In this document: positions 1 through 64,000 of the stretch, in pieces
Layout of the letters: every line of letters begins with the position of its first letter
Position numbering within the stretch: position 1 is the first letter of the stretch
NCBI GenBank assembly: GCA_016125275.1
Contig: WGMB01000001.1
Span: 248,001 to 312,000 of the forward strand
Direction of reading: 5' to 3'
From: Acidobacteriota bacterium
Lineage (GTDB): Bacteria > Acidobacteriota > Terriglobia > Bryobacterales > UBA6623
DNA length: 64,000 nt
Translations under genes and position numbers: made by a program
Notes under the pieces: generated by a model
What the model was told of the DNA's origin: nothing
The model's input: only the letters and a program-made list of their open reading frames with translations
The model's database searches: none

Positions 1-288
1 CAGTTCTACCCGCGCATTCCGCGGGAGGAGATTCTGGCCGGGCGGCCGGACGTGATTCTGGACATGGGCGACATGGCCGTGACCGACGCGGTGACGGAGG
101 AGCACAAGCGGGCAGTGGCGGCGCTGTGGAAGCGAGAGTTTCCGGACCTGCCGGCGACGCGGGCGGGGCGCGCCTATGCGGTGGCCGACGACCGCTTCGT
201 GGTGCCGGGGCCGCGCGTGGCCGAGGCGGCCGCGCTGCTGTTTCGCCTGATCCATCCCGAGGCGGCGGGGACAGAGGCCGGGCGTTGA
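1..288 (+). CDS. Cobalamin/iron-siderophore ABC transporter substrate-binding protein, 3' end only
   Basis: The reading frame is open from base 1 and stops at 286-288, giving the last 95 residues of a protein whose start lies outside the window. The fragment includes the stretch RPDVILDMGDM, typical of the C-terminal lobe of BtuF/FepB-type binding proteins, where a 'PDVIL' strand is followed by a helix. It ends with a hydrophobic helix (AAALLFRLIHPE), as in that family. The ATPase gene starts inside its stop codon (TTGA overlap) and the permease follows, so this is the periplasmic receptor of the same importer. The cobalamin synthesis genes downstream make a corrinoid the likely ligand; that is inference. 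It is truncated by the window edge, not a pseudogene. Confidence 0.72.
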   Translation, partial: QFYPRIPREEILAGRPDVILDMGDMAVTDAVTEEHKRAVAALWKREFPDLPATRAGRAYAVADDRFVVPGPRVAEAAALLFRLIHPEAAGTEAGR

Positions 289-1052
289 AGCCGCTGTATA
301 CGCTGCACGGGCTGAGCTACCGCTACGGCGGACGCCGCGCCGTGGACCATGTGGACTTGAGCTTCGAGGCCGGCCGGATGACCAGCGTGGTGGGTCCGAA
401 CGGGGCCGGCAAGTCCACGCTGATGGGCGTGATGGCCGGCGTGCTCGAAGGCTACGAGGGCGGCTGCCGCTTCGAGGGCCGCGAGATCGCCGCTTGGAAC
501 CGGCGGGAGTTGGCCGCGCGGGTGGCGTTCATTCCTCAGACCCTGCGGTTGGAGTTTCCCTTCACCGCCGAGCAGGTGGTCTTCATGGGGCGGACGCCGC
601 ATGGCAGGGGGCTGTTCGAGACGGAGGCAGACCGGGCGGCGGTGGAGCGGGCGCTGGCGCTGACGGACTCGCAACAGTTCATCGGCAGAGCGTTTGGGGA
701 GCTCAGCGGCGGCGAAAAGCAGCGCGTGGTGCTGGCTTCGGCGCTGGCGCAGGAGCCGGAAGCGCTGCTGCTGGACGAGCCGACGACCTTTCTGGACTTG
801 AAGCACCAACTCGACCTCTACGGCCTGCTGCGGAAGCTGGCGGGCGAGGGCGTGGCCGTGGTGGCGGTGACGCACGACCTGAACCTGGCGGCGGCGTACT
901 CGGACCGGCTGGTGGCGATGGCTTGCGGCCAGGTGGTGGCCGACGGGGCCCCGAGCGAGGTGCTGCGCGCGGACGTGGTGGAGAAGTACTTTGGCGCGCG
1001 GGTGCAGGTGATCGAGACCGCCGCCGGGCGGCCCTGGGCGGTCTACGGGTAG
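285..1052 (+). CDS. Cobalamin/Fe-siderophore ABC transporter ATP-binding protein (BtuD/FhuC type)
   Basis: A 255-residue ABC ATPase that powers import of the ligand captured by the upstream binding protein. Visible motifs are Walker A GPNGAGKST (about residues 37-45), signature LSGGE (140-144), Walker B LLLDEP (161-166) and a switch histidine in AVTHDL near 195. The length matches the BtuD/FhuC/FecE family. The frame stays open further upstream, but homology begins at KPLYTLHGLSYRYGG, so the TTG at 285 is chosen. It overlaps the TGA of the preceding gene (TTGA), and such coupling recurs in this operon. The permease starts one base after its stop. Corrinoid specificity comes only from context. 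Confidence 0.88.
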   Translation: MKPLYTLHGLSYRYGGRRAVDHVDLSFEAGRMTSVVGPNGAGKSTLMGVMAGVLEGYEGGCRFEGREIAAWNRRELAARVAFIPQTLRLEFPFTAEQVVFMGRTPHGRGLFETEADRAAVERALALTDSQQFIGRAFGELSGGEKQRVVLASALAQEPEALLLDEPTTFLDLKHQLDLYGLLRKLAGEGVAVVAVTHDLNLAAAYSDRLVAMACGQVVADGAPSEVLRADVVEKYFGARVQVIETAAGRPWAVYG

Positions 1053-1053
1053 G

Positions 1054-2049
1054 ATGCTGACGCCGGAGAAGTTTGGCCGGGCCCTGGCGGCGGCGGTCGG
1101 CCTGCTGCTGGCCGCGGTGGCGCTGGCGCCGCTGATCGGCTCGTCGCCGATCTCGCTGGAGAGGGCTTTTCAGGGCGAATCGCCCGATGCGGAGATCCTG
1201 TTCGACATCCGCTTGACGCGGACGCTGCTGGCGGCGGCGGCGGGCGGGGCGCTGGCGCTGGCGGGCGTGATCTTTCAGGCCCTGCTGCGCGACGCGCTGG
1301 CGACGCCGTTCACGCTGGGGGTTTCGAATGGGGCCGCCCTGGGAGCAGTGGTGGCGATCTGCTTCGGCTGGGGGACGGTGGGAGAGCTTTCGGCGCTGGG
1401 GCTGGCGGCGATGGTCGGCGCCTTGGCGGTGATGGGCGCGGTGCTGAAGATTGCCAGCGAAGGCCGCCGGATGAGCTCGTTCACGCTGCTGCTGACGGGC
1501 GTGACGATCAACAGCATCTGCATGGCGGCGATCCTGTTCCTGCACTCGTCGGCGGGATTCATCCAGTCGTTCGCGATCGTGCGCTGGCTGATGGGCGGCA
1601 TCGACTCGCCGCGTCCGGCGACGTTGGCGGCGGTGGGCGCGGGGGTGCTGGTCGCGCTGGGGCTGACGATGGCGAAGGCCAAGGACCTGAATCTGCTGGC
1701 GGTGGGCGAGGATTGGGCCCTGACGCGCGGGACGGACGTGCGGGCGCTGATGCGCTTCTGCTTCGTGCTGGGGTCGTTTCTGACGGCGGTGATCACGGCC
1801 ATGACGGGGCCGATCGGCTTTATCGGCCTGATTACGCCGCACGCGCTGCGGATGGTGGTGGGGGCGGATCACCGGCTGCTGGTTCCGGCGTCGTTCTGCG
1901 TGGGCGGAGCGTTTCTGGTGGTGTGCGACACGGCGGCGCGGACGATGATGGCGCCGGCGGAGATTCCGGTGGGGGTGATCACGTCGATGCTGGGCGGGCC
2001 GTTCTTCATTTGGCTGCTGCGCAGCCGGAGGGCGCGGGTATGGCTGTGA
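1054..2049 (+). CDS. Iron/cobalamin ABC transporter permease (BtuC/FecCD family)
   Basis: A 331-residue, strongly hydrophobic protein with about nine to ten predicted membrane segments. It contains family patterns such as GGALALAGVIFQALLRDALATPFTLGVS cut across the first third (Gly-rich, ending in P-F-T-L-G-V) and GPIGFIGLITPHALRMVVG near residue 250, typical of the BtuC/FhuB/FecCD permease fold. It forms the inner-membrane channel for the ATPase encoded one base upstream. Its stop codon overlaps the start of cobU (ATG at 2040), which ties the transporter translationally to cobalamin salvage enzymes and supports a corrinoid substrate. Confidence 0.9.
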   Translation: MLTPEKFGRALAAAVGLLLAAVALAPLIGSSPISLERAFQGESPDAEILFDIRLTRTLLAAAAGGALALAGVIFQALLRDALATPFTLGVSNGAALGAVVAICFGWGTVGELSALGLAAMVGALAVMGAVLKIASEGRRMSSFTLLLTGVTINSICMAAILFLHSSAGFIQSFAIVRWLMGGIDSPRPATLAAVGAGVLVALGLTMAKAKDLNLLAVGEDWALTRGTDVRALMRFCFVLGSFLTAVITAMTGPIGFIGLITPHALRMVVGADHRLLVPASFCVGGAFLVVCDTAARTMMAPAEIPVGVITSMLGGPFFIWLLRSRRARVWL

Positions 2050-2591
2050 TCCTGCTGGGCGGCGGGGCGCGCAGCGGCAAGAGCTCGTACGGCTTGCGCT
2101 ACGTGGAGCAGCGCTTTGCGAGCGGCGTGTTCGTGGCGACAGGGGAAGCCGGCGATGACGAGATGCGCGAGCGCATCGAGCGCCACAAGGCCGAACGAGG
2201 GCCGTTCTGGCGCACGGTGGAGGAGCCGCTGGACTTGGCCGGGGCGCTGCGCCGCGAAGCCGAGACGGCCGAGGCGATTTTGGTGGACTGCCTGACGCTT
2301 TGGCTGAGCAACGTGCTGCTGGACCCGGCCGGGGACGAGGAGGTTCGGATCGACGAGCTGGTCGGGCTCCTCAGAGGCTGGGATGGGCCGACCATGGCGC
2401 TGGTGACGAACGAGGTGGGCTGCGGCATCGTCCCGATGAACGAGCTGAGCCGGCGGTTTCGGGACCTGGCGGGCGCGATGAACCAGCGGGTGGCTGAGGT
2501 CGCCGACGAGGTCTACTGGCTGGCGTTCGGCCTGCCGTTGCGGCTGAAGCCGCAGCCGGGCGGGGCGGAGGGCGGCTCGCCGTGGGTCTAG
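2040..2591 (+). CDS. cobU: Adenosylcobinamide kinase / adenosylcobinamide-phosphate guanylyltransferase
   Basis: A 183-residue bifunctional enzyme that phosphorylates adenosylcobinamide and then transfers GMP to give AdoCbi-GDP in nucleotide-loop assembly. It opens with the P-loop GGGARSGKS. It has a histidine in ERIERHKAERG at the position of the guanylylated His of CobU, the strand LVDCLTLWLSN, and the family C-terminal stretch TNEVGCGIVPMNELSRRFRD followed by DEVYWLAFGLPLRLK. The ATG at 2040 overlaps the permease stop and places the P-loop at residue 6, as expected. The end overlaps cobS by 10 bases. Confidence 0.93.
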   Translation: MAVILLGGGARSGKSSYGLRYVEQRFASGVFVATGEAGDDEMRERIERHKAERGPFWRTVEEPLDLAGALRREAETAEAILVDCLTLWLSNVLLDPAGDEEVRIDELVGLLRGWDGPTMALVTNEVGCGIVPMNELSRRFRDLAGAMNQRVAEVADEVYWLAFGLPLRLKPQPGGAEGGSPWV

Positions 2592-3334
2592 TGGCCGAAG
2601 CGGCGGTGGCGGCGGTGCAGATGCTGACGCGCATCCCCGTGCCGTCGCCGCCGAGGGCTCCGGATGAGCGGACGCTGGCGCTGTCGGCGGTGTTCTACCC
2701 CTGGGTCGGGATGGCGTTGGGGGCGGTGGGGCTGATGGCGTTTCAGGCCTTGGCGGCCGACGGGGACGCGGGGTTCGCGGCGGTGGCGGCGCTGGCGCTG
2801 TGGGCTTTGGCGACGGGCGCCCTGCACGAGGACGGGCTGGCGGACGTGGCGGACGCCTTTGGCAGCCAGAGGGACAAGGAAGGGCTGCTGCGGGTGATGA
2901 AGGACAGTCGCATCGGGGCCTACGGCGCGCTGGCGCTGCTGCTGGCGACTCTGGCGCGCTGGACCTTGCTGACGGAGCTGGCGCGCGGCGGGGCGGCGCT
3001 GGGCTTCTTGGCGTCGCAGAGCCTGGCGCGCGGAGGTATTGTGCTGCTGGCGGTGTGGGCTGGTCCGGCGACGGAGGGTTCGGGCGGGGCCTTGGCGCGG
3101 TCGGCGAAGGCTTGGCATGCGCTGGCGGCTTTGGCCGCGCCGACGCTGCTGCTGCTGGGGATGGCGCCGGCGCCGGAGGTCTTGGCCTGCCTGGTAGCGT
3201 CGTTGGCGATGGTGGCCGGGGCCGCGGTGTACTTTCGGGCGCGGCTGGGGGGCGTGACGGGCGACTGCCTGGGCGCGGCGTTTCTGGCGCAGGAGATCGC
3301 GATTCTGTGGACCGTGCGGGCGGTGACGCAGTGA
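2582..3334 (+). CDS. cobS: Adenosylcobinamide-GDP ribazoletransferase (cobalamin synthase)
   Basis: A 250-residue integral membrane enzyme that joins AdoCbi-GDP and alpha-ribazole (or its phosphate) to form adenosylcobalamin (phosphate). The family's acidic motif is present as HEDGLADVADAFG (about residues 81-93), followed by DSRIGAYGA; the rest consists of alanine/leucine-rich membrane helices. N-terminal QMLTRIPVP is typical of CobS. The GTG start lies 10 bases inside cobU, and the end overlaps the next gene (GTGA at 3331-3334). Genes flanking it on both sides supply its two substrates. Confidence 0.93.
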   Translation: MGLVAEAAVAAVQMLTRIPVPSPPRAPDERTLALSAVFYPWVGMALGAVGLMAFQALAADGDAGFAAVAALALWALATGALHEDGLADVADAFGSQRDKEGLLRVMKDSRIGAYGALALLLATLARWTLLTELARGGAALGFLASQSLARGGIVLLAVWAGPATEGSGGALARSAKAWHALAALAAPTLLLLGMAPAPEVLACLVASLAMVAGAAVYFRARLGGVTGDCLGAAFLAQEIAILWTVRAVTQ

Positions 3335-3885
3335 CCGGCCTGTGGCTGGTGCGGCACGGGGAGACGACGACCCCGGGGCTGTTTCTGGGAAAGGCCGATC
3401 CGCCGCTGAGCGCCGCCGGGCGGGAAGAGGCCGGGCGGTTGGCGGCGCGGTTGCTGCCGCTGGGGATCGAACGCATCGTTGCCAGCGGGCTGCGGCGGGC
3501 GGTGGAGACCGCGGCGATCCTGGGGGCGGCTTGCGGCGTGGAAGCGGAGTCCGACGAGCGGCTCAACGAGATCGGCTACGGCGCTTGGGACGGGCTCGAC
3601 TGGGCCGAGATCGAGCGCCGTTGGCCGCGGGAAGCCGCCACGAAGCTCGAGGACTGGTGGGCGGTGGCGCCGCCGGGCGGCGAGACGACGCCGCGGTTCG
3701 TGCAGCGCGTGGAGTCGGCTTGGGCGGATCTGGCGGGCGACCCGCGGCGTCCGACGGCGGTGGTGGCGCACTTGGGAGTGAACGCGCTGCTGGCGGAGCT
3801 GGCGCGCTGCGGCGCTGTGGACGCCGTCGATTGGGCGCGCGTGACGGCTTTTCGGCAGCCCTTGGGAGACGCACTGGAGCTATGA
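3331..3885 (+). CDS. cobC: Histidine phosphatase family protein, probable alpha-ribazole phosphatase (CobC-like)
   Basis: A 184-residue phosphoglycerate-mutase-fold phosphatase. The catalytic histidine motif is at the N-terminus (LWLVRHGETT), a second conserved region is VASGLRRAVETA, the acidic residue region is GYGAWDG, and the second histidine is in VVAHLGVNALL. In place between cobS and cobT it most probably removes the 5' phosphate from alpha-ribazole phosphate or adenosylcobalamin 5'-phosphate. The GTG at 3331 overlaps the cobS stop as GTGA. The frame extends upstream, but only within cobS. General phosphatases share this fold, so the exact substrate is inferred from context. Confidence 0.82.
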   Translation: MTGLWLVRHGETTTPGLFLGKADPPLSAAGREEAGRLAARLLPLGIERIVASGLRRAVETAAILGAACGVEAESDERLNEIGYGAWDGLDWAEIERRWPREAATKLEDWWAVAPPGGETTPRFVQRVESAWADLAGDPRRPTAVVAHLGVNALLAELARCGAVDAVDWARVTAFRQPLGDALEL

Positions 3886-4937
3886 CGGAGTATCTGCAAC
3901 TGCTGCTCGAAGCGATCGAGGACCCGGCGGACCCGGCGCTCGAGAGGAGCGTCCAGGGGCGTTTGGATTCGCTGACCAAGCCGCCCGGCAGCCTGGGGCG
4001 GCTGGAGGAGATCGCGCGGTGGTACTGCCTGGCGCGCGGGGAGGCGCTGCCCGCGGCTCCGCGCAAGGCGCTGTGCGTGTTCTGCGCCGACCATGGCGTG
4101 ACCGAGGAGGGCGTGAGCGCCTATCCGCGAGAAGTGACCCGCCAGATGGTGCTGAACTTCGCGGCGGGCGGAGCGGCCATCAATGCGCTGTGCAGGCAGG
4201 GCGGGGTGGAGGCCACGATCGTGGACGTGGGCGTGGACAGCGAGCCGTTTGGGCCGCCGGTGCGGGATGAGAAGATCGCGCGTGGGACCCGCAACTTCGC
4301 GGTGGAGCCGGCGATGACCCGCGGCGAAGCCTTGCAGGCGCTGGAGGCGGGCGCACGGCTGGCGGCCGAAGCCGTCGATGCTGGCGCGACGCTGCTGGCG
4401 GCCGGCGAGATGGGCATCGGCAACACCACCGCCGCGGCGGCGTTGGGCTGCGCGCTGACGGGCCGGGCGGCCGACGAGCTGGCCGGGCGGGGCACGGGCG
4501 TGGACGAGGCAGGTCGCCGCCACAAGGCGGCCGTGGTGGAAAGGGCTCTGGCGGCTCGGAAGCCGGACAGTGCGGATCCGGTCGGAGCCCTGGCGGCCGT
4601 GGGCGGTCTGGAGATTGCCGCGATGGCCGGCTACTTCTTGGGCGCGGCGGCGCGAAGGGTTCCCGCGGTGGTGGACGGCTTTATCGCCACGGCGGCGGCG
4701 TTGGCTGCGGTGCGGCTGCGAAAGGAGACTCTGGGGTATCTGCTGTGGTCGCACGAGTCCGCCGAGCAGGGGCATCGAGTGTTGCTGCAAGAGTTAGGCG
4801 CTAAGTCGCTGTTGCAAATGGGATTTCGGCTGGGAGAAGGCAGCGGCGCGGCGGTTGCGATGGGGTTGGTGGACCAAGCCCTGGCGGTCTACCGCGAAAT
4901 GGCTACGTTCGACAGCGCCGGGGTGAGTGCGGGCTAG
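3882..4937 (+). CDS. cobT: Nicotinate-nucleotide--dimethylbenzimidazole phosphoribosyltransferase
   Basis: A 351-residue enzyme making alpha-ribazole 5'-phosphate from dimethylbenzimidazole (or another lower-ligand base) and nicotinate mononucleotide. Family signatures include LTKPPGSLGRLEE near residue 30, FCADHGVTEEGVSAYPREVT, AAGEMGIGNTTAAAAL near 170, and the C-terminal GFRLGEGSGAAVAM with the glutamate at the catalytic position. The ATG at 3882 overlaps the TGA of the phosphatase gene (ATGA). The length is normal. This is the last gene of the operon; its 3' end overlaps the convergent SCO1 gene by four bases, so no separate terminator is visible. Confidence 0.95.
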   Translation: MTEYLQLLLEAIEDPADPALERSVQGRLDSLTKPPGSLGRLEEIARWYCLARGEALPAAPRKALCVFCADHGVTEEGVSAYPREVTRQMVLNFAAGGAAINALCRQGGVEATIVDVGVDSEPFGPPVRDEKIARGTRNFAVEPAMTRGEALQALEAGARLAAEAVDAGATLLAAGEMGIGNTTAAAALGCALTGRAADELAGRGTGVDEAGRRHKAAVVERALAARKPDSADPVGALAAVGGLEIAAMAGYFLGAAARRVPAVVDGFIATAAALAAVRLRKETLGYLLWSHESAEQGHRVLLQELGAKSLLQMGFRLGEGSGAAVAMGLVDQALAVYREMATFDSAGVSAG

Positions 4938-5515
4938 TCTTCGCGCAGGAGGCGCTCGAGGTCCGGCAGAATCGCCTGGACCACGCCCGCTTCCTCGCCG
5001 TGGTAGAAGCCTCGGACGCGGCCGTGGCGGTCGACGAGGGTGTAGCGCGTGCTGTGGGTGATAATGCCCGGGCCCGGCTTGCCGCCCTCGGTGAGAGAGC
5101 CGTCGTCGACGGCCTGTAGAAAGCCCTTGCGGATGAGGTCGTAGAGGGCTTGCTTGTCGCCGGTGAGAAAGAGCCAGCGCTCGGGGTCGGCGCCGTAGCG
5201 CTTGGCGTACTCGGCGAGGATTTCGGGCGTGTCGCGCTCGGGGTCGACGGAGAAGGTCGCCAGGCGGACGTCGGGAGAGTCGGGCAGGGCCGCCTGGAGC
5301 CGCTTCATGTTGGCGGACATTCGCGGGCAGGGGCCGGCGCAGGTGGTGAAGACGAAGTCGGCCACCCAGACCTTGCCGTCGAAGTCGTGAGAGGAGACTG
5401 TCCGACCGCTGCGCTCGGTGAGCTCGAAGCCGGGAACGGCGCCGTAGTCGGGCAGGGGTTCGGGGGCGGCGCAGCCGAGCCCGGCGAGCAGCGCAACGAT
5501 CAGCAGCGGGCGCAT
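4934..5515 (-). CDS. SCO1/SenC family copper-binding lipoprotein
   Basis: A 193-residue thioredoxin-fold protein of the SCO1/SenC/PrrC family, involved in copper delivery to cytochrome oxidase or in thiol redox balance outside the cytoplasm. The N-terminus is a lipoprotein signal with cysteine 15 in LLAGLGCAAP. The metal-binding pair is CAGPC near residue 60, and the third ligand is probably the histidine in GIITHSTRYTLVD. It ends in a helix as usual. No oxidase genes are adjacent, so its client is unknown. A TAGCAT box sits six bases before the ATG with no Shine-Dalgarno, so the mRNA may be leaderless. Confidence 0.9.
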   Translation of the reverse strand: MRPLLIVALLAGLGCAAPEPLPDYGAVPGFELTERSGRTVSSHDFDGKVWVADFVFTTCAGPCPRMSANMKRLQAALPDSPDVRLATFSVDPERDTPEILAEYAKRYGADPERWLFLTGDKQALYDLIRKGFLQAVDDGSLTEGGKPGPGIITHSTRYTLVDRHGRVRGFYHGEEAGVVQAILPDLERLLRED

Positions 5516-5521
5516 CGACTT

Positions 5522-5527
5522 ATGCTA
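5522..5527 (-). promoter_or_regulatory. Probable -10 box (TAGCAT) of the SCO1 gene, leaderless arrangement
   Basis: On the minus strand TAGCAT is followed by six bases and then the ATG at 5515. A start site at the usual distance from a -10 box would fall at or next to the start codon. No clear -35 hexamer was seen upstream. Confidence 0.4.
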
Positions 5528-5534
5528 GCGCGGG

Positions 5535-7232
5535 CTAACGGATCGCCAGCAGGGCGGCGTTGCTGAAGCGTCCGCCGGCGCGAATCAGCAGCTCTTGCGA
5601 GCCGGAGGCGCCCTGCACCTGAAAGTTCACCTGCTGCAGGCCCGCGAAGCCCGGGGCGGGGCCGAAGTAGCTGACCGTCTGCGGCTGACCGCCGAGGATG
5701 ACCTCGACTTCTTGGTCGCCGATGCCTGTGACGTACAGGGCGGCGTAGTCTCCGGCGGCGATGGGCGTGGCGGGCGCGATGAGCTCGAAGGTCTGTGCGT
5801 TGAGCGCGGCGGCGGCGCCGGTTCCGGAGCCGTCGAGCGTGAAGACGGCGGGAGCGGCGGGCTCGAGGAAGACGTTGAAGGCGTCCACGCCGAGCGGCGA
5901 TTCGAGCGTCAGCGTGTGTAGCCCCAGCGCTCCGGCCGGGATGCGCACGTTCACCTGGCCGGGCCCGGCGTAGAGCAGCTCGAGGGGCTGGTCGTCGAAC
6001 CGCACTTGGACGCCCGCGAGCTGGGTGGGCAGCGGAAGGGCTTCGGCGGCGGCCTCGGAGTCGGTGAAGCCGGAACCGAACAAGGAGGCCAGCGAATCCG
6101 GTGCGAGGCTGAGCGTGGAGAGCAGGCCGGCCGACGGGACGGCGCGGATGAGGCGCGGGCCGGGGCTCAGCGGCAGCAGGCGGGTCTTGCCCAGGCCGGC
6201 TTCGATGGAAGCGGAGAGGGTTCCAGCGGAGCCTGCGTCGACGGTCAGCGGCAGCAGCGCGCCGGGCAGGTCCTGCTTGTAGAAGAGCCCGGCGACGCCG
6301 CGGTCGAGCGTGGAGGTTTCGCCGCCGGGGAGCGTGACGACGGGACGCGACGCATCGGTGATGAGCGCGTCGGAGGCGTCGCGCAGCTCGACCAGCACGT
6401 CGGCGAGGCCGACGGTGGCGGGGTGCTCGGGGACCGGGACGCCGACGCTCATCCAGTCCGGGCGATCGGCCAGGAAGGCTCGAATGGCGACGGCGGTGGG
6501 GTGCTCCTCGCTGTCGACCTGGGCGAGGGCGACGCGGGTGGAGCAGAGGATGAAGGCGGCGTCGTTGTGGCAGGCCGGGATGACGCGGCTCTTCTCCACG
6601 GGTTGGCCGTAGAAGGAGAGCAGGGAGGCGCTGGAGACGCCGACGGAGCCGTCGCCGCGCCCGTCGTACTGCCCGGAGCCGGCCAGCGCCAACGCGTCGA
6701 TTTCGCGAAGGTCGTCCGTGCCCTGGTTCCAGGTGGCCAGGTCCCAGACGAAGCGGCTGCCGCGTCGGATTTCGGGGATCTGGTCGCCGCCCACGGGGAG
6801 ATCCGCCAGGGGCGAGCCGAAGTTGGGCGTGCCGAGGAAGACGGCCTTGCGGACCTTGGGGTCGAGCGGCGGGTCGAAGCCTCCGCCGGGCAGCTTGCCG
6901 GCCAGATAGGAGCGGATGATCATGCCGCCCATGCTGATGCCGACGAGGTCGACTTGGGGGACGCCGAGGGCGTCGATCGTCTCGCCGAGATGTTGCCCGA
7001 GCTCTTCGATCGGCGGCGCGCCGTAGGTGCAGTTGTCGAAGAAGAGGACTTCGCGGCCATCGGCGCGGAGGAACTCCTCCAGGCGGCCGAAGGAGCCGGT
7101 GGAGTCCGGCTCGACCACGCAGTCGCCGCCGCCGGCCGTGGCGACGTCGTAGCCGTTGAGCAGGATGACGGGCGGATTCTGCGCCAGAGACGGCAGTGCG
7201 AGAAGGAAGAGGAGGGGGATCGACCGCTTCAC
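5535..7232 (-). CDS. Exported alpha/beta-hydrolase (lipase-like) with Solibacter-type C-terminal domain
   Basis: A 565-residue secreted protein. The GTG at 7232 is chosen because it gives a clean signal peptide (KRSIPLLFLLALPSLAQ); the open frame upstream is unrelated in character. The first 300 residues form an alpha/beta hydrolase with nucleophile elbow GISMGGM and a following LGTPNFGSPLADL, resembling PGAP1/class-2 lipases. The last 200 residues contain APDSLASLFGSGF, YAGPGQVNVRIPAG, YVTGIGDQ and PGFAGLQQVNFQV. This is the pattern of the TIGR03437-like domain known from Solibacter exported proteins, probably an Ig-like surface module. The substrate is unknown. It is divergent to a sulfatase gene. 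Confidence 0.8.
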   Translation of the reverse strand: MKRSIPLLFLLALPSLAQNPPVILLNGYDVATAGGGDCVVEPDSTGSFGRLEEFLRADGREVLFFDNCTYGAPPIEELGQHLGETIDALGVPQVDLVGISMGGMIIRSYLAGKLPGGGFDPPLDPKVRKAVFLGTPNFGSPLADLPVGGDQIPEIRRGSRFVWDLATWNQGTDDLREIDALALAGSGQYDGRGDGSVGVSSASLLSFYGQPVEKSRVIPACHNDAAFILCSTRVALAQVDSEEHPTAVAIRAFLADRPDWMSVGVPVPEHPATVGLADVLVELRDASDALITDASRPVVTLPGGETSTLDRGVAGLFYKQDLPGALLPLTVDAGSAGTLSASIEAGLGKTRLLPLSPGPRLIRAVPSAGLLSTLSLAPDSLASLFGSGFTDSEAAAEALPLPTQLAGVQVRFDDQPLELLYAGPGQVNVRIPAGALGLHTLTLESPLGVDAFNVFLEPAAPAVFTLDGSGTGAAAALNAQTFELIAPATPIAAGDYAALYVTGIGDQEVEVILGGQPQTVSYFGPAPGFAGLQQVNFQVQGASGSQELLIRAGGRFSNAALLAIR

Positions 7233-7274
7233 GATCTTCCCAATGTAAGCGCTGTATACGGCAATGCCTGCGTG

Positions 7275-7280
7275 TATAAT
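7275..7280 (+). promoter_or_regulatory. Probable -10 box (TATAAT) of the sulfatase at 7288, leaderless arrangement
   Basis: A perfect TATAAT ends seven bases before the ATG at 7288, so transcription would begin at about the start codon. The -35 position (around 7252-7257, CTGTAT) is not a good match. It lies in the 55-base divergent region with the hydrolase gene. Confidence 0.5.
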
Positions 7281-7287
7281 CACGCCG

Positions 7288-8688
7288 ATGCGCAAGTTGC
7301 TGGTGCTCTTCGGGCTGGCCGCCCTCTCCGCTGCAGCGGCCGAACGTCCCAACGTGCTGTTCGTGGCGATCGACGATCTCAACGACTGGATCGGCGTGCT
7401 GGGAGGGCATCCGCAGGCCAAGACGCCGAACTTGGACCGGCTAGCGGAGCGGGGCGTGCTGTTTACGCACGCTTACACGGCCGCGCCGGCATGCAATCCG
7501 TCGCGAGCGTCGCTGATGACGGGGATCGCGCCGTACAAGTCGGGCGTGTACCTGAACTCGCAGCCGTGGCGGCCGGCGATGCCGAACGCCGTAACGATTC
7601 CGCAGCATTTCCGTAAGAACGGCTACTGGGTGGGGGCCTCGGGCAAGATTTTCCACGGGGCTTTTCCGGACCCGGCGTCGTGGGACGAGTACTGGCCCAG
7701 CCAGACGAAGAACAAGCCGGACGATCCGAAGCCGGCGGTGACGCCGGTGAACGGCATTCCGAAGACGGCTCACTTCGACTGGGGGCCGGTGACGGAAAGC
7801 TCGGAGGAGATGGGCGACTACCAGGTGGTGGATTGGGTGGTCGGCAAGCTGAACCAGAAGTGGGACAAGCCGTTCTTTCTGGCCTGCGGCATGTACAAGC
7901 CGCACCTGCCCTGGTACGTGCCCCAGAAGTACTTCGACATGTTCCCGCTGGAGCGGATCGAGCTGCCTTCGACCAATCCGGACGATCTGGTGGACATTCC
8001 GGCGGCGGGCGTGAAGATGGCCAAGCCGCAGGGCGACCACAAGAAAGTGATCGACCACAACCAGTACCGGCAGGCCGTGCAGGGCTACCTGGCGGCGATC
8101 GCCTTCGTGGACGAACAGATTGGGCGGCTGCTCGACGCTTTCGACAAGAGCCCGCGCTCGAAGGACACGATCTTGATCCTGTGGACGGACCACGGCTGGC
8201 ACTTGGGCGAGAAACAGCACTGGCGCAAGTTCGCGCTGTGGGAGGAGGCCACGAGGACGCCGCTGATGATGGTGGTGCCGAAGGGCGTGGCTCCTGGGAT
8301 GCCGGAGGGGACCAAGGCGGGGACGAAGGTGGAGGCGCCGGTGAGCCTGCTCGACATCTACCCGACGCTGGTGGAGCTGGCGAAGCTGGACGCGAACCCG
8401 GCGCTGATGGGCGAGAGCCTCGTGCCGCTGCTCAAGGACCCCAAAGCGAAGTGGGACAGGGCGTCGGTGACGACCGAGGGCCGCGGCAACCACGCCGTGC
8501 GGACGCCTCTGTATCGCTACATCCGCTACGCCGACGGCGATGAGGAGCTCTACGACCACCGCACGGACCCGATGGAGTGGAAGAACCTGGCTCGCGATCC
8601 GCAGTACTCGGCGGTGATCGAGGGGCTGCGGGCGTGGCTGCCGAAGACGGACGCGCCGGACGCGCCGAAGGGCCGAGGGGAGGAGTAG
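7288..8688 (+). CDS. Exported S1 sulfatase, iduronate-2-sulfatase-like
   Basis: A 466-residue arylsulfatase-superfamily enzyme that hydrolyses sulfate esters, probably of a polysaccharide, outside the cytoplasm. The ATG at 7288 starts a Sec signal peptide ([18 protein letters not shown]); an ATG 24 bases upstream would spoil it. Metal ligands are in VAIDDLNDW, the formylglycine site is C69 in CNPSR, and later ligands are in [18 protein letters not shown]. The latter pattern (TDHGWHLGE) is typical of iduronate-2-sulfatase-type members. The cysteine must be converted to formylglycine; no maturase gene was recognised in the window. Confidence 0.9.
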
Positions 8689-8740
8689 CCGCCCGGGGAG
8701 GTTCGGCGGCGTCCCGCGCTATGGTGAGAAGAGCAACTTC

Positions 8741-11509
8741 ATGCTCGATCGCATCACCGTCCGCGGCGCGCGCCAGCACAACCTTCGCGACCTGCATCTG
8801 GAGATTCCCCGCAACAGCTTGACCGTCGTGACGGGCCTGAGCGGTTCGGGGAAGTCCTCGCTCGCTTTCGACACGATCTACGCCGAGGGGCAGCGGCGCT
8901 ATGTGGAGACGCTGTCGCCGTACGCGCGGCAGTTTCTGGACCAGATGGAGCGGCCGGACGTGGACTCGATCGACGGATTGAGCCCGGCGCTGTCCATCGA
9001 GCAGAAGACGACCACCCGGAGCCCGCGCTCGACCGTCGGAACGATCACCGAGATCTACGATTACCTCCGGCTGCTGTACTCGTCGATCGGCAAACCGCAC
9101 TGCGCCAATTGCGGCTCGCCGATCGTACGGCAAACGGCCGACCAGATCGCCGAGCGGCTGCTGGAGGAGTGGCGGGGCCAGAAGATCGTGATCATGGCCC
9201 CGGTGATCCGAGGGCGCAAGGGCATCTACCGGCGTGAGCTGGAGCAGTTTGCCGAGAAGGGCTTTTTGCGGGCCCGCATCGACGGCGAGCTACGGGCGCT
9301 GGATGAGGACGTCCATCTCGAGCGTCATCATGCACATACGATCGAAGTCATCATCGATCGCTTGAATGTGCGGGACGGCATTGAGAAGCGCCTGGAGAGC
9401 TCCGTGCGGACGGCGCTGAAGTTGGCTGACGGGCTCGTGCTGGTGGGTCGCGAGGAAGGCGAGGAGCGGCTTTTCTCCGAGAAGCTGGCCTGCATGGAGT
9501 GCGGCGCCAGCGTGCCGGCGTTCGAGCCGCGGTCGTTCTCGTTCAACAGCCGCTACGGCGCCTGTCCGGACTGCAACGGGCTGGGCAGTCAGTGGGACTT
9601 CGATCCCGTCAAGCTGATTACCGACCCCTCCAAGCCGCTGCTCAACGGGGCGACCGCGAACTGGCTGCTGTACGCCTCGATCGAGAGCGCGGTGCGCAAG
9701 GCCGCCCAGAAGAAGGGCATACCAATCGGAAAGAAGGTCTCCGAGCTGACCGATACGCAGCTCGACTACCTGATGAAGGGCGGCGGACGGGACTACCCGG
9801 GGCTGCTTTCGCTGCTGCGGGAGTGGCACGACGACGACCTCTCGGAGGACTACCGGGAGTGGATGCTGCGGTACCAGTCGCCGACGGTGTGCCCCACCTG
9901 CAACGGCGCGCGGCTGCGGCCGGAGAGCTTGGCGGTGAAGGTCGAAGGGATGTCGATCGCGGAGCTGGCCGGGTTGCCGATCGGGCGGTCGCAAGTGGTG
10001 TCGGAGAGCATCCGGCTCAACGACCGCGAGCGGAAGGTGGCGGGCCGGATCCTGGATGAAGTGAAGGAGAGGCTGGGCTTTCTGACCTCGGTGGGGCTCG
10101 AATATCTGACGCTGGACCGGTCCGCGGCTACGCTGTCCGGCGGAGAGGCGCAGCGGGTGCGGCTGGCGACGCAGATCGGCACGAAGCTGCGCGGCGTGCT
10201 GTATGTGCTGGACGAGCCCTCGATCGGGCTGCACGCACGAGACAACCAGCGGCTGCTCGATTCACTGACGAACCTGCGCGATCTGGGCAACACAATCCTG
10301 GTGGTGGAGCACGATCAGGAGACGATCGAGCGGGCGGACCACGTGCTCGACCTGGGCCCCGGGGCGGGGAGGCTGGGCGGCTACCTGGTGGCGGAGGGGA
10401 CTCCGGCCGAGGTGGCGAAGAAGGAAGAGTCGCTGACGGGGCAGTACCTGAGCGGGCGGCGCAGCGTGCCGGTTCCGGAGAAGCGGCGCGAGCCCGGCAA
10501 GGACAAGCTGGTGATCCGCGACGCCGAAGAGCACAACCTGCGCAAGATCGACGTGAGCTTTCCGCTGGGCGTGCTGACGGTGGTGACGGGCGTTTCCGGC
10601 AGCGGCAAGTCCACGCTGGTCAACGACATTCTCTACCCCGTGCTGATGCAGCACGTTTACCGCTCGAGCGCTTCCACCGGCAAGCATCGCAAGGTGGAGG
10701 GGCTGAAGAAGATCGACAAGGTGGTGCGGATCGACCAGTCGCCGATCGGCCGCACGCCGCGCTCGAACCCGGCGACCTACAGCGGCGTGTTCACGCCGTT
10801 GCGGTCGTTCTATTCGATGCTGCCGGAAGCGCGCGGGCGGGGCTACCAGCCGGGCCGGTTCAGCTTCAACGTCAAGGGTGGGCGGTGCGAGGCCTGCCAG
10901 GGCGACGGAAACCGGCGCATCGAGATGAGCTTTCTGCCGGACGTGTTCGTGACCTGCGACGTGTGCCGCGGGCGGCGCTACAACCAGGAGACGATGCAGG
11001 TGAAGTACAACGGCTCCTCGATCGCCGATGTGCTCGAGTCGACGGTGGAGCAGGCCCAGGGACTGTTCGAGAACCTGCCGCAGGTGTACACGAAGCTCAA
11101 GACGCTGTCGGAGGTGGGGCTGGACTACATCCGTCTGGGGCAGTCCTCGACGACGCTGTCGGGCGGGGAGGCGCAGCGGATCAAGCTGGCCCGGGAGCTG
11201 AGCAAACGGCAGACCGGCCAGACGGTCTACCTGCTGGACGAGCCGACCACGGGCCTGCACTTCGAGGACGTCCGCAAGCTGCTGGAGGTGCTGCAGCGGC
11301 TGGTGGACCTGGGCAACACGGTGATCATCATCGAGCACAACCTGGATGTGATCAAGTCCGCCGACTGGATCATCGACCTGGGGCCGGAAGGCGGCGACGG
11401 CGGCGGAACGATCGTGGCGGCGGGCTCTCCCGAAGAGATCGCGCAGGTGGCCGGAAGCTATACCGGCCGGGAGCTGGCGAAGGCGCTGGGCCCACGGTTG
11501 CTAGGATAG
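8741..11509 (+). CDS. uvrA: Excinuclease ABC subunit A
   Basis: A 922-residue UvrA, the damage-recognition ATPase of nucleotide excision repair. Two ABC modules are visible: P-loops [10 protein letters not shown] near residue 33 and [10 protein letters not shown] near residue 620, and signatures [12 protein letters not shown] and [12 protein letters not shown]. Zinc-binding cysteine pairs occur in CMECG with CPDCNG, in CPTCNG, and in CEACQG with CDVCRG. The start [18 protein letters not shown] is the canonical N-terminus. Length is slightly under the typical 940. No uvrB or uvrC lies nearby. It is followed within 13 bases by a membrane protease gene, whose possible -10 box (TAGGAT) overlaps the uvrA stop. 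Confidence 0.97.
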
Positions 11510-11522
11510 AAACTTCGGCCGC

Positions 11523-12362
11523 ATGGAATATCCCTCCTCCGCTTTCGGGGACGCCGGCGAGAGCGGCGACGGCCTCCCGTTCCAGCCCCTTCCGCCCGCG
11601 GCTCCCGAGCCGCCTCCGAGCCCGGCGCCGCGGCGCGAGCCCGGGTACTGGGACCTGCTGCAACTGCTGATCTTCGCGCTGGTTTCGCTGGGCGTGCTGA
11701 TCGTGCTGACCGGCGTGGCGTTGACGATGATCCAGCGGGTCACGGGAGCGCCGATGTCGTTCACCGAGGGGCCGCTGAAGCTGGTGTCGATGCTGGTGAT
11801 CCAAGGGCTGTGGTGGGCTCTGGTGCTGGCCTTCATCTACTACGTGGCGGTGGTGAAGTACGGGGTGGATTTTGCCGAAGCGCTGGCCTGGCGACCGTCG
11901 GGCTCGATGGTGCGCCAGATCGCGGCGGGCTTCGCGCTGGCGATCGGCGTGACGGCGCTGGCGAACATTCTGCCGATGCCGGATACGCCCTCGCCGCTCG
12001 AGGAATTGCTTTCGGACGCCACGGGGTACTTGCCGCTGTTCGTGGTGTTCGGCGTGCTGATTGCGCCGGCGGTGGAAGAGGCGGTTTTTCGGGGCTTCGT
12101 GTTCGGCGTGCTCGAGAGGGCGCACGGCACCAAGGCGGCCATCGTGGCGACGGCGGCGCTGTTTGCGGCCCCGCACAGCACGCAGTATGGAGGCCGCTGG
12201 CAGATTCTGCTTATCCTGTTCCTGGTGGGCGTTGTACTGGGAGCGGTGCGGGCGCAGTCCGGCTCCACGCGCGCGACGACCGTCATTCATGCGGCTTACA
12301 ACTCCACATTCATGCTGGCGTTGATCGCGTCGGAGGTCTCCGGCGTGCCGATCGACGTCTAG
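11523..12362 (+). CDS. CPBP family intramembrane metalloprotease (CAAX/Abi type)
   Basis: A 279-residue membrane protein with about six to seven hydrophobic segments after a proline-rich cytosolic N-terminus of about 45 residues. The three CPBP motifs are present: EEAVFRG (EExxxR) near residue 188, the histidine in LFAAPHST near 220, and HAAYN near 260. Members of this family cleave prenylated or other membrane proteins, or act in bacteriocin immunity; the substrate here is unknown. It lies between uvrA and mtnA, which gives no functional hint. Confidence 0.88.
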
Positions 12363-12391
12363 GCCCAAGATTCGAGAAGAAAGGAAGGTTC

Positions 12392-13426
12392 ATGGTCAAT
12401 ACCATCGAGTGGACGCCCGAAGGCGTCGTCATGATCGATCAGCGCGTCCTCCCGGGCGAGGAAACGTTCATCACCTGCAAAAACTACGAGGAAGTGGCGG
12501 ACGCCATCCGGACGATGGTCATTCGCGGGGCTCCGGCGATCGGCTGCGCCGCCGCCATGGGCGTGGCGATCGGGGCGCTGCAGGCCTCCGACGAGAACTT
12601 CGATGCGGAGATGGAGACGATCTGCTCGACGCTGGCGGGGACGCGTCCGACGGCCGTGAACCTATTTTGGGCGATCGACCGGATGCAGCGCCTGATCGCC
12701 GCCAAGAAGGCGGAAGGGGCGTCGCTCAGCGAGATTCGGGAGGCGCTGACGGCCGAGGCCGAGCAGGTGTTGGCTGAGGACATCGAGATCAACAAGGCCA
12801 TGGGCCGGCACGGCGCGACGCTGCTGCCGCAGGGCGCCACGGTGATGACCCACTGCAACGCCGGGGCCTTGGCGACCGGCGGCTACGGGACGGCGCTGGG
12901 CGTGATCCGTGCGGCGGTGGAGAGCGGGAACCCGGTGGCCGTGCTGGCCAACGAGACGCGGCCCTTCCTGCAAGGCGCGCGGCTGACCGTGTGGGAGCTG
13001 CAGCAGGACGAGATTCCCGTGACGCTGCTGACCGACAACATGGCCGGCCACGTGATGAAGGCCGGTAAGGTGGGCGCGGTGGTCGTGGGGGCGGACCGCA
13101 TCGCCGCCAACGGCGACGTGGCGAACAAGATTGGCACCTACAGCGTGGCGGTGTTGGCGAAGGAGAACGGCGTGCCGTTCTACGTGGCCGCGCCGATCTC
13201 CACGCTGGACCTGACGTTGGAGTCCGGCGACCTGATTCCGATCGAGGAGCGGGCGGCCGACGAAGTTACGCACCTAGCCGGGAAGGCGGTCGCCCCGGTC
13301 GGGACGACCGTCATGAACCCCGCGTTCGACGTGACGCCGAACCGCTATGTGACGGCGATCATCACCGAGAAAGGCGTGGCGCGACCGCCGTTTGTCGAGA
13401 GCCTGAAGGCTCTGGCGAAGAGCTGA
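12392..13426 (+). CDS. mtnA: S-methyl-5-thioribose-1-phosphate isomerase
   Basis: A 344-residue aldose-ketose isomerase of methionine salvage, converting methylthioribose-1-phosphate to methylthioribulose-1-phosphate. It shares the eIF2B fold. Recognisable are [14 protein letters not shown] near residue 50, the catalytic cysteine in [17 protein letters not shown] near 155, the catalytic aspartate in [11 protein letters not shown] near 210, and [20 protein letters not shown]. The ATG at 12392 follows a purine-rich AAGGAAGG site at a good distance. The frame is open upstream but unrelated. No other methionine-salvage gene is adjacent. Confidence 0.95.
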
Positions 13427-13450
13427 TCGAGTCCGGGCGAGGCCGGCCGG

Positions 13451-13957
13451 TCAGCTCTGGTTGCCGGCCGAACCGGCCTCGACGGCGTCCATGGCCTTGC
13501 GGGTCTCCGGCGACGGCACGCCGCTCTCGGCGATGCCGCGCTCGGCCTGGAAGCGGCCGACGGCCTTCATGGTTTCCGCATCGAGGACGCCGGTGACGGG
13601 TCCGTCATAGAGTTCCTGATCGAACAGGAACTTCTGCACGCGCCGCACGACGCCGGCGCGGTAAGGGTCGTACTGGCCGCCGTCGAGGCCCAAGATCAGC
13701 TTTCCTTCGAAGCCGGGGGCCCAAGGCGTGTCGTTGCTGTACGAGGCGTCCGCAGTCGCCTGCTGTCGAGCGGGCGGGGCGGGCGGTTGGGGTTGGACGG
13801 GTGGGGGAGGCGGAGTCGGCTCCGGCGGCGTCGGAAGGGCCGCCGGCTGCGTCTCAGCCGCTTGCGGCTCCGGTTGATCGGAGCTGCAACCGATGGACAA
13901 CAGGCCGACCGCCGCCACGACCACCATCCCATATCGGGCGAGTCTAGGCAGTTGCAT
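13451..13957 (-). CDS. Lipoprotein with proline-rich linker and peptidoglycan-binding domain
   Basis: A 168-residue envelope protein. The N-terminus MQLPRLARYGMVVVAAVGLLSIGCSS is a lipoprotein signal with cysteine near residue 24. A proline/glutamine-rich linker covers about residues 30-72. The C-terminal half (YDPYRAGVVRRVQKFLFDQELYDGPVTGVLDAETMKAVGRFQAERG, read in segments) matches the PG_binding_1 fold, with the repeat pattern L-Y-D-G-P-x-T-G-V-L-D-x-x-T. It probably anchors itself to the cell wall. The ATG has a GGAGGA site upstream. It is the last gene of a four-gene minus-strand group. Confidence 0.8.
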   Translation of the reverse strand: MQLPRLARYGMVVVAAVGLLSIGCSSDQPEPQAAETQPAALPTPPEPTPPPPPVQPQPPAPPARQQATADASYSNDTPWAPGFEGKLILGLDGGQYDPYRAGVVRRVQKFLFDQELYDGPVTGVLDAETMKAVGRFQAERGIAESGVPSPETRKAMDAVEAGSAGNQS

Positions 13958-14016
13958 CGCTGTGTCCTCCGTAGGTTGGACGACGGCGGGCCTGCAAATG
14001 TTTCGTTTGGAGCGGG

Positions 14017-15297
14017 TTAGCCGGACTTGCCCAACGCTTCCTGGAAGATCTCGCGGAGCCGCCGGCCGACGATTTCCTCCTCGCCGGGCTCGAGCGTCGC
14101 GGTGATGACGGTGAAGCCGAAGGAGCTGCTGGTGGTGGCGATGTGCGGCGAGCCCTCGCGCAGTTTCTTGGCGACGTCGCCGCGGGTGAGGCCCACGGCC
14201 TGCTCGTCCCACTCGACGTACATGCGCGGCACGTGGGGCGGCTCGAGGTCTTCGGGGAAGCGCTCGGCCTTGATGCCGGGCAGGTCCTCCAGGTAGCCGC
14301 GAATGCGGTCCTGGCGGGCCCACCACTCGGCCTCCACGGCCGCCCAGTCCAGGGCCACGAAGCGTTCGACGGCGGCAATGAGGCCCATGATGCCTTCCTT
14401 GTCGACCTTCATGCCGCGGCCAACCGAATCGCTGTCCGTCATGTGGTTGAGCATTCCGGCCTCGATGAGGTCCTTGCGGCCGAGCAAGAGGCCTGTGGAG
14501 GACGGTCCGAGGATGCCCTTACCCCCACTAAAACAAACAAGATCCACACCTTGGTCCAAGTAATACTTGAGGGTGCTCTTGGGCGGCGCTTCGTCAGCGG
14601 CGTCCACGAAGACCGGCACGCCGTGCTCCTTGGCGATGGCGACGACGAGGCTCAGAGGGACCTGGCCGGGCTCGCGCTTGCCAAAGTGCCGCTCGGCTCC
14701 CAACTGGTAGACCATGGCCGTCTTGTCGTTGAAGGCCGCGCGGAACTCCTGCTCGGTCTCGACGACGACGAACTTGGCGCCGGAGGCGCGCGGCGCATGG
14801 TCGTAGCCCTGCCGGTGGTTCTTCTGGATGATGACCTCGTGCTTCATGCCGGTGGTGTCGGGCAGTTGGTGCACTTTGTCACGATCGGTCCCGGTCATGC
14901 AGGCGGCGGTGGCGATGGTGGCTGCGCTGGCGGCGCCGGCGCTGACCAAAGCGGCCTCGACGCCGATGACCTCGGCGATGTAGGCGCCGGCCTTCTCGTA
15001 GAGCTCGTAGAAGGGCACGTGGACGTTTGCGCCTGCCCGCATGGCGTCGGCGACCTCCGGCGGCATCACGGCGCCGCCCAACGCGGTGAGGTAGCCGGCG
15101 GCGTTGACGATGGGCTCGACGCCGAGCTTGGCCAGGTAGGGGCTGGGCGCATGGGCGTCGGCGGCGGGGGGCGCGGATTGGCAGCCGCCGAGGACGGCGG
15201 CCAAGGGCGTGGCGGTGGCGGAGGCGAGCCAGCCGCGGCGGCTGAGGGCGGATTGGTTGGGAGTGGGCTGGGTCGAGGGCGGGCGCTTGCTGCTCAT
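14017..15297 (-). CDS. Tat-exported lipoprotein with SelA/class-V-like PLP-dependent transferase fold
   Basis: A protein of about 426 residues (an in-frame ATG at 15309 is an alternative start). The N-terminus has a twin-arginine signal (SRRGWLAS) leading into a possible lipobox (AVLGGC). The mature part resembles the SelA/D-glucosaminate-6-phosphate ammonia-lyase branch of fold-type I PLP enzymes. It contains a Gly-rich start (VNAAGYLTALGGAVMPPEV), an Asp in VFVDAADEAPP, and the likely PLP lysine in CFSGGKGILGP. It would act outside the cytoplasm, unusual for a PLP enzyme; the Tat route fits a folded cofactor enzyme. The codons around the PLP lysine are much richer in A/T than the rest. Confidence 0.75.
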   Translation of the reverse strand: MSSKRPPSTQPTPNQSALSRRGWLASATATPLAAVLGGCQSAPPAADAHAPSPYLAKLGVEPIVNAAGYLTALGGAVMPPEVADAMRAGANVHVPFYELYEKAGAYIAEVIGVEAALVSAGAASAATIATAACMTGTDRDKVHQLPDTTGMKHEVIIQKNHRQGYDHAPRASGAKFVVVETEQEFRAAFNDKTAMVYQLGAERHFGKREPGQVPLSLVVAIAKEHGVPVFVDAADEAPPKSTLKYYLDQGVDLVCFSGGKGILGPSSTGLLLGRKDLIEAGMLNHMTDSDSVGRGMKVDKEGIMGLIAAVERFVALDWAAVEAEWWARQDRIRGYLEDLPGIKAERFPEDLEPPHVPRMYVEWDEQAVGLTRGDVAKKLREGSPHIATTSSSFGFTVITATLEPGEEEIVGRRLREIFQEALGKSG

Positions 15298-15363
15298 GGT
15301 TCCGCCCATTGTCGCCGGTTCGGGCTTGGGGCGAAAGGGCCCGATGGGGAGGCACGGGACGGT

Positions 15364-16482
15364 TCAGCGGCGACCGGCGGCTTTCCAGGCGATCTTGCCG
15401 ACTGCCGAGAGGCTGTAGATGTTCGACGCATAGTGGCCGCACTCGTGGGTGCAGAAGCAGCCATTGGCGGCGGAGTGGGCGACGGCCTCGGCTTCGGCGG
15501 AGAACCAGAGCTTGCGGAAGTCGTAGCCGACCTTGCGCAGGTTGCCGAGCGGCGAGTTGTTGGTCTCGCACTCGACGACGTCTCCGTTGGAGTAGATGAC
15601 GCAGGCCAAGCGGCCGGAGACGCAGGAGAACTGTGGGCGCTGCTCGACGACCGTGCGCTCGACAGTCTCGCGCACGCGCTGGTCGAGCAGATGGTTGGCC
15701 GACGAGTAGGCGCTGGGTCCGCGAGCGCTCAGACGGCCGGAGGCATAGTCGTCTTCGAGCCGCCGGCGGAGCGCCCGGTAGAGCTCGGGGTCGACCTCGG
15801 CCTGCTTGGGGTCGAGAGGATATCCCCTGCAATAGTTATAGGATGCACCGTCTGGTTGAAAGATTTGCTTGAGGCCCTCGTGGATCTCCAGCATGCGGTC
15901 CTGGTTCTCGCGCATGACCGTCGTGAGGGTGTGTACGATCAGGTTCGGGTAGTGGCGCCGTAGCGGGGCGAGGGCTTCCGCGGTGCGCAGCATGCGCCTC
16001 CAGGCGCCGGCGCGGCCCCGGATGCGGTCGTACTCCTCGGGGTCGATGTGGTCGACGCTGAGGTTGAGGTGGAAGCGGAGGCTGGGGGCGGCCGGCAGCA
16101 CTTTTTCGAGGACTTCGACGACGCGCTCGGTGTGCTGGCCGTTGGTGGGTGTGTAGACGTTGGCGACCCGGTTCGTGGTTTGGGCGGCGAGGATGATCTC
16201 CGCCAGATCGGGCCGCAGGAAGGGCTCGCCGCCGCCGAGGAAGAGGTTGTAGATCTCGCCCATCGAATCAAAGCTCTGCCTGAACTCATCCAGTGTAAAG
16301 TCTTGATTTGGTTTAGTGTTGAGCTGATCCCAGTAGAAGCAGTGGATGCACTTCTCGTCGCACCGGGTGGTGACGTAGAGCGTGACGAAGGGCGGCGTGA
16401 TGCGGCGTCCGAAGGCGGTCCTGGCCTTCACCCCGAGCAGGTGCGGCAGGTAGGCTCGGGGCTTGGAGGGCTCGGCTGCCAT
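15364..16482 (-). CDS. Radical SAM/SPASM protein of unknown function
   Basis: A protein of about 372 residues. The radical SAM cluster motif is CDEKCIHC (CxxxCxxC), followed by FYWDQLN and the SAM-binding GGGEPF. The C-terminal part has spaced cysteines (FSCVSGRLAC, then ECETNNSPLGNLR, then GCFCTHECGHY) that look like a SPASM auxiliary-cluster domain, as in enzymes modifying peptides or proteins. It is not clearly an anaerobic sulfatase maturase. The ATG at 16482 is tight against a GGGGGAG site, so the start is uncertain. Two internal segments have A/T-rich codons unlike the rest of the gene. Confidence 0.8.
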   Translation of the reverse strand: MAAEPSKPRAYLPHLLGVKARTAFGRRITPPFVTLYVTTRCDEKCIHCFYWDQLNTKPNQDFTLDEFRQSFDSMGEIYNLFLGGGEPFLRPDLAEIILAAQTTNRVANVYTPTNGQHTERVVEVLEKVLPAAPSLRFHLNLSVDHIDPEEYDRIRGRAGAWRRMLRTAEALAPLRRHYPNLIVHTLTTVMRENQDRMLEIHEGLKQIFQPDGASYNYCRGYPLDPKQAEVDPELYRALRRRLEDDYASGRLSARGPSAYSSANHLLDQRVRETVERTVVEQRPQFSCVSGRLACVIYSNGDVVECETNNSPLGNLRKVGYDFRKLWFSAEAEAVAHSAANGCFCTHECGHYASNIYSLSAVGKIAWKAAGRR

Positions 16483-16508
16483 CTCCCCCAGCTTAGCCGA
16501 GCGGGCGG

Positions 16509-17441
16509 TCAGCTCTTGGGGCTGAGGACCCAGACGGTGGGATCGCGCGGGCCGATCTCGCACGGGCTCTCGGTGACATAGAGGGTGCCGTCGATGTCGG
16601 CGGAGACGGAGCTGGGGGCCATCAACTGGGCCGAGCGGGCGCTGGGCAGGCGGCCGACGGTGAGGTCGGGCTTGGCGGCGTCGGTGGAGGCTGCGCCGGC
16701 GATGGTGCTGATGAAGCCTTCGGGGTTGACGCGCCGGATGACGTCGTTGCCGGAGTCGGCGATGAGGAGGCCGCCCCTGTCGTCGATGGCCAAGCCGAGG
16801 GGCTCGTTGAGCTCGGCGCGCCAGGCGGCCGCTCCGTCGCCGGAGTAGCCGGGGCTGCCGGAGCCGGCAAAGACGCTGCGTTTGCCTTGTCCGTCGACTT
16901 TGTAGACGACGTGGCTTTCCGCGTCAGAGATGTAGATGTTGCCGCGGGCGTCGCGGGCGACTCCGGCCGGCTTGCGGACCTTTTGGCCGTCGGCGGGTTC
17001 CTCGAGGGGGTCGACCAGCGGGCGGATGGCGAAGTTCTCCGCGCTACGCAGGAGGGAAGTCGGCGCGTCTTTGTCTTCGTCTCCTTCGATGTAGGCCTCG
17101 ACGAAGGGGACCGAGGAGATGAGGCGGTAGCGCAGCGGCGAGACCGCCGGCAAGGCCGCGACGAGGATGAGGATGGAGACCAGTCCCATCTGTACGCGCG
17201 AGTCGAGCAGGACCTCGGAGATCCAGCTCTGTTCCTTCTTTTTGCGGAACTTGCCGGAGTGCGGGGAGGGCTCGCCGCAGTGGATGCAGTACTTGCGGCT
17301 GCCGCGCAGCAGGGCGGCGCATTTGGAGCAGTAGCTTTGCAGGGCCTCGGAGTCGAAGTCGATGCTGGCCGTGGCCACCCCGCAGTCGTCACAGAAGCGG
17401 GACTTCTCGATGAGGAAGTGGTTGCAGGACTGGCATTCCAT
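16509..17441 (-). CDS. Membrane protein: double zinc ribbon, one TM segment, NHL-type beta-propeller repeats
   Basis: A 310-residue protein. The first 65 residues carry four CxxC pairs (CQSC, CDDC, CSKC, CIHC), consistent with two zinc ribbons in the cytoplasm. One hydrophobic segment follows at about residues 84-100. The rest contains NHL-type repeats: PAGVARDARGNIYISDAESHVV and PLGLAIDDRGGLLIADSGNDVIRRV, read piecewise, plus a third at the end. The topology suggests a cytosolic zinc module joined to an external sensing or binding propeller. It starts 27 bases upstream of the radical SAM gene region and is the first gene of that group. No known name. Confidence 0.75.
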   Translation of the reverse strand: MECQSCNHFLIEKSRFCDDCGVATASIDFDSEALQSYCSKCAALLRGSRKYCIHCGEPSPHSGKFRKKKEQSWISEVLLDSRVQMGLVSILILVAALPAVSPLRYRLISSVPFVEAYIEGDEDKDAPTSLLRSAENFAIRPLVDPLEEPADGQKVRKPAGVARDARGNIYISDAESHVVYKVDGQGKRSVFAGSGSPGYSGDGAAAWRAELNEPLGLAIDDRGGLLIADSGNDVIRRVNPEGFISTIAGAASTDAAKPDLTVGRLPSARSAQLMAPSSVSADIDGTLYVTESPCEIGPRDPTVWVLSPKS

Positions 17442-17568
17442 GGGGGCTTTTCCGGGTTCCGGGAAGCGTCAGTGTATCCCCCGATCGACCCAGCCGGGCC
17501 TCCGTGGGAAGCCCTACGGCGCCGGCAACGAACACCTAGGGGGCCCTCGCGTGGCAAGGGCGTTCTGC

Positions 17569-17574
17569 TAGCCT
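17569..17574 (+). promoter_or_regulatory. Probable -10 box (TAGCCT) of the sulfatase at 17583, leaderless arrangement
   Basis: TAGCCT ends eight bases before the ATG and no Shine-Dalgarno lies between. The 140-base divergent gap from the zinc-ribbon gene holds no other obvious site. Confidence 0.4.
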
Positions 17575-17582
17575 GTGGGCCG

Positions 17583-18935
17583 ATGAGATACCTGCTCGGG
17601 CTGTTTCTTGCGACGGCGGCGTTGGCTCAGCCGCGGCCGAACGTGATCTTCGTCCTGGTGGACGACATGGGCTATGCCGATACGACGCCGTACGGTAACC
17701 CGTACAACAAGACGCCGAACGTGGAGCGGATGGCGAGGGAGGGCATGCGGTTCACGCAGGCTTACGCGGCCGCGCCGAACTGTTCGCCGACGCGGGCGAG
17801 CATCCTGACGGGCCACTGGCCGGCGCGGACGGGCGTGACGCAGTACCTACCGGGCAACGACTTCCCTTGGGCCAAGCTGTTGCAGGCGGAGCTGCCCGAA
17901 GGGCTGCCGCTGGACGAGACCATCTTGGCGCAGCCGCTCGGCCGGGCCGGCTACGCCACGGCCAGCGTGGGCAAGTGGCATCTGGGCGGCGGCGAGTACC
18001 TGCCGGAGAACCGGGGCTTCGACCTAAACTTCGCGGGAGGCCCCTGGGGCAGCCACAACTCGATGTTCGCGCCCTACAAAGGCGAGCCGATTCTGGCCGG
18101 GCCGCCCGGGGAGTATCTGACCGACCGGCTGGCGGCCTTCTCGGAGTCGTTCATCCAGGCCAACCGGGACCAGCCGTTCTTCCTCTACCTGCCGCTGTAC
18201 TCGGTGCACGGGCCGGTGGAGGCCAAGCAGTCGCGCATCGACGGGTTCGCCGGCAAGCCCGATCCGACCGGCGGCCACGACCCGACCTATGCGGCGATGG
18301 TGGAAGGCGTCGATTGGATCGTGGGGCGGTTGATGGACAAGCTGGAGGAGCTGAACCTGACCGAGCGTACGGCGATCTTCTTTTTCTCTGACAACGGCGG
18401 CACCAAGCGCGCTGACAATCGGCCGCTGCGCAGCGTGAAGGGCTGGCTGTACGAGGGCGGCGTGCGCGAGCCGCTGATCGTTCGGTGGCCGGGGACGATT
18501 CCGGCGGGGCGGGTCGACGAGACGCCGGTGACGTCGATCGACTTCTACCCGACGATCCTTTCGATGACGGGCGTGGCGGACGCGGCGGGCCACGTCTCCG
18601 ACGGCGTGGATCTCATGCCCCTTTTGCGGGGCGAGGGGAGGCCGGCGCCGCGGACGCTGTATTGGCACTATCCGCACTATTCCAACGCAGGCAGCCCGCC
18701 GTCGGGGGCCCTGCGCGAGGGCGACCTGAAGCTGATCGAGTGGTTTGAGGACGACCGGGTGGAGCTGTTCGACCTGGCGGCGGACGTCTCCGAGCAGAAG
18801 GATTTGGCGCAGGAGCGTCCGGCGGAGGCGCGGCGGCTGCTGGAGAAGCTGCGGGCGTGGCGCAAGAGCGTGGGCGCCAAACCAGCTTTGCCGAACCCGA
18901 ACTACGATCCGGCGAAGGTCAAGCGGCGCAAGTAG
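17583..18935 (+). CDS. Exported S1 sulfatase, arylsulfatase A-like
   Basis: A 450-residue sulfatase. The ATG at 17583 gives a Sec signal peptide (MRYLLGLFLATAALAQ); the frame is open far upstream but antisense to another gene. Metal ligands lie in FVLVDDMGYAD, the formylglycine cysteine is C67 in CSPTR, KWHLGG lies near residue 125, and FFFSDNGG carries the later Asp/Asn ligands. This motif set (SDNGG) fits arylsulfatase A-type members and differs from the iduronate-sulfatase-like enzyme at 7288. It is convergent with a TonB-like gene seven bases away. Confidence 0.92.
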   Translation: MRYLLGLFLATAALAQPRPNVIFVLVDDMGYADTTPYGNPYNKTPNVERMAREGMRFTQAYAAAPNCSPTRASILTGHWPARTGVTQYLPGNDFPWAKLLQAELPEGLPLDETILAQPLGRAGYATASVGKWHLGGGEYLPENRGFDLNFAGGPWGSHNSMFAPYKGEPILAGPPGEYLTDRLAAFSESFIQANRDQPFFLYLPLYSVHGPVEAKQSRIDGFAGKPDPTGGHDPTYAAMVEGVDWIVGRLMDKLEELNLTERTAIFFFSDNGGTKRADNRPLRSVKGWLYEGGVREPLIVRWPGTIPAGRVDETPVTSIDFYPTILSMTGVADAAGHVSDGVDLMPLLRGEGRPAPRTLYWHYPHYSNAGSPPSGALREGDLKLIEWFEDDRVELFDLAADVSEQKDLAQERPAEARRLLEKLRAWRKSVGAKPALPNPNYDPAKVKRRK

Positions 18936-18942
18936 GGAGCGC

Positions 18943-19701
18943 TCAGCGGCGCTTCTTCTTCTTGGCGGCCTTGGGGTCGTCCGGCGGCGGTTCGGGCGGC
19001 AGCAGGATGTTGAACTTGACCTCGATGTTGGTCTGGACCTCGACGGCCTTGCCGTTGAGGACGGTGGGCTTGTAGCGCCACTGCTGGACGGCTTCGATGG
19101 CGGCGGCAGCCAGCAGGGGGTGGCCGCTGAGCAGGGTGAGCTGCCGGATGGTTCCGTCGCGCGCGATGATCGCCTGCAGAGTGACCACGCCGCTGATGCG
19201 CTGCTCCAGAGCCTCGGGCGGGAACTGGGGCTTGACCTGCTCGATGAGCCGCGCCGACTGCACGTGGCCGCCCACGATGATGGGTTTGACGATGGGCGGC
19301 TGCTGGAGGAACGGCAACACGCCGGGGCCGTTGGGAGAGCCGCCGTAGACGCCTCCCGGCATGCCGCCCAGCGGCGCCGACAGAGCCATTTTGGGAGCGT
19401 TCTCCTCCAGCAAGGCGACCTGATCGGGGATCCGGTTGGGCTGATGTAGGACCTCTTCGAAGCGCTCCGGCCGGACCTGGGGCTCGACCTTCACCTGCGG
19501 CGGAGGAGGCGGCGCGGGCGGAGGAGGCGGGGCGAGCAGGAAGAGCGTCTCCTTCCAGGCGTGCTGGGGAATCCGGTAGGTGTAGAGCAGGGGCAGGATG
19601 ACGAGCGTGGCGACGAGCAGGAATTGGGCCGCGAGAGAGGCGCCGAAGGCCGCTCCCCGGCGGCCCGCGTCATGGCTCGCGATGAGGCTCTGCTCGAACA
19701 C
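18943..19701 (-). CDS. TonB-family energy transducer
   Basis: A 252-residue protein with the TonB layout: short cytoplasmic N-terminus, one membrane anchor (about residues 20-42), a proline-rich stretch (APPPPPAPPPPPQVKVEPQ) and a C-terminal domain with FPPEALEQRISGVVTLQAII and a final QQWRYKPTVLNGKAVEVQT-like segment, typical of TonB_C. It would couple the inner-membrane proton motive force to an outer-membrane receptor. ExbB/ExbD genes are not in the window; a TonB-receptor-like gene is at 53169-56642, far away. The start is GTG at 19701. Confidence 0.88.
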   Translation of the reverse strand: MFEQSLIASHDAGRRGAAFGASLAAQFLLVATLVILPLLYTYRIPQHAWKETLFLLAPPPPPAPPPPPQVKVEPQVRPERFEEVLHQPNRIPDQVALLEENAPKMALSAPLGGMPGGVYGGSPNGPGVLPFLQQPPIVKPIIVGGHVQSARLIEQVKPQFPPEALEQRISGVVTLQAIIARDGTIRQLTLLSGHPLLAAAAIEAVQQWRYKPTVLNGKAVEVQTNIEVKFNILLPPEPPPDDPKAAKKKKRR

Positions 19702-19785
19702 CCGGATCGTTCAGGCGTCCGGCCGGGCGGAAAGGTTGCACCGCTCGAACCGGCGCGGGTGCGCTTCCGCGCAGCCCTGAAAAAA

Positions 19786-21165
19786 TCACCCCTTCAGGGC
19801 CCAATTGCCCAGCCGGACGGCCAGCTCGTCCTCGGTGCGTTCGCCGAAGGCTTTGAGTCGGGCCGCCAAGTCGTTGACGACATCCGGTTTGGAGGCGTAG
19901 AGGTTGTTGTTCTCCTCCGGGTCGGCGTCGATGTCATAGAGCTCGCCGGGCCGATAGGCGGGGCGATTGTCAAACAGTCGCAGCACGAGCTTCCAGCGTT
20001 CCCAGCGGATGGCCCGCTCCTCATAGAAGGAGCCGTCGATGGCGGCCTGGGGCAGGTTCTGCATCACGCAGGGGGCTTCCCAGCGGTCCTTCCCGGAATT
20101 GACCACGTCGAACAGGTTGCGGCCGTGCAGGAACGGACGGCGGGCCTCGACCTCGACGGTACCGACCAAGGGGTTGATGCCGGCGGCGTCTAGGATGGTC
20201 GGCATGAGGTCGACGGAGCTGACGCCGGACTTCCAGACCTTGCCCTGGGGCAGGCGCTTGGGGTAGCGCAGGATCAGCGGGATGCGGGCGACCTCGTCGT
20301 AGGGAATGCACATGCCTTCGGCCGTGCCGGGGCGGTCCCGCCAGGTGCGGCCGTGCTCGGTGGTCACGATGATGAAGGTGTTGTCGAGCTGGCCGGTACG
20401 CTCGAGGGTTTCGAGAAAGCGGCCGACGTTCCAGTCCAGCGCGGAGACGTTGCCCCAGTAGCCGGGGTATTCCTGGCCGCGGTAGAGGTCGGCGAAGCGC
20501 TGGGGCGGGTCGAGCGGCTCGTGGGGCGTGTAGTAGCTCTGGTAGAGCAGCCAGGGCTCGTCGGAGCCGGCGCGTTCCTCGATGAACTTGAGGCCCTGGT
20601 CCGTGTGCACGTCGGGCCGGTAGCGGGACTTGTGCGGCTCGGCGAGCCAGTGCCGCAGCATCGAGTTGAAACCCTTCCAGTAGTCGAAGAAGCCCGGGTT
20701 CATGGGCCCCAGGTGCCATTTGCCGATGTGGCCGGTGGAGTAGCCGCCGCTGTTGAGAAAGAAGGCCCAGTTGTCGATCAGCTTGAAGCGAGGGTCGCGC
20801 CAGGGATCCGGGATAGGTTCCTGGTAGTTGGAAGGCAACGTGCTGGGCTTGATGGGGTAGACGTTGCGACGCAGGCCGTGCCAGTGCGGGTAGCTGCCGG
20901 TGAGGATGGAGGCCCGCGTGGGGCCGCAGAGCGCCTGGGGAACGTAGCAGTTGTCGAAGCGGACGCCCTCGGAGGCGATTCGGTCGATGTTGGGCGTATG
21001 GGTTTCGCGCAGGCCGTAGCAGTTGAAGGCGTCGCGGCGGCACTTGTCGAACAGCAGGAAGAGGATGTTCGGCGGCCGGTCGGCTGCGGAGGAAGAGGTT
21101 TGCGGCGAAGCGCCGGCGGCGAGGGGGAGAGCTCCGGCGGAGGACAGGAAGCTGCGACGATCCAT
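19786..21165 (-). CDS. Exported S1 sulfatase with Tat-like signal
   Basis: A 459-residue sulfatase. The N-terminus MDRRSFLSSAGALPLAAG is a twin-arginine-type signal. Metal-binding LFDKCRRDAFN follows, and the formylglycine cysteine is C80 in CGPTR. Other visible motifs are GKWHLGP near residue 145 and VTTEHGRTW near 290, where the family's SDHG is replaced by TEHG. It differs enough from the other three sulfatases to have another substrate. Its 3' end lies just after a small inverted repeat. A TATGCT box lies eight bases before the ATG. Confidence 0.9.
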   Translation of the reverse strand: MDRRSFLSSAGALPLAAGASPQTSSSAADRPPNILFLLFDKCRRDAFNCYGLRETHTPNIDRIASEGVRFDNCYVPQALCGPTRASILTGSYPHWHGLRRNVYPIKPSTLPSNYQEPIPDPWRDPRFKLIDNWAFFLNSGGYSTGHIGKWHLGPMNPGFFDYWKGFNSMLRHWLAEPHKSRYRPDVHTDQGLKFIEERAGSDEPWLLYQSYYTPHEPLDPPQRFADLYRGQEYPGYWGNVSALDWNVGRFLETLERTGQLDNTFIIVTTEHGRTWRDRPGTAEGMCIPYDEVARIPLILRYPKRLPQGKVWKSGVSSVDLMPTILDAAGINPLVGTVEVEARRPFLHGRNLFDVVNSGKDRWEAPCVMQNLPQAAIDGSFYEERAIRWERWKLVLRLFDNRPAYRPGELYDIDADPEENNNLYASKPDVVNDLAARLKAFGERTEDELAVRLGNWALKG

Positions 21166-21173
21166 CGCGCCCT

Positions 21174-21179
21174 AGCATA
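21174..21179 (-). promoter_or_regulatory. Probable -10 box (TATGCT) of the sulfatase starting at 21165, leaderless arrangement
   Basis: On the minus strand TATGCT is followed by eight bases and then ATG. Only a weak AGGG lies between, and no good -35 was seen. Confidence 0.38.
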
Positions 21180-21289
21180 GCCGGATTGGCCCCGGGGATG
21201 CTCCCCCTAAGATGTACAGAGACGGCCTAGCTGTTGGAGAGGCTCTCTTTTGCGAAGGTTGAGACGGATCGAGGACCGTGATTTCCACC

Positions 21290-23650
21290 ATGCAGAACGC
21301 CATATCCCCCGAATTGCTCGAACGGATGGACGCCTATTGGAGGGCGGCCAACTACCTGTCGGTCGGCCAGATCTACTTGCGGGACAACCCGTTGGTGCGG
21401 GAGCCGCTGACGCTCGAGCACGTGAAGCCTAGGCTGTTGGGCCACTGGGGCACGACCCCGGGGCTGAATTTCATCTACGTCCACATGAACCGGGCGATCC
21501 GCGAGCGCGACTTGAACGCGATTTATGTCACCGGTCCTGGGCACGGCGGGCCGGGGCTGGTCGCCAACACGTATCTGGAAGGGACTTACAGCGAAGTGTA
21601 CCCCGAGATTTCGCGGGACGTGGAAGGGTTGCGCAGGCTGTGCATCCAGTTCTCGTGGCCGTACGGCATCCCCAGCCACGTGGCGCCGGAGACGCCGGGA
21701 TCGATCAACGAGGGCGGGGAGCTGGGCTACTGTTTGCTGCACGCCCACGGCGCGGTGTTCGACAACCCGGACCTGGTGGCCTGCTGCGTGGTGGGCGACG
21801 GAGAGGCCGAGACGGGCGCCTGCGCGGCCAGTTGGCATTCCAACAAGCTCCTCAATCCGGCTCGCGACGGGGCTGTGCTGCCGATTCTGCACCTCAACGG
21901 CTACAAGATCGCCAACCCCACCATCCTGGCCCGCATCGGCGAGGACGAGTTGCTGGATCTGTTCCGCGGCTATGGCTATGCGCCCCGCATCTTGGAGGGC
22001 GACGATCCCAAGACGATGCATCCGCGGATGGCGGCCGTGCTCGACGAGATGCTCGACGAGATCGCGGCGATCCAGCGCAAGGCTCGCCAGGAGGGCGCGA
22101 CGGAGCGTCCGCGCTGGCCGATGCTGATCCTGAAGACGCCCAAGGGTTGGACCGGGCCGAAGATGGTGGACGGCAAGCCGAGCGAGGGCTCCTTCCGCGC
22201 GCACCAGGTGCCGCTCGCCGGGCTGGCGGACAACCCGGAGCACTTGCGGCAGCTCGAGCAGTGGCTGCACAGCTACCGCCCCGAGGAGCTCTTTGAGGAG
22301 GACGGACGCTTTCGACCGGATCTGGCCGAGCTGGCGCCGGAAGGCGATCGGCGCATGGGCGCGAACCCTCACGCCAACGGCGGGCTGCTGCTGCAAGACC
22401 TGAAGATGCCGGACTTCCGGGACTACGGCGTGGAGGTTCCGCGGCCGGGCGGCGCAGTGGCGGAGTCCACGCGCGTGCTGGGAGGGTTTCTGCGGGATGT
22501 GATGCGGGGGAATGCGGAGGAGGCGAACTTCCGGGTTTTTGGGCCGGACGAGACGGCGTCGAACCGTTTGTCGGCGCTCTACGAGGTGACGTCCAAGGAG
22601 CTGATGGCCGAGCTGCGGCCGGATGACGAGCACATCGCCGCCGACGGGAGGGTGCTGGAGGTCTTGAGCGAGCACCTGTGCCAGGGCTGGCTGGAGGGCT
22701 ACCTGCTGACCGGACGCCACGGCTTCTTCTCCTGCTACGAGGCGTTCATCCACATCGTCGATTCGATGTTCAATCAGCACGCCAAGTGGCTCAAGAGCTG
22801 CCGTGAGATCCCTTGGCGCAAGCCGATCGCCTCGTTGACGTATCTATTGACGTCTCACGTGTGGCGGCAAGACCACAATGGGTTTTCGCACCAGGACCCG
22901 GGCTTTATCGACCATGTGGTGAACAAGAAGGCGGACGTGATCCGCATCTACCTGCCGCCGGACGCCAACACGCTGCTGTCGGTGGCCGATCACTGCCTGC
23001 GGAGCCGCAACTACGTGAACGTGATCGTGGCCGGCAAGCAGATGGAGGCGCAGTGGCTGACCGTCGACGAGGCCGCCCGGCACTGCAAGGCCGGCATCGG
23101 CAAGTGGGACTGGGCCAGCAACGACCAGGACGGCGAGCCGGATGTGGTGATGGCCTGCGCCGGCGATGTGCCGACGCTCGAGACGCTGGCGGCGGTGACG
23201 ATTCTGCGGAAGCGGCTGCCGGAGCTGCGCATCCGCGTGGTGAACGTGGTGGACCTGATGACGCTGCAGCCGGAGAGCGAGCACCCGCACGGCCTCGACG
23301 ACGCGAGCTTCGACGCGCTGTTCACCACCGACAAGCCGATCATCTTCTGTTACCACGGCTACCCCTGGCTCATCCATCGGCTGACCTACCGGCGGCGCAA
23401 CCACGCCAATCTGCATGTGCGCGGCTACAAGGAAGAGGGCACGACGACCACGCCTTTCGACATGGCCGTGCTCAACAACATCGACCGCTACCAGCTTGCC
23501 GGCGACGTGGTGAGCCGCGTGCCGAGCCTGAAGGTGACGGGCGATGTGGTGACGCAGTTCGTGGATGACAAGCTGCGGGAGCACCGGCAGTACGTAGCCG
23601 CCCATGGCGAGGACATGCCCGAGGTGCGCGATTGGGTGTGGGACCTGTGA
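21290..23650 (+). CDS. xfp: D-xylulose 5-phosphate/D-fructose 6-phosphate phosphoketolase
   Basis: A thiamine-diphosphate enzyme of about 786 residues that cleaves xylulose-5-P or fructose-6-P to acetyl-phosphate. Recognisable are [18 protein letters not shown] near the start, GPGHGGPG near residue 85, the ThDP motif GDGEAETG near 170, GYKIANPT, and [13 protein letters not shown] near 525. Length is typical. A GTG at 21278 is also possible: GAGGA lies two bases before it and 14 before the ATG, so neither spacing is ideal. The acetate kinase gene overlaps its stop, so acetyl-phosphate can be turned into ATP and acetate directly. Confidence 0.94.
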
Positions 23651-24813
23651 GCTCGGCTCGGGTCGTGCTGAGTCTCAACAGCGGGTCGTCGTCGTTCAAG
23701 TTCGGACTGTATCGGCTCGACGACGAGCCGCGGCTGCTTGCTCGCGGGGCGGCTCGCCAGGAGGACGGCGGCTATCGGCTGGAGGCCCAGGGGCCGTCCG
23801 GCGACGATCTGCACGTAGAGGGCTCGGCGGCGACCGACCAACCGGGAGCGCTGGCGGAGACCGTCGAGGCCTTGGGGCGCGCAGGTCTGCCGACGCCCGA
23901 CGGGCTGGGGCACCGCATCGTTCACGGCGGACCGACGCTGCGTGCGCCGGCCCGTGTGGATGATGCGGTGTTGGATGAGCTGCGCCACGTGATTCCTCTG
24001 GCTCCATTGCACTTACCGCAGGAGATCGCGTTGATTGAAGCGGCGGCGCAGACATTTCCGCAGACCCCGCAGGCGGTGTGCTTCGACACGGCCTTCCACG
24101 CCGACATGCCCGAGGTTGCCCGGCGGATGCCGCTGCCGCGTGAGCTTTGGGCCGAGGGCGTGCGGCGGTATGGTTTTCACGGGTTGTCGTATGAATCCGT
24201 GGTGGCGGCGCTGGGCGGACGGCTGCGACGGCGGGCGGTAATCGCCCATCTGGGCAACGGAGCGAGCTTGGCGGCGGTGCTCGACGGACGCTGCGTGGAC
24301 ACGACGATGGGCCTAACGCCGGCGGGCGGGCTGATGATGGGCACGCGCTGCGGAGACATCGACCCGGGCGCGCTGGTCTACCTGCTGCGGGAGCGCAAGC
24401 TGACCGTGAAAGAGCTCGACGAGTTGGTGAACGAGCGATCCGGGCTGCTGGGCGTTTCAGGCGGCGTTTCGGACATGAAGCGGCTGCTGGAGCTGCGGGC
24501 GAGCGAGGCCGCGGCGGCTCAAGCCGTGGAGATGTTCTGCCGCATCGCTCGCAAACACATCGCCGCAATGGCCGCGGCGCTGGGAGGGATGGAGCAGTTG
24601 GTCTTTACCGGGGCGATCGGGGCGCGCTCGGCGGAGATTCGGCGCGAGATCTGCGCCGGGCTGGGGTTTCTGGGTGTGGCGCTGGATGAAGGCCGCAACG
24701 AGCGCGCCGAAGCGGCCATCGAGGTCGAAGGGGCGGCGTGCGAGGTCCGCATCGTCCCGACCCAGGAGGAAAAGCGCATCGCAGAGCTGACCGGCCGGAC
24801 GCTGTGGCCTTAA
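23647..24813 (+). CDS. ackA: Acetate kinase
   Basis: A 388-residue ASKHA-fold kinase. Family motifs are [22 protein letters not shown] near residue 90, [21 protein letters not shown] near 175, [11 protein letters not shown], a glycine-rich [18 protein letters not shown] and [13 protein letters not shown]. It takes acetyl-phosphate from the phosphoketolase encoded immediately upstream and makes ATP and acetate. The GTG start shares bases with the upstream TGA (GTGA). No phosphotransacetylase gene is present in this run, consistent with supply by phosphoketolase. Confidence 0.95.
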
Positions 24814-24830
24814 GGGCGATACTGGAATCG

Positions 24831-25907
24831 GTGACGGCGGCGGAGGTCAAACAAGTGGCGCGGAGCCTGGGCTTCGACCTCGTCGGCGTGGCCCGCGCCG
24901 AACCCGCCCCGGAGGCGGCGTTCTACCCGGAATGGTTGCGGCGCGGCTACCACGGGGCGATGGGGTATCTGGAGGGTAGGCGGGGGGAGATGCGCTCGGA
25001 CCCGCGCACCCTGCTGAAGGCGGCCCGCTCGATCGTCTGCGTCGGACAGGTATACAACGCGGCGGCTCCGTACTCCACAGACCCCTCGACCCAGGGCCGG
25101 GGCTGGGTGGCGCGGTACGCCTGGGGCGAGGACTACCACCTGGCGCTCAAGAACAAGCTCTACGAGCTGGTGGGCGCCATGCGGGAGAGGGCGGGGGAGT
25201 TTCGCTTCAAGGTGTGCGTGGACACCTCTCCGCTGCTCGAGAGGGCCCACGCCCATCAGGCCGGGCTGGGCTGGATAGGCCGCAACACCTGCTTGATCAA
25301 TGAGGGGCTGGGGTCGTGGGTCTTCTTGGGGGCGGTTCTGGTTTCGCTGGAGCTGGAGCCGGACGGCCCGGCGCCGTTTCGGTGCGGAAGCTGCACCCGC
25401 TGCATCGACGCTTGCCCGACGGACGCGCTGATTCCGTTGGCGCCGGGCGAGGGGCCGTCGCACGCGCTCGACTCCCGGCGCTGCATCAGCTACCAGACGA
25501 TCGAGCGGCGCGGCGCGATTCCGGCGGAAGAGCGGGAGGGGCTGGGGAGGCACGTGTTCGGTTGCGACATCTGCCAGGACGTTTGCCCCTGGAATCGGCC
25601 CGAACGGGCGGCCGTGAGCCGCGTTCCGGAGTACGCCCCGGACGGCGCCGGGCCGAATCCGGCCGAGCTGGACCTGGCCGAAGCCGCGTCGCTGACGCAA
25701 GAAGAGTTCGAGGAGCGGTTCGCCCATTCGCCGATCGAGAGGACGCGCTACCAGGGCTTTCTGCGGAATGTGTGCGTGGCGATGGGCAACCTGGGCGACG
25801 AGTCGTTTCGGGCGCCGCTGGAGCGGCTGGCCGAAAGCGAGGACCCGGTGGTGCGGGAGCACGCCGCTTGGGCGCTGACCAAGCTGGCTACTCGGGAACG
25901 GTGTTGA
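24831..25907 (+). CDS. queG: Epoxyqueuosine reductase
   Basis: A protein of about 358 residues performing the last step of queuosine tRNA modification, using a cobalamin cofactor and two 4Fe-4S clusters. The clusters are shown by CGSCTRCIDACP near residue 190 and CDICQDVCPWN near 248. Other family stretches are GFDLVGVARAEP at the N-terminus, VDTSPLLERAHAHQAGLGWIGRNTCLI read in parts, and HEAT-like helices at the C-terminus. A GTG at 24804 is an alternative start; 24831 fits the usual N-terminal length. It follows ackA by 17 bases. QueG needs cobalamin, which the operon at the start of the window helps to supply. Confidence 0.92.
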   Translation: MTAAEVKQVARSLGFDLVGVARAEPAPEAAFYPEWLRRGYHGAMGYLEGRRGEMRSDPRTLLKAARSIVCVGQVYNAAAPYSTDPSTQGRGWVARYAWGEDYHLALKNKLYELVGAMRERAGEFRFKVCVDTSPLLERAHAHQAGLGWIGRNTCLINEGLGSWVFLGAVLVSLELEPDGPAPFRCGSCTRCIDACPTDALIPLAPGEGPSHALDSRRCISYQTIERRGAIPAEEREGLGRHVFGCDICQDVCPWNRPERAAVSRVPEYAPDGAGPNPAELDLAEAASLTQEEFEERFAHSPIERTRYQGFLRNVCVAMGNLGDESFRAPLERLAESEDPVVREHAAWALTKLATRERC

Positions 25908-26703
25908 CCAAGTCCGTGTAGCCTTCGGCGCAGACCATCTGGAAGGCTTTGACGACCTGGTTCTGCATCAAGCCGCCGGTCCAGCGGTCCACGCCCACGG
26001 CCAAGCCGGTGGCGGCGCTGTCGGTGCATTGGGAGCGCGCCGGGAAGAAGGTTCCGCGAATGGGGTCTTGGCGAGGGTAGACGGAGTCGGCCACGCCTTG
26101 GGGCAGGCCTCCGGAGAGCTGCCCGTTGATGGTGCTGTTCTCCGAGATCCAGCCGGCGTAGGTGGCCGTCGCCGCGGAGGTTCGGACCCAGTTGACGGGC
26201 TCGGTGCGGCCCGTGATATCGACCATTCGCTGGCCCTTGGCGAGCCCGGTGATCTGAGCGCACTCGAAGCGGATGTCGTCGAGGAAGACGTTGTCGAGCG
26301 TGTAGACGGCCAGGAAGCCTTCGATGGCTTGGTCCTGCTTGCAGATGGCTCGGCGCGGCGAGCCGCCCTGGGTGTTGCCGGCCCAATTGGAGCCGTCGCC
26401 GTAGACTTCCTTGCCGACCCAGAACAGCCGGCCGCTGCGGCGGTCCTGGTGGAGGGGGGCGCAGAGCGGCTGCATGTAGTCGACGACGGAGCCCTTGCGG
26501 ATGCGCACGCCGACCATGGCGTCATAGGGATGCCGGCAACGCAGCACCTTGACGCCGCCGCCGTAGCTGGTGACGTTGCCGCCGCCCACGTTTTGGGTGA
26601 GGATCTCGTAGCTTTCGATTTGGAACGGGCCGAGCAGATCCTGGGCGGCCAGGGGCGCGGCGGCCAGCAGCAGACAGGGCAGGAATCGGCGTCCAAGTGG
26701 CAT
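25888..26703 (-). CDS. Exported protein of unknown function, cysteine-containing beta-rich
   Basis: A 271-residue protein with a Sec signal (MPLGRRFLPCLLLAAAPLAAQ); an ATG ten codons upstream would lengthen it without benefit. After the signal come GGGVKVLRCRHPYDAMVGV, RKGSVVDYMQPLCAPL and then several aromatic/glycine strands, with six further cysteines that could form disulfides. The repeated Gly-Gly and hydrophobic alternation suggests a beta-rich lectin-like or binding fold, but no family was recognised. It is convergent and overlapping with queG by 20 bases, and divergent from the flavoenzyme gene with a recognisable promoter between them. Confidence 0.65.
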   Translation of the reverse strand: MPLGRRFLPCLLLAAAPLAAQDLLGPFQIESYEILTQNVGGGNVTSYGGGVKVLRCRHPYDAMVGVRIRKGSVVDYMQPLCAPLHQDRRSGRLFWVGKEVYGDGSNWAGNTQGGSPRRAICKQDQAIEGFLAVYTLDNVFLDDIRFECAQITGLAKGQRMVDITGRTEPVNWVRTSAATATYAGWISENSTINGQLSGGLPQGVADSVYPRQDPIRGTFFPARSQCTDSAATGLAVGVDRWTGGLMQNQVVKAFQMVCAEGYTDLVNTVPE

Positions 26704-26738
26704 GGTGGCGACCGAAGAAGATTTCCGCTTCACCCCAG

Positions 26739-26766
26739 ATTATAAGCGCGTCGGAATCTGCTACAA
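26739..26766 (-). promoter_or_regulatory. Sigma-70-like promoter for the exported protein gene at 26703
   Basis: On the minus strand TTGTAG (26766-26761) and TATAAT (26744-26739) are separated by 16 bases. The start codon is 35 bases after the -10 box, giving a normal leader. It stands in contrast to the leaderless-type sites elsewhere in this window. Confidence 0.55.
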
Positions 26767-26776
26767 CGGAAGCGCC

Positions 26777-28162
26777 ATGACCGCCCGAATCGAGCCCTCG
26801 CCGGCCTTGTTCAGCGCGCTGCGCGCCTTGCTGGGCGAGCGCTTTTCGGTGTCGCCCTATGACATCGAGTCCCATGCCAGGGATGAGTCTTGGCATGAGC
26901 CCGAGCCGCCGGACGGAGTGGCGTTCGTGGAGTCCACCGAGGAGGCGGCGGCGGTGGTACGGCTGTGCGCCGAGCACCATACGCCGATCGTGCCGTTCGG
27001 CGCGGGGACTTCGGTGGAGGGGCACGTGCAGGCCGTGCGCGGGGGCGTCTCGCTGGACTTGTCGCGGATGAAGGCGATCCTGTCGATCGAGCCCGACGAC
27101 CTGGATTGCCGCGTGCAGGCGGGCGTGACGCGGATGCAGCTCAATCGCGAGCTCGAAAAGCAGGGGCTGATGTTCCCTGTCGACCCCGGGGCTGATGCGA
27201 CGCTGGGCGGCATGGCCGCCACGGGAGCTTCCGGCACCACGACGGTGCGCTACGGGGCGATGCGGGAGAACGTGCTGGGGCTGACGGTGGTGACGGCCGA
27301 CGGGCGGATCGTGAAGACCGGAGGAAGGGCGCGGAAGTCGTCTTCCGGCTACGATCTGACGCGGCTGTTCGTGGGGTCCGAGGGCACCCTGGGCGTGATC
27401 ACGGAGCTGCAGTTGCGACTGCAGCCGCTGCCCGAGGCCGTCTCTTCGGCGGTATGCGCCTTCGAGAGCCTGGACGGCGCGGTGGACTGCGTGGTGGAGG
27501 CTTTGCAGTCGGCGATTCCGGTGGCGCGCTGCGAACTGCTGGACGAGGCCTCGATCGACGCCGTCAACGGCTACTCCAAGCTCGACCTGCCGCGCGCGCC
27601 GACGCTGTTTCTGGAGTTTCACGGCACGCAGAGCTCGGTGGCCGAGCAGGCGGAGCTGAGCCGGGCGATCGCGGCCCAGCATGGCGGCGGGGAGTTCCGC
27701 TGGTCGGCGCGGCGGGAGGACCGCGACAAGCTGTGGGAGGCGCGGCACAAGGCCTACTACGCGCTGAAGGCGCTGCGGCCGGGCGCGCGCGGTTGGCCGA
27801 CCGATGTGGTCGTGCCGATCTCCAAACTGGCCGAGTGCATTCGCGAGACGGTGGCCGACTGCGGCTCGCTGGGGCTGCTGGCGCCGGTGCTGGGACACGT
27901 GGGCGACGGCAACTTCCATGTGGCGTTCTTGTTCGATGAGGGGGACGCCGAGGAGTTGGGGCGGGTGCGGGAGGCGAATCGTCGCCTGATCGCCCGGGCC
28001 TTGGCGATGGGCGGAGCCTGCACGGGCGAGCACGGCGTGGGTTTGGGGAAGATCGAGGCGCTGGAAGCCGAGCACGGCGAGGGCGTGGAGCTGATGCGCA
28101 AGATCAAACAGGCCCTCGATCCCGAGGGCCTGCTCAATCCCGGCAAAGTCTTTCGCGATTAG
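26777..28162 (+). CDS. FAD-linked D-2-hydroxyacid oxidase, D-lactate dehydrogenase (cytochrome)/GlcD type
   Basis: A 461-residue flavoprotein oxidising D-lactate or glycolate-like 2-hydroxyacids and passing electrons to the respiratory chain. The PCMH-type FAD-binding half shows FGAGTSVEGH, DPGADATLGGMAATGASGT and SSSGYDLTRLFVGSEGTLG. The FAD-oxidase C-terminal half shows GHVGDGNFHVAF and GEHGVGLGK, which hold the metal- and flavin-proximal histidines. Length fits the single-subunit D-lactate dehydrogenase group (LDHD/GlcD). The ATG at 26777 is preferred because the upstream frame overlaps the divergent gene. No GlcE/GlcF subunits are adjacent. Confidence 0.88.
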   Translation: MTARIEPSPALFSALRALLGERFSVSPYDIESHARDESWHEPEPPDGVAFVESTEEAAAVVRLCAEHHTPIVPFGAGTSVEGHVQAVRGGVSLDLSRMKAILSIEPDDLDCRVQAGVTRMQLNRELEKQGLMFPVDPGADATLGGMAATGASGTTTVRYGAMRENVLGLTVVTADGRIVKTGGRARKSSSGYDLTRLFVGSEGTLGVITELQLRLQPLPEAVSSAVCAFESLDGAVDCVVEALQSAIPVARCELLDEASIDAVNGYSKLDLPRAPTLFLEFHGTQSSVAEQAELSRAIAAQHGGGEFRWSARREDRDKLWEARHKAYYALKALRPGARGWPTDVVVPISKLAECIRETVADCGSLGLLAPVLGHVGDGNFHVAFLFDEGDAEELGRVREANRRLIARALAMGGACTGEHGVGLGKIEALEAEHGEGVELMRKIKQALDPEGLLNPGKVFRD

Positions 28163-28171
28163 CGACGGAAA

Positions 28172-28702
28172 CTAGTCGCGGCGATAGCGATTATTGTTGG
28201 GGTAATTGCCGTAGCGTTCGTCTTGGTAACGCCCGTTGCCGCGATTGGCACCGCGTCCTGCGGCGTAGTCGTCCTGCCAAGTGATGCGGGCGTGGTAGCG
28301 GTCCTCGCCGCCCTTGGGGTCGGAGACGCGTACGACCATCGTCCAGTTGTTGCGGGCCGAGGGCTCCTCTTCGATCCACATGCGGCCGCGGCCGTCGCGC
28401 TGTTCGAGCCGGAGGCCCAACATGCGCCCGCGGGGGATCTCCTTGCGGTATTCCGAGCCGGCGTCCCGGGGCGGTCTGCCGCTCAGGCTGCGGTAGCTGA
28501 CCCTGCCGTCTTGCAGAAAGAAGACGGCCTCGCCGTCCACGCGAGCCCGCAGGTCGAAGCGGCCGTCCTGGCTGTAGGGGTCGTAGTTGTCGCTGCGAAC
28601 AGCGCGCCAACCGCCTTGCTGACTTCCTCCTCCGCGCCCATAGGCGGCGGTGGCGGCGGCCAGCGGCAGCAAAGGGGTAAGTAGCATGTTGCGGCGTGTC
28701 AT
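28172..28702 (-). CDS. Exported basic protein of unknown function
   Basis: A 176-residue protein starting at MTRRNMLLTPLLPLAAATAAYG, a signal peptide with arginines at the N-terminus; a longer frame exists but lies in noncoding-looking DNA. The central part (about residues 40-130) is a compact domain with GRFDLRARVDGEAVFFLQDGRVSY, GRMLGLRLEQRDGRGRMWI and NNWTMVVRVSDPKGGEDRY, read piecewise, suggesting beta strands. The tail is rich in Gly, Asn, Tyr and Arg (NYPNNNRYRRD). No family was recognised. It is convergent with the flavoenzyme gene, nine bases away. Confidence 0.6.
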   Translation of the reverse strand: MTRRNMLLTPLLPLAAATAAYGRGGGSQQGGWRAVRSDNYDPYSQDGRFDLRARVDGEAVFFLQDGRVSYRSLSGRPPRDAGSEYRKEIPRGRMLGLRLEQRDGRGRMWIEEEPSARNNWTMVVRVSDPKGGEDRYHARITWQDDYAAGRGANRGNGRYQDERYGNYPNNNRYRRD

Positions 28703-28895
28703 AACACCCCATGAGACGCGCCGGAACGGTTTGCGTTTCGCCTCGCGGTTTTTGGGTGGCATCGCCCCCAAGGCTGGGGCAGTTCCCCCAAATCTGCCGC
28801 AAACGCTTACATTAGAGCGTATAGAAATCAACAACTTAGCCGTGGTGGAGATGATGGCCCCCTCGTTGCGGTAGTGGCAGGCGAGGGGAATTTAG

Positions 28896-29390
28896 GTGAT
28901 TCTTCCGGCTCATATCACACGTTTTCTACACGATCAGGAGGTTCGGTTTGACGTGATATCGAATGGCGTTCACTCCCAAGTTGGCGGGACGCCTGAAGCT
29001 GTCCGCGTCCGCACTGTTGTATTGATTGCTGACGGTGTCACCGTACTGGCAATGATTCGGGACGACGCTCCCGTGGATTTAGGGCAACTTCGCCGCCTTA
29101 CGGGCGCTGCGTTCGTGCGCTTGGCGAGTGAGGGAGAGACCCGGGCTTTGGATCCGGATCTCGAAGTGGGGGGCATGGCGCCCTTCGGACTGGATTGGGC
29201 CCCTCCGGTGTACATCGAAGAGGCGGTGACCGCTTGGCCCAAGGCCGATGTGCGGATTGGGACGGGTTCTGTGCGGATTCGGCTCGCGATGGACGATCTG
29301 ATGCAACTCGTCAATCCCGCTCCCACGCCTCCGCCCGACAATGGGGGCAGGTCTCAATCGGCACTCGAGTTGCTTGACGAAACGGCGTAA
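28896..29390 (+). CDS. YbaK/EbsC-like protein lacking the conserved lysine
   Basis: A 164-residue protein resembling the YbaK/ProX aminoacyl-tRNA deacylase fold and the next gene: VRTVVLIADGVTVLAMIRDDAPVDL, then EVGGMAPFGL, in the same order and spacing. The lysine of the usual 'K-T' motif is arginine here (VRTVVL), so deacylase activity is doubtful. The C-terminus is extended by about 20 polar residues. Its codons are visibly less GC-biased than its neighbours, hinting at acquisition or relaxed selection. GTG start with a GAGGGGA site. The second copy starts 12 bases after its stop, likely one transcript. Confidence 0.6.
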   Translation: MILPAHITRFLHDQEVRFDVISNGVHSQVGGTPEAVRVRTVVLIADGVTVLAMIRDDAPVDLGQLRRLTGAAFVRLASEGETRALDPDLEVGGMAPFGLDWAPPVYIEEAVTAWPKADVRIGTGSVRIRLAMDDLMQLVNPAPTPPPDNGGRSQSALELLDETA

Positions 29391-29402
29391 AGGAGGCGAA
29401 CC

Positions 29403-29885
29403 ATGGCCATTCCATCTCGCATTCTCAGCTACCTCAACGAAGCGGACGCCGACTTCGAGCACTCGAACCATCCGATGACGTACACGGCATGTGAGCTGGC
29501 GCATGCGGACCGCATTCCGGAGAGGACCGTCGCCAAGACGGTGGTCTTTCTGGCGGATGAGGTCTTTGCCATGGCCGTCCTGCCGGCGGACGAACGGGTG
29601 GACTTGGCGGAGCTCCAGGCCGCCCTCGGCGTGAACCGGCTGCGGCTGGCGACCGAAGAGGAAGTGGCAAAGCTCTTCCCCGACTGTGAAATGGGCGCCA
29701 TGCCGCCCTTGGGGCCGCTGTTCGGCTTGGCTGTCTACGTAGACAACCGGCTGGCCGAGCAGCCGATGATCGAATTCAACGGCGGGACCCACCGCGACGA
29801 GATCCGCATGCCGTACGGCGAATTCGCGAGGATCGTAAGCCCGCTGGTTCGGCACTTCGGAGAACCGGCTCACCTGAAGGTGTGA
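29403..29885 (+). CDS. YbaK/prolyl-tRNA deacylase-associated domain protein
   Basis: A 160-residue protein with the YbaK fold, which hydrolyses mischarged aminoacyl-tRNA in trans. Visible are the conserved lysine in VAKTVVFLADE near residue 46, LATEEEVAKLFPDCEMGAMPPLG with the glycine-rich loop, and YVDNRLAEQPMIEFNGGTHRDEI. A good AAAGGAGG Shine-Dalgarno precedes the ATG. It forms a tandem with the preceding paralogue, which lacks that lysine. The amino-acid specificity cannot be told from sequence by eye. Confidence 0.82.
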   Translation: MAIPSRILSYLNEADADFEHSNHPMTYTACELAHADRIPERTVAKTVVFLADEVFAMAVLPADERVDLAELQAALGVNRLRLATEEEVAKLFPDCEMGAMPPLGPLFGLAVYVDNRLAEQPMIEFNGGTHRDEIRMPYGEFARIVSPLVRHFGEPAHLKV

Positions 29886-29907
29886 GCCGCGGCGGGCTTC
29901 GGTCCGT

Positions 29908-31350
29908 TCATTGGCGGCAGGCCGGCCAAGCCTGCCGCCAGCCGGAGTGATCGTGGGCGCTACGCATGCGCCAACCGTGTAGCATCTGCTCGAGCTCGCC
30001 CTTTTTGTCCTGGTGTTCCGGGCTGCGCCAGAGGTTGCGGACCTCGGTCGGATCGTTGACTAGGTCAAAGAGCTGGCCGTCGGGGCTGTCGACGAAGCAA
30101 ACGTACTTCCAGTCCCGCGTGCGCAGCATCGTCTCATAGTCGCTGGTGGTGAAGTTGGTGTCGTGGGCCTGCTCACAGACCACGAACTCGCGCTCTTTCC
30201 ACTCCTTGCCCTCGATGGCGGGCAGCAGCGTGCGCGCTTCCATCTTGTCGGGCACGGGGATGCCTGCCATCTCGAGGATGGTCGGGGCGACGTCCATGAG
30301 CGAGCAGAGACCGTCGATCTTGCGGCCGCCGCGATAGCGTTCCGGCGCCCAGACGATCAAGGGCATCTTGGTGATCGTGTCGTAGAAGGTCCACTTCTGG
30401 CTGTGGCCGTGGTCGGTGAGGGCGTCGCCGTGGTCCGAACTGAAGATGACGATGGTGTTCTCCAGATAGCCGGTTTCGTCGAGCGTCTGCAGGATATTGC
30501 CGATCTGCCGGTCGATCATCGTCACGTTTGCCAGATAGTAGGCTCGCTGGCGATGGCGCTGCTCGGGCGTGGGCCGCCACTGGTGGACGACGGAATCGTG
30601 ATCGACCTCGCAGTTGTGGTCGATCATGCCGCGGTAGGGTTCGGGCTGATTCGCCAGCTCCTCCTCGGTGACCTCCATCAGCGGCAAGTCCTTGGACAAG
30701 TACGGCTCGGCTTCGGACGGCGTGGGATCGTACGGCGGATGCGGGCCTGGGAAGCCGACCTGGAGGAACATCGGCTCCTTGCGGGGGGTGTGGCGGAGCC
30801 GCCAGCAGACGCGATCGCCGACGAAGTTGTCGGAGTGTAGCTCCGGCGGCAGCATCCATTCGAAGGCGCCCAGCCGCTGGTGGTAGTCCGGCATGTCTCG
30901 GTAGCTGAGGCGGCCGGGCTTGTGGAAGCCCCGGGCCTGGATGGCCTTGTCCCACTCGTCGATGAACCAGCGGCCTTCCATGAAGCGGTCCTTGTTCTCG
31001 ACCGGGAAGCGCTCGTCGAACCCCAGCAGCCCGTTGTAAGGGACTTGGTGCATTTTGCCGACGTTGATGGTGTGGTAGCCCGCGTCCGAGAGCAGCTCGA
31101 CGATGGAGTGCTCCCAGCGGTCGCCATTGCGCAAAACGCCCGTGTTCTGGGGGTATTGCCCCGAGAACAGGCTGGCGCGGCACGGGGCGCACGAGGCGGC
31201 CGGGATGTGGCAGTTGGTGAAGGTGACGCCTTCATTGACCAGCCGATCGAGATGCGGCGTGTCCATGTAGTCGAAGCCCAGGGCTCGAATCGTGTCGAAG
31301 CGCTGCTGGTCAGTGAGGATGAAGACGATATTCGGACGCTGCTCGGACAT
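29908..31350 (-). CDS. S1 sulfatase without signal peptide
   Basis: A 480-residue sulfatase. The N-terminus MSEQRPNIVFILTDQQRFD goes straight into the catalytic fold, so no export signal is visible and the enzyme may act in the cytoplasm, unlike the other three. The formylglycine cysteine is C54 in CAPCR. Later motifs are VGKMHQVPY near residue 110 and FSSDHGDALTDHG near 305. The C-terminal LFDLVNDPTEVRNLW is typical of the family. A TAAACT box lies nine bases before the ATG. No sulfatase maturase or glycosidase is adjacent, so the substrate is unknown. Confidence 0.9.
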   Translation of the reverse strand: MSEQRPNIVFILTDQQRFDTIRALGFDYMDTPHLDRLVNEGVTFTNCHIPAASCAPCRASLFSGQYPQNTGVLRNGDRWEHSIVELLSDAGYHTINVGKMHQVPYNGLLGFDERFPVENKDRFMEGRWFIDEWDKAIQARGFHKPGRLSYRDMPDYHQRLGAFEWMLPPELHSDNFVGDRVCWRLRHTPRKEPMFLQVGFPGPHPPYDPTPSEAEPYLSKDLPLMEVTEEELANQPEPYRGMIDHNCEVDHDSVVHQWRPTPEQRHRQRAYYLANVTMIDRQIGNILQTLDETGYLENTIVIFSSDHGDALTDHGHSQKWTFYDTITKMPLIVWAPERYRGGRKIDGLCSLMDVAPTILEMAGIPVPDKMEARTLLPAIEGKEWKEREFVVCEQAHDTNFTTSDYETMLRTRDWKYVCFVDSPDGQLFDLVNDPTEVRNLWRSPEHQDKKGELEQMLHGWRMRSAHDHSGWRQAWPACRQ

Positions 31351-31359
31351 GAACGAACC

Positions 31360-31365
31360 AGTTTA
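31360..31365 (-). promoter_or_regulatory. Probable -10 box (TAAACT) of the sulfatase starting at 31350, leaderless arrangement
   Basis: On the minus strand TAAACT is followed by nine bases and then the ATG, with no Shine-Dalgarno between them. No good -35 hexamer was seen. Confidence 0.4.
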
Positions 31366-31409
31366 GCTTGAGCCGATGGGCTGACGCCGCTGAGGACGGG
31401 ACCGCGATT

Positions 31410-31850
31410 CTACTCCACGCGCACGAAGCGCTCGCGCTCCAGACGAGCGGGCGACTCGATCCCGGGGTAACGGCCGAAGGTGAAGTAGCTGCTGGAGGCG
31501 ACCGCCCGGATGTAGCGGCGGGGCGATTCGGCGCCGCAGGCGATCTGCTCACAAGCAGCCCAGGCGGACGGGGCGGAGGGGCAGGCGCAGACCGGTTCGA
31601 GCGATACCTCGCCGTCGGGGTCGAGATCCTTGAGGGCCAGTGAGCGAGCCGCCGCGAGATCCTCGGGAGCGCGGGCGCCCTGGACGGCGGCCACGGTGGC
31701 GGCGGCTTCGAGATCGGCGGCGCTGATGTAGAGGCGGCTGAAGTCCCAGGCTCCCAGGCACAGCAGAATCGCGATGGGCAGCACGAAGGCGGTCTCGATC
31801 AGAGACGACCCTCGGGTGGGCTCGTGACGGCGTGACGTGCGGGCTTTCAT
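31410..31850 (-). CDS. TadE-like pseudopilin family protein (second copy)
   Basis: A 146-residue protein with the TadE/TadF layout: basic N-terminus, then GSSLIETAFVLPIAILLCLGAWDFSRL, which holds the conserved glutamate at the start of the single membrane helix. The C-terminal half has two cysteine pairs (CACPSAP, CEQIAC) and ends in YFTFGRYPGIES. Both features match the paralogue at 34664-35113 in order. The ATG overlaps the end of the upstream TadG-like gene by four bases. Minor pseudopilins of this class assist Tad (tight adherence) pilus assembly. No TadA/TadB/TadC or secretin gene lies in the window. Confidence 0.78.
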   Translation of the reverse strand: MKARTSRRHEPTRGSSLIETAFVLPIAILLCLGAWDFSRLYISAADLEAAATVAAVQGARAPEDLAAARSLALKDLDPDGEVSLEPVCACPSAPSAWAACEQIACGAESPRRYIRAVASSSYFTFGRYPGIESPARLERERFVRVE

Positions 31851-32977
31851 CGGATCAGCACCGGTCCTCCCGGTCCGCGCCGTTGCCCGGCGGGCGGAGG
31901 TTCCACGACTCGGGCGTCGTCGTCGACGACGAGACGGATGCGCTCGGCGGTGACGGCGTTCCAGCCGGGCTCCGAGGATGTATTGGGCCGCCAGGAGAGC
32001 GTACGGGAGGGGAAGTGGAGCGCGCCTTCGAGGAACGAGCCGTCGGCGGGCGTCAAGGTTGCTTCGCCTTCGGAGGAGAACGAATCGAAGAGGCGCTCCC
32101 CACGGAGCCGCGCCACGGAGGCGTCCGAGAGCTGGACCGGGCCGTCCACGATGAGGAACGAGACGCCTTCGCCTCGGACCTCGCCGCCCAGAACCTCGAC
32201 GCCGTCGAGCAGCACGTATTCTCCGGGGTTGAAGACGTTGACGCCTTCTTCGATGCGCAGGACGTCTTGGTAGCAGCCGGGCCAGAAGTCGGTGACGCCC
32301 TCGGGCCGGTCGGTGGCGGCGCCTTCGGGCCGGCCGGCGCAGTCGGGGGGCGGTTCTGATGTGGCCGGCGCCGGCGCGGAGCGGGGCTCGCCCGGGGCGG
32401 GGGAGAGGCAGGCGTCGGCAGGGGCGCGGGCGTCGACGCGGTCGGCGGAGAGGCAACCGCCGTCGGGCAGGGCGACGGCGTCCGGGTCGGTCGAGCGAGC
32501 TTCCACCGCGCAGGCCACGCGCACGACGCCGGGACCTTCGACCACCAGGGCTTCCGGGCCGCTCTCGGCGAGGGCCAGCAGGCAGGCGGATTCGCCCTCT
32601 CGCCAGGCGGCCGCCGCGTGGGCGTTGACGCTCATCTCGGGCGCACCGAACAGAGACAGGAACGTCATGCGGACGTTGCGGTGCAGTGAGACTGCGACGG
32701 CGTTCTCGGGGTCCAGGCGCTCCACGCGCAACTCGTCCGAGCCGTCGCGGAAGCCGTTCAGGCGGGCGTCGTCCAAGGCGGCCGCGGCCAGCTCCTGGTC
32801 TGTGCGTGCCGAAGAGAGCTCGAAGGCGGCGCCGATGGCGGCGGCGTCAGCCAGGGTCTGCGCACGGCGCTTCTCCTCGAAGACGTGAGCGCCGTCCAGG
32901 GCCAAGCCCAGTAGGCCGCTCGCTACACCGAACAGCAGCACGAACAGAAGCAGCGATTGGCCGGAGTCCGAACGCAT
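31847..32977 (-). CDS. TadG-like membrane-anchored envelope protein (second copy)
   Basis: A 376-residue protein. The N-terminal helix (GQSLLLFVLLFGVASGLLGLALDGAHVF) followed by RRAQTLADAAAIGAA is the Tad-family TadG start. A proline/alanine-rich, low-complexity middle (about residues 190-225) leads to a C-terminal domain with VTDFWPGCYQDVLRI and NVFNPGEYVLLDGVEVLGGEV. The same domain occurs at 35154-36509 (VTHYWPGYYDSEIKI, IFEPGIYVLEQG), so the two proteins are paralogues. The C-terminal part may be a beta-helix. It is the first gene of a two-gene block and is coupled to the TadE-like gene by a 4-base overlap. Confidence 0.75.
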   Translation of the reverse strand: MRSDSGQSLLLFVLLFGVASGLLGLALDGAHVFEEKRRAQTLADAAAIGAAFELSSARTDQELAAAALDDARLNGFRDGSDELRVERLDPENAVAVSLHRNVRMTFLSLFGAPEMSVNAHAAAAWREGESACLLALAESGPEALVVEGPGVVRVACAVEARSTDPDAVALPDGGCLSADRVDARAPADACLSPAPGEPRSAPAPATSEPPPDCAGRPEGAATDRPEGVTDFWPGCYQDVLRIEEGVNVFNPGEYVLLDGVEVLGGEVRGEGVSFLIVDGPVQLSDASVARLRGERLFDSFSSEGEATLTPADGSFLEGALHFPSRTLSWRPNTSSEPGWNAVTAERIRLVVDDDARVVEPPPAGQRRGPGGPVLIR

Positions 32978-33043
32978 CAGCCCTTGTCCAACAGTTTGGC
33001 CCCCCGGCCTCTGCCGGACAATCGAGCGGACGCCTTAGAAGCT

Positions 33044-34135
33044 TTACGGGGCCGTGCGCTCGACGTCGATGCGGATCTTCCAGTGCCAGCTCTCGCCGGG
33101 CTGCAGACGGGTCATGCCCTGGTCGAGCACGAACGACTGCTGCAGGCCGACCCAGGGCTCGGGGCTGAAGTAGCCGCTGGGGGCGTCGCCCCACACGTTG
33201 AATTGGATGAAGGGCTGCTCGGGCCAGCGGTCGGCGTGGTGGGTGAGCCGGATGGTGAGGCCTTGCGGGTCGCTGAGCTCCATCCACGGGTCGGATTCGT
33301 AGCCGGTGAGCGAGATGGCGGCCAACTTCTCGAAGTCGGCCAGGGGGACGCCGTCGGCATGCGAGCGGGGCGTTCCCGCGCCGGTCGGCAGTCCGTTCTC
33401 CTTGACGAGCTCACGCTCGGAAGGCGTGGAGAAGCGGACCTGGCTGAGGTCGGAGCCGGGGATCAGGGGCGTGTTGAAGGTGATGTGGTTGCCGATGGAG
33501 AAGGGCATCGGACGGGCGTTGTCGGGCTTGGCGGCGACAGTGTAGGCGATCTCGAGGTCGCCGTCGTGGAGGGTATAGGCGACATCGAGCCGGAAGCCGA
33601 AGGGGTAGAGCGCGCGGGTCTGCTCGGTGTCTTCGAGCGACAGGGCGGCGTAGGCGCCGTCGCGCACGCCGAGCTGCTCGACCTTCCACGGCATGTCGCG
33701 GACGAAGCCGTGACCGGGCATCTCGTAGCGCTTGCCGTCGAGGTCGTAGCGGCCCCGCTCGATGGAGCCGTCCGGCTTGGTTTCCGGCTTGAAGCCGGGC
33801 GGGAAGTTGCGGCCGGTGGCGGGCCACAGAAGCGGCGCCTTGCCGGTCCAGCCCTCCTGGGTCGAGTAGTCTTCGGCGCGGTAGAGGGTTTCGATCCAGT
33901 GGTCGCCGATCTTCAGCCGCAGGCTGCTGAGCTCGCCGCCCTTCGACGGCGCCACGGTGGCGATGGTTTGTGCCGCGGAGTCTTCCAGCACGAGCAAGTC
34001 CACCGAGCCGTCGGGCGTCTTGCCGTGGCTGGCGGAGTAGCGCGTGGGCGGCGCGGCGTCCTCCGGGCGGCTGGAGGAGCCGCAGGCGACGGCGAGCAGA
34101 GCGAGAGCGGTGGCGAAAGAAGTGGCGGCGCGCAT
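33044..34135 (-). CDS. Aldose 1-epimerase-family lipoprotein
   Basis: A 363-residue galactose-mutarotase-fold protein. The start at 34135 gives a lipoprotein signal (MRAATSFATALALLAVACGSS, cysteine near residue 18). Family features are LLWPATGRNFPPGF near residue 105, MPGHGFVRDMPW with a conserved histidine near 140, and NHITFNTPL near 225. It would interconvert anomers of sugars, or bind sugars, outside the cytoplasm. It sits between the two Tad-like blocks in the same direction, without obvious connection to them. A TAGCCT box lies eight bases before the ATG. Confidence 0.85.
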   Translation of the reverse strand: MRAATSFATALALLAVACGSSSRPEDAAPPTRYSASHGKTPDGSVDLLVLEDSAAQTIATVAPSKGGELSSLRLKIGDHWIETLYRAEDYSTQEGWTGKAPLLWPATGRNFPPGFKPETKPDGSIERGRYDLDGKRYEMPGHGFVRDMPWKVEQLGVRDGAYAALSLEDTEQTRALYPFGFRLDVAYTLHDGDLEIAYTVAAKPDNARPMPFSIGNHITFNTPLIPGSDLSQVRFSTPSERELVKENGLPTGAGTPRSHADGVPLADFEKLAAISLTGYESDPWMELSDPQGLTIRLTHHADRWPEQPFIQFNVWGDAPSGYFSPEPWVGLQQSFVLDQGMTRLQPGESWHWKIRIDVERTAP

Positions 34136-34143
34136 CGCGCTAG

Positions 34144-34149
34144 AGGCTA
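34144..34149 (-). promoter_or_regulatory. Probable -10 box (TAGCCT) of the epimerase gene, leaderless arrangement
   Basis: On the minus strand TAGCCT is followed by eight bases and then the ATG at 34135. No Shine-Dalgarno lies between. It is the same hexamer and spacing as at 17569-17574. Confidence 0.42.
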
Positions 34150-34178
34150 GCACAGCGCGCCGCGGGGAGCGCGAGTCG

Positions 34179-34667
34179 TCAGTTGACGATGGGGGCCGAC
34201 GACGAGCGGGCGATGGACATATTCTTGCCGATTCCCATGAGCGGCCCCATGAAGAGAGAGAACGGATACTGGGCTGACACGGTCACCACGCTGCCGGGGA
34301 CTCGGCCGGCCGACCAGGCAACCTGTACGGTCAGTTGGCCGGAGCTGATCCCGATGGCGTTACGGCGAACGACGTACTCGATCGCGGCGCGAGTCGGGTC
34401 GTCGCCCGCCGACATGTTGGGCGGCGGCGCGGCGGGGTTTTCGTCGCTGTGCATCGAGGCGAACCGCACTCCTTCGGCGACGGCGTGGGAGAGGCTCGCC
34501 CAGGTCCAGATGGCGCAGCCGAGCTGAAACGTGGCGGCCACGAAAGCGAGGAACAGGCCGAAGACGAGCGAAAGCTCGACGAAGGCCGAGCCGCGGTTAC
34601 ACGGGCCGCGGCTCGGGCGTCTGTCGTGCGGCCGGACTGGATCGACTCTCTGGACGCCTGCAGTCAT
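34179..34667 (-). CDS. TadE-like pseudopilin family protein
   Basis: A 162-residue protein with a basic N-terminus and the TadE signature GSAFVELSLVFGLFLAFVAATFQLG, including the glutamate at the start of the membrane helix. It then continues as an exported domain with AVAEGVRFASMHSDE and TVSAQYPFSLF, typical of TadE-like proteins. The start overlaps the stop of the gene at 34664 by four bases. Unlike the adjacent genes it has no counterpart in the second block, so it belongs to the first block only. Confidence 0.8.
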   Translation of the reverse strand: MTAGVQRVDPVRPHDRRPSRGPCNRGSAFVELSLVFGLFLAFVAATFQLGCAIWTWASLSHAVAEGVRFASMHSDENPAAPPPNMSAGDDPTRAAIEYVVRRNAIGISSGQLTVQVAWSAGRVPGSVVTVSAQYPFSLFMGPLMGIGKNMSIARSSSAPIVN

Positions 34668-35113
34668 TGCACTCTCAGGTAGCTATTGATGTCGATGTCC
34701 ACGTCGCTGGGGATTCCGATGTAGCGGCCCAAGGTTTGGAAGTCCTTGGAAGCGGTGGACTTGACGTAGACGCGCGGAAAGCCATAGCCGGGGCAGGTGG
34801 TGGTGGTGCAGGCGACCTCCAGGCCGGGGTTATCGGGGCAGTCGCAGAAGGTTTCGGCGTGCGCGGTGACGCCGTCGAGGCCTCCGATGTCGGAGAGGAT
34901 CGACTGCTCCATGGCCGCTGCGTCAATGGCGTCCTTGGTGGTGCGATAGCCTTGCACGGCGCCGGCGCTGGAAGCCGAGGCCAGGATGGCGGATTCGACG
35001 AACAGCCGGCCGAAGTCCGCAGCGTCCAAAGCCATCAGCATCATCACCGGAGTCGCGAGGGCGAACTCGACGATGGCGTTGCCTTTCTGGTTTTCGAGAA
35101 GTCGGATGCGCAT
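34664..35113 (-). CDS. TadE-like pseudopilin family protein
   Basis: A 149-residue protein with GNAIVEFALATPVMMLMALDAADFGRL, the TadE membrane helix with its glutamate. It then has cysteine pairs CDCPDNPG and CTTTTC, and a final FQTLGRYIGIPSDVDI. It is a paralogue of the gene at 31410-31850. The ATG at 35113 begins right before RIRLLENQKGN; upstream the open frame is unrelated. It lies 40 bases after the TadG-like gene and overlaps the next by four bases, so the three are cotranscribed. Confidence 0.8.
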   Translation of the reverse strand: MRIRLLENQKGNAIVEFALATPVMMLMALDAADFGRLFVESAILASASSAGAVQGYRTTKDAIDAAAMEQSILSDIGGLDGVTAHAETFCDCPDNPGLEVACTTTTCPGYGFPRVYVKSTASKDFQTLGRYIGIPSDVDIDINSYLRVQ

Positions 35114-35153
35114 GGCGATATTCCTTTTGGGCGGGGCTACTCCCACAACACCT

Positions 35154-36509
35154 CTACTCCCACAGCACCGTGCGATACGCCGGCGGCGCTTGCTCGGAGG
35201 TCGGCTTGTTGACGACCTGCACGTCCGCGGTTCCGGAGATGTTGAGGGTGTTGACGACGACGACCGTCCACTGGATGGAGGTCTCCGGGTTGCCGGCGAA
35301 GTCGAGGTGCTGGGAGGGCATGTAGATGGCTCCCTCGAAGAAGGAGTCCTCATTGCCCCGCGCGATGTTGTTGCCCGGGCTGCGATCGGGGGCGTTGCGG
35401 TTCACGAAGAACAGCACGCCCTTGTAGGGGCCGGAGGTCGGCGCGCTGAGTTGCACGGTGGCGTTGCCGCCGACGTCGATGAACTGCTTGCCGTCCGCGT
35501 TGATGCTGTAGAAGAAGACCTCGTTGCCGGTCACGGTTCCGCCGGTGATCTTCATGCCCTGCTCCAGCACATAGATCCCCGGCTCGAAGATGGCCGCGCC
35601 GTTCTGGATCTTGATTTCGCTGTCGTAGTAGCCGGGCCAGTAGTGCGTGACCTGCTCGGAGCCGCCGTTGCCGCCCCCGCCGTTCCCGTTCCCGTTCCCA
35701 TTGCCATTCCCGTTGCCGCCCTGGGCTTGGAAAGCGTAGGAGCCCGCGAAGGCGCTGGTCGTCGCCGCCGCGCTCGTGTAGCCGCCGGCCATGGCGGAGT
35801 AGTCGGGCACGGGCAGGGTTGCCAGAGGGTCCACCATCGGCGGGACGGAGATTTGCGGCGTGGGGTTGATACAGGTTCCGCTGAAGTTGCCGGATACGCC
35901 GACCCAGGTGACGTTGATGCAGCCGGAGCCGACCTGTCGCAGGGCCGTGCTCGAGTTGGAGTTGATCATCACGCCGCAGTTGGCGGTCAGGCGCGGCGTG
36001 CCGTTGTGCTTGTAGGCGTCCGCGTCGTCGGGATCCAAGACGATGATGCAGGGGTCTCCGGTGGGCTTGAGGCCCGCCACGGACCGAGCCCGCACGGTGG
36101 AAGCGCGCGGACCGAACATCCGCATGAACGTGGTGGGCACGCTCTTCTCCACGACGACTTCGACGAAGTTGTTGTCGCCGGCGTGCTCGCCGGTGTCCGG
36201 CGGGAAGTAGACGGTGATCTCGGAGTTGGTCTCGTCGAAGCCGTGGAGGGATGCGTCGTAGTCGGCGGCGGGTTTGATGTTGGCGTCGTAGTCGTTGTTG
36301 CCCCGGCGCAGCTCCTGGACGGCGCCGATCGCCCCGGCGTCGGCCGCCGCCTGGGCGCGGCGACGTTCGAAGAGCAACCGCGAGCCGTCGAAGACCAGCC
36401 CCAGGATGCCTGCCAGGACGGCGAACAAGATGACGAAGAGCAGCAGCGCTTGGCCTCGGCGGGCCGAAGCGCAACGAGGCTCGCAGCGCCTCGAGTTTCG
36501 GGGGTCCAT
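35154..36509 (-). CDS. TadG-like membrane-anchored envelope protein with Gly-Asn repeat
   Basis: A 451-residue protein. The N-terminus (GQALLLFVILFAVLAGILGLVFDGSRLLFERRRAQAAADAGAIGAV, read piecewise) is the TadG-type anchor and leader. The middle carries cysteines and a run of Gly-Asn dipeptides. The C-terminal domain begins VTHYWPGYYDSEIKI and includes IFEPGIYVLEQGMKITGGTV and FFEGAIYMPSQHLDF. The latter has the alternating pattern of a beta-helix and resembles the paralogue at 31847-32977. The start at 36509 is the first ATG before the basic N-terminus. A shared sequence box lies upstream (36605-36630). Confidence 0.75.
   Translation of the reverse strand: MDPRNSRRCEPRCASARRGQALLLFVILFAVLAGILGLVFDGSRLLFERRRAQAAADAGAIGAVQELRRGNNDYDANIKPAADYDASLHGFDETNSEITVYFPPDTGEHAGDNNFVEVVVEKSVPTTFMRMFGPRASTVRARSVAGLKPTGDPCIIVLDPDDADAYKHNGTPRLTANCGVMINSNSSTALRQVGSGCINVTWVGVSGNFSGTCINPTPQISVPPMVDPLATLPVPDYSAMAGGYTSAAATTSAFAGSYAFQAQGGNGNGNGNGNGNGGGGNGGSEQVTHYWPGYYDSEIKIQNGAAIFEPGIYVLEQGMKITGGTVTGNEVFFYSINADGKQFIDVGGNATVQLSAPTSGPYKGVLFFVNRNAPDRSPGNNIARGNEDSFFEGAIYMPSQHLDFAGNPETSIQWTVVVVNTLNISGTADVQVVNKPTSEQAPPAYRTVLWE
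35682..35717. repeat. Six tandem 6-bp units encoding a Gly-Asn repeat
   Basis: On the plus strand six consecutive hexamers of the form RTTSCC (GTTCCC three times, ATTGCC, ATTCCC, GTTGCC) lie inside the TadG-like gene, encoding (Gly-Asn)6 on the minus strand. Units are multiples of three, so length changes would lengthen or shorten the linker without shifting frame. Confidence 0.85.
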
Positions 36510-36604
36510 ACTTGCTCCCACGGTTGTTGAACCGAGTATGGGCCTCCGGAGCCGGTTCACGACACGGTGGCTATGGATGGGTTCCCGTAGAAAGAGGCCT
36601 GATA

Positions 36605-36630
36605 GGAGTTCTAGTACTCTATCTAGGGTT
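36605..36630. promoter_or_regulatory. Box shared between the two Tad-gene upstream regions (copy 1)
   Basis: The segment GGAGTTCTAG with CTAGGGTT at its other end lies in the 139-base gap before the TadG-like gene at 36509. A similar arrangement (GGAGTTCCTAG with CCTAGGGTT, total span 29 instead of 26) is at 38389-38417, upstream of the vWA gene. A regulator site is possible, and so is a shared 3'-end feature of the preceding genes. Confidence 0.3.
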
Positions 36631-36648
36631 TTCACTAGGCGGCGGGCG

Positions 36649-38244
36649 TCAACGTGTAAGGCGGATGACGTTGCTGCGGACGCGGTCGAAGGCCGCTGCC
36701 AGCTCATCGACCGTGGGCGCGAAGATGTACTCGCCTTCGGGACGGGCGACCGGATCGAAGACCGGGGAGGCGTCGTCGTTGGACAGGCGCAGCAGGAACT
36801 CCTCATTGGCGGTGAGCCCGGCCACGCCGAGCCCCAGGGCATAGATCGTGATGGAGCCCAGGGATTCGTCGGCGCCGGCCTGCTCGGCGACGGCGTCGGC
36901 CACGTTGCGGGCCGACTGCTGCCACTTCTGGCCGCGGTAGTTCGAGTAGGAGCCGGAAGTGGAGAACAGCTTCGAGTCGCAGGGGTCATATCCGCCGTAG
37001 GGGCCAGGCACGATGTCGAAGGTCTTGGAGTAGCTGGTCCCGTCGCAGTTGGCGCAGCCGTGGCTGGAGTCGTACTCAGCCTGCCACTCGCTCGGCAGGC
37101 AGTAGTTGTTGTTCAGCAGCGTCTCGACATTCTCGCCATAGGGGGTGTCGAGGTTGCTGCAACCGGAGACCGGATAGAAGTCGGCGCCCCAGTTGTAGGC
37201 GTGGTTGACCGGCGCCGGACCCGCGATGAACTTGTTGAAGCCGGCCATGTTGGTGGGGCCGCCGTAGGTCTGTATGACGGCTTCCTTGTAGTTGGAACTG
37301 CAGGTGGGGTTGCTGGACCTGCCGTCTCGCGGGCTTCCGGTGCGGTGGACGCGCCAGCGGGCCGGCAGGGCCGTCGGCTCGCCGTCCGTGAAGAACACGA
37401 TGACGTTGAACGAGTCCGCGTCGTTGATGCGTAGCAGCTCACCGTAGGCCAGCCATAGACCCAAGGCGGAGTTGGTGGCGCCGTTGGACTCCATTTTGGT
37501 GATTTCGTTGGCCGCGTAGTTGCCGTCCTTGAATCCGCTGCGTAGGGTGACGTCGACGTTGGCTCCGGTGCCGAAGGAGACCAGGCCTACGCGGTCGCCG
37601 TTGTTGTCAAAAAAGTCCAGGAAGGTGGTGGCGGCCTGCTGCACGTCGTCCCAGGCGCCGGCGGCGCCGAGCGAGCCGGAGCGGTCGAGCACGAGCATGA
37701 CGTTGGAGTCCTGGCGCGAGGCGATCGCCGAGGAACGCACCGTGAGCTGGCTGACGCCGAAGATCCGCGCGAAGAAGGTGGGAATGACGGCCTCGCCGGT
37801 GACTCGCAACTGGCGAATGCCGGGGTTGAGGTTGGGATCTTGGGCAAAGGGCGCGGGCGCGTCGGACGGGATCGTGAGCCCGAAGATCGTCGGCGGCTGC
37901 GAGAAGCCGACCTGCTTGGTCATCAGGTAGCCGCTGGGAAAGTTGGTGTTGAGCATCAAGTTGGCGATGCGCGTGATCGAGGAGCCCTGTTCTTCGAAGG
38001 TCGTCCCCGTTGCCAACCCACGCATGGCGGAAAGCGCGACAGAATCAATCGCTACCCCCAAGTAGTGTTTGACCGAGTAGGCGTAGACCAGATCCACGGC
38101 CAGAGCCGCCAGCGAGAACAGGAAGGTCGCCAGCAAGGCGATCAAGATCATCACCTGGCCTTGACGGCGCCCCCGAACCGGTCGGGTCGACCGCACCTCG
38201 GCCGTCTGCCCCGAAGACGAAGGGTTCCAGTTCCGTTGTTCCAT
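36649..38244 (-). CDS. TadG-like protein with von Willebrand factor A domain
   Basis: A 531-residue protein. The N-terminus has a basic stretch (RPVRGRRQGQ) followed by a membrane helix with the TadG pattern ILIALLATFLFSLAALAVDLVYAY. A vWA domain follows: MIDAS motif DRSGS near residue 190, a threonine in ATNSALG and an aspartate in FFTDGEPT. A cysteine-containing insertion follows, and the domain ends with AYDRVRSN-like helix near the C-terminus. vWA proteins bind partners through a metal ion, so an adhesin or assembly role is likely. The ATG at 38244 has GGGAGAG upstream and directly follows a hairpin. Confidence 0.85.
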   Translation of the reverse strand: MEQRNWNPSSSGQTAEVRSTRPVRGRRQGQVMILIALLATFLFSLAALAVDLVYAYSVKHYLGVAIDSVALSAMRGLATGTTFEEQGSSITRIANLMLNTNFPSGYLMTKQVGFSQPPTIFGLTIPSDAPAPFAQDPNLNPGIRQLRVTGEAVIPTFFARIFGVSQLTVRSSAIASRQDSNVMLVLDRSGSLGAAGAWDDVQQAATTFLDFFDNNGDRVGLVSFGTGANVDVTLRSGFKDGNYAANEITKMESNGATNSALGLWLAYGELLRINDADSFNVIVFFTDGEPTALPARWRVHRTGSPRDGRSSNPTCSSNYKEAVIQTYGGPTNMAGFNKFIAGPAPVNHAYNWGADFYPVSGCSNLDTPYGENVETLLNNNYCLPSEWQAEYDSSHGCANCDGTSYSKTFDIVPGPYGGYDPCDSKLFSTSGSYSNYRGQKWQQSARNVADAVAEQAGADESLGSITIYALGLGVAGLTANEEFLLRLSNDDASPVFDPVARPEGEYIFAPTVDELAAAFDRVRSNVIRLTR

Positions 38245-38259
38245 GATTGACTCTCCCCA

Positions 38260-38277
38260 GGGGACTGGGTTGTCCCC
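38260..38277. promoter_or_regulatory. 5'-leader hairpin of the vWA TadG gene
   Basis: GGGGAC and GTCCCC form a perfect six-base-pair stem with a six-base loop. It ends four bases before the Shine-Dalgarno (GGAGAG, minus strand of 38251-38256) of the gene starting at 38244. It could alter translation or mRNA stability. Confidence 0.4.
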
Positions 38278-38325
38278 ACCCTGAGGCAAGTATGCTGTCC
38301 AGGGGGAAGAGTGATCCATAAAGAT

Positions 38326-38334
38326 CCCCCCCCC
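38326..38334. repeat. Homopolymer of nine C (nine G on the coding strand)
   Basis: A run of nine cytosines lies 82-90 bases upstream of the vWA gene start codon. Such tracts are prone to slipped-strand length change and could vary promoter spacing. Confidence 0.6.
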
Positions 38335-38388
38335 ATTTTTAGAATGAGTCGGCCTCAGTTCGTACTGGTACTTTAAACCAGCGTTTTT

Positions 38389-38417
38389 GGAGTTCCTAGG
38401 GAATTCGGCCTAGGGTT
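38389..38417. promoter_or_regulatory. Box shared between the two Tad-gene upstream regions (copy 2)
   Basis: GGAGTTCCTAG, an ATTC spacer and CCTAGGGTT lie between the end of the sucrose synthase gene (38435) and the vWA gene start. The layout parallels that at 36605-36630. Adjacent, at 38365-38381, CTGGT and ACCAG form a five-base inverted repeat around ACTTTAA. Confidence 0.3.
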
Positions 38418-38434
38418 CGGGCTTGGATCGGCGC

Positions 38435-40813
38435 TCAACGGCCGACTGCGTCGGCCAGGGGCCGGAACTGCAACTTGTAGAACATCTCCAAATAACGGCG
38501 TGTTTCGGCCCGTTCCAAGTTCGTGACGTGCTTCCAGAAGCCGTAAATGCGCGAGAGAGTCATCATCCTTTCGGCATACAACTTCCAGGTGTAGCGAGCC
38601 AGCACGCGCTGTACGGCCCCGTCGGAGATCATGCGCCAGTAGTCGGGGTCTTGGGCGGCGCGTTCAAAGAAGTCAGCCATCAGCTCCGCGGCGGCATCCC
38701 CGTGATTGGGGTCGATGTGGAAGCCCGAGACGCCGTGTTGCACGATTTCCAGGGGGCCGCCGTAGCGGGTGGCGAACGTGGGCAGGCCGGAGCCCATGGC
38801 CTCAATGACGGTGAGCCCGAAGGCCTCAAAGAGGGCGGGTTGAACGAAGGCTCCGCCCCTGTCGGCGACGCGGCGGTAGAGCTCGCCGGAGACGATCTTG
38901 TCGAGCCGCGCGCCCACCCAGCGCACCTGCCCGTCGAGCCCGTAGTGATCGAACAGATGGTGCATGTGCTCGATCTGCTGGCGCTCCTCTTGGTCGCCGG
39001 AGTCCTCCACGTGGACGGAACCCGCGATGACGAGAAGGTTGGCGGCCTGGCGGAGGCGTTCGCTCTGGCCGTACCACTCGACCAGCCCGGCCAGGTTCTT
39101 GATGCGGTCGAGCCGCGCCATCGTAAACAGCAGAGGCTTGTCGGGCTCTTGGAGGCGTCCGCGGACGTCGTTGCGGTCGGCTCCGTCGATGAGTGTGTCG
39201 ATCTCCGGCCACAGGTCTTGCCGGCGACGCTCGGTCTGGCTGTAGGGAAAGTACACGTCGGCGTCGGCGCCCGGCGAGACGATGTTGAACTTGGGGTCGA
39301 AGACATCCACGCCGGCGACGACGCGGTAGAGATCGGGCATAGGGAAGGCCGAGTAGCTCTCGTACTGCCCGATGGTGTCCGAGGTGCCGGCGATCTCCTG
39401 ATAGGTGCTGGTGATGATGAAGTCGGCGGCGTTCATGGCGATGAGGTCTGCTGTGAACTGCGCCGAGAAGTGGTATTGGCCGTCGTTCTCGCGCCAGTAG
39501 AGGTCGGAGTAGAGGTACTTGGTCTTCTCCAGGGCGTGGGCGATGTTGCACTGCGTGACGCCGAGCTTTTGGGCCAGCAGGGTGGCGACGAGGTTGCCGT
39601 CGGAGTAGTTGCCCACGACCAAGTCGGGGCGCTCGCCGAGCTCGGCCAGCACCTCGCGCTCGACGTCCTCGGCAAAACGCTCCAGGTAGGGCCAGATCTC
39701 GAAGCGGGAGATCCAGTGGGGAACCACGGCGCCGTCTGGGTCGTGGAATGGGACACGGAGGATGGTGGCGCTCTCCGTCCCTTCGACCTGCTCCAGGCGC
39801 TGATCGCAGGTGGTTCCTTCGGCCTCCGGCAGCAGGCGCGTGACGATGAGGATGCGCGGCTCGATGTCGAGCCCTTGCTCGGCGACGCGCTGGCGCATCT
39901 CCTTTTCGAGCGCGCGGACCTGATCGAGGATGTAGACGACTTGGCCCCCGGTGTCGGGCCTGCCCAGCACGTCCCGCTGGCCAAAGTAGCCGTGGGGCGA
40001 GAGGATGACCATCGAGAAGATCATCGGGATGCGGGCGAGAAAGCGGTCGAGGATGGCGGGCTCGGGCGCTTCGAGGATGTCGGAGAGCAGATGCATCGTC
40101 TCGAGGGCTCGGCCGGCGGTTCCGCCCCAGCCGGGTTCGAAACCGAGGTCGGCCAAGGCCTTCTCGATGTCGGCCCAGGCGGTTGCGGCGGGCACGGACT
40201 CGAGCATCGACGAGGCGGAACGGAGAGCTTGGCGCAGAGAAGCCACGTCTTGGATCCGGCCGTTGAGCATGAGCTGCCGGCCGCCTTGGGTGTGGGCCCG
40301 GAGGAAGTCCAGCAGCGGGCGATCGCCCTTGCCGATTTCGTAGAAGAGTTGGCTTGAGAGCTTGCGGTTGAGGAACTCGACGCCGCGGCCGATCGAGCGG
40401 GTCTCCTGCAGCCGTGGAAAGCCGCGCTGGAAGGGAGCGATGTCGAACTCGAGAGCGCCGTTGCTGGGAACGCCCACCAGACGTTCCTTGAAGGCGAGGT
40501 ACTCGGAGACGGAGAGCTCGCGGGCTTCGAGGGTCTGAGTGTCGAGCGCGACGTGAGTCCAGCGCGCGACTTGGTAGCGCAGAGCCATGGCGAGCAGGCG
40601 GCCATCGTGAGCGGCCTCCTGCACGAAGAAGAAGAAGCGGCCGAGTTCGGCGTCGCGCAAACCGGACTCGGGCTGGCCGTCGGAGAAGGCTCGGAACTCA
40701 TCCCAAACTTCGGAGTGCAACAGGAAGGTGCGGCCGAGCGAGAGCAGCCGACCGCAGAAGGAAGCGACGGTTTCGCGGCGCTGGGAGATGGCGGAACGGA
40801 GGAGGTCGATCAT
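38435..40813 (-). CDS. susA: Sucrose synthase
   Basis: A 792-residue glycosyltransferase of family GT4 that reversibly converts sucrose and NDP to fructose and NDP-glucose. The sucrose-synthase-specific N-terminal half of about 270 residues is present, followed by [30 protein letters not shown] (read in parts), [58 protein letters not shown], and the GT4 nucleotide-binding [20 protein letters not shown] near residue 680. The length is that of bacterial/plant enzymes. It is the second gene of a two-gene operon; its ATG overlaps the sucrose-phosphate synthase stop (ATGA). Confidence 0.95.
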
Positions 40814-42963
40814 GGGTCGTTCTGCTTCGACTGGGAGCGGATCTCGCCGAAGAAATCGTATTTCTCAACGCCTTCGAGGATGCCCCAGGCGTGTTGCTTG
40901 CTCGAAAAGAAGACGTCGTCGGCCGTACGGAGCTTCTCGAGCTCGGGGCTGTAGTTGGCGACGACGACGCCGAGGCTGTTGCCGGAGAGCATCTCCTCGT
41001 CGTTGCCGGAGTCGCCGGCGACCAGGACGCGGTCCATCGGCACGCCCCAGCGATGGGCCACGAAGCGGACGGCGAGGCCCTTGGAGGCGCGCACGGGCAG
41101 CAGGTCCAGGTACTGTCCGTGGGAGAAGATCGTCTTACCTCGCACGCCGGCCTTGCGCAGCATCTTCTCGATGTCCCGCAGGGCGGGGGCCTTGGCGGGG
41201 TCGATGAAGAAGCTGACCTTGTGGGGACGTTGGTCGATTTCGTCTTGCAACTCCAAGCCGGGCAGTCCGGCGAGCGTGCGGCGGATGAGGCCGGCGTCCC
41301 AGCGCCAGTGGATGTTGCGCAGCCACTCCTCGTCGGCGTGGAAGTCGGGGCTGTAGTGGATCTCACTGCCCACGGAGGTGATCCAGAAGTCCGGGCGCGG
41401 CGCGTCGTTTTCGTGCAGCACGTCGATGGCGCTCTGCAGGCGCCGGCCGGTAGCGACGGCGAAGGCCGCGCGGCCGCCGGCCTCGCGCAGCTTTTGGATC
41501 AGCGCGGCCAGGCCCTCGGCGTCGCCGAGAAGAGTGTTGTCGATGTCGGTGACCAGGATGCGGTCGACGGTGGGCAAGCGGGTTTTTGGCACGGGATTCT
41601 TGCGGCGCTGGGGGCGGCCCAGGATCTTGCGGACCTCGCGCAGGTAGTGGCGGGCGTGGCCGCGCCAGGTGTAGTGACGGTCGACCTCCCGCAGCCCGGA
41701 GCGGCTCCAGCGCCTCCAGCGGTTGCGGTCGGTGAGCATTTCGAGCAGGATCTCGGCCATTTTGGGCGCGTCGAACGGGTCGATCAGGATGCCGTTCTTG
41801 CATTGGCCGAGGATGTCGCGGGGGCCTCCGTCGTCGGTGGCGGCCAGAGGCAGGCCGCTGGCGGCGGCTTCCAGTAGGGTCAGACCGAAGGGCTCTGTCC
41901 AGGCCGGGTTGATGAAAACGCCGCCGGTCTTGGCGGCTAGGCGGTAGATGACGGGGGCCTCGTCGGGCTCGTGCTGCTTGGGGTAGGCGACCTTGCCGTA
42001 GAGGTTGTAGCGGTCGATGCGCAGCAGCATGTCGCGCAGGACGCCGCGGGGGCCTTCCTCCATCTGCGCAATGTCGTCGCGGTTGCCGGCGATGAGCACC
42101 AGGTTGGCGCGCTCCTGCAAGTCGCTCGACCCGCCGTAGGCGTCCAGTAGCGTGGCGAAGTTCTTACGTTCGTCCGGCCGGGCGATGGCCAGCACCCAGG
42201 GTCTCTCGGGCTTTTCGAGGAAGCGCGTGATGCGCCGCTCGATGGGCGCTCGAGGATCGAAGCGGCGTGGAGGACGGAAGCGCGTGAGGTCGACGCCGGG
42301 CGGGATGACGGCGGTGCGAGTCTTGCGGTAGTTGTCGTAGCGGGAGTACTGCTCGGTGGCCTCTTGCCGCGTGCTGGCGACGACGAGTGCGGCGTTGGAG
42401 AGCGCTCGTTCTTCGGCTTCAATGCGGCGGCCGATGGCGAAGCGGCTCTCGATCCGCTCGGGCTTCATGCCGCTGTCGATCAGGCGGCGGCGCTTGTCCT
42501 GGCCCAGCGAGTGGCCGGTGAAGACCAGCGGCGTACTCAGCAGCGACGCCAAGTCCGCGCCGACCAGGCCGGCGTCGGCGTAGTGGGCGTGCAGCAGGTC
42601 CGGCGTGCGCTCGACGGCGGAGAAGCGCTTGAGTGCGCCGTCGACGAAGCTGCTAAGGTGCGGCCACAGCAGCTCCTTGCGCAGGTACTTCGGCGGGCCG
42701 AACGGGATGCGGATGATGGAGGCGTTGTCGGCGAGGGGCTCTTCGCGCCGGGCGTAGTCGTCGGAGACGTCCTCGTCCTCGATGAGCCGCGTGAGCAGGT
42801 CGACCCGTCCGACCTCGGGCTCCTGGGCCAGCGCCCGCGCCAACTCCACGACGTACTTCGTCTGGCCGCCGGTGTCGGCGTCGCGGCCCAACTCCATGTT
42901 TTCGCCTCGAATGAGGCCGTGAATGCTGATGAGGACGATGTAGAGATCGGACGTTTCCCTCAC
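40810..42963 (-). CDS. Sucrose-phosphate synthase fused to a HAD phosphatase domain
   Basis: A protein of about 717 residues. The first 460 are a GT4 synthase with [34 protein letters not shown] read in parts, [32 protein letters not shown] and [21 protein letters not shown]; this domain makes sucrose-6-phosphate. The last 240 form a haloacid-dehalogenase domain with [11 protein letters not shown] (DxDxT) and [11 protein letters not shown], which would release sucrose. GTG at 42963 is chosen because GGGAGG lies seven bases before it; the TTG five codons upstream would overlap that site. Bidomain enzymes of this kind are known from cyanobacteria and other bacteria. Confidence 0.93.
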
Positions 42964-43092
42964 CGCGGCGCCTCCCAAGAAGGGAAAGGGGGCGCGGGTG
43001 GAGGGGCGAGAGTATCCATTCGTGCGATGAAAAGGTCCGGAGGGCGAGCGGGCGAAACGGCGTCGCCTCCTTCGATGCGGGGGCCAAAAGGC

Positions 43093-43128
43093 ACCCTCTC
43101 TTTAGGGTAGCAGACGGCTTTCTGCCGT
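43093..43128. promoter_or_regulatory. Two tandem small hairpins in the leader of the sucrose operon
   Basis: ACCCT(43093-43097)/AGGGT(43104-43108) and ACGGC(43114-43118)/GCCGT(43124-43128) each form five-base-pair stems with loops of five to six bases. They lie five bases apart, about 130 bases upstream of the sucrose-phosphate synthase start, and just after the end of the gene at 43218 in the minus direction. They may be leader elements or a weak terminator of the preceding gene. The rest of this 254-base gap shows nothing definite. Confidence 0.3.
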
Positions 43129-43217
43129 TCTGAGAGCCCGATGGGGGCGTGCCGCGACGCGATCACCACTGGAGGGATCGGCGGCCGGAGGGTCCCGTTA
43201 CGCGCGCGCTGAGCCCG

Positions 43218-44060
43218 TCAGTGCAACTCGGCGCGCATCTTCTCCAGCGCCCTTTGGGCTTCCAGGACGCGGTTGCGGCTGAGCTCGAGGGCTTGTTCGG
43301 CGCGCAGATGCATGGTGCGGTAGTCCTGCAATCCGCCGTCGGGCTCGGAGTCCAGGGCGGGGCCTTGGTTGCGGACCCTCATCTCGGCGGCGCGGTTGGA
43401 TTGGTGGACGGCCACCTCGGCGCGCTCGTACTGCTTGAGCGCTTCGGCCAGGGAGCGCTCGGCGTTGGACGCCGCTTCGAGCATGGCGCGCTGGGCGGCC
43501 TGCAGATCGCGGCGGACTGCGGCTGCTCTCTCCTCGGCGGAACGGGTGAGCTGGCGTTGGTTGTCAGCGTCTTGGCGCGCCTCACGCTCTTGCTGTTCCA
43601 GGGCCAGAATCCGGGCGGTGGCTTCCTCGACGGCTTTCTCGGCCAAGTCAGCGTCGGTCTCGGCCTGGGCTGCCCGGTCGAGCGCGGACTGGAGCTCCTG
43701 GATGGTCCGCGCGGCCTGTTCGTCGGAGCTGAGGGCCTGCTCCTTGAGGTTGGCGAGGAGCTCTTCGGCGCTGGCGTGGGCCTCGGCGGAGCGTTGGGCG
43801 CGCAGGCGCGCCTCTTCGATGCGGGATTCGGCCGCCTGGCGCTGCTGCTGGAGCTCAAGGGCCTGCTCGGCGACCCCTGCGAGTTGCCAGCGAAGGTTCG
43901 CGGCGGCGCCTTCCAGGGTCATCACACGCTCGCCGGACGCCGTCAAGGCCTGGCGGAGGCGCCAGTCGTCGAGGACGGCCGCTGCGGCAATCGCCGTCAG
44001 CCCCAGCGCCGCCCACATCCAGGGGCGCGCAGGCTTCCGCAACTTGACAGTTCCTGGCAC
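43218..44060 (-). CDS. Single-pass membrane protein with long coiled coil
   Basis: A 280-residue protein, GTG start. One membrane segment (about residues 13-31: PWMWAALGLTAIAAAAVL) near the N-terminus is followed by about 230 residues of charged, Ala/Glu/Gln/Arg-rich helix with heptad-like spacing, a long coiled coil. There is no recognisable enzymatic domain. It starts 21 bases after the HemQ stop, so the two are probably cotranscribed. A structural or scaffolding role is the most that can be said. Confidence 0.75.
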   Translation of the reverse strand: MPGTVKLRKPARPWMWAALGLTAIAAAAVLDDWRLRQALTASGERVMTLEGAAANLRWQLAGVAEQALELQQQRQAAESRIEEARLRAQRSAEAHASAEELLANLKEQALSSDEQAARTIQELQSALDRAAQAETDADLAEKAVEEATARILALEQQEREARQDADNQRQLTRSAEERAAAVRRDLQAAQRAMLEAASNAERSLAEALKQYERAEVAVHQSNRAAEMRVRNQGPALDSEPDGGLQDYRTMHLRAEQALELSRNRVLEAQRALEKMRAELH

Positions 44061-44081
44061 GAGGCCTTCGCGGTTTTCGGG

Positions 44082-45014
44082 CTACGCGCTTTCGCTCGGC
44101 GCCCCATAGGCCGGAGGGCGGCCTTCGAGGAACGAGCGCAGCTCGGCGGCCGGAAACCGCATGCCAATATAGAACGGTCCGAAGGCGGCGTACAAGGCGC
44201 TGGCTTCGTCGAACCGCATTTCGTAGATGAGCTGCTTGAACACGAGTGGGTCGTCGGCGAACAGGTCGACGCCCCATTCCCAGTCGTCGAAGCCGATCGA
44301 GCCGGAGATGATCTGCTTGACCTTGCCGGCGTAGCGGCGGCCGATGGCGCCGTGGTCGCGCATCATGCGGGCGCGATCCTCGATGGGCGTGGAGTACCAG
44401 TTGTTGCCGTCGGAGCGCTTCTTATCCATGGGATAGAAGCAGACGTAGCGGTTGGCGGGAACGGAGGGATGGAGCCGCGGCAGCATCGCTTGGCGCTGCT
44501 CGGCGAGCTTTTCGGCTTCGGCCGCCACCCAATCCTCCGAACCGGGCTCGACGCCGGCTTCGAGGAGCTGCCGGTAGACCTGCAGAGAGCCTGCGTAGAG
44601 GCCCAGCTCGACGGTCGAGACGTAGGAGGTGGTGGGCTCGAGGAACTCGTTGAGGCAGAGCTGCGAGATGGCGAGCTCCACCTGATTGAGGGCCTCGAAC
44701 GAGCGCCGAAAATGCACCAGGAGCAGGTCGCCCTTGTGGCCCAATTGCGCGAAGACGGCGCTGCCGCCCTCGGGGTGCTGCTCCAAGGCTTCGAACGTAC
44801 GCGCGGCCTCGTCGGCCAGAGCGGCGCGAGCCTCGGCGGAGATCTTCTTGAGCTCGGCCCAGCGCACGCGGAACATCTGGTGCAGTACGGGCGAGCCGTC
44901 GAGAGTCAGCGGGACGGCCGGCGTCTCCGAAGACCGCGCCTGCGGCTTGGCCGGGCCGTGATGGGCCGACGAGGCGGGGAGATGAACGGGCGGCGGCGCA
45001 GCGGTGGAGGACAT
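44082..45014 (-). CDS. hemQ: Coproheme decarboxylase (HemQ, chlorite-dismutase family)
   Basis: A 310-residue protein converting iron-coproporphyrin III to haem b in the coproporphyrin-dependent pathway. Motifs are NRYVCFYPMDKKR with Tyr194 at the catalytic tyrosine position, NNWYSTPIEDRARMMRDHGAIGRRYAG with His221 at the proximal haem-ligand position, and SIGFDDWEWGVDLF. The first 35 residues are a proline/alanine-rich extension not usual in HemQ. The ATG at 45014 is used; a TACTCT box lies ten bases upstream. The upstream membrane-protein gene and the downstream coiled-coil gene are in the same direction. Confidence 0.88.
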   Translation of the reverse strand: MSSTAAPPPVHLPASSAHHGPAKPQARSSETPAVPLTLDGSPVLHQMFRVRWAELKKISAEARAALADEAARTFEALEQHPEGGSAVFAQLGHKGDLLLVHFRRSFEALNQVELAISQLCLNEFLEPTTSYVSTVELGLYAGSLQVYRQLLEAGVEPGSEDWVAAEAEKLAEQRQAMLPRLHPSVPANRYVCFYPMDKKRSDGNNWYSTPIEDRARMMRDHGAIGRRYAGKVKQIISGSIGFDDWEWGVDLFADDPLVFKQLIYEMRFDEASALYAAFGPFYIGMRFPAAELRSFLEGRPPAYGAPSESA

Positions 45015-45096
45015 AGCAGCTCTTAGAGTATCAGCGCCGACTCGGCTTGCAAGCCGGCCGACGGGTCGCTTCTGCCTGGGTTGAGAAGGGCTCGCC

Positions 45097-45837
45097 CTAG
45101 ATGACGCCGCGGCGTCCGCCGCTGCCGACGAAGCGCGGGTCGATGACCTCACGGCGGTCGCGGTGGAACGTGCGCCAACTGTCGAAGACGACCTCGCCGA
45201 CGTAGTAGGCGTCGCGGTTGAGGCTATGGCGCTGGGGAAGCTCTTCCTTGCTGGTCGGGCTCTTGAGCTTCGGGAAGAGAATGAAGTCCAGGTAGGTGAA
45301 GGCGTGGAAGGCTTTGCCCTGGAAGGCGATCTCGGAGAGAGCCTCAGGGCACTCGCGGCGCATCAGCGGGGCGGCCTGCTCGGCGCTGGGGTCCTTGGGC
45401 AACTCGCCGGCGAGCTTGGAGATTTCGGCGAGCTCGCGCTCCACCTCAGCGGCGCCGGCCTCGTCCCAACGATCCTTGCGCTGCTTATAGTCCTTGTAGC
45501 GGAAGCGCGCGAACACCAGCAGCACGAAGCCGACGAACGGGGCCACGAAGGCGGAGAGGAACCCGGCGGACTCCCAACGGGTGGCCAGCACGAAAGCCCA
45601 GTAGCCCAGCAACGCCAAGCCCAACGCGCCCAATGCCAAGTGCAGCGTGAGGTTGGGGCCGGTGACGTAGCGCTGCTTGAAGTTGCGCAGCTCGTCCAGC
45701 GTCGCCTCGACGGCTTCCCGGGCGCGGGCTGCTGCGTAGACAGAGTGCGTCCAGTTGTGGTGCGCCATCGAAGGCGGGTAGTACAGGACGAACAGCTTGT
45801 CGGTAGGGACTTCTTGGCCGGAAATACTGCAGCGCAT
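45097..45837 (-). CDS. Membrane protein of unknown function with two TM segments
   Basis: A 246-residue protein. It opens with MRCSISGQEVPTDKLFVLYYPPS, then residues 25-60 are helical and charged. Two hydrophobic segments follow (about residues 66-86 and 92-112), followed by a basic stretch (RFRYKDYKQRKDRW) on the cytoplasmic side. The C-terminal 110 residues are soluble with FQGKAFHAFTYLDFILFPKLKSP. No family was recognised. Its 3' end is 82 bases from the HemQ start. Its start codon lies 64 bases after the end of the TonB-like gene, so all these may be one transcript. Confidence 0.65.
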   Translation of the reverse strand: MRCSISGQEVPTDKLFVLYYPPSMAHHNWTHSVYAAARAREAVEATLDELRNFKQRYVTGPNLTLHLALGALGLALLGYWAFVLATRWESAGFLSAFVAPFVGFVLLVFARFRYKDYKQRKDRWDEAGAAEVERELAEISKLAGELPKDPSAEQAAPLMRRECPEALSEIAFQGKAFHAFTYLDFILFPKLKSPTSKEELPQRHSLNRDAYYVGEVVFDSWRTFHRDRREVIDPRFVGSGGRRGVI

Positions 45838-45900
45838 CGCGATGCGGGCTGCCCTCAGCCCAACTCGCAGGATATCACAGCCCTGGCGGCTCGGCCCGTT

Positions 45901-47442
45901 CTATCGCAAGGGGATGCCGAACAGGGCTTCCACGGCCACGGCTCGTCCATCCCGAAACGCGGGGTGAAACTCCCACGATTGCAGGTTGGCCATGACGAGG
46001 TTGTCGGTGGCCGGGTCGACGCCGGAAATGATGCGCATCTCGGTCAGCTCGCCCTGCTCGGTGACGCTGGCATAAACCACGATGCGCGGCGGCAGCTCGG
46101 CGGTGGGCCGGTCGGAGAAGTCCAGCCCGAGCGGGGCTTTGTGGAAGGCGAAGGGCGGGTCGAGGCTCTTGCGGGAGAGCACCCGGATGACGTCGCCATT
46201 CTGTTCCAGGCTCTCGCGGCGGTCGGCGGGGACGCAGACTTGCAGGACCCACTTCTTCTGGAATCCGGGCGCCTCGACGTAGACGGTGTAGACGGGATTG
46301 CCCGTGAGCACGTCGGCCGCTTCTGGGATCGCGCCGGCTTCGTTGGAGACGACGATGATGCCGTGGAGCCTGCGAGGCACCGCGCCGCGGCCGAGGTAGC
46401 CGCGGCCGAAGCCTTCGCCGCCGTCGCCGTTGGTTCCCGCTTCGGCCCCGTCGCCGGCTCCCTTGCCGGTTCCGGCGCCGGCGCCGGAGCCGAAGAAGGG
46501 CCCGAAGGCGCTGCCTTGCAGAGCGGCTCCCAAGGCCAGCGCGGAGGCGTCGCCCTCATCGCCGGCCAGCAGGCTTCCCCAGCCCTCGTCGCCCAGCTCG
46601 CCCAGCGACGGCGTGTCGCCCAGCTCCGCCAGAGCGGGCGTGAGCACGCGCGGCACTTCCATGTCGGAGGGCAGCGTGGGGAGGCCTTCGCTCACGGGCA
46701 GGCTGGGGGCGGGTACGGCCAGCTCGGCCAGGGCGGGGACTCCGGGATTGGGCAGGGCCTTGGGGTCGGGCGTCGAAAACTCCCAGGCCACGTCGATCTG
46801 CGTGGCGCCGGGCTGGACGCGGGGAAGCTGGAGCTGGATCTCCTGCGCGGCGGCGATCTCCGCCAGGCTCGTGGGTCCGGGCTGGTGGCGTTCCGGCAAC
46901 ACGATCTCGAAGCGGGGCGGCTCGGGCTGGGTCTCGGGAGCGTCGGGCTCTTCGCCCTTGCCGCCGGGATCGACGCTGAGCTTGGGCGCCTCCTTGCGGT
47001 TGCCCGCGCCGATGTCGTTGACCAGGCCGTCGAGAGGCGCCAGAGCCTCCAGGGGGGGCTCGTCGCGGGAGTGCCTGCGGCGCAGGTCCGGCGGCAGGCG
47101 CAGGGGCTCTTCCTTCATCTTGAACTGCACGATGACCATGTCGTAGCGGTTCAGGTTGAAGGGCAGGCTGTTGGGGTAGAGCAGTTGCAGCCAGGGCACC
47201 AGCGCAATCAGGAACAGGTGCGCGAACAGGGCCCCCAGAAAGGGAAGTTGGCGCGTCGAGCGGTCCAACGGCAGGTTGGCGAAGAGCTCGTCGGAACCCG
47301 CCGCGGAGTCGCCGCGCCGGAACCGAACTCTTTCTTGGATCTCGCGCGGCCGGGCCAGCACGAACAGCACGGACAGCAGAATGCCTGCCGACGCCAGACC
47401 GAGGAAGAAGTCCTGGGCGGGGATTTCCGGGAGCGCTTGCAT
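45901..47442 (-). CDS. TonB-like protein with two membrane segments and Pro/Glu-rich linker
   Basis: A 513-residue protein. Two hydrophobic segments near the N-terminus (about residues 12-30 and 66-86) precede a long acidic/proline-rich, low-complexity region (about residues 100-350, with Gly-Gly repeats at GAGAGTGKGAGDGAEAG). The end resembles a TonB C-terminal domain: VYASVTEQGELTEMRII followed by NLQSWEFHPAFRDGRAVAVEAL. This layout suggests an energy transducer or its relative. It has an SD-like AAGGGTGG. It differs from the classic TonB at 18943. Confidence 0.7.
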   Translation of the reverse strand: MQALPEIPAQDFFLGLASAGILLSVLFVLARPREIQERVRFRRGDSAAGSDELFANLPLDRSTRQLPFLGALFAHLFLIALVPWLQLLYPNSLPFNLNRYDMVIVQFKMKEEPLRLPPDLRRRHSRDEPPLEALAPLDGLVNDIGAGNRKEAPKLSVDPGGKGEEPDAPETQPEPPRFEIVLPERHQPGPTSLAEIAAAQEIQLQLPRVQPGATQIDVAWEFSTPDPKALPNPGVPALAELAVPAPSLPVSEGLPTLPSDMEVPRVLTPALAELGDTPSLGELGDEGWGSLLAGDEGDASALALGAALQGSAFGPFFGSGAGAGTGKGAGDGAEAGTNGDGGEGFGRGYLGRGAVPRRLHGIIVVSNEAGAIPEAADVLTGNPVYTVYVEAPGFQKKWVLQVCVPADRRESLEQNGDVIRVLSRKSLDPPFAFHKAPLGLDFSDRPTAELPPRIVVYASVTEQGELTEMRIISGVDPATDNLVMANLQSWEFHPAFRDGRAVAVEALFGIPLR

Positions 47443-47637
47443 ACCACCCTTAAGAGGAGTTTTCGGATGCTGTCACCTGCCAGTTTAGGGACGGCCGTAC
47501 TGCGACGACGTCAGTCTGAAGCCTTAGTGCGGGCTAGGGTTGGTCGGTTCGCCCACAGTTTTGTTGCCTATGGGCTGCGCTGGGACTGCCGGGACCGTCG
47601 CTTGAAGGGGCACGGAAGACGGCGCGGAAGACAAAGA

Positions 47638-47674
47638 GAAGCGCCGCTTCGAGACGAGCTCGAAGCGGCGCTTC
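47638..47674 (-). terminator. Intrinsic terminator with a perfect 16-bp stem
   Basis: GAAGCGCCGCTTCGAG (47638-47653) pairs perfectly with 47659-47674 around a five-base loop. On the minus strand it follows the stop of the coiled-coil gene (47698) by 23 bases and is followed by a T-rich tract (TCTCTTTGTC). It separates that gene from the TonB-like gene; the rest of the 255-base gap shows nothing definite. Confidence 0.75.
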
Positions 47675-47697
47675 CCGTGCACCAGGGTAGAGAAAAC

Positions 47698-48624
47698 TCA
47701 GGGCTTGTCGTTGGCGGCCCGGCGAGGCTCGTCGTCGAGCGGCGTCGCCAGGTAGCCGGAAATGTGGTTCTTCTCCATCTTGTTGACCACGATCTCGTAG
47801 GGGATCTTGGAACCGATGACGTAGAACTGGACCGGCTCGAGCAGCGACTTGTTCTTCTTCTCGATGGTCTTGTCGTCGGCCATCACTTCCAGCGTGTAGA
47901 GACCCTTCTTGTCGTTGGTGTCACGCAGGCGGAGTTGGATGCGGCCAACCTTCTGGGGCTCCTTGGTCTTGCGGATGCTGAACTCGAAGTAGTTGCGTTG
48001 GCCGAGCCGCTTGAGGGCCTCGAGCTCGCCGGAGTTGGTGGCGATCAGGCCGCTCTGCACGCCGAGGTCGCCGCGGACGGTCTTGAGGTCGGCGACGGCC
48101 TTCTCGAGCTCGGCTTGGGCTTCGGTCAGCTCGGTCTTGACGGTGTCCACCCGGCCCGACAAGGCGCCGACCTTGCTGTCGGTCTGGGAGGCGACTTGAT
48201 TGAGCTCAGTGATCTTGCCGCCGACCTCGGCCAGCGCCTGCTGGTGCTGGGTCTTGGTCTGCTCGATCTCCTTGGCGAGGCTGGTGGTGCGTCCCAGCAC
48301 GCGCTGCTCGACCTGAGAAGCCTTCTGGTCGATCTTGCTTTCCGCTTCCTGCACCATGCCACGCACTTCCTGCACGCTGGTGTCGACGACGCGGGAGGTG
48401 CGGTTGACCGAGCCCTCGAGTTGGGCGATCTGCTCCGACATCGTCTGGAACTGCGCGGCCATGTCCGTCTTGGTGTTGCGCAGCTCCATGTACAAATACA
48501 GCGTGGCGCCGATCAGCACGGCGATCAGGGCCAGCAAGACAATAGCCACCGGCGGAACGGAGGCTTGGCCGGCGCGTCCGGTCAGGGTACGGCGGCGGGA
48601 ATCGGGTGTAAGTTCGCGAGTCAT
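47698..48624 (-). CDS. Single-pass membrane protein with extended coiled coil
   Basis: A 308-residue protein with a basic cytoplasmic N-terminus (SRRRTLTGRAGQ), one membrane segment (about residues 24-45), then about 165 residues of heptad-repeat coiled coil, and a globular C-terminal domain of about 90 residues (FEFSIRKTKEPQKVGRIQLRLRDTNDKKGLYTLEVMADDKTI, read in parts) rich in lysine and beta-type residues. No family name was recognised. It has an AGAGGTAGAG site before the ATG and a strong terminator after it, so it is a separate transcription unit. Divergent to the glycosyltransferase gene. Confidence 0.72.
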   Translation of the reverse strand: MTRELTPDSRRRTLTGRAGQASVPPVAIVLLALIAVLIGATLYLYMELRNTKTDMAAQFQTMSEQIAQLEGSVNRTSRVVDTSVQEVRGMVQEAESKIDQKASQVEQRVLGRTTSLAKEIEQTKTQHQQALAEVGGKITELNQVASQTDSKVGALSGRVDTVKTELTEAQAELEKAVADLKTVRGDLGVQSGLIATNSGELEALKRLGQRNYFEFSIRKTKEPQKVGRIQLRLRDTNDKKGLYTLEVMADDKTIEKKNKSLLEPVQFYVIGSKIPYEIVVNKMEKNHISGYLATPLDDEPRRAANDKP

Positions 48625-48774
48625 TCTCTACCTCTGTGATTCCGAACGGCTTGTTGGGCCATTCTACTCCGAATAGACGCACAAACGCCCATGGAGGGTT
48701 TCGCTGAGGTCTCCTGCGAGAAAAGGCGGAGCGGCCCTAATTTCGTTACACTCGGGAATCGGCTTGCTCGCTCC

Positions 48775-49746
48775 ATGTCCGACGCTCCCACGCTCAGCTA
48801 TTCCGTCGTCATTCCGGTGCACAACGAAGAGGCGGACGTGCAGGAGTTGGCCCGCCGAACCCTGGAGCAGTTGGGCCCGTCGTGCGAGCTGATTTTCGTC
48901 GATGACGGCTCGACGGATGCGACCTGGCAGCGGCTGCTGGAGATCGCCGAGCCGGATCGCGTGCGCCTGATCCGGTTCCGGCGGAACTTCGGCAAGGCGG
49001 CGGCCTTGATGGCGGGCTTCGCGGTGACCCGCGGCGGCATCGTCTTCACGCTCGACGGCGACCTGCAGGACGACCCGGCCGAGATTCCGCGGTTTCTGGA
49101 ACAGATGACCAAGGGCTACGGCTTGGTCACCGGCTACAAGAAGAAGCGCCACGATCCGGTGACAAAGGTCATTGCCTCGCGCATCTTCAACTTCGTGGTG
49201 CGCAAGTTGACCAAGCTCGACCTGCACGACATGAACTGCGGCTTCAAGTGCTTTCAAGGGGACTTGGCGCGCCGCCTGCGGATTCGCGGCGAGCTGCACC
49301 GCTTCATCCCGGCGATGGTGGCCGCCGAGGGCTACGCCGTGGGCGAGATCGAGGTGCGCCACCAGGCCCGCAAGCACGGCCGCTCGAAGTATGGCGCCAG
49401 CCGCCTGTTCAAAGGCTTCGTCGACCTGATTACCGTGATGCTGCTGACGGAGTATCGCCAGCGCCCGGCGCACGGTTTCGGCTGGGCGGCGCTGGCGTGC
49501 CTGGCGCTCTCGGCGCTGACGGGCCTGCTGGCGGCGGGGCTGCGTGCCGGCGGGTTGGAGCCGCATTGGGGCGCGAGCTACTTTCCGCTGGGGCTGATGG
49601 GCTGGGCGCTGGGGCTGAAGGCGTTGTTCTTCGGACTGACAGCGGTGGTGTTGCTGGCCGCCGGATGGGTGGCCGAGATCGTGATCACGCGGCCGCTGGA
49701 GCTCGATCCCTCCGCGCAGTACGTCGTCGAGGACCGCCTTGATTAG
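48775..49746 (+). CDS. Polyprenyl-phosphate glycosyltransferase, GT2 (GtrB/DPM1-like) with two TM segments
   Basis: A 323-residue GT2 enzyme. It begins SVVIPVHNEEADVQEL, has the metal-binding FVDDGSTDAT near residue 48 and TLDGDLQDDPAEI near 95, and MNCGFKCF near 160. Two hydrophobic segments lie at the C-terminus (about residues 240-262 and 275-300). This layout matches enzymes that load a sugar onto polyprenyl phosphate. The acceptor is inferred. The start at ATG 48775 skips an upstream in-frame ATG. The next gene overlaps by eight bases, suggesting joint function in envelope glycolipid or export. Confidence 0.88.
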   Translation: MSDAPTLSYSVVIPVHNEEADVQELARRTLEQLGPSCELIFVDDGSTDATWQRLLEIAEPDRVRLIRFRRNFGKAAALMAGFAVTRGGIVFTLDGDLQDDPAEIPRFLEQMTKGYGLVTGYKKKRHDPVTKVIASRIFNFVVRKLTKLDLHDMNCGFKCFQGDLARRLRIRGELHRFIPAMVAAEGYAVGEIEVRHQARKHGRSKYGASRLFKGFVDLITVMLLTEYRQRPAHGFGWAALACLALSALTGLLAAGLRAGGLEPHWGASYFPLGLMGWALGLKALFFGLTAVVLLAAGWVAEIVITRPLELDPSAQYVVEDRLD

Positions 49747-50677
49747 GAACCTGGCCAGGGTCCTCAAGCTGTTGGTTCCGTTGGTCATCGCCTACTTCGT
49801 GGGCAAGGTGATCCACGCCAACTGGGAGCAGGTGCGGACCGCCGAGTGGCAGTTTTCGCCGCTGCATCTCATCGGCTCGTTCGTGCTGTGCTCGGGCTGG
49901 TTCCTGTTCCGGCCGCTGGGTTGGAACGTGATCCTGAACCGCTTTGGCCGTGACGTGCCCTACGGCGCCGTCTACAGGGTCTATCGGCAGAGCGAGTTGA
50001 GCCGGTACGTGCCGGGCGCTGTGTGGCAGTTCGTCAGCCGCATCTACTTGATCAAGCGCTGGCACGTGACGGCTTCAGCCTGCATGGCCGCCACGATCGT
50101 GGATCTGGTGCTGGCGACGCTGGCTTGCCTGATTCCCGCCTCGTGGACGCTGCTGGACGCCTTTCCGGGCATGCAGGGCTACCACCAGGCGCTGCTCATC
50201 GGATTCCCCGTGGCGTCGGTGGCGGTGGTGCATCCGACGATCTTCAACGCTTGGGCGGGCTTCTTGGCGAATCGGTTGCGCCAGCCCTGGACGCCGTTGC
50301 AGATCCGCTGGCCGATGCTGCTGGGGATCTGGTTGATGTACGTGGTCGGCTGGGTGATGCTGTGCGCCGGAGTGGCGATGTTCGCGCGCGGGATTCTGTC
50401 GCTCGGGTCGGTGGGCCCCATGCTGCTGGGCTCGAGCTACGCGGTGGCTTGGCTGATCGGCACGCTGACGATGATTGCGCCGGCGGGCATGGGCGTGCGC
50501 GAGGGCGCCATGGGGCTGATGCTGAGCCGCTTCATGGCTGAGGGCCCGGCCTTCACGCTGGCCGTCGGCGTGCGGTTCTGGGTGCTGCTGGTGGAGCTGT
50601 GCTGGGTAGGGCTGGGCGCGCTGTTTCCGCAGCCGGAGCCTCCGGAAACGCCGGATGGAGAAGCCGAAGGCGCCTAG
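49739..50677 (+). CDS. Lysylphosphatidylglycerol synthase TM-region-like (UPF0104) membrane protein
   Basis: A 312-residue polytopic protein with about seven to eight membrane segments. It shows QSELSRYVPGAVWQFVSR near residue 90 and APAGMGVREGAMGLML near 255, the pattern of the UPF0104/LPG_synthase_TM family (flippase-like or lipid-modifying). It begins TTG at 49739, eight bases inside the glycosyltransferase gene. Its role in lipid-linked sugar handling is inferred from that coupling. Confidence 0.8.
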   Translation: MIRNLARVLKLLVPLVIAYFVGKVIHANWEQVRTAEWQFSPLHLIGSFVLCSGWFLFRPLGWNVILNRFGRDVPYGAVYRVYRQSELSRYVPGAVWQFVSRIYLIKRWHVTASACMAATIVDLVLATLACLIPASWTLLDAFPGMQGYHQALLIGFPVASVAVVHPTIFNAWAGFLANRLRQPWTPLQIRWPMLLGIWLMYVVGWVMLCAGVAMFARGILSLGSVGPMLLGSSYAVAWLIGTLTMIAPAGMGVREGAMGLMLSRFMAEGPAFTLAVGVRFWVLLVELCWVGLGALFPQPEPPETPDGEAEGA

Positions 50678-50737
50678 CGCGGAGGCCTTTGCGGCCCGTG
50701 CTAGGATGTCGTCGATCGGGACGCCGCAGGGACCTGG

Positions 50738-52411
50738 ATGCAGATGCGCCTGACTTTGGTCTTGGTCCTCGCCGGCGCCGTCGCTCTGTCCATTCCAGTC
50801 GCCGCTTGGGGGCAGTTTCCGTCTCGAAGGAGACTGCCGCGCCCGTCGCCGTCGATGCCGACGGCGGGGTCGGAGAGCGCCCCGCGAGGCGTCGACGGCC
50901 TGGACCCGGTTCTCGAAAACCCCGAGCAAGGCGCGGCGCGGACGATGCTGCGGTCGTCGGTGGCGTCGGCCTACGCCGATGGCGTCTCTGCTCCGTCCGG
51001 GGCCGATCGACCAGCCGCGCGCGCGGTCAGCAACATCGTGGTCGCCGAGCCGGAGGCGATCCCCAACGAGGCGAACGCCAGCTCGTTCCTGTGGCAATGG
51101 GGCCAGTTTCTGGACCACGACTTGGACTTGGTGGAGACCTCGGCGACCGAGACGTTCGACGCGCCGGTTCCGGCGGGCGACCCGTGGTTCGACCCCTCGG
51201 GAACCGGCCTTGCGGTGATTCCCCTGTTCCGTTCGCTCTATGATCCGGCGACCGGGAACGAACCGGGAAGTCCCCGGCGGCAGCTCAATGATGTGACGGC
51301 CTTCATCGACGCCTCGAACGTTTACGGCAGCAGCGCCGAGCGGGCCTCCGTGCTGCGGGCGCCGGACGACTCGGGAGGGCTGCTGACCAGCCCCCGGGGC
51401 ATGTTGCCCTACAACACGATGGGCATGCCCAACGGCGGCGGCAGCGGCGAGGAGCTGTTCGTGGCCGGCGATGTGCGCGCCAATGAGCAGATCGGCCTGA
51501 CGGCATTGCACACGCTGTTCGTGCGGGAGCACAACCGGCTGGCGCGGATGATTCGGGCCGCGGACGCCTCCCTGAGCGGCGACGCCGTCTATGAGCGCGC
51601 TCGCGCTCTAGTGGCGGCGGAGATGCAGATCATCACGTACAAGGAGTTTCTGCCCATTCTGCTGGGGGCGGGCGCCTTGCGGCCCTACGAAGGGTTTCGG
51701 CCGGACGTGGACGCCTCCATTGCGAACCTGTTTGCGACCGCGGCCTACCGCTTCGGCCACAGCATGCTCAACGAGAAGCTGCTGCGGCTGGAACGCGACG
51801 GCTCGGAGAGCGCGGCGGGCCATCTGCCGCTGGCGGAATCGTTCTTCAACCCGGTGCGGCTGACCGAGGAGGGCGGTCTGGAGCCGATTCTGCGCGGGCT
51901 GGCTTGGCAGCGGGCGCGGCGCATCGATCCCTACGTGACCGACGCGGTGCGCAACTTCCTGTTCGGGCCGCCGGGCGCGGGCGGCTTCGATTTGGCGACG
52001 CTGAACATTCAGCGCGGCCGCGACCACGGGCTGCCGGACTACAACACGGTGCGGCGCGAGCTGGGGCTGGCGCCGAAGACCAGCTTTGCCGCCATCAGCG
52101 GCGAACCGGTGATTCAGCGGCGCTTGGAAGAGGCTTATGGGACCGTGGACCGCATCGACCCCTGGGTGGGCGGGCTGGCCGAAGATCACGTGGCCGGCGC
52201 GCTGGTGGGCGAGCTGATTCGGACGGTGTTGACGGATCAGTTCGAGCGGCTGCGGGACGGTGACCGCTGCTGGTACGAGAGCTTCTTCGATGAGGCGACG
52301 GCGCGGCAGCTCGAGCGGATGCGCCTGAGCGACATCATTCGCATGAACACGATGATCGAGGGCGAAGTTCCCGACGACGTGTTCCATGCGCCTGCGGGGG
52401 CGCCGTTCTGA
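50738..52411 (+). CDS. Exported animal-type haem peroxidase
   Basis: A 557-residue secreted peroxidase of the animal (peroxidasin/myeloperoxidase) superfamily. A Sec signal ends near AAWGQ. The distal haem motif is WGQFLDHDLD with Gln123 and His127, a catalytic arginine lies in LFVREHNRLA near residue 260, and the proximal histidine lies in AYRFGHSMLNE near 345. NIQRGRDHGLPDYN near 425 and FIDASNVYGSS near 190 are also diagnostic. It would use hydrogen peroxide to oxidise halides or organics outside the cytoplasm. The kinase-like gene begins inside its stop codon. Confidence 0.95.
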   Translation: MQMRLTLVLVLAGAVALSIPVAAWGQFPSRRRLPRPSPSMPTAGSESAPRGVDGLDPVLENPEQGAARTMLRSSVASAYADGVSAPSGADRPAARAVSNIVVAEPEAIPNEANASSFLWQWGQFLDHDLDLVETSATETFDAPVPAGDPWFDPSGTGLAVIPLFRSLYDPATGNEPGSPRRQLNDVTAFIDASNVYGSSAERASVLRAPDDSGGLLTSPRGMLPYNTMGMPNGGGSGEELFVAGDVRANEQIGLTALHTLFVREHNRLARMIRAADASLSGDAVYERARALVAAEMQIITYKEFLPILLGAGALRPYEGFRPDVDASIANLFATAAYRFGHSMLNEKLLRLERDGSESAAGHLPLAESFFNPVRLTEEGGLEPILRGLAWQRARRIDPYVTDAVRNFLFGPPGAGGFDLATLNIQRGRDHGLPDYNTVRRELGLAPKTSFAAISGEPVIQRRLEEAYGTVDRIDPWVGGLAEDHVAGALVGELIRTVLTDQFERLRDGDRCWYESFFDEATARQLERMRLSDIIRMNTMIEGEVPDDVFHAPAGAPF

Positions 52412-53091
52412 GCCCCGGGGCGGAGCCGCCTCGGATCGGCCGCTACGAGGTCCTGGAGGCCTTGCCCGGTGCGGACGGCCGGTCGCTGTATCGGGTCCGC
52501 GATCCCTTTTTGGAGCGGGAGGCGCTGCTGGAGGCCTGGGAGGCTTCCGAAGGCGCTGGGCGGTTGGAGGTTCTGCGGCCATACCTGCGTTTGGGGCGGG
52601 CCCGCGTCGCCGAGATTTTCGAGATGCGGGCGGACGGCGAGGGAGCCTACTTGGTCAGCCGTCTGCCACGGGGAGAATCCCTCGCGCGCCGGCTCGCGGC
52701 GGCCTGGGCGCCGAATCCCGACGGCGTGGTCCGCCTGCTGGAGCAGACGGCGGAGGCGCTGAACCAGGCGCACCGAGCCGGGCTGGCGCATGGGGCGCTC
52801 GGGCCGTCGTGTATCGTGCTCGACGAGCGGGACGACACGGTGGTGACCGATTTCTGGGGCGCCGCCTCGCGGGGCGTTGCGCCGTCGCCGGGTGACGACC
52901 AAGCCGCGCTGGCGCGGCTGGCGGCGGAATTGCTGCGAGCTTGCGAGACAGAGCATCGCGTGAGCGCGGAGAGTTGGCGGGCGCTCGAGACGCCTTTCGC
53001 CGGCGGCTGCGGTGACTGGGTTCTGACTTTGCGGGACGCGCTCACGCCGCCGCCTCCGCCGCCGGTCCCCGTGCCCGGAACCAACGCCTGA
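52408..53091 (+). CDS. Small kinase-fold protein lacking catalytic residues (pseudokinase)
   Basis: A protein of about 227 residues. Homology to Ser/Thr kinases begins at IGRYEVLEALPGADG (compare IGRYEILEELGRGGMG). The ATP-lysine is absent in REALLEAW, the catalytic loop reads HGALGPSCIVLD instead of HRDxKPxN, and the metal motif reads DFW instead of DFG. It ends in a proline run. There is no ATG, GTG or TTG between the upstream in-frame stop (52291) and 52462, yet homology starts before 52462. CTG at 52408, inside the peroxidase stop (CTGA), is the likely start; TTG 52462 is the alternative. Confidence 0.65.
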   Translation: MSPGAEPPRIGRYEVLEALPGADGRSLYRVRDPFLEREALLEAWEASEGAGRLEVLRPYLRLGRARVAEIFEMRADGEGAYLVSRLPRGESLARRLAAAWAPNPDGVVRLLEQTAEALNQAHRAGLAHGALGPSCIVLDERDDTVVTDFWGAASRGVAPSPGDDQAALARLAAELLRACETEHRVSAESWRALETPFAGGCGDWVLTLRDALTPPPPPPVPVPGTNA

Positions 53092-53110
53092 ACGGGTGCG
53101 GAAAAGGCGA

Positions 53111-53145
53111 CGGCCGCCACCCCTGGTGGGGAGGCGGCCGCCGGT
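53111..53145 (+). terminator. Intrinsic terminator, possibly bidirectional
   Basis: CGGCCGCC-A-CCCC pairs with GGGG-A-GGCGGCCG around a TGGT loop (one A-A mismatch). It is followed by CCGGTTTTTC on the plus strand, ending the peroxidase/pseudokinase unit. Read from the minus strand it is followed by CGCCTTTTCC after the TonB-receptor-like gene, so it may serve both. Confidence 0.7.
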
Positions 53146-53168
53146 TTTTCGGGCTGGTCCGCTGGGAC

Positions 53169-56100
53169 CTACCAGATGAAGCGGACGCTGTACTGCAGCT
53201 CGCGGCCCGATTGGGTGGCCAACTGGGTGTTGACTTGGCCGAAGCTGCCGGAGTTGACGTCGGTCGAGGGGGCCGCGCCCATGAAGGAGTTGGTCAGGTT
53301 GTAGGCTTCCAGACGGAACTCCAGGGCCACTTTCTCGGTGACGTCGAACTTCTTGTTCAGCGTCAGGTCGAGGTTGGCGAAGTAGGGGCCGCGGACGCCA
53401 TTCACGAACCAAGCGTTGGAACGGCGGGTGAAGGCCGGCTGGCGGGCGAAGGCGGCGGTGTTGAACCACTGCTCGCGCGTCGGGTTGTCGAGCTTCACGT
53501 CGTCGCTGAGCTGGAGCTGCGTGGGGAACTGCAGCAGCGCGCCGGAGACGTAGCGGAAGATGCCCGAGGTGGACCAGCCGCCGACGACCAAGTCGAGCGC
53601 CTTCGGCATGCCGGCGCCGAACTGGCGTCCATGGCCGAAGGGCAGCTCATAGATGCCGCCGAAGGTGAACGTTTGGCCCTGGTTGGGGTCCTTCTGCAGA
53701 GTCGGGACTTGGTCGTACATGTCGACCTCGTCCCAGTAGGCGCCGCTGCGGCCACGGTTGTAGTTGTAGCCGAACATGAAGTTGAAGCCGTTGGAGAACG
53801 GGCGCTGGATCTTCAACTGGAAGGCCTTGTAGCGCACGTCCCGAACCGGGATCGACAACTGCTCGATGTTGTTGTAGTAGGGGTAGGGCCGCAGCAACTG
53901 GCTCACGGCCACGTTCTTGCTGTTGGAGAGCTCGCCCGGGATGATGCTGGTGGGCAGCCCGTAGTAGGGGTTGGCGACGCTCTGAGTGGTGGCCGACTGC
54001 GCTGCGAAGGCGATGCGCGGGTCGGCGTTGTTGACCTGCGTGTCGAGCGAGTGGTTGTGGCCGTAGTTCATGAAGAACGTGGCGTCCATCACGATGCGGC
54101 TGACGAGCTCGCGCTGCAGGCTGAAGTTGAAGCGGTCGTTGATGCCCTGCTTGTAGTTCTGCGTCTGGAAGACGCCCTCTCCGGTGCCCAGCACCGAGTA
54201 GATGCCGGCGGTCTTGCCGCGCGGAATCACCAGCGGGTTGGAGTTGGCGCCCGAGGACGGGAAGGGATCGGAGAGCTGCGTCCGCGGAATGCCTTGCAGC
54301 ACCGACAGCGGGTTGGTGGTGCCTGTGTAGCCCGGGTAGGGCGTGGAGCCCAGCGGGTCCACGGAGTTGCGGTCCTGGATCGGCGGGACGGCGTAGCGGG
54401 CCCAGCCGATGCGAAGAGCCGTCTTGTTGTCGAGCCGGTAGGCGATGCCGACGCGGGGCAGGAAGATCGTCTTCTGCGCCTTGTAGTAGCCGCGCTGGTC
54501 GTCGTTGGTGAAGATCCAGGCGCCGGTGTAGGTGAGCGGCCGGTTGCGCAGCGCCAGGGCCTCGTCCGGCATGGGAGCCGCGGCGGCCTCCAGGTCCGGC
54601 AAGCCTTGCGAGAAGTCCGGTCCGATCGATAGACGCCGCTCGGGGTCGCGCAAGGGCGTCTCGTACTCGTAGCGCAGGCCCAGGTTGAGGGTCACGCGCT
54701 GGCTGACCTTGTAGTCGTCCTGGATGTAGACGCCGTAGACGTCGGCGTGTGGACGGTTGATCGGGGCGGTCTGCACAATGCCGCTGTTGACGGCGCCGAG
54801 CATGAGCGAAGCGTAGGCGTGACCGACCTCGGCCGTCTTCGGAGCGAAGAAGGTGTCAGCGGTCTCGTTGGGCTGGAAGATGAACTGGATGCCGCGCGGG
54901 CGGGCCGCCTCGATGCGCTGGGCCCGGTACTGCTGGCCGATCTTGAGGTAGTGTTTGCCCACCTGCTTGGAGAGCTTGGCGTCGTAGTTGTAGGTCTTGG
55001 GCACCTGATACCAGAAGCCGTAGCGGCCGAGCTGCGTGCGGGTGTCGGCCCGTACGTCGAGCTGCGGATGGTACACGGCCGGGATGTCGGCCACGTGCGA
55101 CGAGTACCAGTTGTTGCCGGGCCATAGGTCGGCCAGGCCTTGCTCGCCGATCTCCACCGCCGGCGCCGCGAAGGAGTCGTTGATCTTCGACCAGGAGCCG
55201 CGAATGTTGAAGACGGTCGTGGGGTTGATGGTCCAGACCACGTCGCCGGAGGTCTGCCAGGTGTTGCGGGCGCTGCCGGCCATTGGCTGCAAGGGAGAGC
55301 CGCCGGTGAAGTCCGGATCGCTCTGGGTGGTGTGGAAGCGGCTGATGCGGCCGAAGATCTTCACCGAATCGCTGACGTTCCAGTCGGCGCGGTCGGAAAA
55401 GTTGTAGTACTGGAACTGCTGCGGGAAGGTGTAGCGGTAGTTGTTCGCGCCGGAGGCGTTGTCGCCGGGCTGATTGGGCTCCCAGAGGGTGGACATCATG
55501 CGGATCGCCGTCGGGTCGAGACGCGAGCTCGGGATGGTGTTGTTGGCGAAGGGCTCGCGGGTGGAGGTGTTCGAACCCGTGATGACGGTGGTGAACGGAT
55601 CGTAGATGGCGCGCAGGCCGCCCTTGCTGTTGAGGCTGTTGGAGAAGTCGCCGGCCTTCTCGAGTCCGGTGGGCAAGGTCAGCGCCAGCGTGCGGGGCTC
55701 GCGGGTGTTCTGGCCCTCATAGGCGAAGAAGTTGAAGACCTTGTTCTTGACGATGGGGTTGCCGGAGGTGACGCCCCAGACGTTGCGGCGCACGATGGAA
55801 GCCTGCGCGGTGAGCGGGTTCGGCCGGGCGTTGAGCGCCGGGTTGCGGCCGAAGTAGTAGGCCGTGCCGTGGTGCTCGTTGGTGCCGGACTTCATCTGGA
55901 CCGAGAGGATGCCGCCGGCGGAGTGGCCGAACTCGGCGTCCACGGCGTTCTGCTGGACGTTGACCTCGCTGACGGCGTCCATGGCGGGCACGTAGGTCCC
56001 CTTGGCGCCGACGAGCTGCGGCACGCCGTCGAGCAGCACGCTGTTCTTGTAGGCTGTGTCGCCGCCCACGTCCATTTGGCTTGCCGCCCAGTGGTGATAG

Positions 56101-56642
56101 GGGCTGGTCTCATTGCCCCCGCGATACTGCACGGCGGGATCGAGCTGGGCCAGCAGGAAGGGGTTGCGGTGGATGATGGGCAGCTCGTTGGCCATTTTGG
56201 TGTCGAGCGTCATCTCCATGGTGGTGGAGTTGAAGGCTACGGCCACCGGAGCTTCTTCGACCGTGACCGTTTCGGCGATGGCTCCAATTTCGAGGGAAGC
56301 GTTGACGCTGATATTGGCGCGAGTCTGCACCAGAATGTTCTGTTGGACGAAGGAGCGGAAACCTTCGACCTCGACGCGAAGCTCATATGTACCGGGCAAT
56401 ACAAAGTCAAAGAGGTAATTGCCGGATTCATTGGTTTCGTGGGAGGCTTCGACGTTGGTGTTAACGTTGCGAAGCGTGACGTGAGCGGCCGGAATGACGG
56501 CCCCGCTGACGTCAGTGATGACGCCCTGGACGCGTCCGCGTAAGTCTTGCGCGACGGCCGGGAGTGAGCTGAGAGAGAGAATGGCGACGGCGGTCCATAG
56601 AGCCGTTCCGGGCAAACGGCGGCCGCCCCTGATATCCGACAT
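53169..56642 (-). CDS. TonB-dependent-receptor-like protein with carboxypeptidase-regulatory-like domain
   Basis: A 1157-residue outer-membrane protein. A Sec signal (ends near AVAQ) is followed by a carboxypeptidase-regulatory-like domain (GRVQGVITDVSGAVIPAAHVTLRNVNT read in parts, about residues 33-115), then a plug-like region (residues 120-330, with AVDAEFGHSAGGILSVQMKSGTN) and a long beta barrel. It ends in ...GRELQYSVRFIW with a C-terminal aromatic residue, as outer-membrane proteins do. Such proteins are abundant in Acidobacteria. The ligand is unknown. A 14-base palindrome next to the Shine-Dalgarno suggests regulation. Confidence 0.88.
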   Translation of the reverse strand: MSDIRGGRRLPGTALWTAVAILSLSSLPAVAQDLRGRVQGVITDVSGAVIPAAHVTLRNVNTNVEASHETNESGNYLFDFVLPGTYELRVEVEGFRSFVQQNILVQTRANISVNASLEIGAIAETVTVEEAPVAVAFNSTTMEMTLDTKMANELPIIHRNPFLLAQLDPAVQYRGGNETSPYHHWAASQMDVGGDTAYKNSVLLDGVPQLVGAKGTYVPAMDAVSEVNVQQNAVDAEFGHSAGGILSVQMKSGTNEHHGTAYYFGRNPALNARPNPLTAQASIVRRNVWGVTSGNPIVKNKVFNFFAYEGQNTREPRTLALTLPTGLEKAGDFSNSLNSKGGLRAIYDPFTTVITGSNTSTREPFANNTIPSSRLDPTAIRMMSTLWEPNQPGDNASGANNYRYTFPQQFQYYNFSDRADWNVSDSVKIFGRISRFHTTQSDPDFTGGSPLQPMAGSARNTWQTSGDVVWTINPTTVFNIRGSWSKINDSFAAPAVEIGEQGLADLWPGNNWYSSHVADIPAVYHPQLDVRADTRTQLGRYGFWYQVPKTYNYDAKLSKQVGKHYLKIGQQYRAQRIEAARPRGIQFIFQPNETADTFFAPKTAEVGHAYASLMLGAVNSGIVQTAPINRPHADVYGVYIQDDYKVSQRVTLNLGLRYEYETPLRDPERRLSIGPDFSQGLPDLEAAAAPMPDEALALRNRPLTYTGAWIFTNDDQRGYYKAQKTIFLPRVGIAYRLDNKTALRIGWARYAVPPIQDRNSVDPLGSTPYPGYTGTTNPLSVLQGIPRTQLSDPFPSSGANSNPLVIPRGKTAGIYSVLGTGEGVFQTQNYKQGINDRFNFSLQRELVSRIVMDATFFMNYGHNHSLDTQVNNADPRIAFAAQSATTQSVANPYYGLPTSIIPGELSNSKNVAVSQLLRPYPYYNNIEQLSIPVRDVRYKAFQLKIQRPFSNGFNFMFGYNYNRGRSGAYWDEVDMYDQVPTLQKDPNQGQTFTFGGIYELPFGHGRQFGAGMPKALDLVVGGWSTSGIFRYVSGALLQFPTQLQLSDDVKLDNPTREQWFNTAAFARQPAFTRRSNAWFVNGVRGPYFANLDLTLNKKFDVTEKVALEFRLEAYNLTNSFMGAAPSTDVNSGSFGQVNTQLATQSGRELQYSVRFIW

Positions 56643-56654
56643 GGATCATCCTCC

Positions 56655-56668
56655 ACACAACGTTGTGT
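56655..56668. promoter_or_regulatory. 14-bp perfect palindrome beside the receptor's Shine-Dalgarno
   Basis: ACACAACGTTGTGT is perfectly self-complementary and lies directly upstream of the GGAGGATG ribosome site (56646-56653) of the receptor gene. It could be an operator for a dimeric repressor or an mRNA hairpin that masks the ribosome site. The rest of the 274-base divergent gap has GC-rich short repeats but no clear sigma-70 site on the minus strand. Confidence 0.5.
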
Positions 56669-56900
56669 TCTTGCATACGCCATCCGGGAGGCAGGCATGG
56701 CCCGGCGAGAGCAGCCGGTCAAAAACCCCGAATACCCCAAGCGAAATAGGGGCTGATCCCAAAGCCCCGCACCCCGTAGCTCCAGAAATCGTAGGGATGG
56801 AAACAAATCACCACAATCCCATGATTTGGTGGAATGTTTGCCAGTTTGAGGGGGCCAGGCGGTATGGGAGCGAGGGGGTATGAGGGCGATTCCGGCGTGG

Positions 56901-56906
56901 TATAAC
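56901..56906 (+). promoter_or_regulatory. Probable -10 box (TATAAC) of the cytochrome gene, near-leaderless arrangement
   Basis: TATAAC ends ten bases before the ATG at 56917, leaving at most a few bases of leader and no Shine-Dalgarno. Confidence 0.42.
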
Positions 56907-56916
56907 GAGCGCTGGC

Positions 56917-57993
56917 ATGCGTGGATTGTGGGGAGCCTGGAGTGTGGCGGCGTTGGTCTGGCTGGCGCCGGCGCACGCCTTGGCGGGTCCGTATCTGGGC
57001 GCTTCGGCCTGCGAAACGTGTCACCCACGGCAGGCCAAGGCTCAAGCGGCGTCCGCCCACGCGCGGGCCTTGTCCCGACCGGCGGACCACCGTTTGTCGG
57101 GCGTGTTTGGGGAGGCGAGAGAGCTGCGGCGGGAGCCGGGCTATACGTTTCGCGTGGGCCTCGGCGACGGCCGGCTCCGCGTGGAGGCCTCCGACGGCGA
57201 GCGGACGCGGCGGCTGGTGGCGGATTGGGCGTTTGGGGCGGGGGAGCAGGCGGTGACGTTCGTGGGGCGTTTGGATGAGGAGTGGTACCTGGAGCACCAC
57301 TTCAGCTACTACTCGGCTACCGGCGCTTATGGGCCGACCCCGGGGCACCAGATGCTGCGGGCCGATGATTTGGGGCAGGCGGTGGGCGTGCAGTACCGGA
57401 CGTTTTCACCGCAGACCGAGATCATGACGTGCTTCCGCTGCCACACGACCGGACCGCTGGCGCTGGGCGAGGGGTATTCGATCGAGCCGTCGGAGCTTGG
57501 CGTGCGCTGCGAGGCTTGCCATGGGCCGGGCCAGGCTCACGTGGAAGCGGTGGGAAAGGGGTCGGTCGAGGCGGCGCGGAAGGCCATCGACAACCCCGCT
57601 CGACTCAGTCCCACGGAGCTGTTGGCGACCTGCGGAGCCTGCCACCGGCCGCCCGCGAGCGAGACGGCCGAGATCGACTACAGGGACCCCTGGAACGTGC
57701 GGCATCAGCCTCTGTATCTAGCCCGCAGCGCCTGCTTTCTCGGCGGCGGGCTGACCTGCATGAGCTGCCACGACCCGCATGCGTCCGTGGATCACGACGC
57801 CAAGGCGTATGACGGGCTTTGCCGGGGCTGCCACAACCAGGCCGAAGCGCCGCCGTCGGCCGTTTGCGCTTCCACGGAGGGCGCTGCCTGCAGCTCCTGC
57901 CATATGCCGAAGACGCAGCCGCAGCCGGAGCTGACGTTCACGAACCACTGGATAGGGGTTTTCGAGCCCGGCTCACTGGTTCCCCGGCGGTAG
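56917..57993 (+). CDS. Exported multihaem cytochrome c, seven CxxCH sites
   Basis: A 358-residue periplasmic protein with a Sec signal (ends near AHALAG). Seven haem-attachment motifs are visible: CETCH, CFRCH, CEACH, CGACH, CMSCH, CRGCH and CSSCH. A haemless segment of about 100 residues with aromatic residues (EEWYLEHHFSYYSATG) separates the first from the rest. The arrangement resembles multihaem cytochrome c554/octahaem-type electron carriers, but the redox partner is unknown. The 3' end overlaps the convergent TPR gene by 21 bases. Confidence 0.9.
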   Translation: MRGLWGAWSVAALVWLAPAHALAGPYLGASACETCHPRQAKAQAASAHARALSRPADHRLSGVFGEARELRREPGYTFRVGLGDGRLRVEASDGERTRRLVADWAFGAGEQAVTFVGRLDEEWYLEHHFSYYSATGAYGPTPGHQMLRADDLGQAVGVQYRTFSPQTEIMTCFRCHTTGPLALGEGYSIEPSELGVRCEACHGPGQAHVEAVGKGSVEAARKAIDNPARLSPTELLATCGACHRPPASETAEIDYRDPWNVRHQPLYLARSACFLGGGLTCMSCHDPHASVDHDAKAYDGLCRGCHNQAEAPPSAVCASTEGAACSSCHMPKTQPQPELTFTNHWIGVFEPGSLVPRR

Positions 57994-59160
57994 CCGCTCG
58001 ACGATCCCGCGGATCTCGGCCACCAAGGGGTCCTGCTCGCCGTAGGCCGCCGTGAGCGTCGCGTAGGCCTGGCGGAAGAGGCGCGCGCCCTCCTCGCGCC
58101 GCCCGGCGGCCCAGCAGAGATGAGCCAGATTGTAGATCGTCTGGCCGACTTCCGGGCTCTGCTCGCCCAAGGCGCCCTTCTGGATCTCCAGGGCTTGCCG
58201 GTAGAGCGGCTCGGCCTCGGTCAAGCGGTTCTGCACGTGGTAGAGGCCGCCGAGGTTGTTGAGCGTGGAGGCCAGGTCGGGATGGTCCGGGGGCAGAGTT
58301 TCGCGGCGGATCTCGAGGGCCTGGAGCAGGAGCTTTTCGGCGGCGGCGAAGTCGCCGAGCTGGCGCTGCACGTTGCCGCGGTTGTCGAGCGCCGCGGCGG
58401 CGTCGGGCGTGTGGAGGCCGGTGGTGCCCTCGTAGATGGCGACGGCCTCGGCGAGCAGCCGGTCGGCCTCCTCGGGGCGATCCGCGAGCGACGCCAGATA
58501 GGCGAGGTTGTTCAAGGCCAGGGCGGCTTGGGGATGGTCGCGCCCGTGCGCGGCTTCCACGGCGACGAGCGCGCGGCGATAGAGCGCCTCGGAGCCGCTC
58601 AGGTCGTTGTGGGCCTCGCGAAGGGCGGCCAGACGTACCAGGGCTCCGGGATCTTCGGACAGGGCCAAGCCGCCGCGGTAGAACTGCTCGGCGTCGTCGG
58701 GGTCTCCCTTGGCGCTGCGCAGCGACGCCAAGCGGAAGTAGAGCTCGGCGTTGTCGGTCCGCTGAGGCGACGTCTCCAGGCGCAGGGCCAGGGCGCGGCG
58801 CAGAAGGGATTCGGACTGCTCGCCGTCGCCTTGGGCGAGCCGAGCCTCGGCGAGATCCTCGAGACCGGCGGCCAGCGCCTCGGCGTCGGCGGGCTCGGCG
58901 GCCTCGAACCGGGTCAGGCTGCGGCGGAGATAGGGTTCGGCCTCCTGCGGGCGGTCCTGGGCCAGCAGAAAGGCGCCGAGGTCATGCAGCGCCGCGGCGG
59001 TCTTGGGAGAGGCCGGACCATCCTGCGCCTCCCGGCGGGAGAGGGCGTCTCGAAAGAGAGCCTCGAAGGGAGAAGTCGCTTGGGCCGGATCGGCTCGGCC
59101 GACGGCGGCCCCCAGGATCGCCGTCGTCGAGAGCGCCAGGAGCTGCCTGCCGACTCGCAC
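57973..59160 (-). CDS. Exported tetratricopeptide-repeat protein
   Basis: A protein of about 395 residues. The GTG at 59160 gives a possible signal (QLLALSTTAILGAAVG). From about residue 55 on there are about nine TPR-type repeats, several of the kinesin-light-chain style (LAxxLNNLAxLYxxQGRxxEAEPLYRQALEI), as in STLNNLGGLYHVQNRLTEAEPLYRQAL read in parts. They would form a superhelical scaffold for protein binding. It follows the BI-1 gene by five bases, so they are cotranscribed. The frame stays open upstream but overlaps that gene. The partner is unknown. Confidence 0.78.
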   Translation of the reverse strand: MRVGRQLLALSTTAILGAAVGRADPAQATSPFEALFRDALSRREAQDGPASPKTAAALHDLGAFLLAQDRPQEAEPYLRRSLTRFEAAEPADAEALAAGLEDLAEARLAQGDGEQSESLLRRALALRLETSPQRTDNAELYFRLASLRSAKGDPDDAEQFYRGGLALSEDPGALVRLAALREAHNDLSGSEALYRRALVAVEAAHGRDHPQAALALNNLAYLASLADRPEEADRLLAEAVAIYEGTTGLHTPDAAAALDNRGNVQRQLGDFAAAEKLLLQALEIRRETLPPDHPDLASTLNNLGGLYHVQNRLTEAEPLYRQALEIQKGALGEQSPEVGQTIYNLAHLCWAAGRREEGARLFRQAYATLTAAYGEQDPLVAEIRGIVERLPPGNQ

Positions 59161-59165
59161 TGCGC

Positions 59166-59903
59166 TCAGCGATCGCGCAGCTTGGAGAGCAGCCGCAGGA
59201 ACTCGACGTAGAGCCAGACCAGCGTGACCATCAGCCCGAACGCCCCGTACCACTCCATGTACTTGGGGACGCCTGCGGCGACGCCGTTCTCGATGAAGTC
59301 GAAGTCCAGCACGAGGTTCAACGCGGCGACTCCGACGACGATCAGGCTGAAGCCGATTCCGACCAGACCGCTGCCGTGGATTAGCGGAATCTGGATGCCG
59401 AAGAAGCCGAGGACCCAGGAGGCGAGGTAGAACAGGCAGATGCCTCCGGTGGCCGCCACGACGCCGAGTCGAAAGTTCTCCGTGACCTTGATGAGCCGGG
59501 AACGGTAGGCCAGCAGCAGCGCGCCGGCGGTGCCGAGGGTCAAGCCGACGGCCTGGATGGCGATGCCGGGATAGCGCATCTCGAACAAGCCGCTGATCGC
59601 GCCGAGGAACAGGCCTTCCAGCACCGCGTAGATCGGCGCGGTGATCGGCGACCAAGCCGGCTTGAAGGAGGTGATGAGGCCGAAGATCAGGCCGCCGATG
59701 GCGCCGCCCATCCAGTACAGCGCCGTGTTCTCGCCCTGCTGCACCAGGCTCCAGGGGTAGAGCGCCGCGACGACCGCGAGTAGCAGAAGCATCCCCGTGC
59801 GATTGACCGTCCCGTCGAGCGTCATGCGCTCCACGTCGAAGCCGGAGCGGGTGACGACCTGCCGGAAGGTATTCTCGTTGAGAGCCGGGTTGGAGGTGCG
59901 CAT
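59166..59903 (-). CDS. Bax inhibitor-1/YccA family membrane protein
   Basis: A 245-residue protein with about seven membrane segments. It matches the YccA-like bacterial BI-1 layout: MRTSNPALNENTFRQ at the start, GGAIGGLIFGLITSFKP near residue 70, and FEMRYPGIAIQAVGLTLGTAG near 110. The acidic residues in NLVLDFDFIE near 205 correspond to the calcium-leak region described for the family. The function in bacteria is uncertain (ion leak, protease regulation). A TACAGT box lies eight bases before the ATG. A TPR gene follows five bases later. Confidence 0.88.
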   Translation of the reverse strand: MRTSNPALNENTFRQVVTRSGFDVERMTLDGTVNRTGMLLLLAVVAALYPWSLVQQGENTALYWMGGAIGGLIFGLITSFKPAWSPITAPIYAVLEGLFLGAISGLFEMRYPGIAIQAVGLTLGTAGALLLAYRSRLIKVTENFRLGVVAATGGICLFYLASWVLGFFGIQIPLIHGSGLVGIGFSLIVVGVAALNLVLDFDFIENGVAAGVPKYMEWYGAFGLMVTLVWLYVEFLRLLSKLRDR

Positions 59904-59911
59904 CTGGGCTC

Positions 59912-59917
59912 ACTGTA
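59912..59917 (-). promoter_or_regulatory. Probable -10 box (TACAGT) of the BI-1 gene, leaderless arrangement
   Basis: On the minus strand TACAGT is followed by eight bases and then ATG at 59903. No Shine-Dalgarno lies between and no -35 was seen. Confidence 0.4.
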
Positions 59918-59948
59918 GCACCGGAGCCGCGATTTCCGACGCGGAAAC

Positions 59949-61628
59949 TCAGCCGTGCAGATTGATCAGCGGGAGCCGGATGCGGAGGTTGGAGCCGTGG
60001 CCGGGATTCGACTCGAGAGTCATGGCGCCGCCCAGCCCGCGCACCCTCTGCTTGATCGACTTGGGGCCGAGCTGGAGGGCGTCGAGCTCCTCGAGCGAAT
60101 ACTTGCCGCCGAAGCGATAGCCGGCGCCGTTGTCGTCCACCGAGACGTGCAGCTCGTTGTTCTTCTTCTCCAGGGCGAGCAGCACGTGGGTGGCGTTGGA
60201 GTGCTTGTAGATGTTATGCAAGGCTTCGCGGGCGATCTTGAGCGTTTCGCCGGTGACCTGCTGCGGCACGCTCAGCGCTCCGTTCTGCTCGGCGAGCATC
60301 GTCACGGCGACGCCGGATTCCTTCTGGAAGCCCTCGACCAGCCGCCGCGTGGAGACCAGCAGAGAGGACTCGTCCGCCTCGATGGGCCGCATCCGGTGCA
60401 CGAAGGTCCGCATCTCCTGCACGAGCTTGCGGGCGAGCTCGTACAGCGACTGCATTTCTTGCTCGGCGAGCTCAGGGTTGCGGTCCCGCAGTCGCCGGAT
60501 GATTTGCAGGCGCATCTCGAAGCTGATGACGCTTTGCAGCGGGCCGTCGTGGAGGTCGTGCGCGATGCGGATGCGCTCGCGCTCGTAGGCGTCGTTCTCG
60601 GTGCGCCTGACGACCAGGAGGTGGCGGACGGCGTCGCGGAACAGGTGGCCCACGTCGCGGAGCTTCTTCCACTGCGAGCTGCGGACGCCCCGCACGCTGT
60701 TGATGAGCAGCAGGCGGCCGATGGTCTTGCGGTCGTCGCGCAGGCCGACGCCCATGGCGTTGTAGATCTCGAACTGCTGCACGATGTAGGGGTGCAGGTC
60801 GATCTCGCGCTCGGCCTTGCGGCCGTCGGCGGCGACGAGCGAGAGGTCGTTTGAGTAGAAGTCCAGCTTGGCTCCGGTCATCGAAGCCCACTCCTGGCGC
60901 TGGTCGAACTCGACGGCGGGTGGGTCGGAGGCGCCACGCTGGGGCGGGTACTGGCAGATCGCGTAGTAGTCGGACTGGGCGTCCCACAGAGCGAGCACGG
61001 CGCGGGAGCAGCCCAGCCACAGGGAAAGGTCCCGTAAGGCGCTCTCAACGGCCAACACCATGTCCGCCTCGGACTGTCCCGAGGCTTGCCGCAGTGCCTG
61101 CGCGATGCGCTTTTCGGCGCGCTGGGACTGGAAGGTGATGTAGTAGCCCAGCGCCCCGGCCACCACCAGCATGAACAGGAAGGAGCTGAGCGAGAAGCGG
61201 AACTGGTTGCCTTCGCCGCTGGCCACCCAGGCGGAGTAGAAGACGATGCTCAGCGATGTGATCACCAGCACTTCCTTGGCGCCGTGCAGCAGAGCCGCTT
61301 CGATGATCAGGAAGTGGAAGAGCATCAGCGGCACGCCGATCTCGCCGTCGGTGGTGAGCAAGACCGTCATCACCATCACCGCAAGGTCCGCGAACAGCAC
61401 CCAGTGGGTGCGGGTGCGGACGATGTTGTGCTCGCGGAAGGCGAGAAGGGAGGCCGCGTAGACGCACAGGAGCGGTCCGGCCACCAACCCGGCGGCCGAG
61501 CCGCCGAGCGCAAAATAGATGCCTTGGATGAGGAAGTAGCCGATCGCGATGACCAGCCGCAGCACCGACAGGTGATAGGCGCGGCGGTTGACGACGATGA
61601 GCTCGTCGGTATAGCTTTCGGCGGGCAT
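59949..61628 (-). CDS. Membrane sensor histidine kinase (HisKA_3 / NarX-LiaS type)
   Basis: A 559-residue kinase. The first 190 residues hold about five membrane segments, then a GAF-like cytosolic domain (about residues 200-340), then HisKA_3 with the phospho-accepting histidine in RIRIAHDLHDGPLQS near 370, and HATPase_c with EALHNIYKHS (N box), VDDNGAGYR (G1) and a G2 glycine pair in GSNLRI. This is a sensor that phosphorylates a LuxR-type regulator, but no response-regulator gene is in the window. The signal is unknown. It follows a terminator. Confidence 0.9.
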   Translation of the reverse strand: MPAESYTDELIVVNRRAYHLSVLRLVIAIGYFLIQGIYFALGGSAAGLVAGPLLCVYAASLLAFREHNIVRTRTHWVLFADLAVMVMTVLLTTDGEIGVPLMLFHFLIIEAALLHGAKEVLVITSLSIVFYSAWVASGEGNQFRFSLSSFLFMLVVAGALGYYITFQSQRAEKRIAQALRQASGQSEADMVLAVESALRDLSLWLGCSRAVLALWDAQSDYYAICQYPPQRGASDPPAVEFDQRQEWASMTGAKLDFYSNDLSLVAADGRKAEREIDLHPYIVQQFEIYNAMGVGLRDDRKTIGRLLLINSVRGVRSSQWKKLRDVGHLFRDAVRHLLVVRRTENDAYERERIRIAHDLHDGPLQSVISFEMRLQIIRRLRDRNPELAEQEMQSLYELARKLVQEMRTFVHRMRPIEADESSLLVSTRRLVEGFQKESGVAVTMLAEQNGALSVPQQVTGETLKIAREALHNIYKHSNATHVLLALEKKNNELHVSVDDNGAGYRFGGKYSLEELDALQLGPKSIKQRVRGLGGAMTLESNPGHGSNLRIRLPLINLHG

Positions 61629-61720
61629 GAAGGCGGGATGGGCGTTGTTTGGAAAAACAAGCCCGTCCCGCTGCTATCTTATCGCAGGGTCCGACGGCCG
61701 TTGCTGTGGTTCAGACGCTT

Positions 61721-61736
61721 CTTTTCCCGGGAAAAG
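61721..61736. promoter_or_regulatory. 16-bp perfect palindrome between the kinase and the exported-protein gene
   Basis: CTTTTCCCGGGAAAAG is perfectly self-complementary and lies about 93 bases upstream of the kinase start. It could be an operator for the kinase gene or part of the adjacent terminator. Confidence 0.35.
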
Positions 61737-61742
61737 GCGAAT

Positions 61743-61780
61743 CCCGGCACGCCCTCAGGCGAAGCGCTGAGGGGGCCGGG
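61743..61780 (-). terminator. Intrinsic terminator downstream of the exported-protein gene
   Basis: CCCGGC/GCCGGG and CCCTCAG/CTGAGGG stack into one hairpin with a small internal bulge and an eight-base loop. It lies six bases after the stop codon of the gene at 61787 on the minus strand. A CCTTTTCC tract follows on that strand. Confidence 0.6.
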
Positions 61781-61786
61781 GCGCGC

Positions 61787-62617
61787 CTAGAAGTCCAGGT
61801 AAACCTCGAACATTTGGCTGATCGGCATCAGCATGAAGTCGACCCGGTAGCGACCGCCCAGCTTCGCCGTTTCGGGGTGATAGGTGAAGGAAATTGTTGC
61901 GTCGACGCCGCTGTCGAATTCCGGCTGATCGACGGAGACCTCGATGCCGGGGATGTCCCGGGTGTAGCGCTCGATCTTGAGCTTACCCATCGAGTTGTTC
62001 TTGACCTTCACCTGCCGCGTCACGGGTTCGTCGGCGGCGGCGGGAAAGCGTACGGCGTCAGCGCTGACCTGGTACATCTCGGCCAGGCTCTCAATGGTGG
62101 GCCGTGGCGCCTGGGGCGGCGGCCGGAAGCCGCCGGGGGGCACGACCTCTTGGCCGGCCTGCATCTGTCCGAACGGCGTCGCCTTGACCGGAGCGTCTTC
62201 GCTCATCTCGACGTCTTCCTTCTTGGTCAAGTGCATGAACCAGGAGTCGTCGTGGTAGCGCCAGTCGCTGGCCAGCGGCACCGCCAGCGGGGCCGAGCCG
62301 AGCATGGGCACGATGGTGTGACAGGCGACGAGCACGTTGGCGGAACGGAAGTCCTCGGCCCACTTGATGGTCTTTACCTCGAAGGCCATGATGCGGTTCT
62401 TCTTCGCGTTGTAGAAAGCGTCCTTGGATTCCTCATCGAGGTAGTTTTCGGCCTGTCGGAACTCGCCCTTCTGGAAGTGGGTGTAAAAGCCTTCCACGCG
62501 CTGCCGCAGGGCTTCATCGACTTCCGGAGGCGCCGAACGCGCCAACTGCTGCAGTTGGGCCGGCGCAGCGGCTGCCGCGAGCAAGAACATGAAAACAAAC
62601 GAGGTGATCCGTGTCAT
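61787..62617 (-). CDS. Exported protein of unknown function
   Basis: A 276-residue protein with a Sec signal (MTRITSFVFMFLLAAAAAPAQ). The first domain, about residues 30-125, has EALRQRVEGFYTHFQKGEFRQAENYLDEESKDAFY read in parts. It resembles a small helical/NTF2-like start and contains the histidine/tryptophan patch WRYHDDSWFMHL. A proline-rich linker (about residues 150-165) leads to a C-terminal domain with MGKLKIERYTRDIPGIEVSVDQPEF, looking like a beta-sandwich. No family was recognised. Its own TATAAT promoter and terminator make it a single-gene unit. Confidence 0.68.
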   Translation of the reverse strand: MTRITSFVFMFLLAAAAAPAQLQQLARSAPPEVDEALRQRVEGFYTHFQKGEFRQAENYLDEESKDAFYNAKKNRIMAFEVKTIKWAEDFRSANVLVACHTIVPMLGSAPLAVPLASDWRYHDDSWFMHLTKKEDVEMSEDAPVKATPFGQMQAGQEVVPPGGFRPPPQAPRPTIESLAEMYQVSADAVRFPAAADEPVTRQVKVKNNSMGKLKIERYTRDIPGIEVSVDQPEFDSGVDATISFTYHPETAKLGGRYRVDFMLMPISQMFEVYLDF

Positions 62618-62633
62618 GGCGAGAGCTCCCTTG

Positions 62634-62639
62634 ATTATA
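62634..62639 (-). promoter_or_regulatory. -10 box (TATAAT) of the exported-protein gene at 62617
   Basis: On the minus strand TATAAT is followed by 16 bases and the ATG, with AAGGGAG as a Shine-Dalgarno in between. This is a short but ordinary leader. The -35 was not clear. Confidence 0.5.
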
Positions 62640-62707
62640 GGGCCTTAGACGCGCAGGCCCCCCCGTTCGGTAGGGGCTCGGGGCAAAGTCTGCGGAGGGG
62701 GCGTGAC

Positions 62708-63607
62708 CTAGCCGCGGTGGAGGTCGCGGTGCAGCAGCTTGGTGGTGAAGCCGGCCTCGTCGAGGCGGCGCTGGATCTCTTCGGCGATCATCACCGAGCG
62801 GTGCCGGCCGCCGGTGCAGCCGATGCTGACGGTGAGGTAGCTTTTGCCCTCGGCCACATAGTGCGGCAGGAGGTAGATGAGCAGCTCGCTGGTGCGGCGG
62901 ATGAACTCCCCGGTCTGCGGAAAGGAGCTCACGTACTCGATGACCTTGGCGTCCTGCCCAGTGAGATCCTTGCCGCCGGGCAGGTAGTGCGGGTTGGGCA
63001 GGAAGCGGACGTCGAAGACTAAGTCGGAGCTGGTCGGCAGCCCGTGCTTGAAGCCGAAGCTCTCGATGGTGACCAACATCACGGGCGTGTTGGCGCCGCC
63101 GAAGCGGTCCACGATCAGCCGGCGCAGGTCGTGAATGTTGTAGGTCGAGGTGTCGATGACGCGGTCGGCCATGGCCTGCACGGCCGACAACTGCTCGCGT
63201 TCGCGCTGAATCTTCTCGAGCAGGGAACCCTCGCCCGCAAGGGGGTGAGGCCGGCGGGTTTCACTGAAGCGCCTTTGGAGCACGGAGTCCGAAGCTTCCA
63301 GGAAGAGCAGGAAAGCTTTGGTCTCCTGCTTGATCTCGGCAAAAATCTCAGGAAAACGCGACAGGGCGCGGCCTTCGCGTACATCCACCACCAGGCAGGC
63401 GCGGCGAATCTCGGCGGACTGCTGGCACAGCTCGACGAACTTGGGGATGAGCTCGAGCGGGAGATTGTCGACGGCGTAGTAGCCCAGATCCTCGAAGACG
63501 CGCAGGACTGTGCCTTTGCCGGACCCGCTCAAGCCGGTGATGATGACCAGCTCGGTGGGCGCCTGGGTTGGCGGCTGCGGTTCGGACGGACCTGGCGCGG
63601 CATCCAT
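62708..63607 (-). CDS. rapZ: RNase adapter protein RapZ
   Basis: A 299-residue P-loop protein (YvcJ/RapZ family). The Walker A GLSGSGKG is near residue 25 (after a proline-rich tail), DNLPLELI follows, and the C-terminal domain ends SIGCTGGRHRSVMIAE near 265. In enterobacteria RapZ guides RNase E to GlmZ and so controls glucosamine-6-phosphate synthase; elsewhere it binds nucleotides, role unclear. The ATG at 63607 is taken because residues before it have no family match, although the frame is open to 63997. Divergent to the PSCyt1 gene. Confidence 0.93.
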   Translation of the reverse strand: MDAAPGPSEPQPPTQAPTELVIITGLSGSGKGTVLRVFEDLGYYAVDNLPLELIPKFVELCQQSAEIRRACLVVDVREGRALSRFPEIFAEIKQETKAFLLFLEASDSVLQRRFSETRRPHPLAGEGSLLEKIQREREQLSAVQAMADRVIDTSTYNIHDLRRLIVDRFGGANTPVMLVTIESFGFKHGLPTSSDLVFDVRFLPNPHYLPGGKDLTGQDAKVIEYVSSFPQTGEFIRRTSELLIYLLPHYVAEGKSYLTVSIGCTGGRHRSVMIAEEIQRRLDEAGFTTKLLHRDLHRG

Positions 63608-63696
63608 GGATTGGCGGACTCCGGGGTCGCGGACCCCTGGGCTTGAGGTTACTCGATCGGACGGGGGGCGCGCTTGCTTCGCTTCGAGTCGAGCCC

Positions 63697-63702
63697 GATA
63701 AT
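63697..63702 (+). promoter_or_regulatory. Probable -10 box (GATAAT) of the cytochrome gene at 63713
   Basis: GATAAT ends ten bases before the TTG at 63713, with no Shine-Dalgarno between, as in the other near-leaderless sites of this window. Confidence 0.35.
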
Positions 63703-63712
63703 AGAGCCCAAG

Positions 63713-64000
63713 TTGCGCTTCCAGAACGCTTTTTCGTCCCTCGCGCTGTCGTTCGGCCTGGTCGCCGTCGCAGCCGCCGCGCCGCCGATCGGGCCGGAGT
63801 CGAAGGTCTCGTTCAACAAGGACGTTCGGCCGATTCTGTCGGACAAGTGTTTCACTTGTCACGGTCCGGACGAGAAGAAGCGACTTAGCGGATTGCGCTT
63901 GGACAACTTCGAGGGCGCCACGCGCGACCTGGGCGGACGGGCGGCGATTGTGCCGGGCGATCCGGACGCCTCGGAGATCATCCGCCGCGTCACCCATGAG
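63713..64000 (+). CDS. PSCyt1-type cytochrome c domain protein, 5' end only
   Basis: The frame is open to the window edge. TTG at 63713 starts a signal peptide (RFQNAFSSLALSFGLVAVAAAAP), followed by VSFNKDVRPILSDKCFTCHGPD with one haem site CFTCH, then RLSGLRLDNFEGA and IVPGDPDASEIIRRV. This matches the planctomycete-type cytochrome c domain that begins DUF1549/DUF1553 proteins found in planctomycetes and Acidobacteria. Those proteins are of unknown substrate and are often near sulfatases or DUF1501 genes. A TTG at 63674 is an alternative start. The C-terminal part is outside the window. Confidence 0.8.
   Translation, partial: MRFQNAFSSLALSFGLVAVAAAAPPIGPESKVSFNKDVRPILSDKCFTCHGPDEKKRLSGLRLDNFEGATRDLGGRAAIVPGDPDASEIIRRVTHE

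Follow-up and report, generated by a model that had tools for sequence, protein, structure and literature searches.

A putative Tad pilus tip module encoded away from the Tad machinery, with a diverged second copy, in an Acidobacteriota genome

The DNA analyzed here is a stretch of 64,000 nucleotides (C3:248001-312000 of the source genome, referred to as the window), in which a gene cluster occupies positions 31410-38244 of the minus strand (Table 1). Gene A encodes a Tad protein with a vWA domain; B-C-D form a Tad/TadE/TadE triplet, E resembles aldose epimerase genes, and F-G form a Tad/TadE pair. We consider it likely that B-C-D encodes a minor-pilin tip set of a Tad pilus that is specified away from the machinery and assembled in trans, with F-G as a second incomplete set and A as another adhesive pilin. 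This reading of the triplet is preferred because its gene order recurs in relatives, Tad genes frequently lie far from TadA, and the two co-occur in genomes. According to the proposed mechanism, a large TadG-like pilin together with two of the TadE type would act as the minor pilins of a Tad (type IVc) pilus and form the tip of the filament; their maturation and assembly would fall to a Tad machine, presumably one of four, whose genes lie at another site. In B, the pilin helix would sit within the filament, with the beta-solenoid head exposed at the pilus extremity for binding. F-G would represent a fast-diverging tip set of the same subfamily, and the vWA-type protein A is probably a minor pilin as well.

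Table 1. Genes of the cluster and the adjacent gene H (positions in the window; Pfam domains above cut-off, the curated cut-off for TadE being 22.9 bits)
Gene	Position	Strand	Product	Pfam evidence
A	36649..38244	-	531 aa, Tad-domain protein with von Willebrand A domain	Tad 24.2 bits, VWA_2 54.4 bits
B	35154..36509	-	451 aa, TadG-like large minor pilin	Tad 38.6 bits, Tad_C 22.4 bits
C	34664..35113	-	149 aa, TadE-like minor pilin, C type	TadE 31.3 bits
D	34179..34667	-	162 aa, TadE-like minor pilin, D type	TadE 35.3 bits
E	33044..34153	-	369 aa, aldose 1-epimerase-like protein	Aldose_epim 71.9 bits
F	31847..32977	-	376 aa, diverged TadG-like paralogue of B	Tad 32.3 bits
G	31410..31850	-	146 aa, diverged TadE-like paralogue of C	TadE 33.3 bits
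H	29908..31350	-	sulfatase-family protein	Sulfatase 174.6 bits

The genes, their coordinates and the two motif pairs (WPGYYDSE/WPGCYQDV and LGRYIGIP/FGRYPGIE) described in an earlier sequence-only reading of this DNA were all found in place. A, B, and F combine the N-terminal Tad domain (PF13400) with a large C-terminal region and belong to the TadG-type large minor pilins. Hydrophobic N-terminal segments were read from sequence and hydropathy in A-D, F, and G, and putative prepilin cleavage sites of the G/xxxxE type (Glu at +5), followed by a hydrophobic segment, in C, D, and G; the site of C reads G/NAIVE, and this protein has four Cys. A carries a MIDAS-like motif, DRSGS, at residue 187 and has a paralogue of 76% identity in the source genome (C15:9357-10880). 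Genes C and D overlap by 4 bases, and so do F and G. No site was found in the promoter scan.

Homology between the mirrored pairs B-C and F-G, as proposed before, is real and far above shuffled controls. BLASTP aligned B with F at 107 bits (29% identity over 424 columns; best of 60 shuffles 21.9 bits) and C with G at 86.3 bits (35% identity over 146 columns; best of 60 shuffles 18.1 bits). The third TadE-like gene noticed between the pairs is present, but it is not a stray one: D completes the first set as its third gene, because 10 of the 14 other modules containing a B-like Tad show the same order, namely Tad, TadE of the C type, TadE of the D type. C and D showed no BLASTP similarity to each other (8.5 bits), and the C-type profile found D weakly (1.7e-5), as expected between two TadE proteins. 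The locus is thus made up of the complete triplet B-C-D, then E, then the incomplete set F-G.

The cluster is partly duplicated as claimed, but the copies are unequal: the second one, F-G, is incomplete and has diverged strongly. A recent tandem duplication of B-C giving F-G was not established. F, a sequence of odd residue make-up on a long branch, grouped beside B and its G002 orthologue at only 86/84 support, and in a tree of poor resolution G grouped with C and proteins of L032, L074, and L075 (88/90). F-G may possibly be a remnant decaying since duplication, with little or no function, which would be compatible with the tip reading of B-C-D. The branches of F and G are very long (2.42 and 2.09 changes per column), no D-type gene follows G, and close relatives of F are lacking (best match 31% among the 80 other genomes). 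The first-position G+C of F is 0.77 (0.58-0.69 in the other listed genes), and of the 22 columns that are invariant across the other 14 proteins, F retains 14, a lower share than for any other of the 15 rows. Its predicted model (pLDDT 49.2) shows the pilin part and falls mostly below pLDDT 50 beyond it; with this poor model, no structure in the fold comparison reached Z 8, and the ice-binding rows peaked at Z 4.3. Against decay, F and G are uninterrupted frames (third-position G+C 0.85 and 0.84, respectively), their overlap has been kept, the four Cys align between C and G, and the Tad and TadE domains score above the cut-off.

The absence of Tad machinery within the 64 kb, also claimed earlier, was upheld by the searches. 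HMMs built from the source genome's own loci detected no TadA, TadB/C, CpaB, TadZ, TadV, or RcpA in the window, and whole-genome searches gave no T2SSE or secretin match there. One 47-residue plain-BLAST match to CpaB (42.6%, E 7e-5, frame 27144-27398) received no support from the CpaB HMM. The search of the whole genome for tad genes, which had been suggested as a check, revealed four TadA-type loci elsewhere (L035, L036, L037, and L029, with L036 confirmed by Pfam). Their positions, not listed in the same order, are C7, C3:130 kb, C1:247 kb, and C10:627 kb. The C7 locus encodes an A24 peptidase, RcpC/CpaB, a secretin, a TadZ-like ATPase, TadA, and two T2SSF proteins (TadB, TadC). The possibility of a complete tad locus immediately beyond the window was rejected, as the nearest TadA is the one at C3:130 kb, on the same contig and approximately 150 kb from the cluster. 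The next T2SSE match downstream on the contig is at C3:399004, a protein that we take to be PilT-like from its motif. The cluster therefore lies outside any tad locus in a genome that does encode Tad machinery. This genome contains 11 TadE and 9 Tad matches (eight of the latter over the cut-off), and its minor-pilin places comprise six without machinery in the stretches read and one with it, at C10, where the Tad gene at 632 kb is the only one of the genome beside a TadA.

An initial scan of named genomes showed no relative. The comparison set consisted of 81 genomes of the order (the source and 80 others) with 22 loci compared. Tad places were far from TadA in 71 of 89 cases in these genomes, a count to which contig breaks may contribute. 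The cluster had been called an orphan; it has no machinery nearby, but this state is not special here, because such TadA-distant places are frequent in the order. None of the 14 places matching B within its family was within 12 kb of TadA; the Tad gene at C10:632 kb is too distant from B in sequence and is therefore outside these 14. Matches to A or B occurred in 61 of the 65 genomes with TadA versus 1 of the 16 without it (Fisher p 7e-12, a value that overstates independence because 14 of the 16 TadA-negative genomes are one family); matches to B at E <= 1e-3 may cover the N-terminus alone. In G063, members of the same gene families come directly after TadZ-TadA-TadB-TadC (locus L086). G002 has a B orthologue on a contig that ends right after C, which puts the downstream genes out of view.

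The predicted model of B, built on five sequences (pLDDT 73.2, pTM 0.60, residues 242-285 under 50), has a helix at 12-68, a head to approximately 149 and a beta-rich solenoid-like part from approximately 153, with the last strand at 445-450. B is accordingly modeled as a pilin with a beta-solenoid head. VIA-align placed 18 ice-binding-fold rows first (Z 12.2-13.9); ComZ followed at Z 11.6 (303 residues aligned, rmsd 9.8, identity 12%), and the next row was at 7.4. The tool cautions that, for repeat folds, Z under approximately 13 may mean no more than a shared arrangement. Foldseek gave no match to the model at E <= 0.001, and searching PDB sequences with the Tad profile brought up nothing informative: designed Armadillo-type chains, aligned over the helix, and an elicitin. 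An ice-binding function of B was not adopted: the fold match is clear, but the genome yielded no PF11999 match at E <= 10, and the family was absent from the listings for 15 Tad proteins.

The sequence-only reading had left two options, proteins acting with machinery elsewhere or a separate structure. The alternative of a surface or envelope structure of its own, e.g., an anchored adhesin complex using no Tad machine, appears unlikely to us. The cluster is physically apart from every TadA, as are all 14 B-family places; G058 has Tad matches, yet no TadA-like ATPase above E 8e-13; and beta-solenoid and vWA domains are adhesin-like, the first two observations also counting against the tip reading. 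The co-occurrence with TadA and the position of the same families within the tad locus of G063 nevertheless favor action with machinery encoded elsewhere, and the putative prepilin-type sites in C, D, and G also argue against a separate structure.

That the cluster is a carbohydrate-related surface operon, in which E and H act with the tip proteins on a polysaccharide, is very improbable: B to H lie on one strand with gaps of at most 66 bases, H starting 59 bases past G in the same direction, but E had no match at 1e-5 in the 22 loci compared, the sole match printed for H was partial (38% over 98 residues in L074; matches under 30% were not printed, and the genes downstream in G002 are out of view), and three other sulfatase-like ORFs occur in the window away from the cluster. 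The epimerase, judged by eye to have a lipoprotein-like N-terminus, is thus no conserved partner of the cluster, and H is probably a neighbor only.

The tip reading of B-C-D can be set beside known systems. Tad systems are almost exclusively single-locus according to Denise et al. 2019 (PMC6668835), and the split Kil genes of Myxococcus are termed "a unique situation" in PMC8460266. The tadE-tadF-tadG genes of single-locus systems belong to the same Pfam families (TadE, Tad), with a minor-pilin role probably in common, but lie inside the tad locus, whereas the cluster described here is outside any. In this order of Acidobacteria relatives, by contrast, minor-pilin modules distant from TadA are frequent, and tip diversification in trans may therefore be a general way to customize Tad pili. 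No Acidobacteria Tad tips were seen in the titles and abstract openings of the literature matches listed.

Comparable scattered tip genes are already known from predatory myxobacteria; here putative ones occur in Acidobacteria, one with a predicted solenoid head. The Kil Tad pilus of Myxococcus xanthus uses separately encoded Tip complexes (KilL/M/N) in trans, and no PDB homologue was reported for the KilN4 head (PMC12075869). As in that system, several TadE/F/G-type minor-pilin sets with differing large-pilin heads are present in one genome apart from the machinery; the likeness is one of arrangement between different phyla, and B has a predicted ComZ/ice-binding-type solenoid. One of the paralogous sets, L032, comes after a type III secretion locus in which no secretin was matched. 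It is unlikely that the lineage keeps a wardrobe of exchangeable Tad tips (at least six places off the machinery, solenoid and vWA heads) for several machines, and that the set tied to the secretin-less type III locus is a Kil-like apparatus of contact-dependent killing or uptake outside the phyla known for it. Kil-type predation was not adopted as the main reading: profiles that find the genes of the window and L032 detected no Tad or TadE in the 31-33 kb around the SctV orthologues of G024 and G029, and G002 keeps its B orthologue with no SctV found.

A structural parallel for B is ComZ of Thermus thermophilus (PDB 6qvi), for which PMC6561018 proposes the role of a DNA-receptor tip pilin, argued to fit only at the tip, and infers no function from the same ice-binding resemblance. 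With the DUF3494 ice-binding proteins (PF11999), B shares the predicted solenoid fold and is not a member by sequence. ComZ and the model of B both join a pilin fold to a large beta-solenoid. ComZ, with a pseudopilin-like domain, belongs to a competence pilus, whereas B has a Tad N-terminal domain, travels with TadE genes, and is located among TadE and Tad genes, not in a competence pilin locus. A pilin of the TadG type with a predicted solenoid like that of ComZ raises a testable idea of what such tips may bind: DNA, polysaccharide, or surfaces.

Pfam searches placed all eight minus-strand genes of the cluster, A to H, above the family cut-offs (see the table). The genes are closely packed, with gaps of 139 (A-B), 40 (B-C), 25 (D-E), 66 (E-F) and 59 bases (G-H) and 4-base overlaps at C-D and F-G. 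Genes for sucrose synthase and sucrose-phosphate synthase lie upstream of the cluster. Besides H, three further sulfatase-like ORFs were seen in the window (7249-8685, 16497-18932 and 19789-21171), called by their 25-26% similarity to H. Gene A has a lone paralogue, 76% identical, on another contig (L034, G000:C15:9357-10880), and the DNA similarity of the two stops at about the gene ends.

Genes of the cluster (window coordinates) and TadA-type loci of the same genome (G000, contig coordinates)
Feature	Position	Strand	Content
A	38244-36649	minus	Tad (PF13400) and vWA domain
B	36509-35154	minus	Tad (PF13400)
C	35113-34664	minus	TadE
D	34667-34179	minus	TadE
E	34153-33044	minus	aldose epimerase
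F	32977-31847	minus	Tad (PF13400)
G	31850-31410	minus	TadE
H	31350-29908	minus	sulfatase
TadA-type locus	C7:338-345 kb		A24 peptidase, RcpC/CpaB, secretin, TadZ-like ATPase, TadA, two T2SSF proteins (Pfam)
TadA-type locus	C1:244-251 kb		CpaB, TadZ, TadA, TadB, TadC, Flp-like gene below cut-off
TadA-type locus	C3:129-133 kb		CpaB-secretin fusion, TadA, TadB, TadC
TadA-type locus	C10:623-634 kb		own TadE/Tad genes present

The sequence-only reading had noted that the cluster lacks a Tad machine of its own and might act with one encoded elsewhere. Searches of the window indeed found no Tad machinery except a single 47-residue stretch similar to CpaB by BLAST but without CpaB-HMM support, and elsewhere in the genome (7.55 Mb in 20 contigs, the window being C3:248001-312000) PF00437 matched at nine places, around which four TadA-type loci were read. 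Names at the C1, C3 and C10 loci come from similarity to C7 or from reading of the sequence, excepting the CpaB-secretin fusion, a single open frame of 491 aa with a CpaB/RcpC and a secretin domain (L035:5733-7205). A second CpaF-like ATPase is encoded in a plus-strand gene cluster back to back with the C10 locus (L029:76-8870). Two near-identical Flp-like pilin genes, below the Pfam cut-off, stand in tandem at G000:C14:1088 kb (L117:7129-7827); the 15 kb read around them gave no matches to the Tad machinery set.

Among the 81 genomes compared, a match to A (E <= 1e-15) or B (E <= 1e-3) was found in 61 of the 65 genomes with a clear TadA, including one with a partial gene (G020), versus one of the 16 without (Fisher p 7e-12, which overstates the case because 14 of the 16 TadA-negative genomes come from the window's family and are not independent). 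Re-examination of six of these 16 genomes for TadA revealed weaker ATPases only (best E 1e-61, 39% identity). The single exception, G058, is 99% complete and carries both A and B Tad matches without a TadA-like ATPase. On these sequence matches, the Tad modules go together with the Tad machine.

The genome holds 11 TadE and nine Tad matches, eight of the latter over the cut-off. Comparison of fourteen more modules that include a B-like Tad gene, drawn from this genome and six relatives, gave the order Tad-TadE(C)-TadE(D) in ten. The other four were two modules broken by a contig end (L074, L082), a Tad gene alone (L080) and L086, where TadE-TadE-Tad follows immediately 3' of TadV-TadZ-TadA-TadB-TadC. 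At this last locus, in G063, a PilZ and then a TadE domain share one stop-to-stop frame (L086:6649-7629). Across the 81 genomes, B was matched at E <= 1e-3 in 89 places, counted after pieces had been merged by hand; 18 of them were within 12 kb of TadA and 71 were not, a number inflated by contig breaks; in the window's own family none of 14 was that close, the C10 Tad gene, which adjoins a TadA, having no match to B and hence falling outside the 14. As a control for contig breaks, Tad places were counted by hand in the genomes of at most 10 contigs with any A or B match (G022, G028, G038, G048, G059 and G074): six of nine were distant from TadA or on a different contig, and three were near it. 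Scattered Tad modules are thus common here, and the window cluster is no oddity within its lineage.

The pairs B-C and F-G had been described as mirrored. Their homology was borne out: B and F are 29% identical over 424 columns (107 bits; best of 60 shuffles 21.9), and C and G 35% over 146 columns (86.3 bits; best of 60 shuffles 18.1). Phylogeny did not support equal copies, as the end branches of F and G are far longer than those of B and C. A tree built from 15 Tad proteins, where the residue make-up of F was flagged as odd, grouped F with B and its orthologue in G002 (support 86/84), F having an end branch of 2.42 versus 0.36 for B; in a poorly resolved tree the branch of G was 2.09 versus 0.66 for C. 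The closest match of F outside its own genome, with 81 genomes searched (own included), is 31% identical; for B, G002 offers a match of 56%. A leave-one-out comparison showed F to retain 14 of 22 columns otherwise identical, the lowest share among the 15 rows. Judged by alignment and tree, the pairs are genuine homologues yet unequal copies.

The AlphaFold model of B (five sequences, pLDDT 73.2, pTM 0.60) predicts a long helix at the N-terminus (12-68) and a small head that reaches about residue 149, the remainder of the chain being beta-rich. In VIA-align on 457 Foldseek candidates, where for repeat folds a Z below about 13 may mean a common arrangement only, the top 18 rows were ice-binding or antifreeze folds (Z 12.2-13.9 over 177-194 residues, rmsd 3.2-4.1). 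Next came ComZ, the Thermus thermophilus pilin with a beta-solenoid, which matched along most of the B chain (Z 11.6; rmsd 9.8 over 303 residues). The row after ComZ had Z 7.4, and this drop is the better argument for the modelled likeness than Z itself. By sequence, no ice-binding match was found for B. Rows spanning the head and the last residues aligned few positions (91 over 44..451 of the B model, 88 over 31..376 of the F model, the latter poor outside the pilin part, pLDDT 49.2); these ranges suggest a last strand that joins onto the head and a predicted solenoid that is inserted, as in ComZ.

According to Denise et al. 2019 (PMC6668835), Tad systems are almost exclusively encoded at a single locus, multi-locus cases being very rare, and the 2021 Kil paper calls the split of the Kil genes "a unique situation" (PMC8460266). 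Among the open-access papers listed in literature searches, none gave an account of Acidobacteria Tad minor-pilin modules or of a TadG solenoid; as far as could be seen, the scattered Acidobacteria Tad modules were not previously described. In the Myxococcus Kil pilus, four minor-pilin complexes from separate gene clusters serve as interchangeable tips (PMC12075869). With families, homology, gene order and co-occurrence established here, we infer by this analogy a tip role, machine sharing, tip exchange and a ligand: the peptidase of a Tad machine would mature B-C-D, which would start a pilus with the putative solenoid of B as its exposed end; F-G would make up another tip set that is perhaps degenerate, the second one, and A would be a vWA-bearing pilin.

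The contig of the window also carries, within C3:63-83 kb, a type III secretion (T3SS) locus (L101:9129-18688). SctL, N, Q (with FHA), R, U and V passed the NCBIfam cut-offs, SctN and SctR passing that of a flagellar model as well; SctJ, a FliR/SctT-type protein and a rod/needle-like protein matched below cut-offs only, and a small ORF was called SctS-like on visual inspection. No secretin matched at the locus, the five secretin matches of the genome all being elsewhere. About 0.4 kb past the FHA/YscD-type gene of the locus stands a Tad-TadE-TadE triplet paralogous to B-C-D (L032:2496-9246), and the T3SS locus with this triplet recalls the Kil/T3SS* pair, a possible link only. However, SctV orthologues (59-60%) occurred in only two of 80 relatives, with no Tad or TadE hit in the 31-33 kb read around them (the positive control worked), and G002 has B and no SctV.
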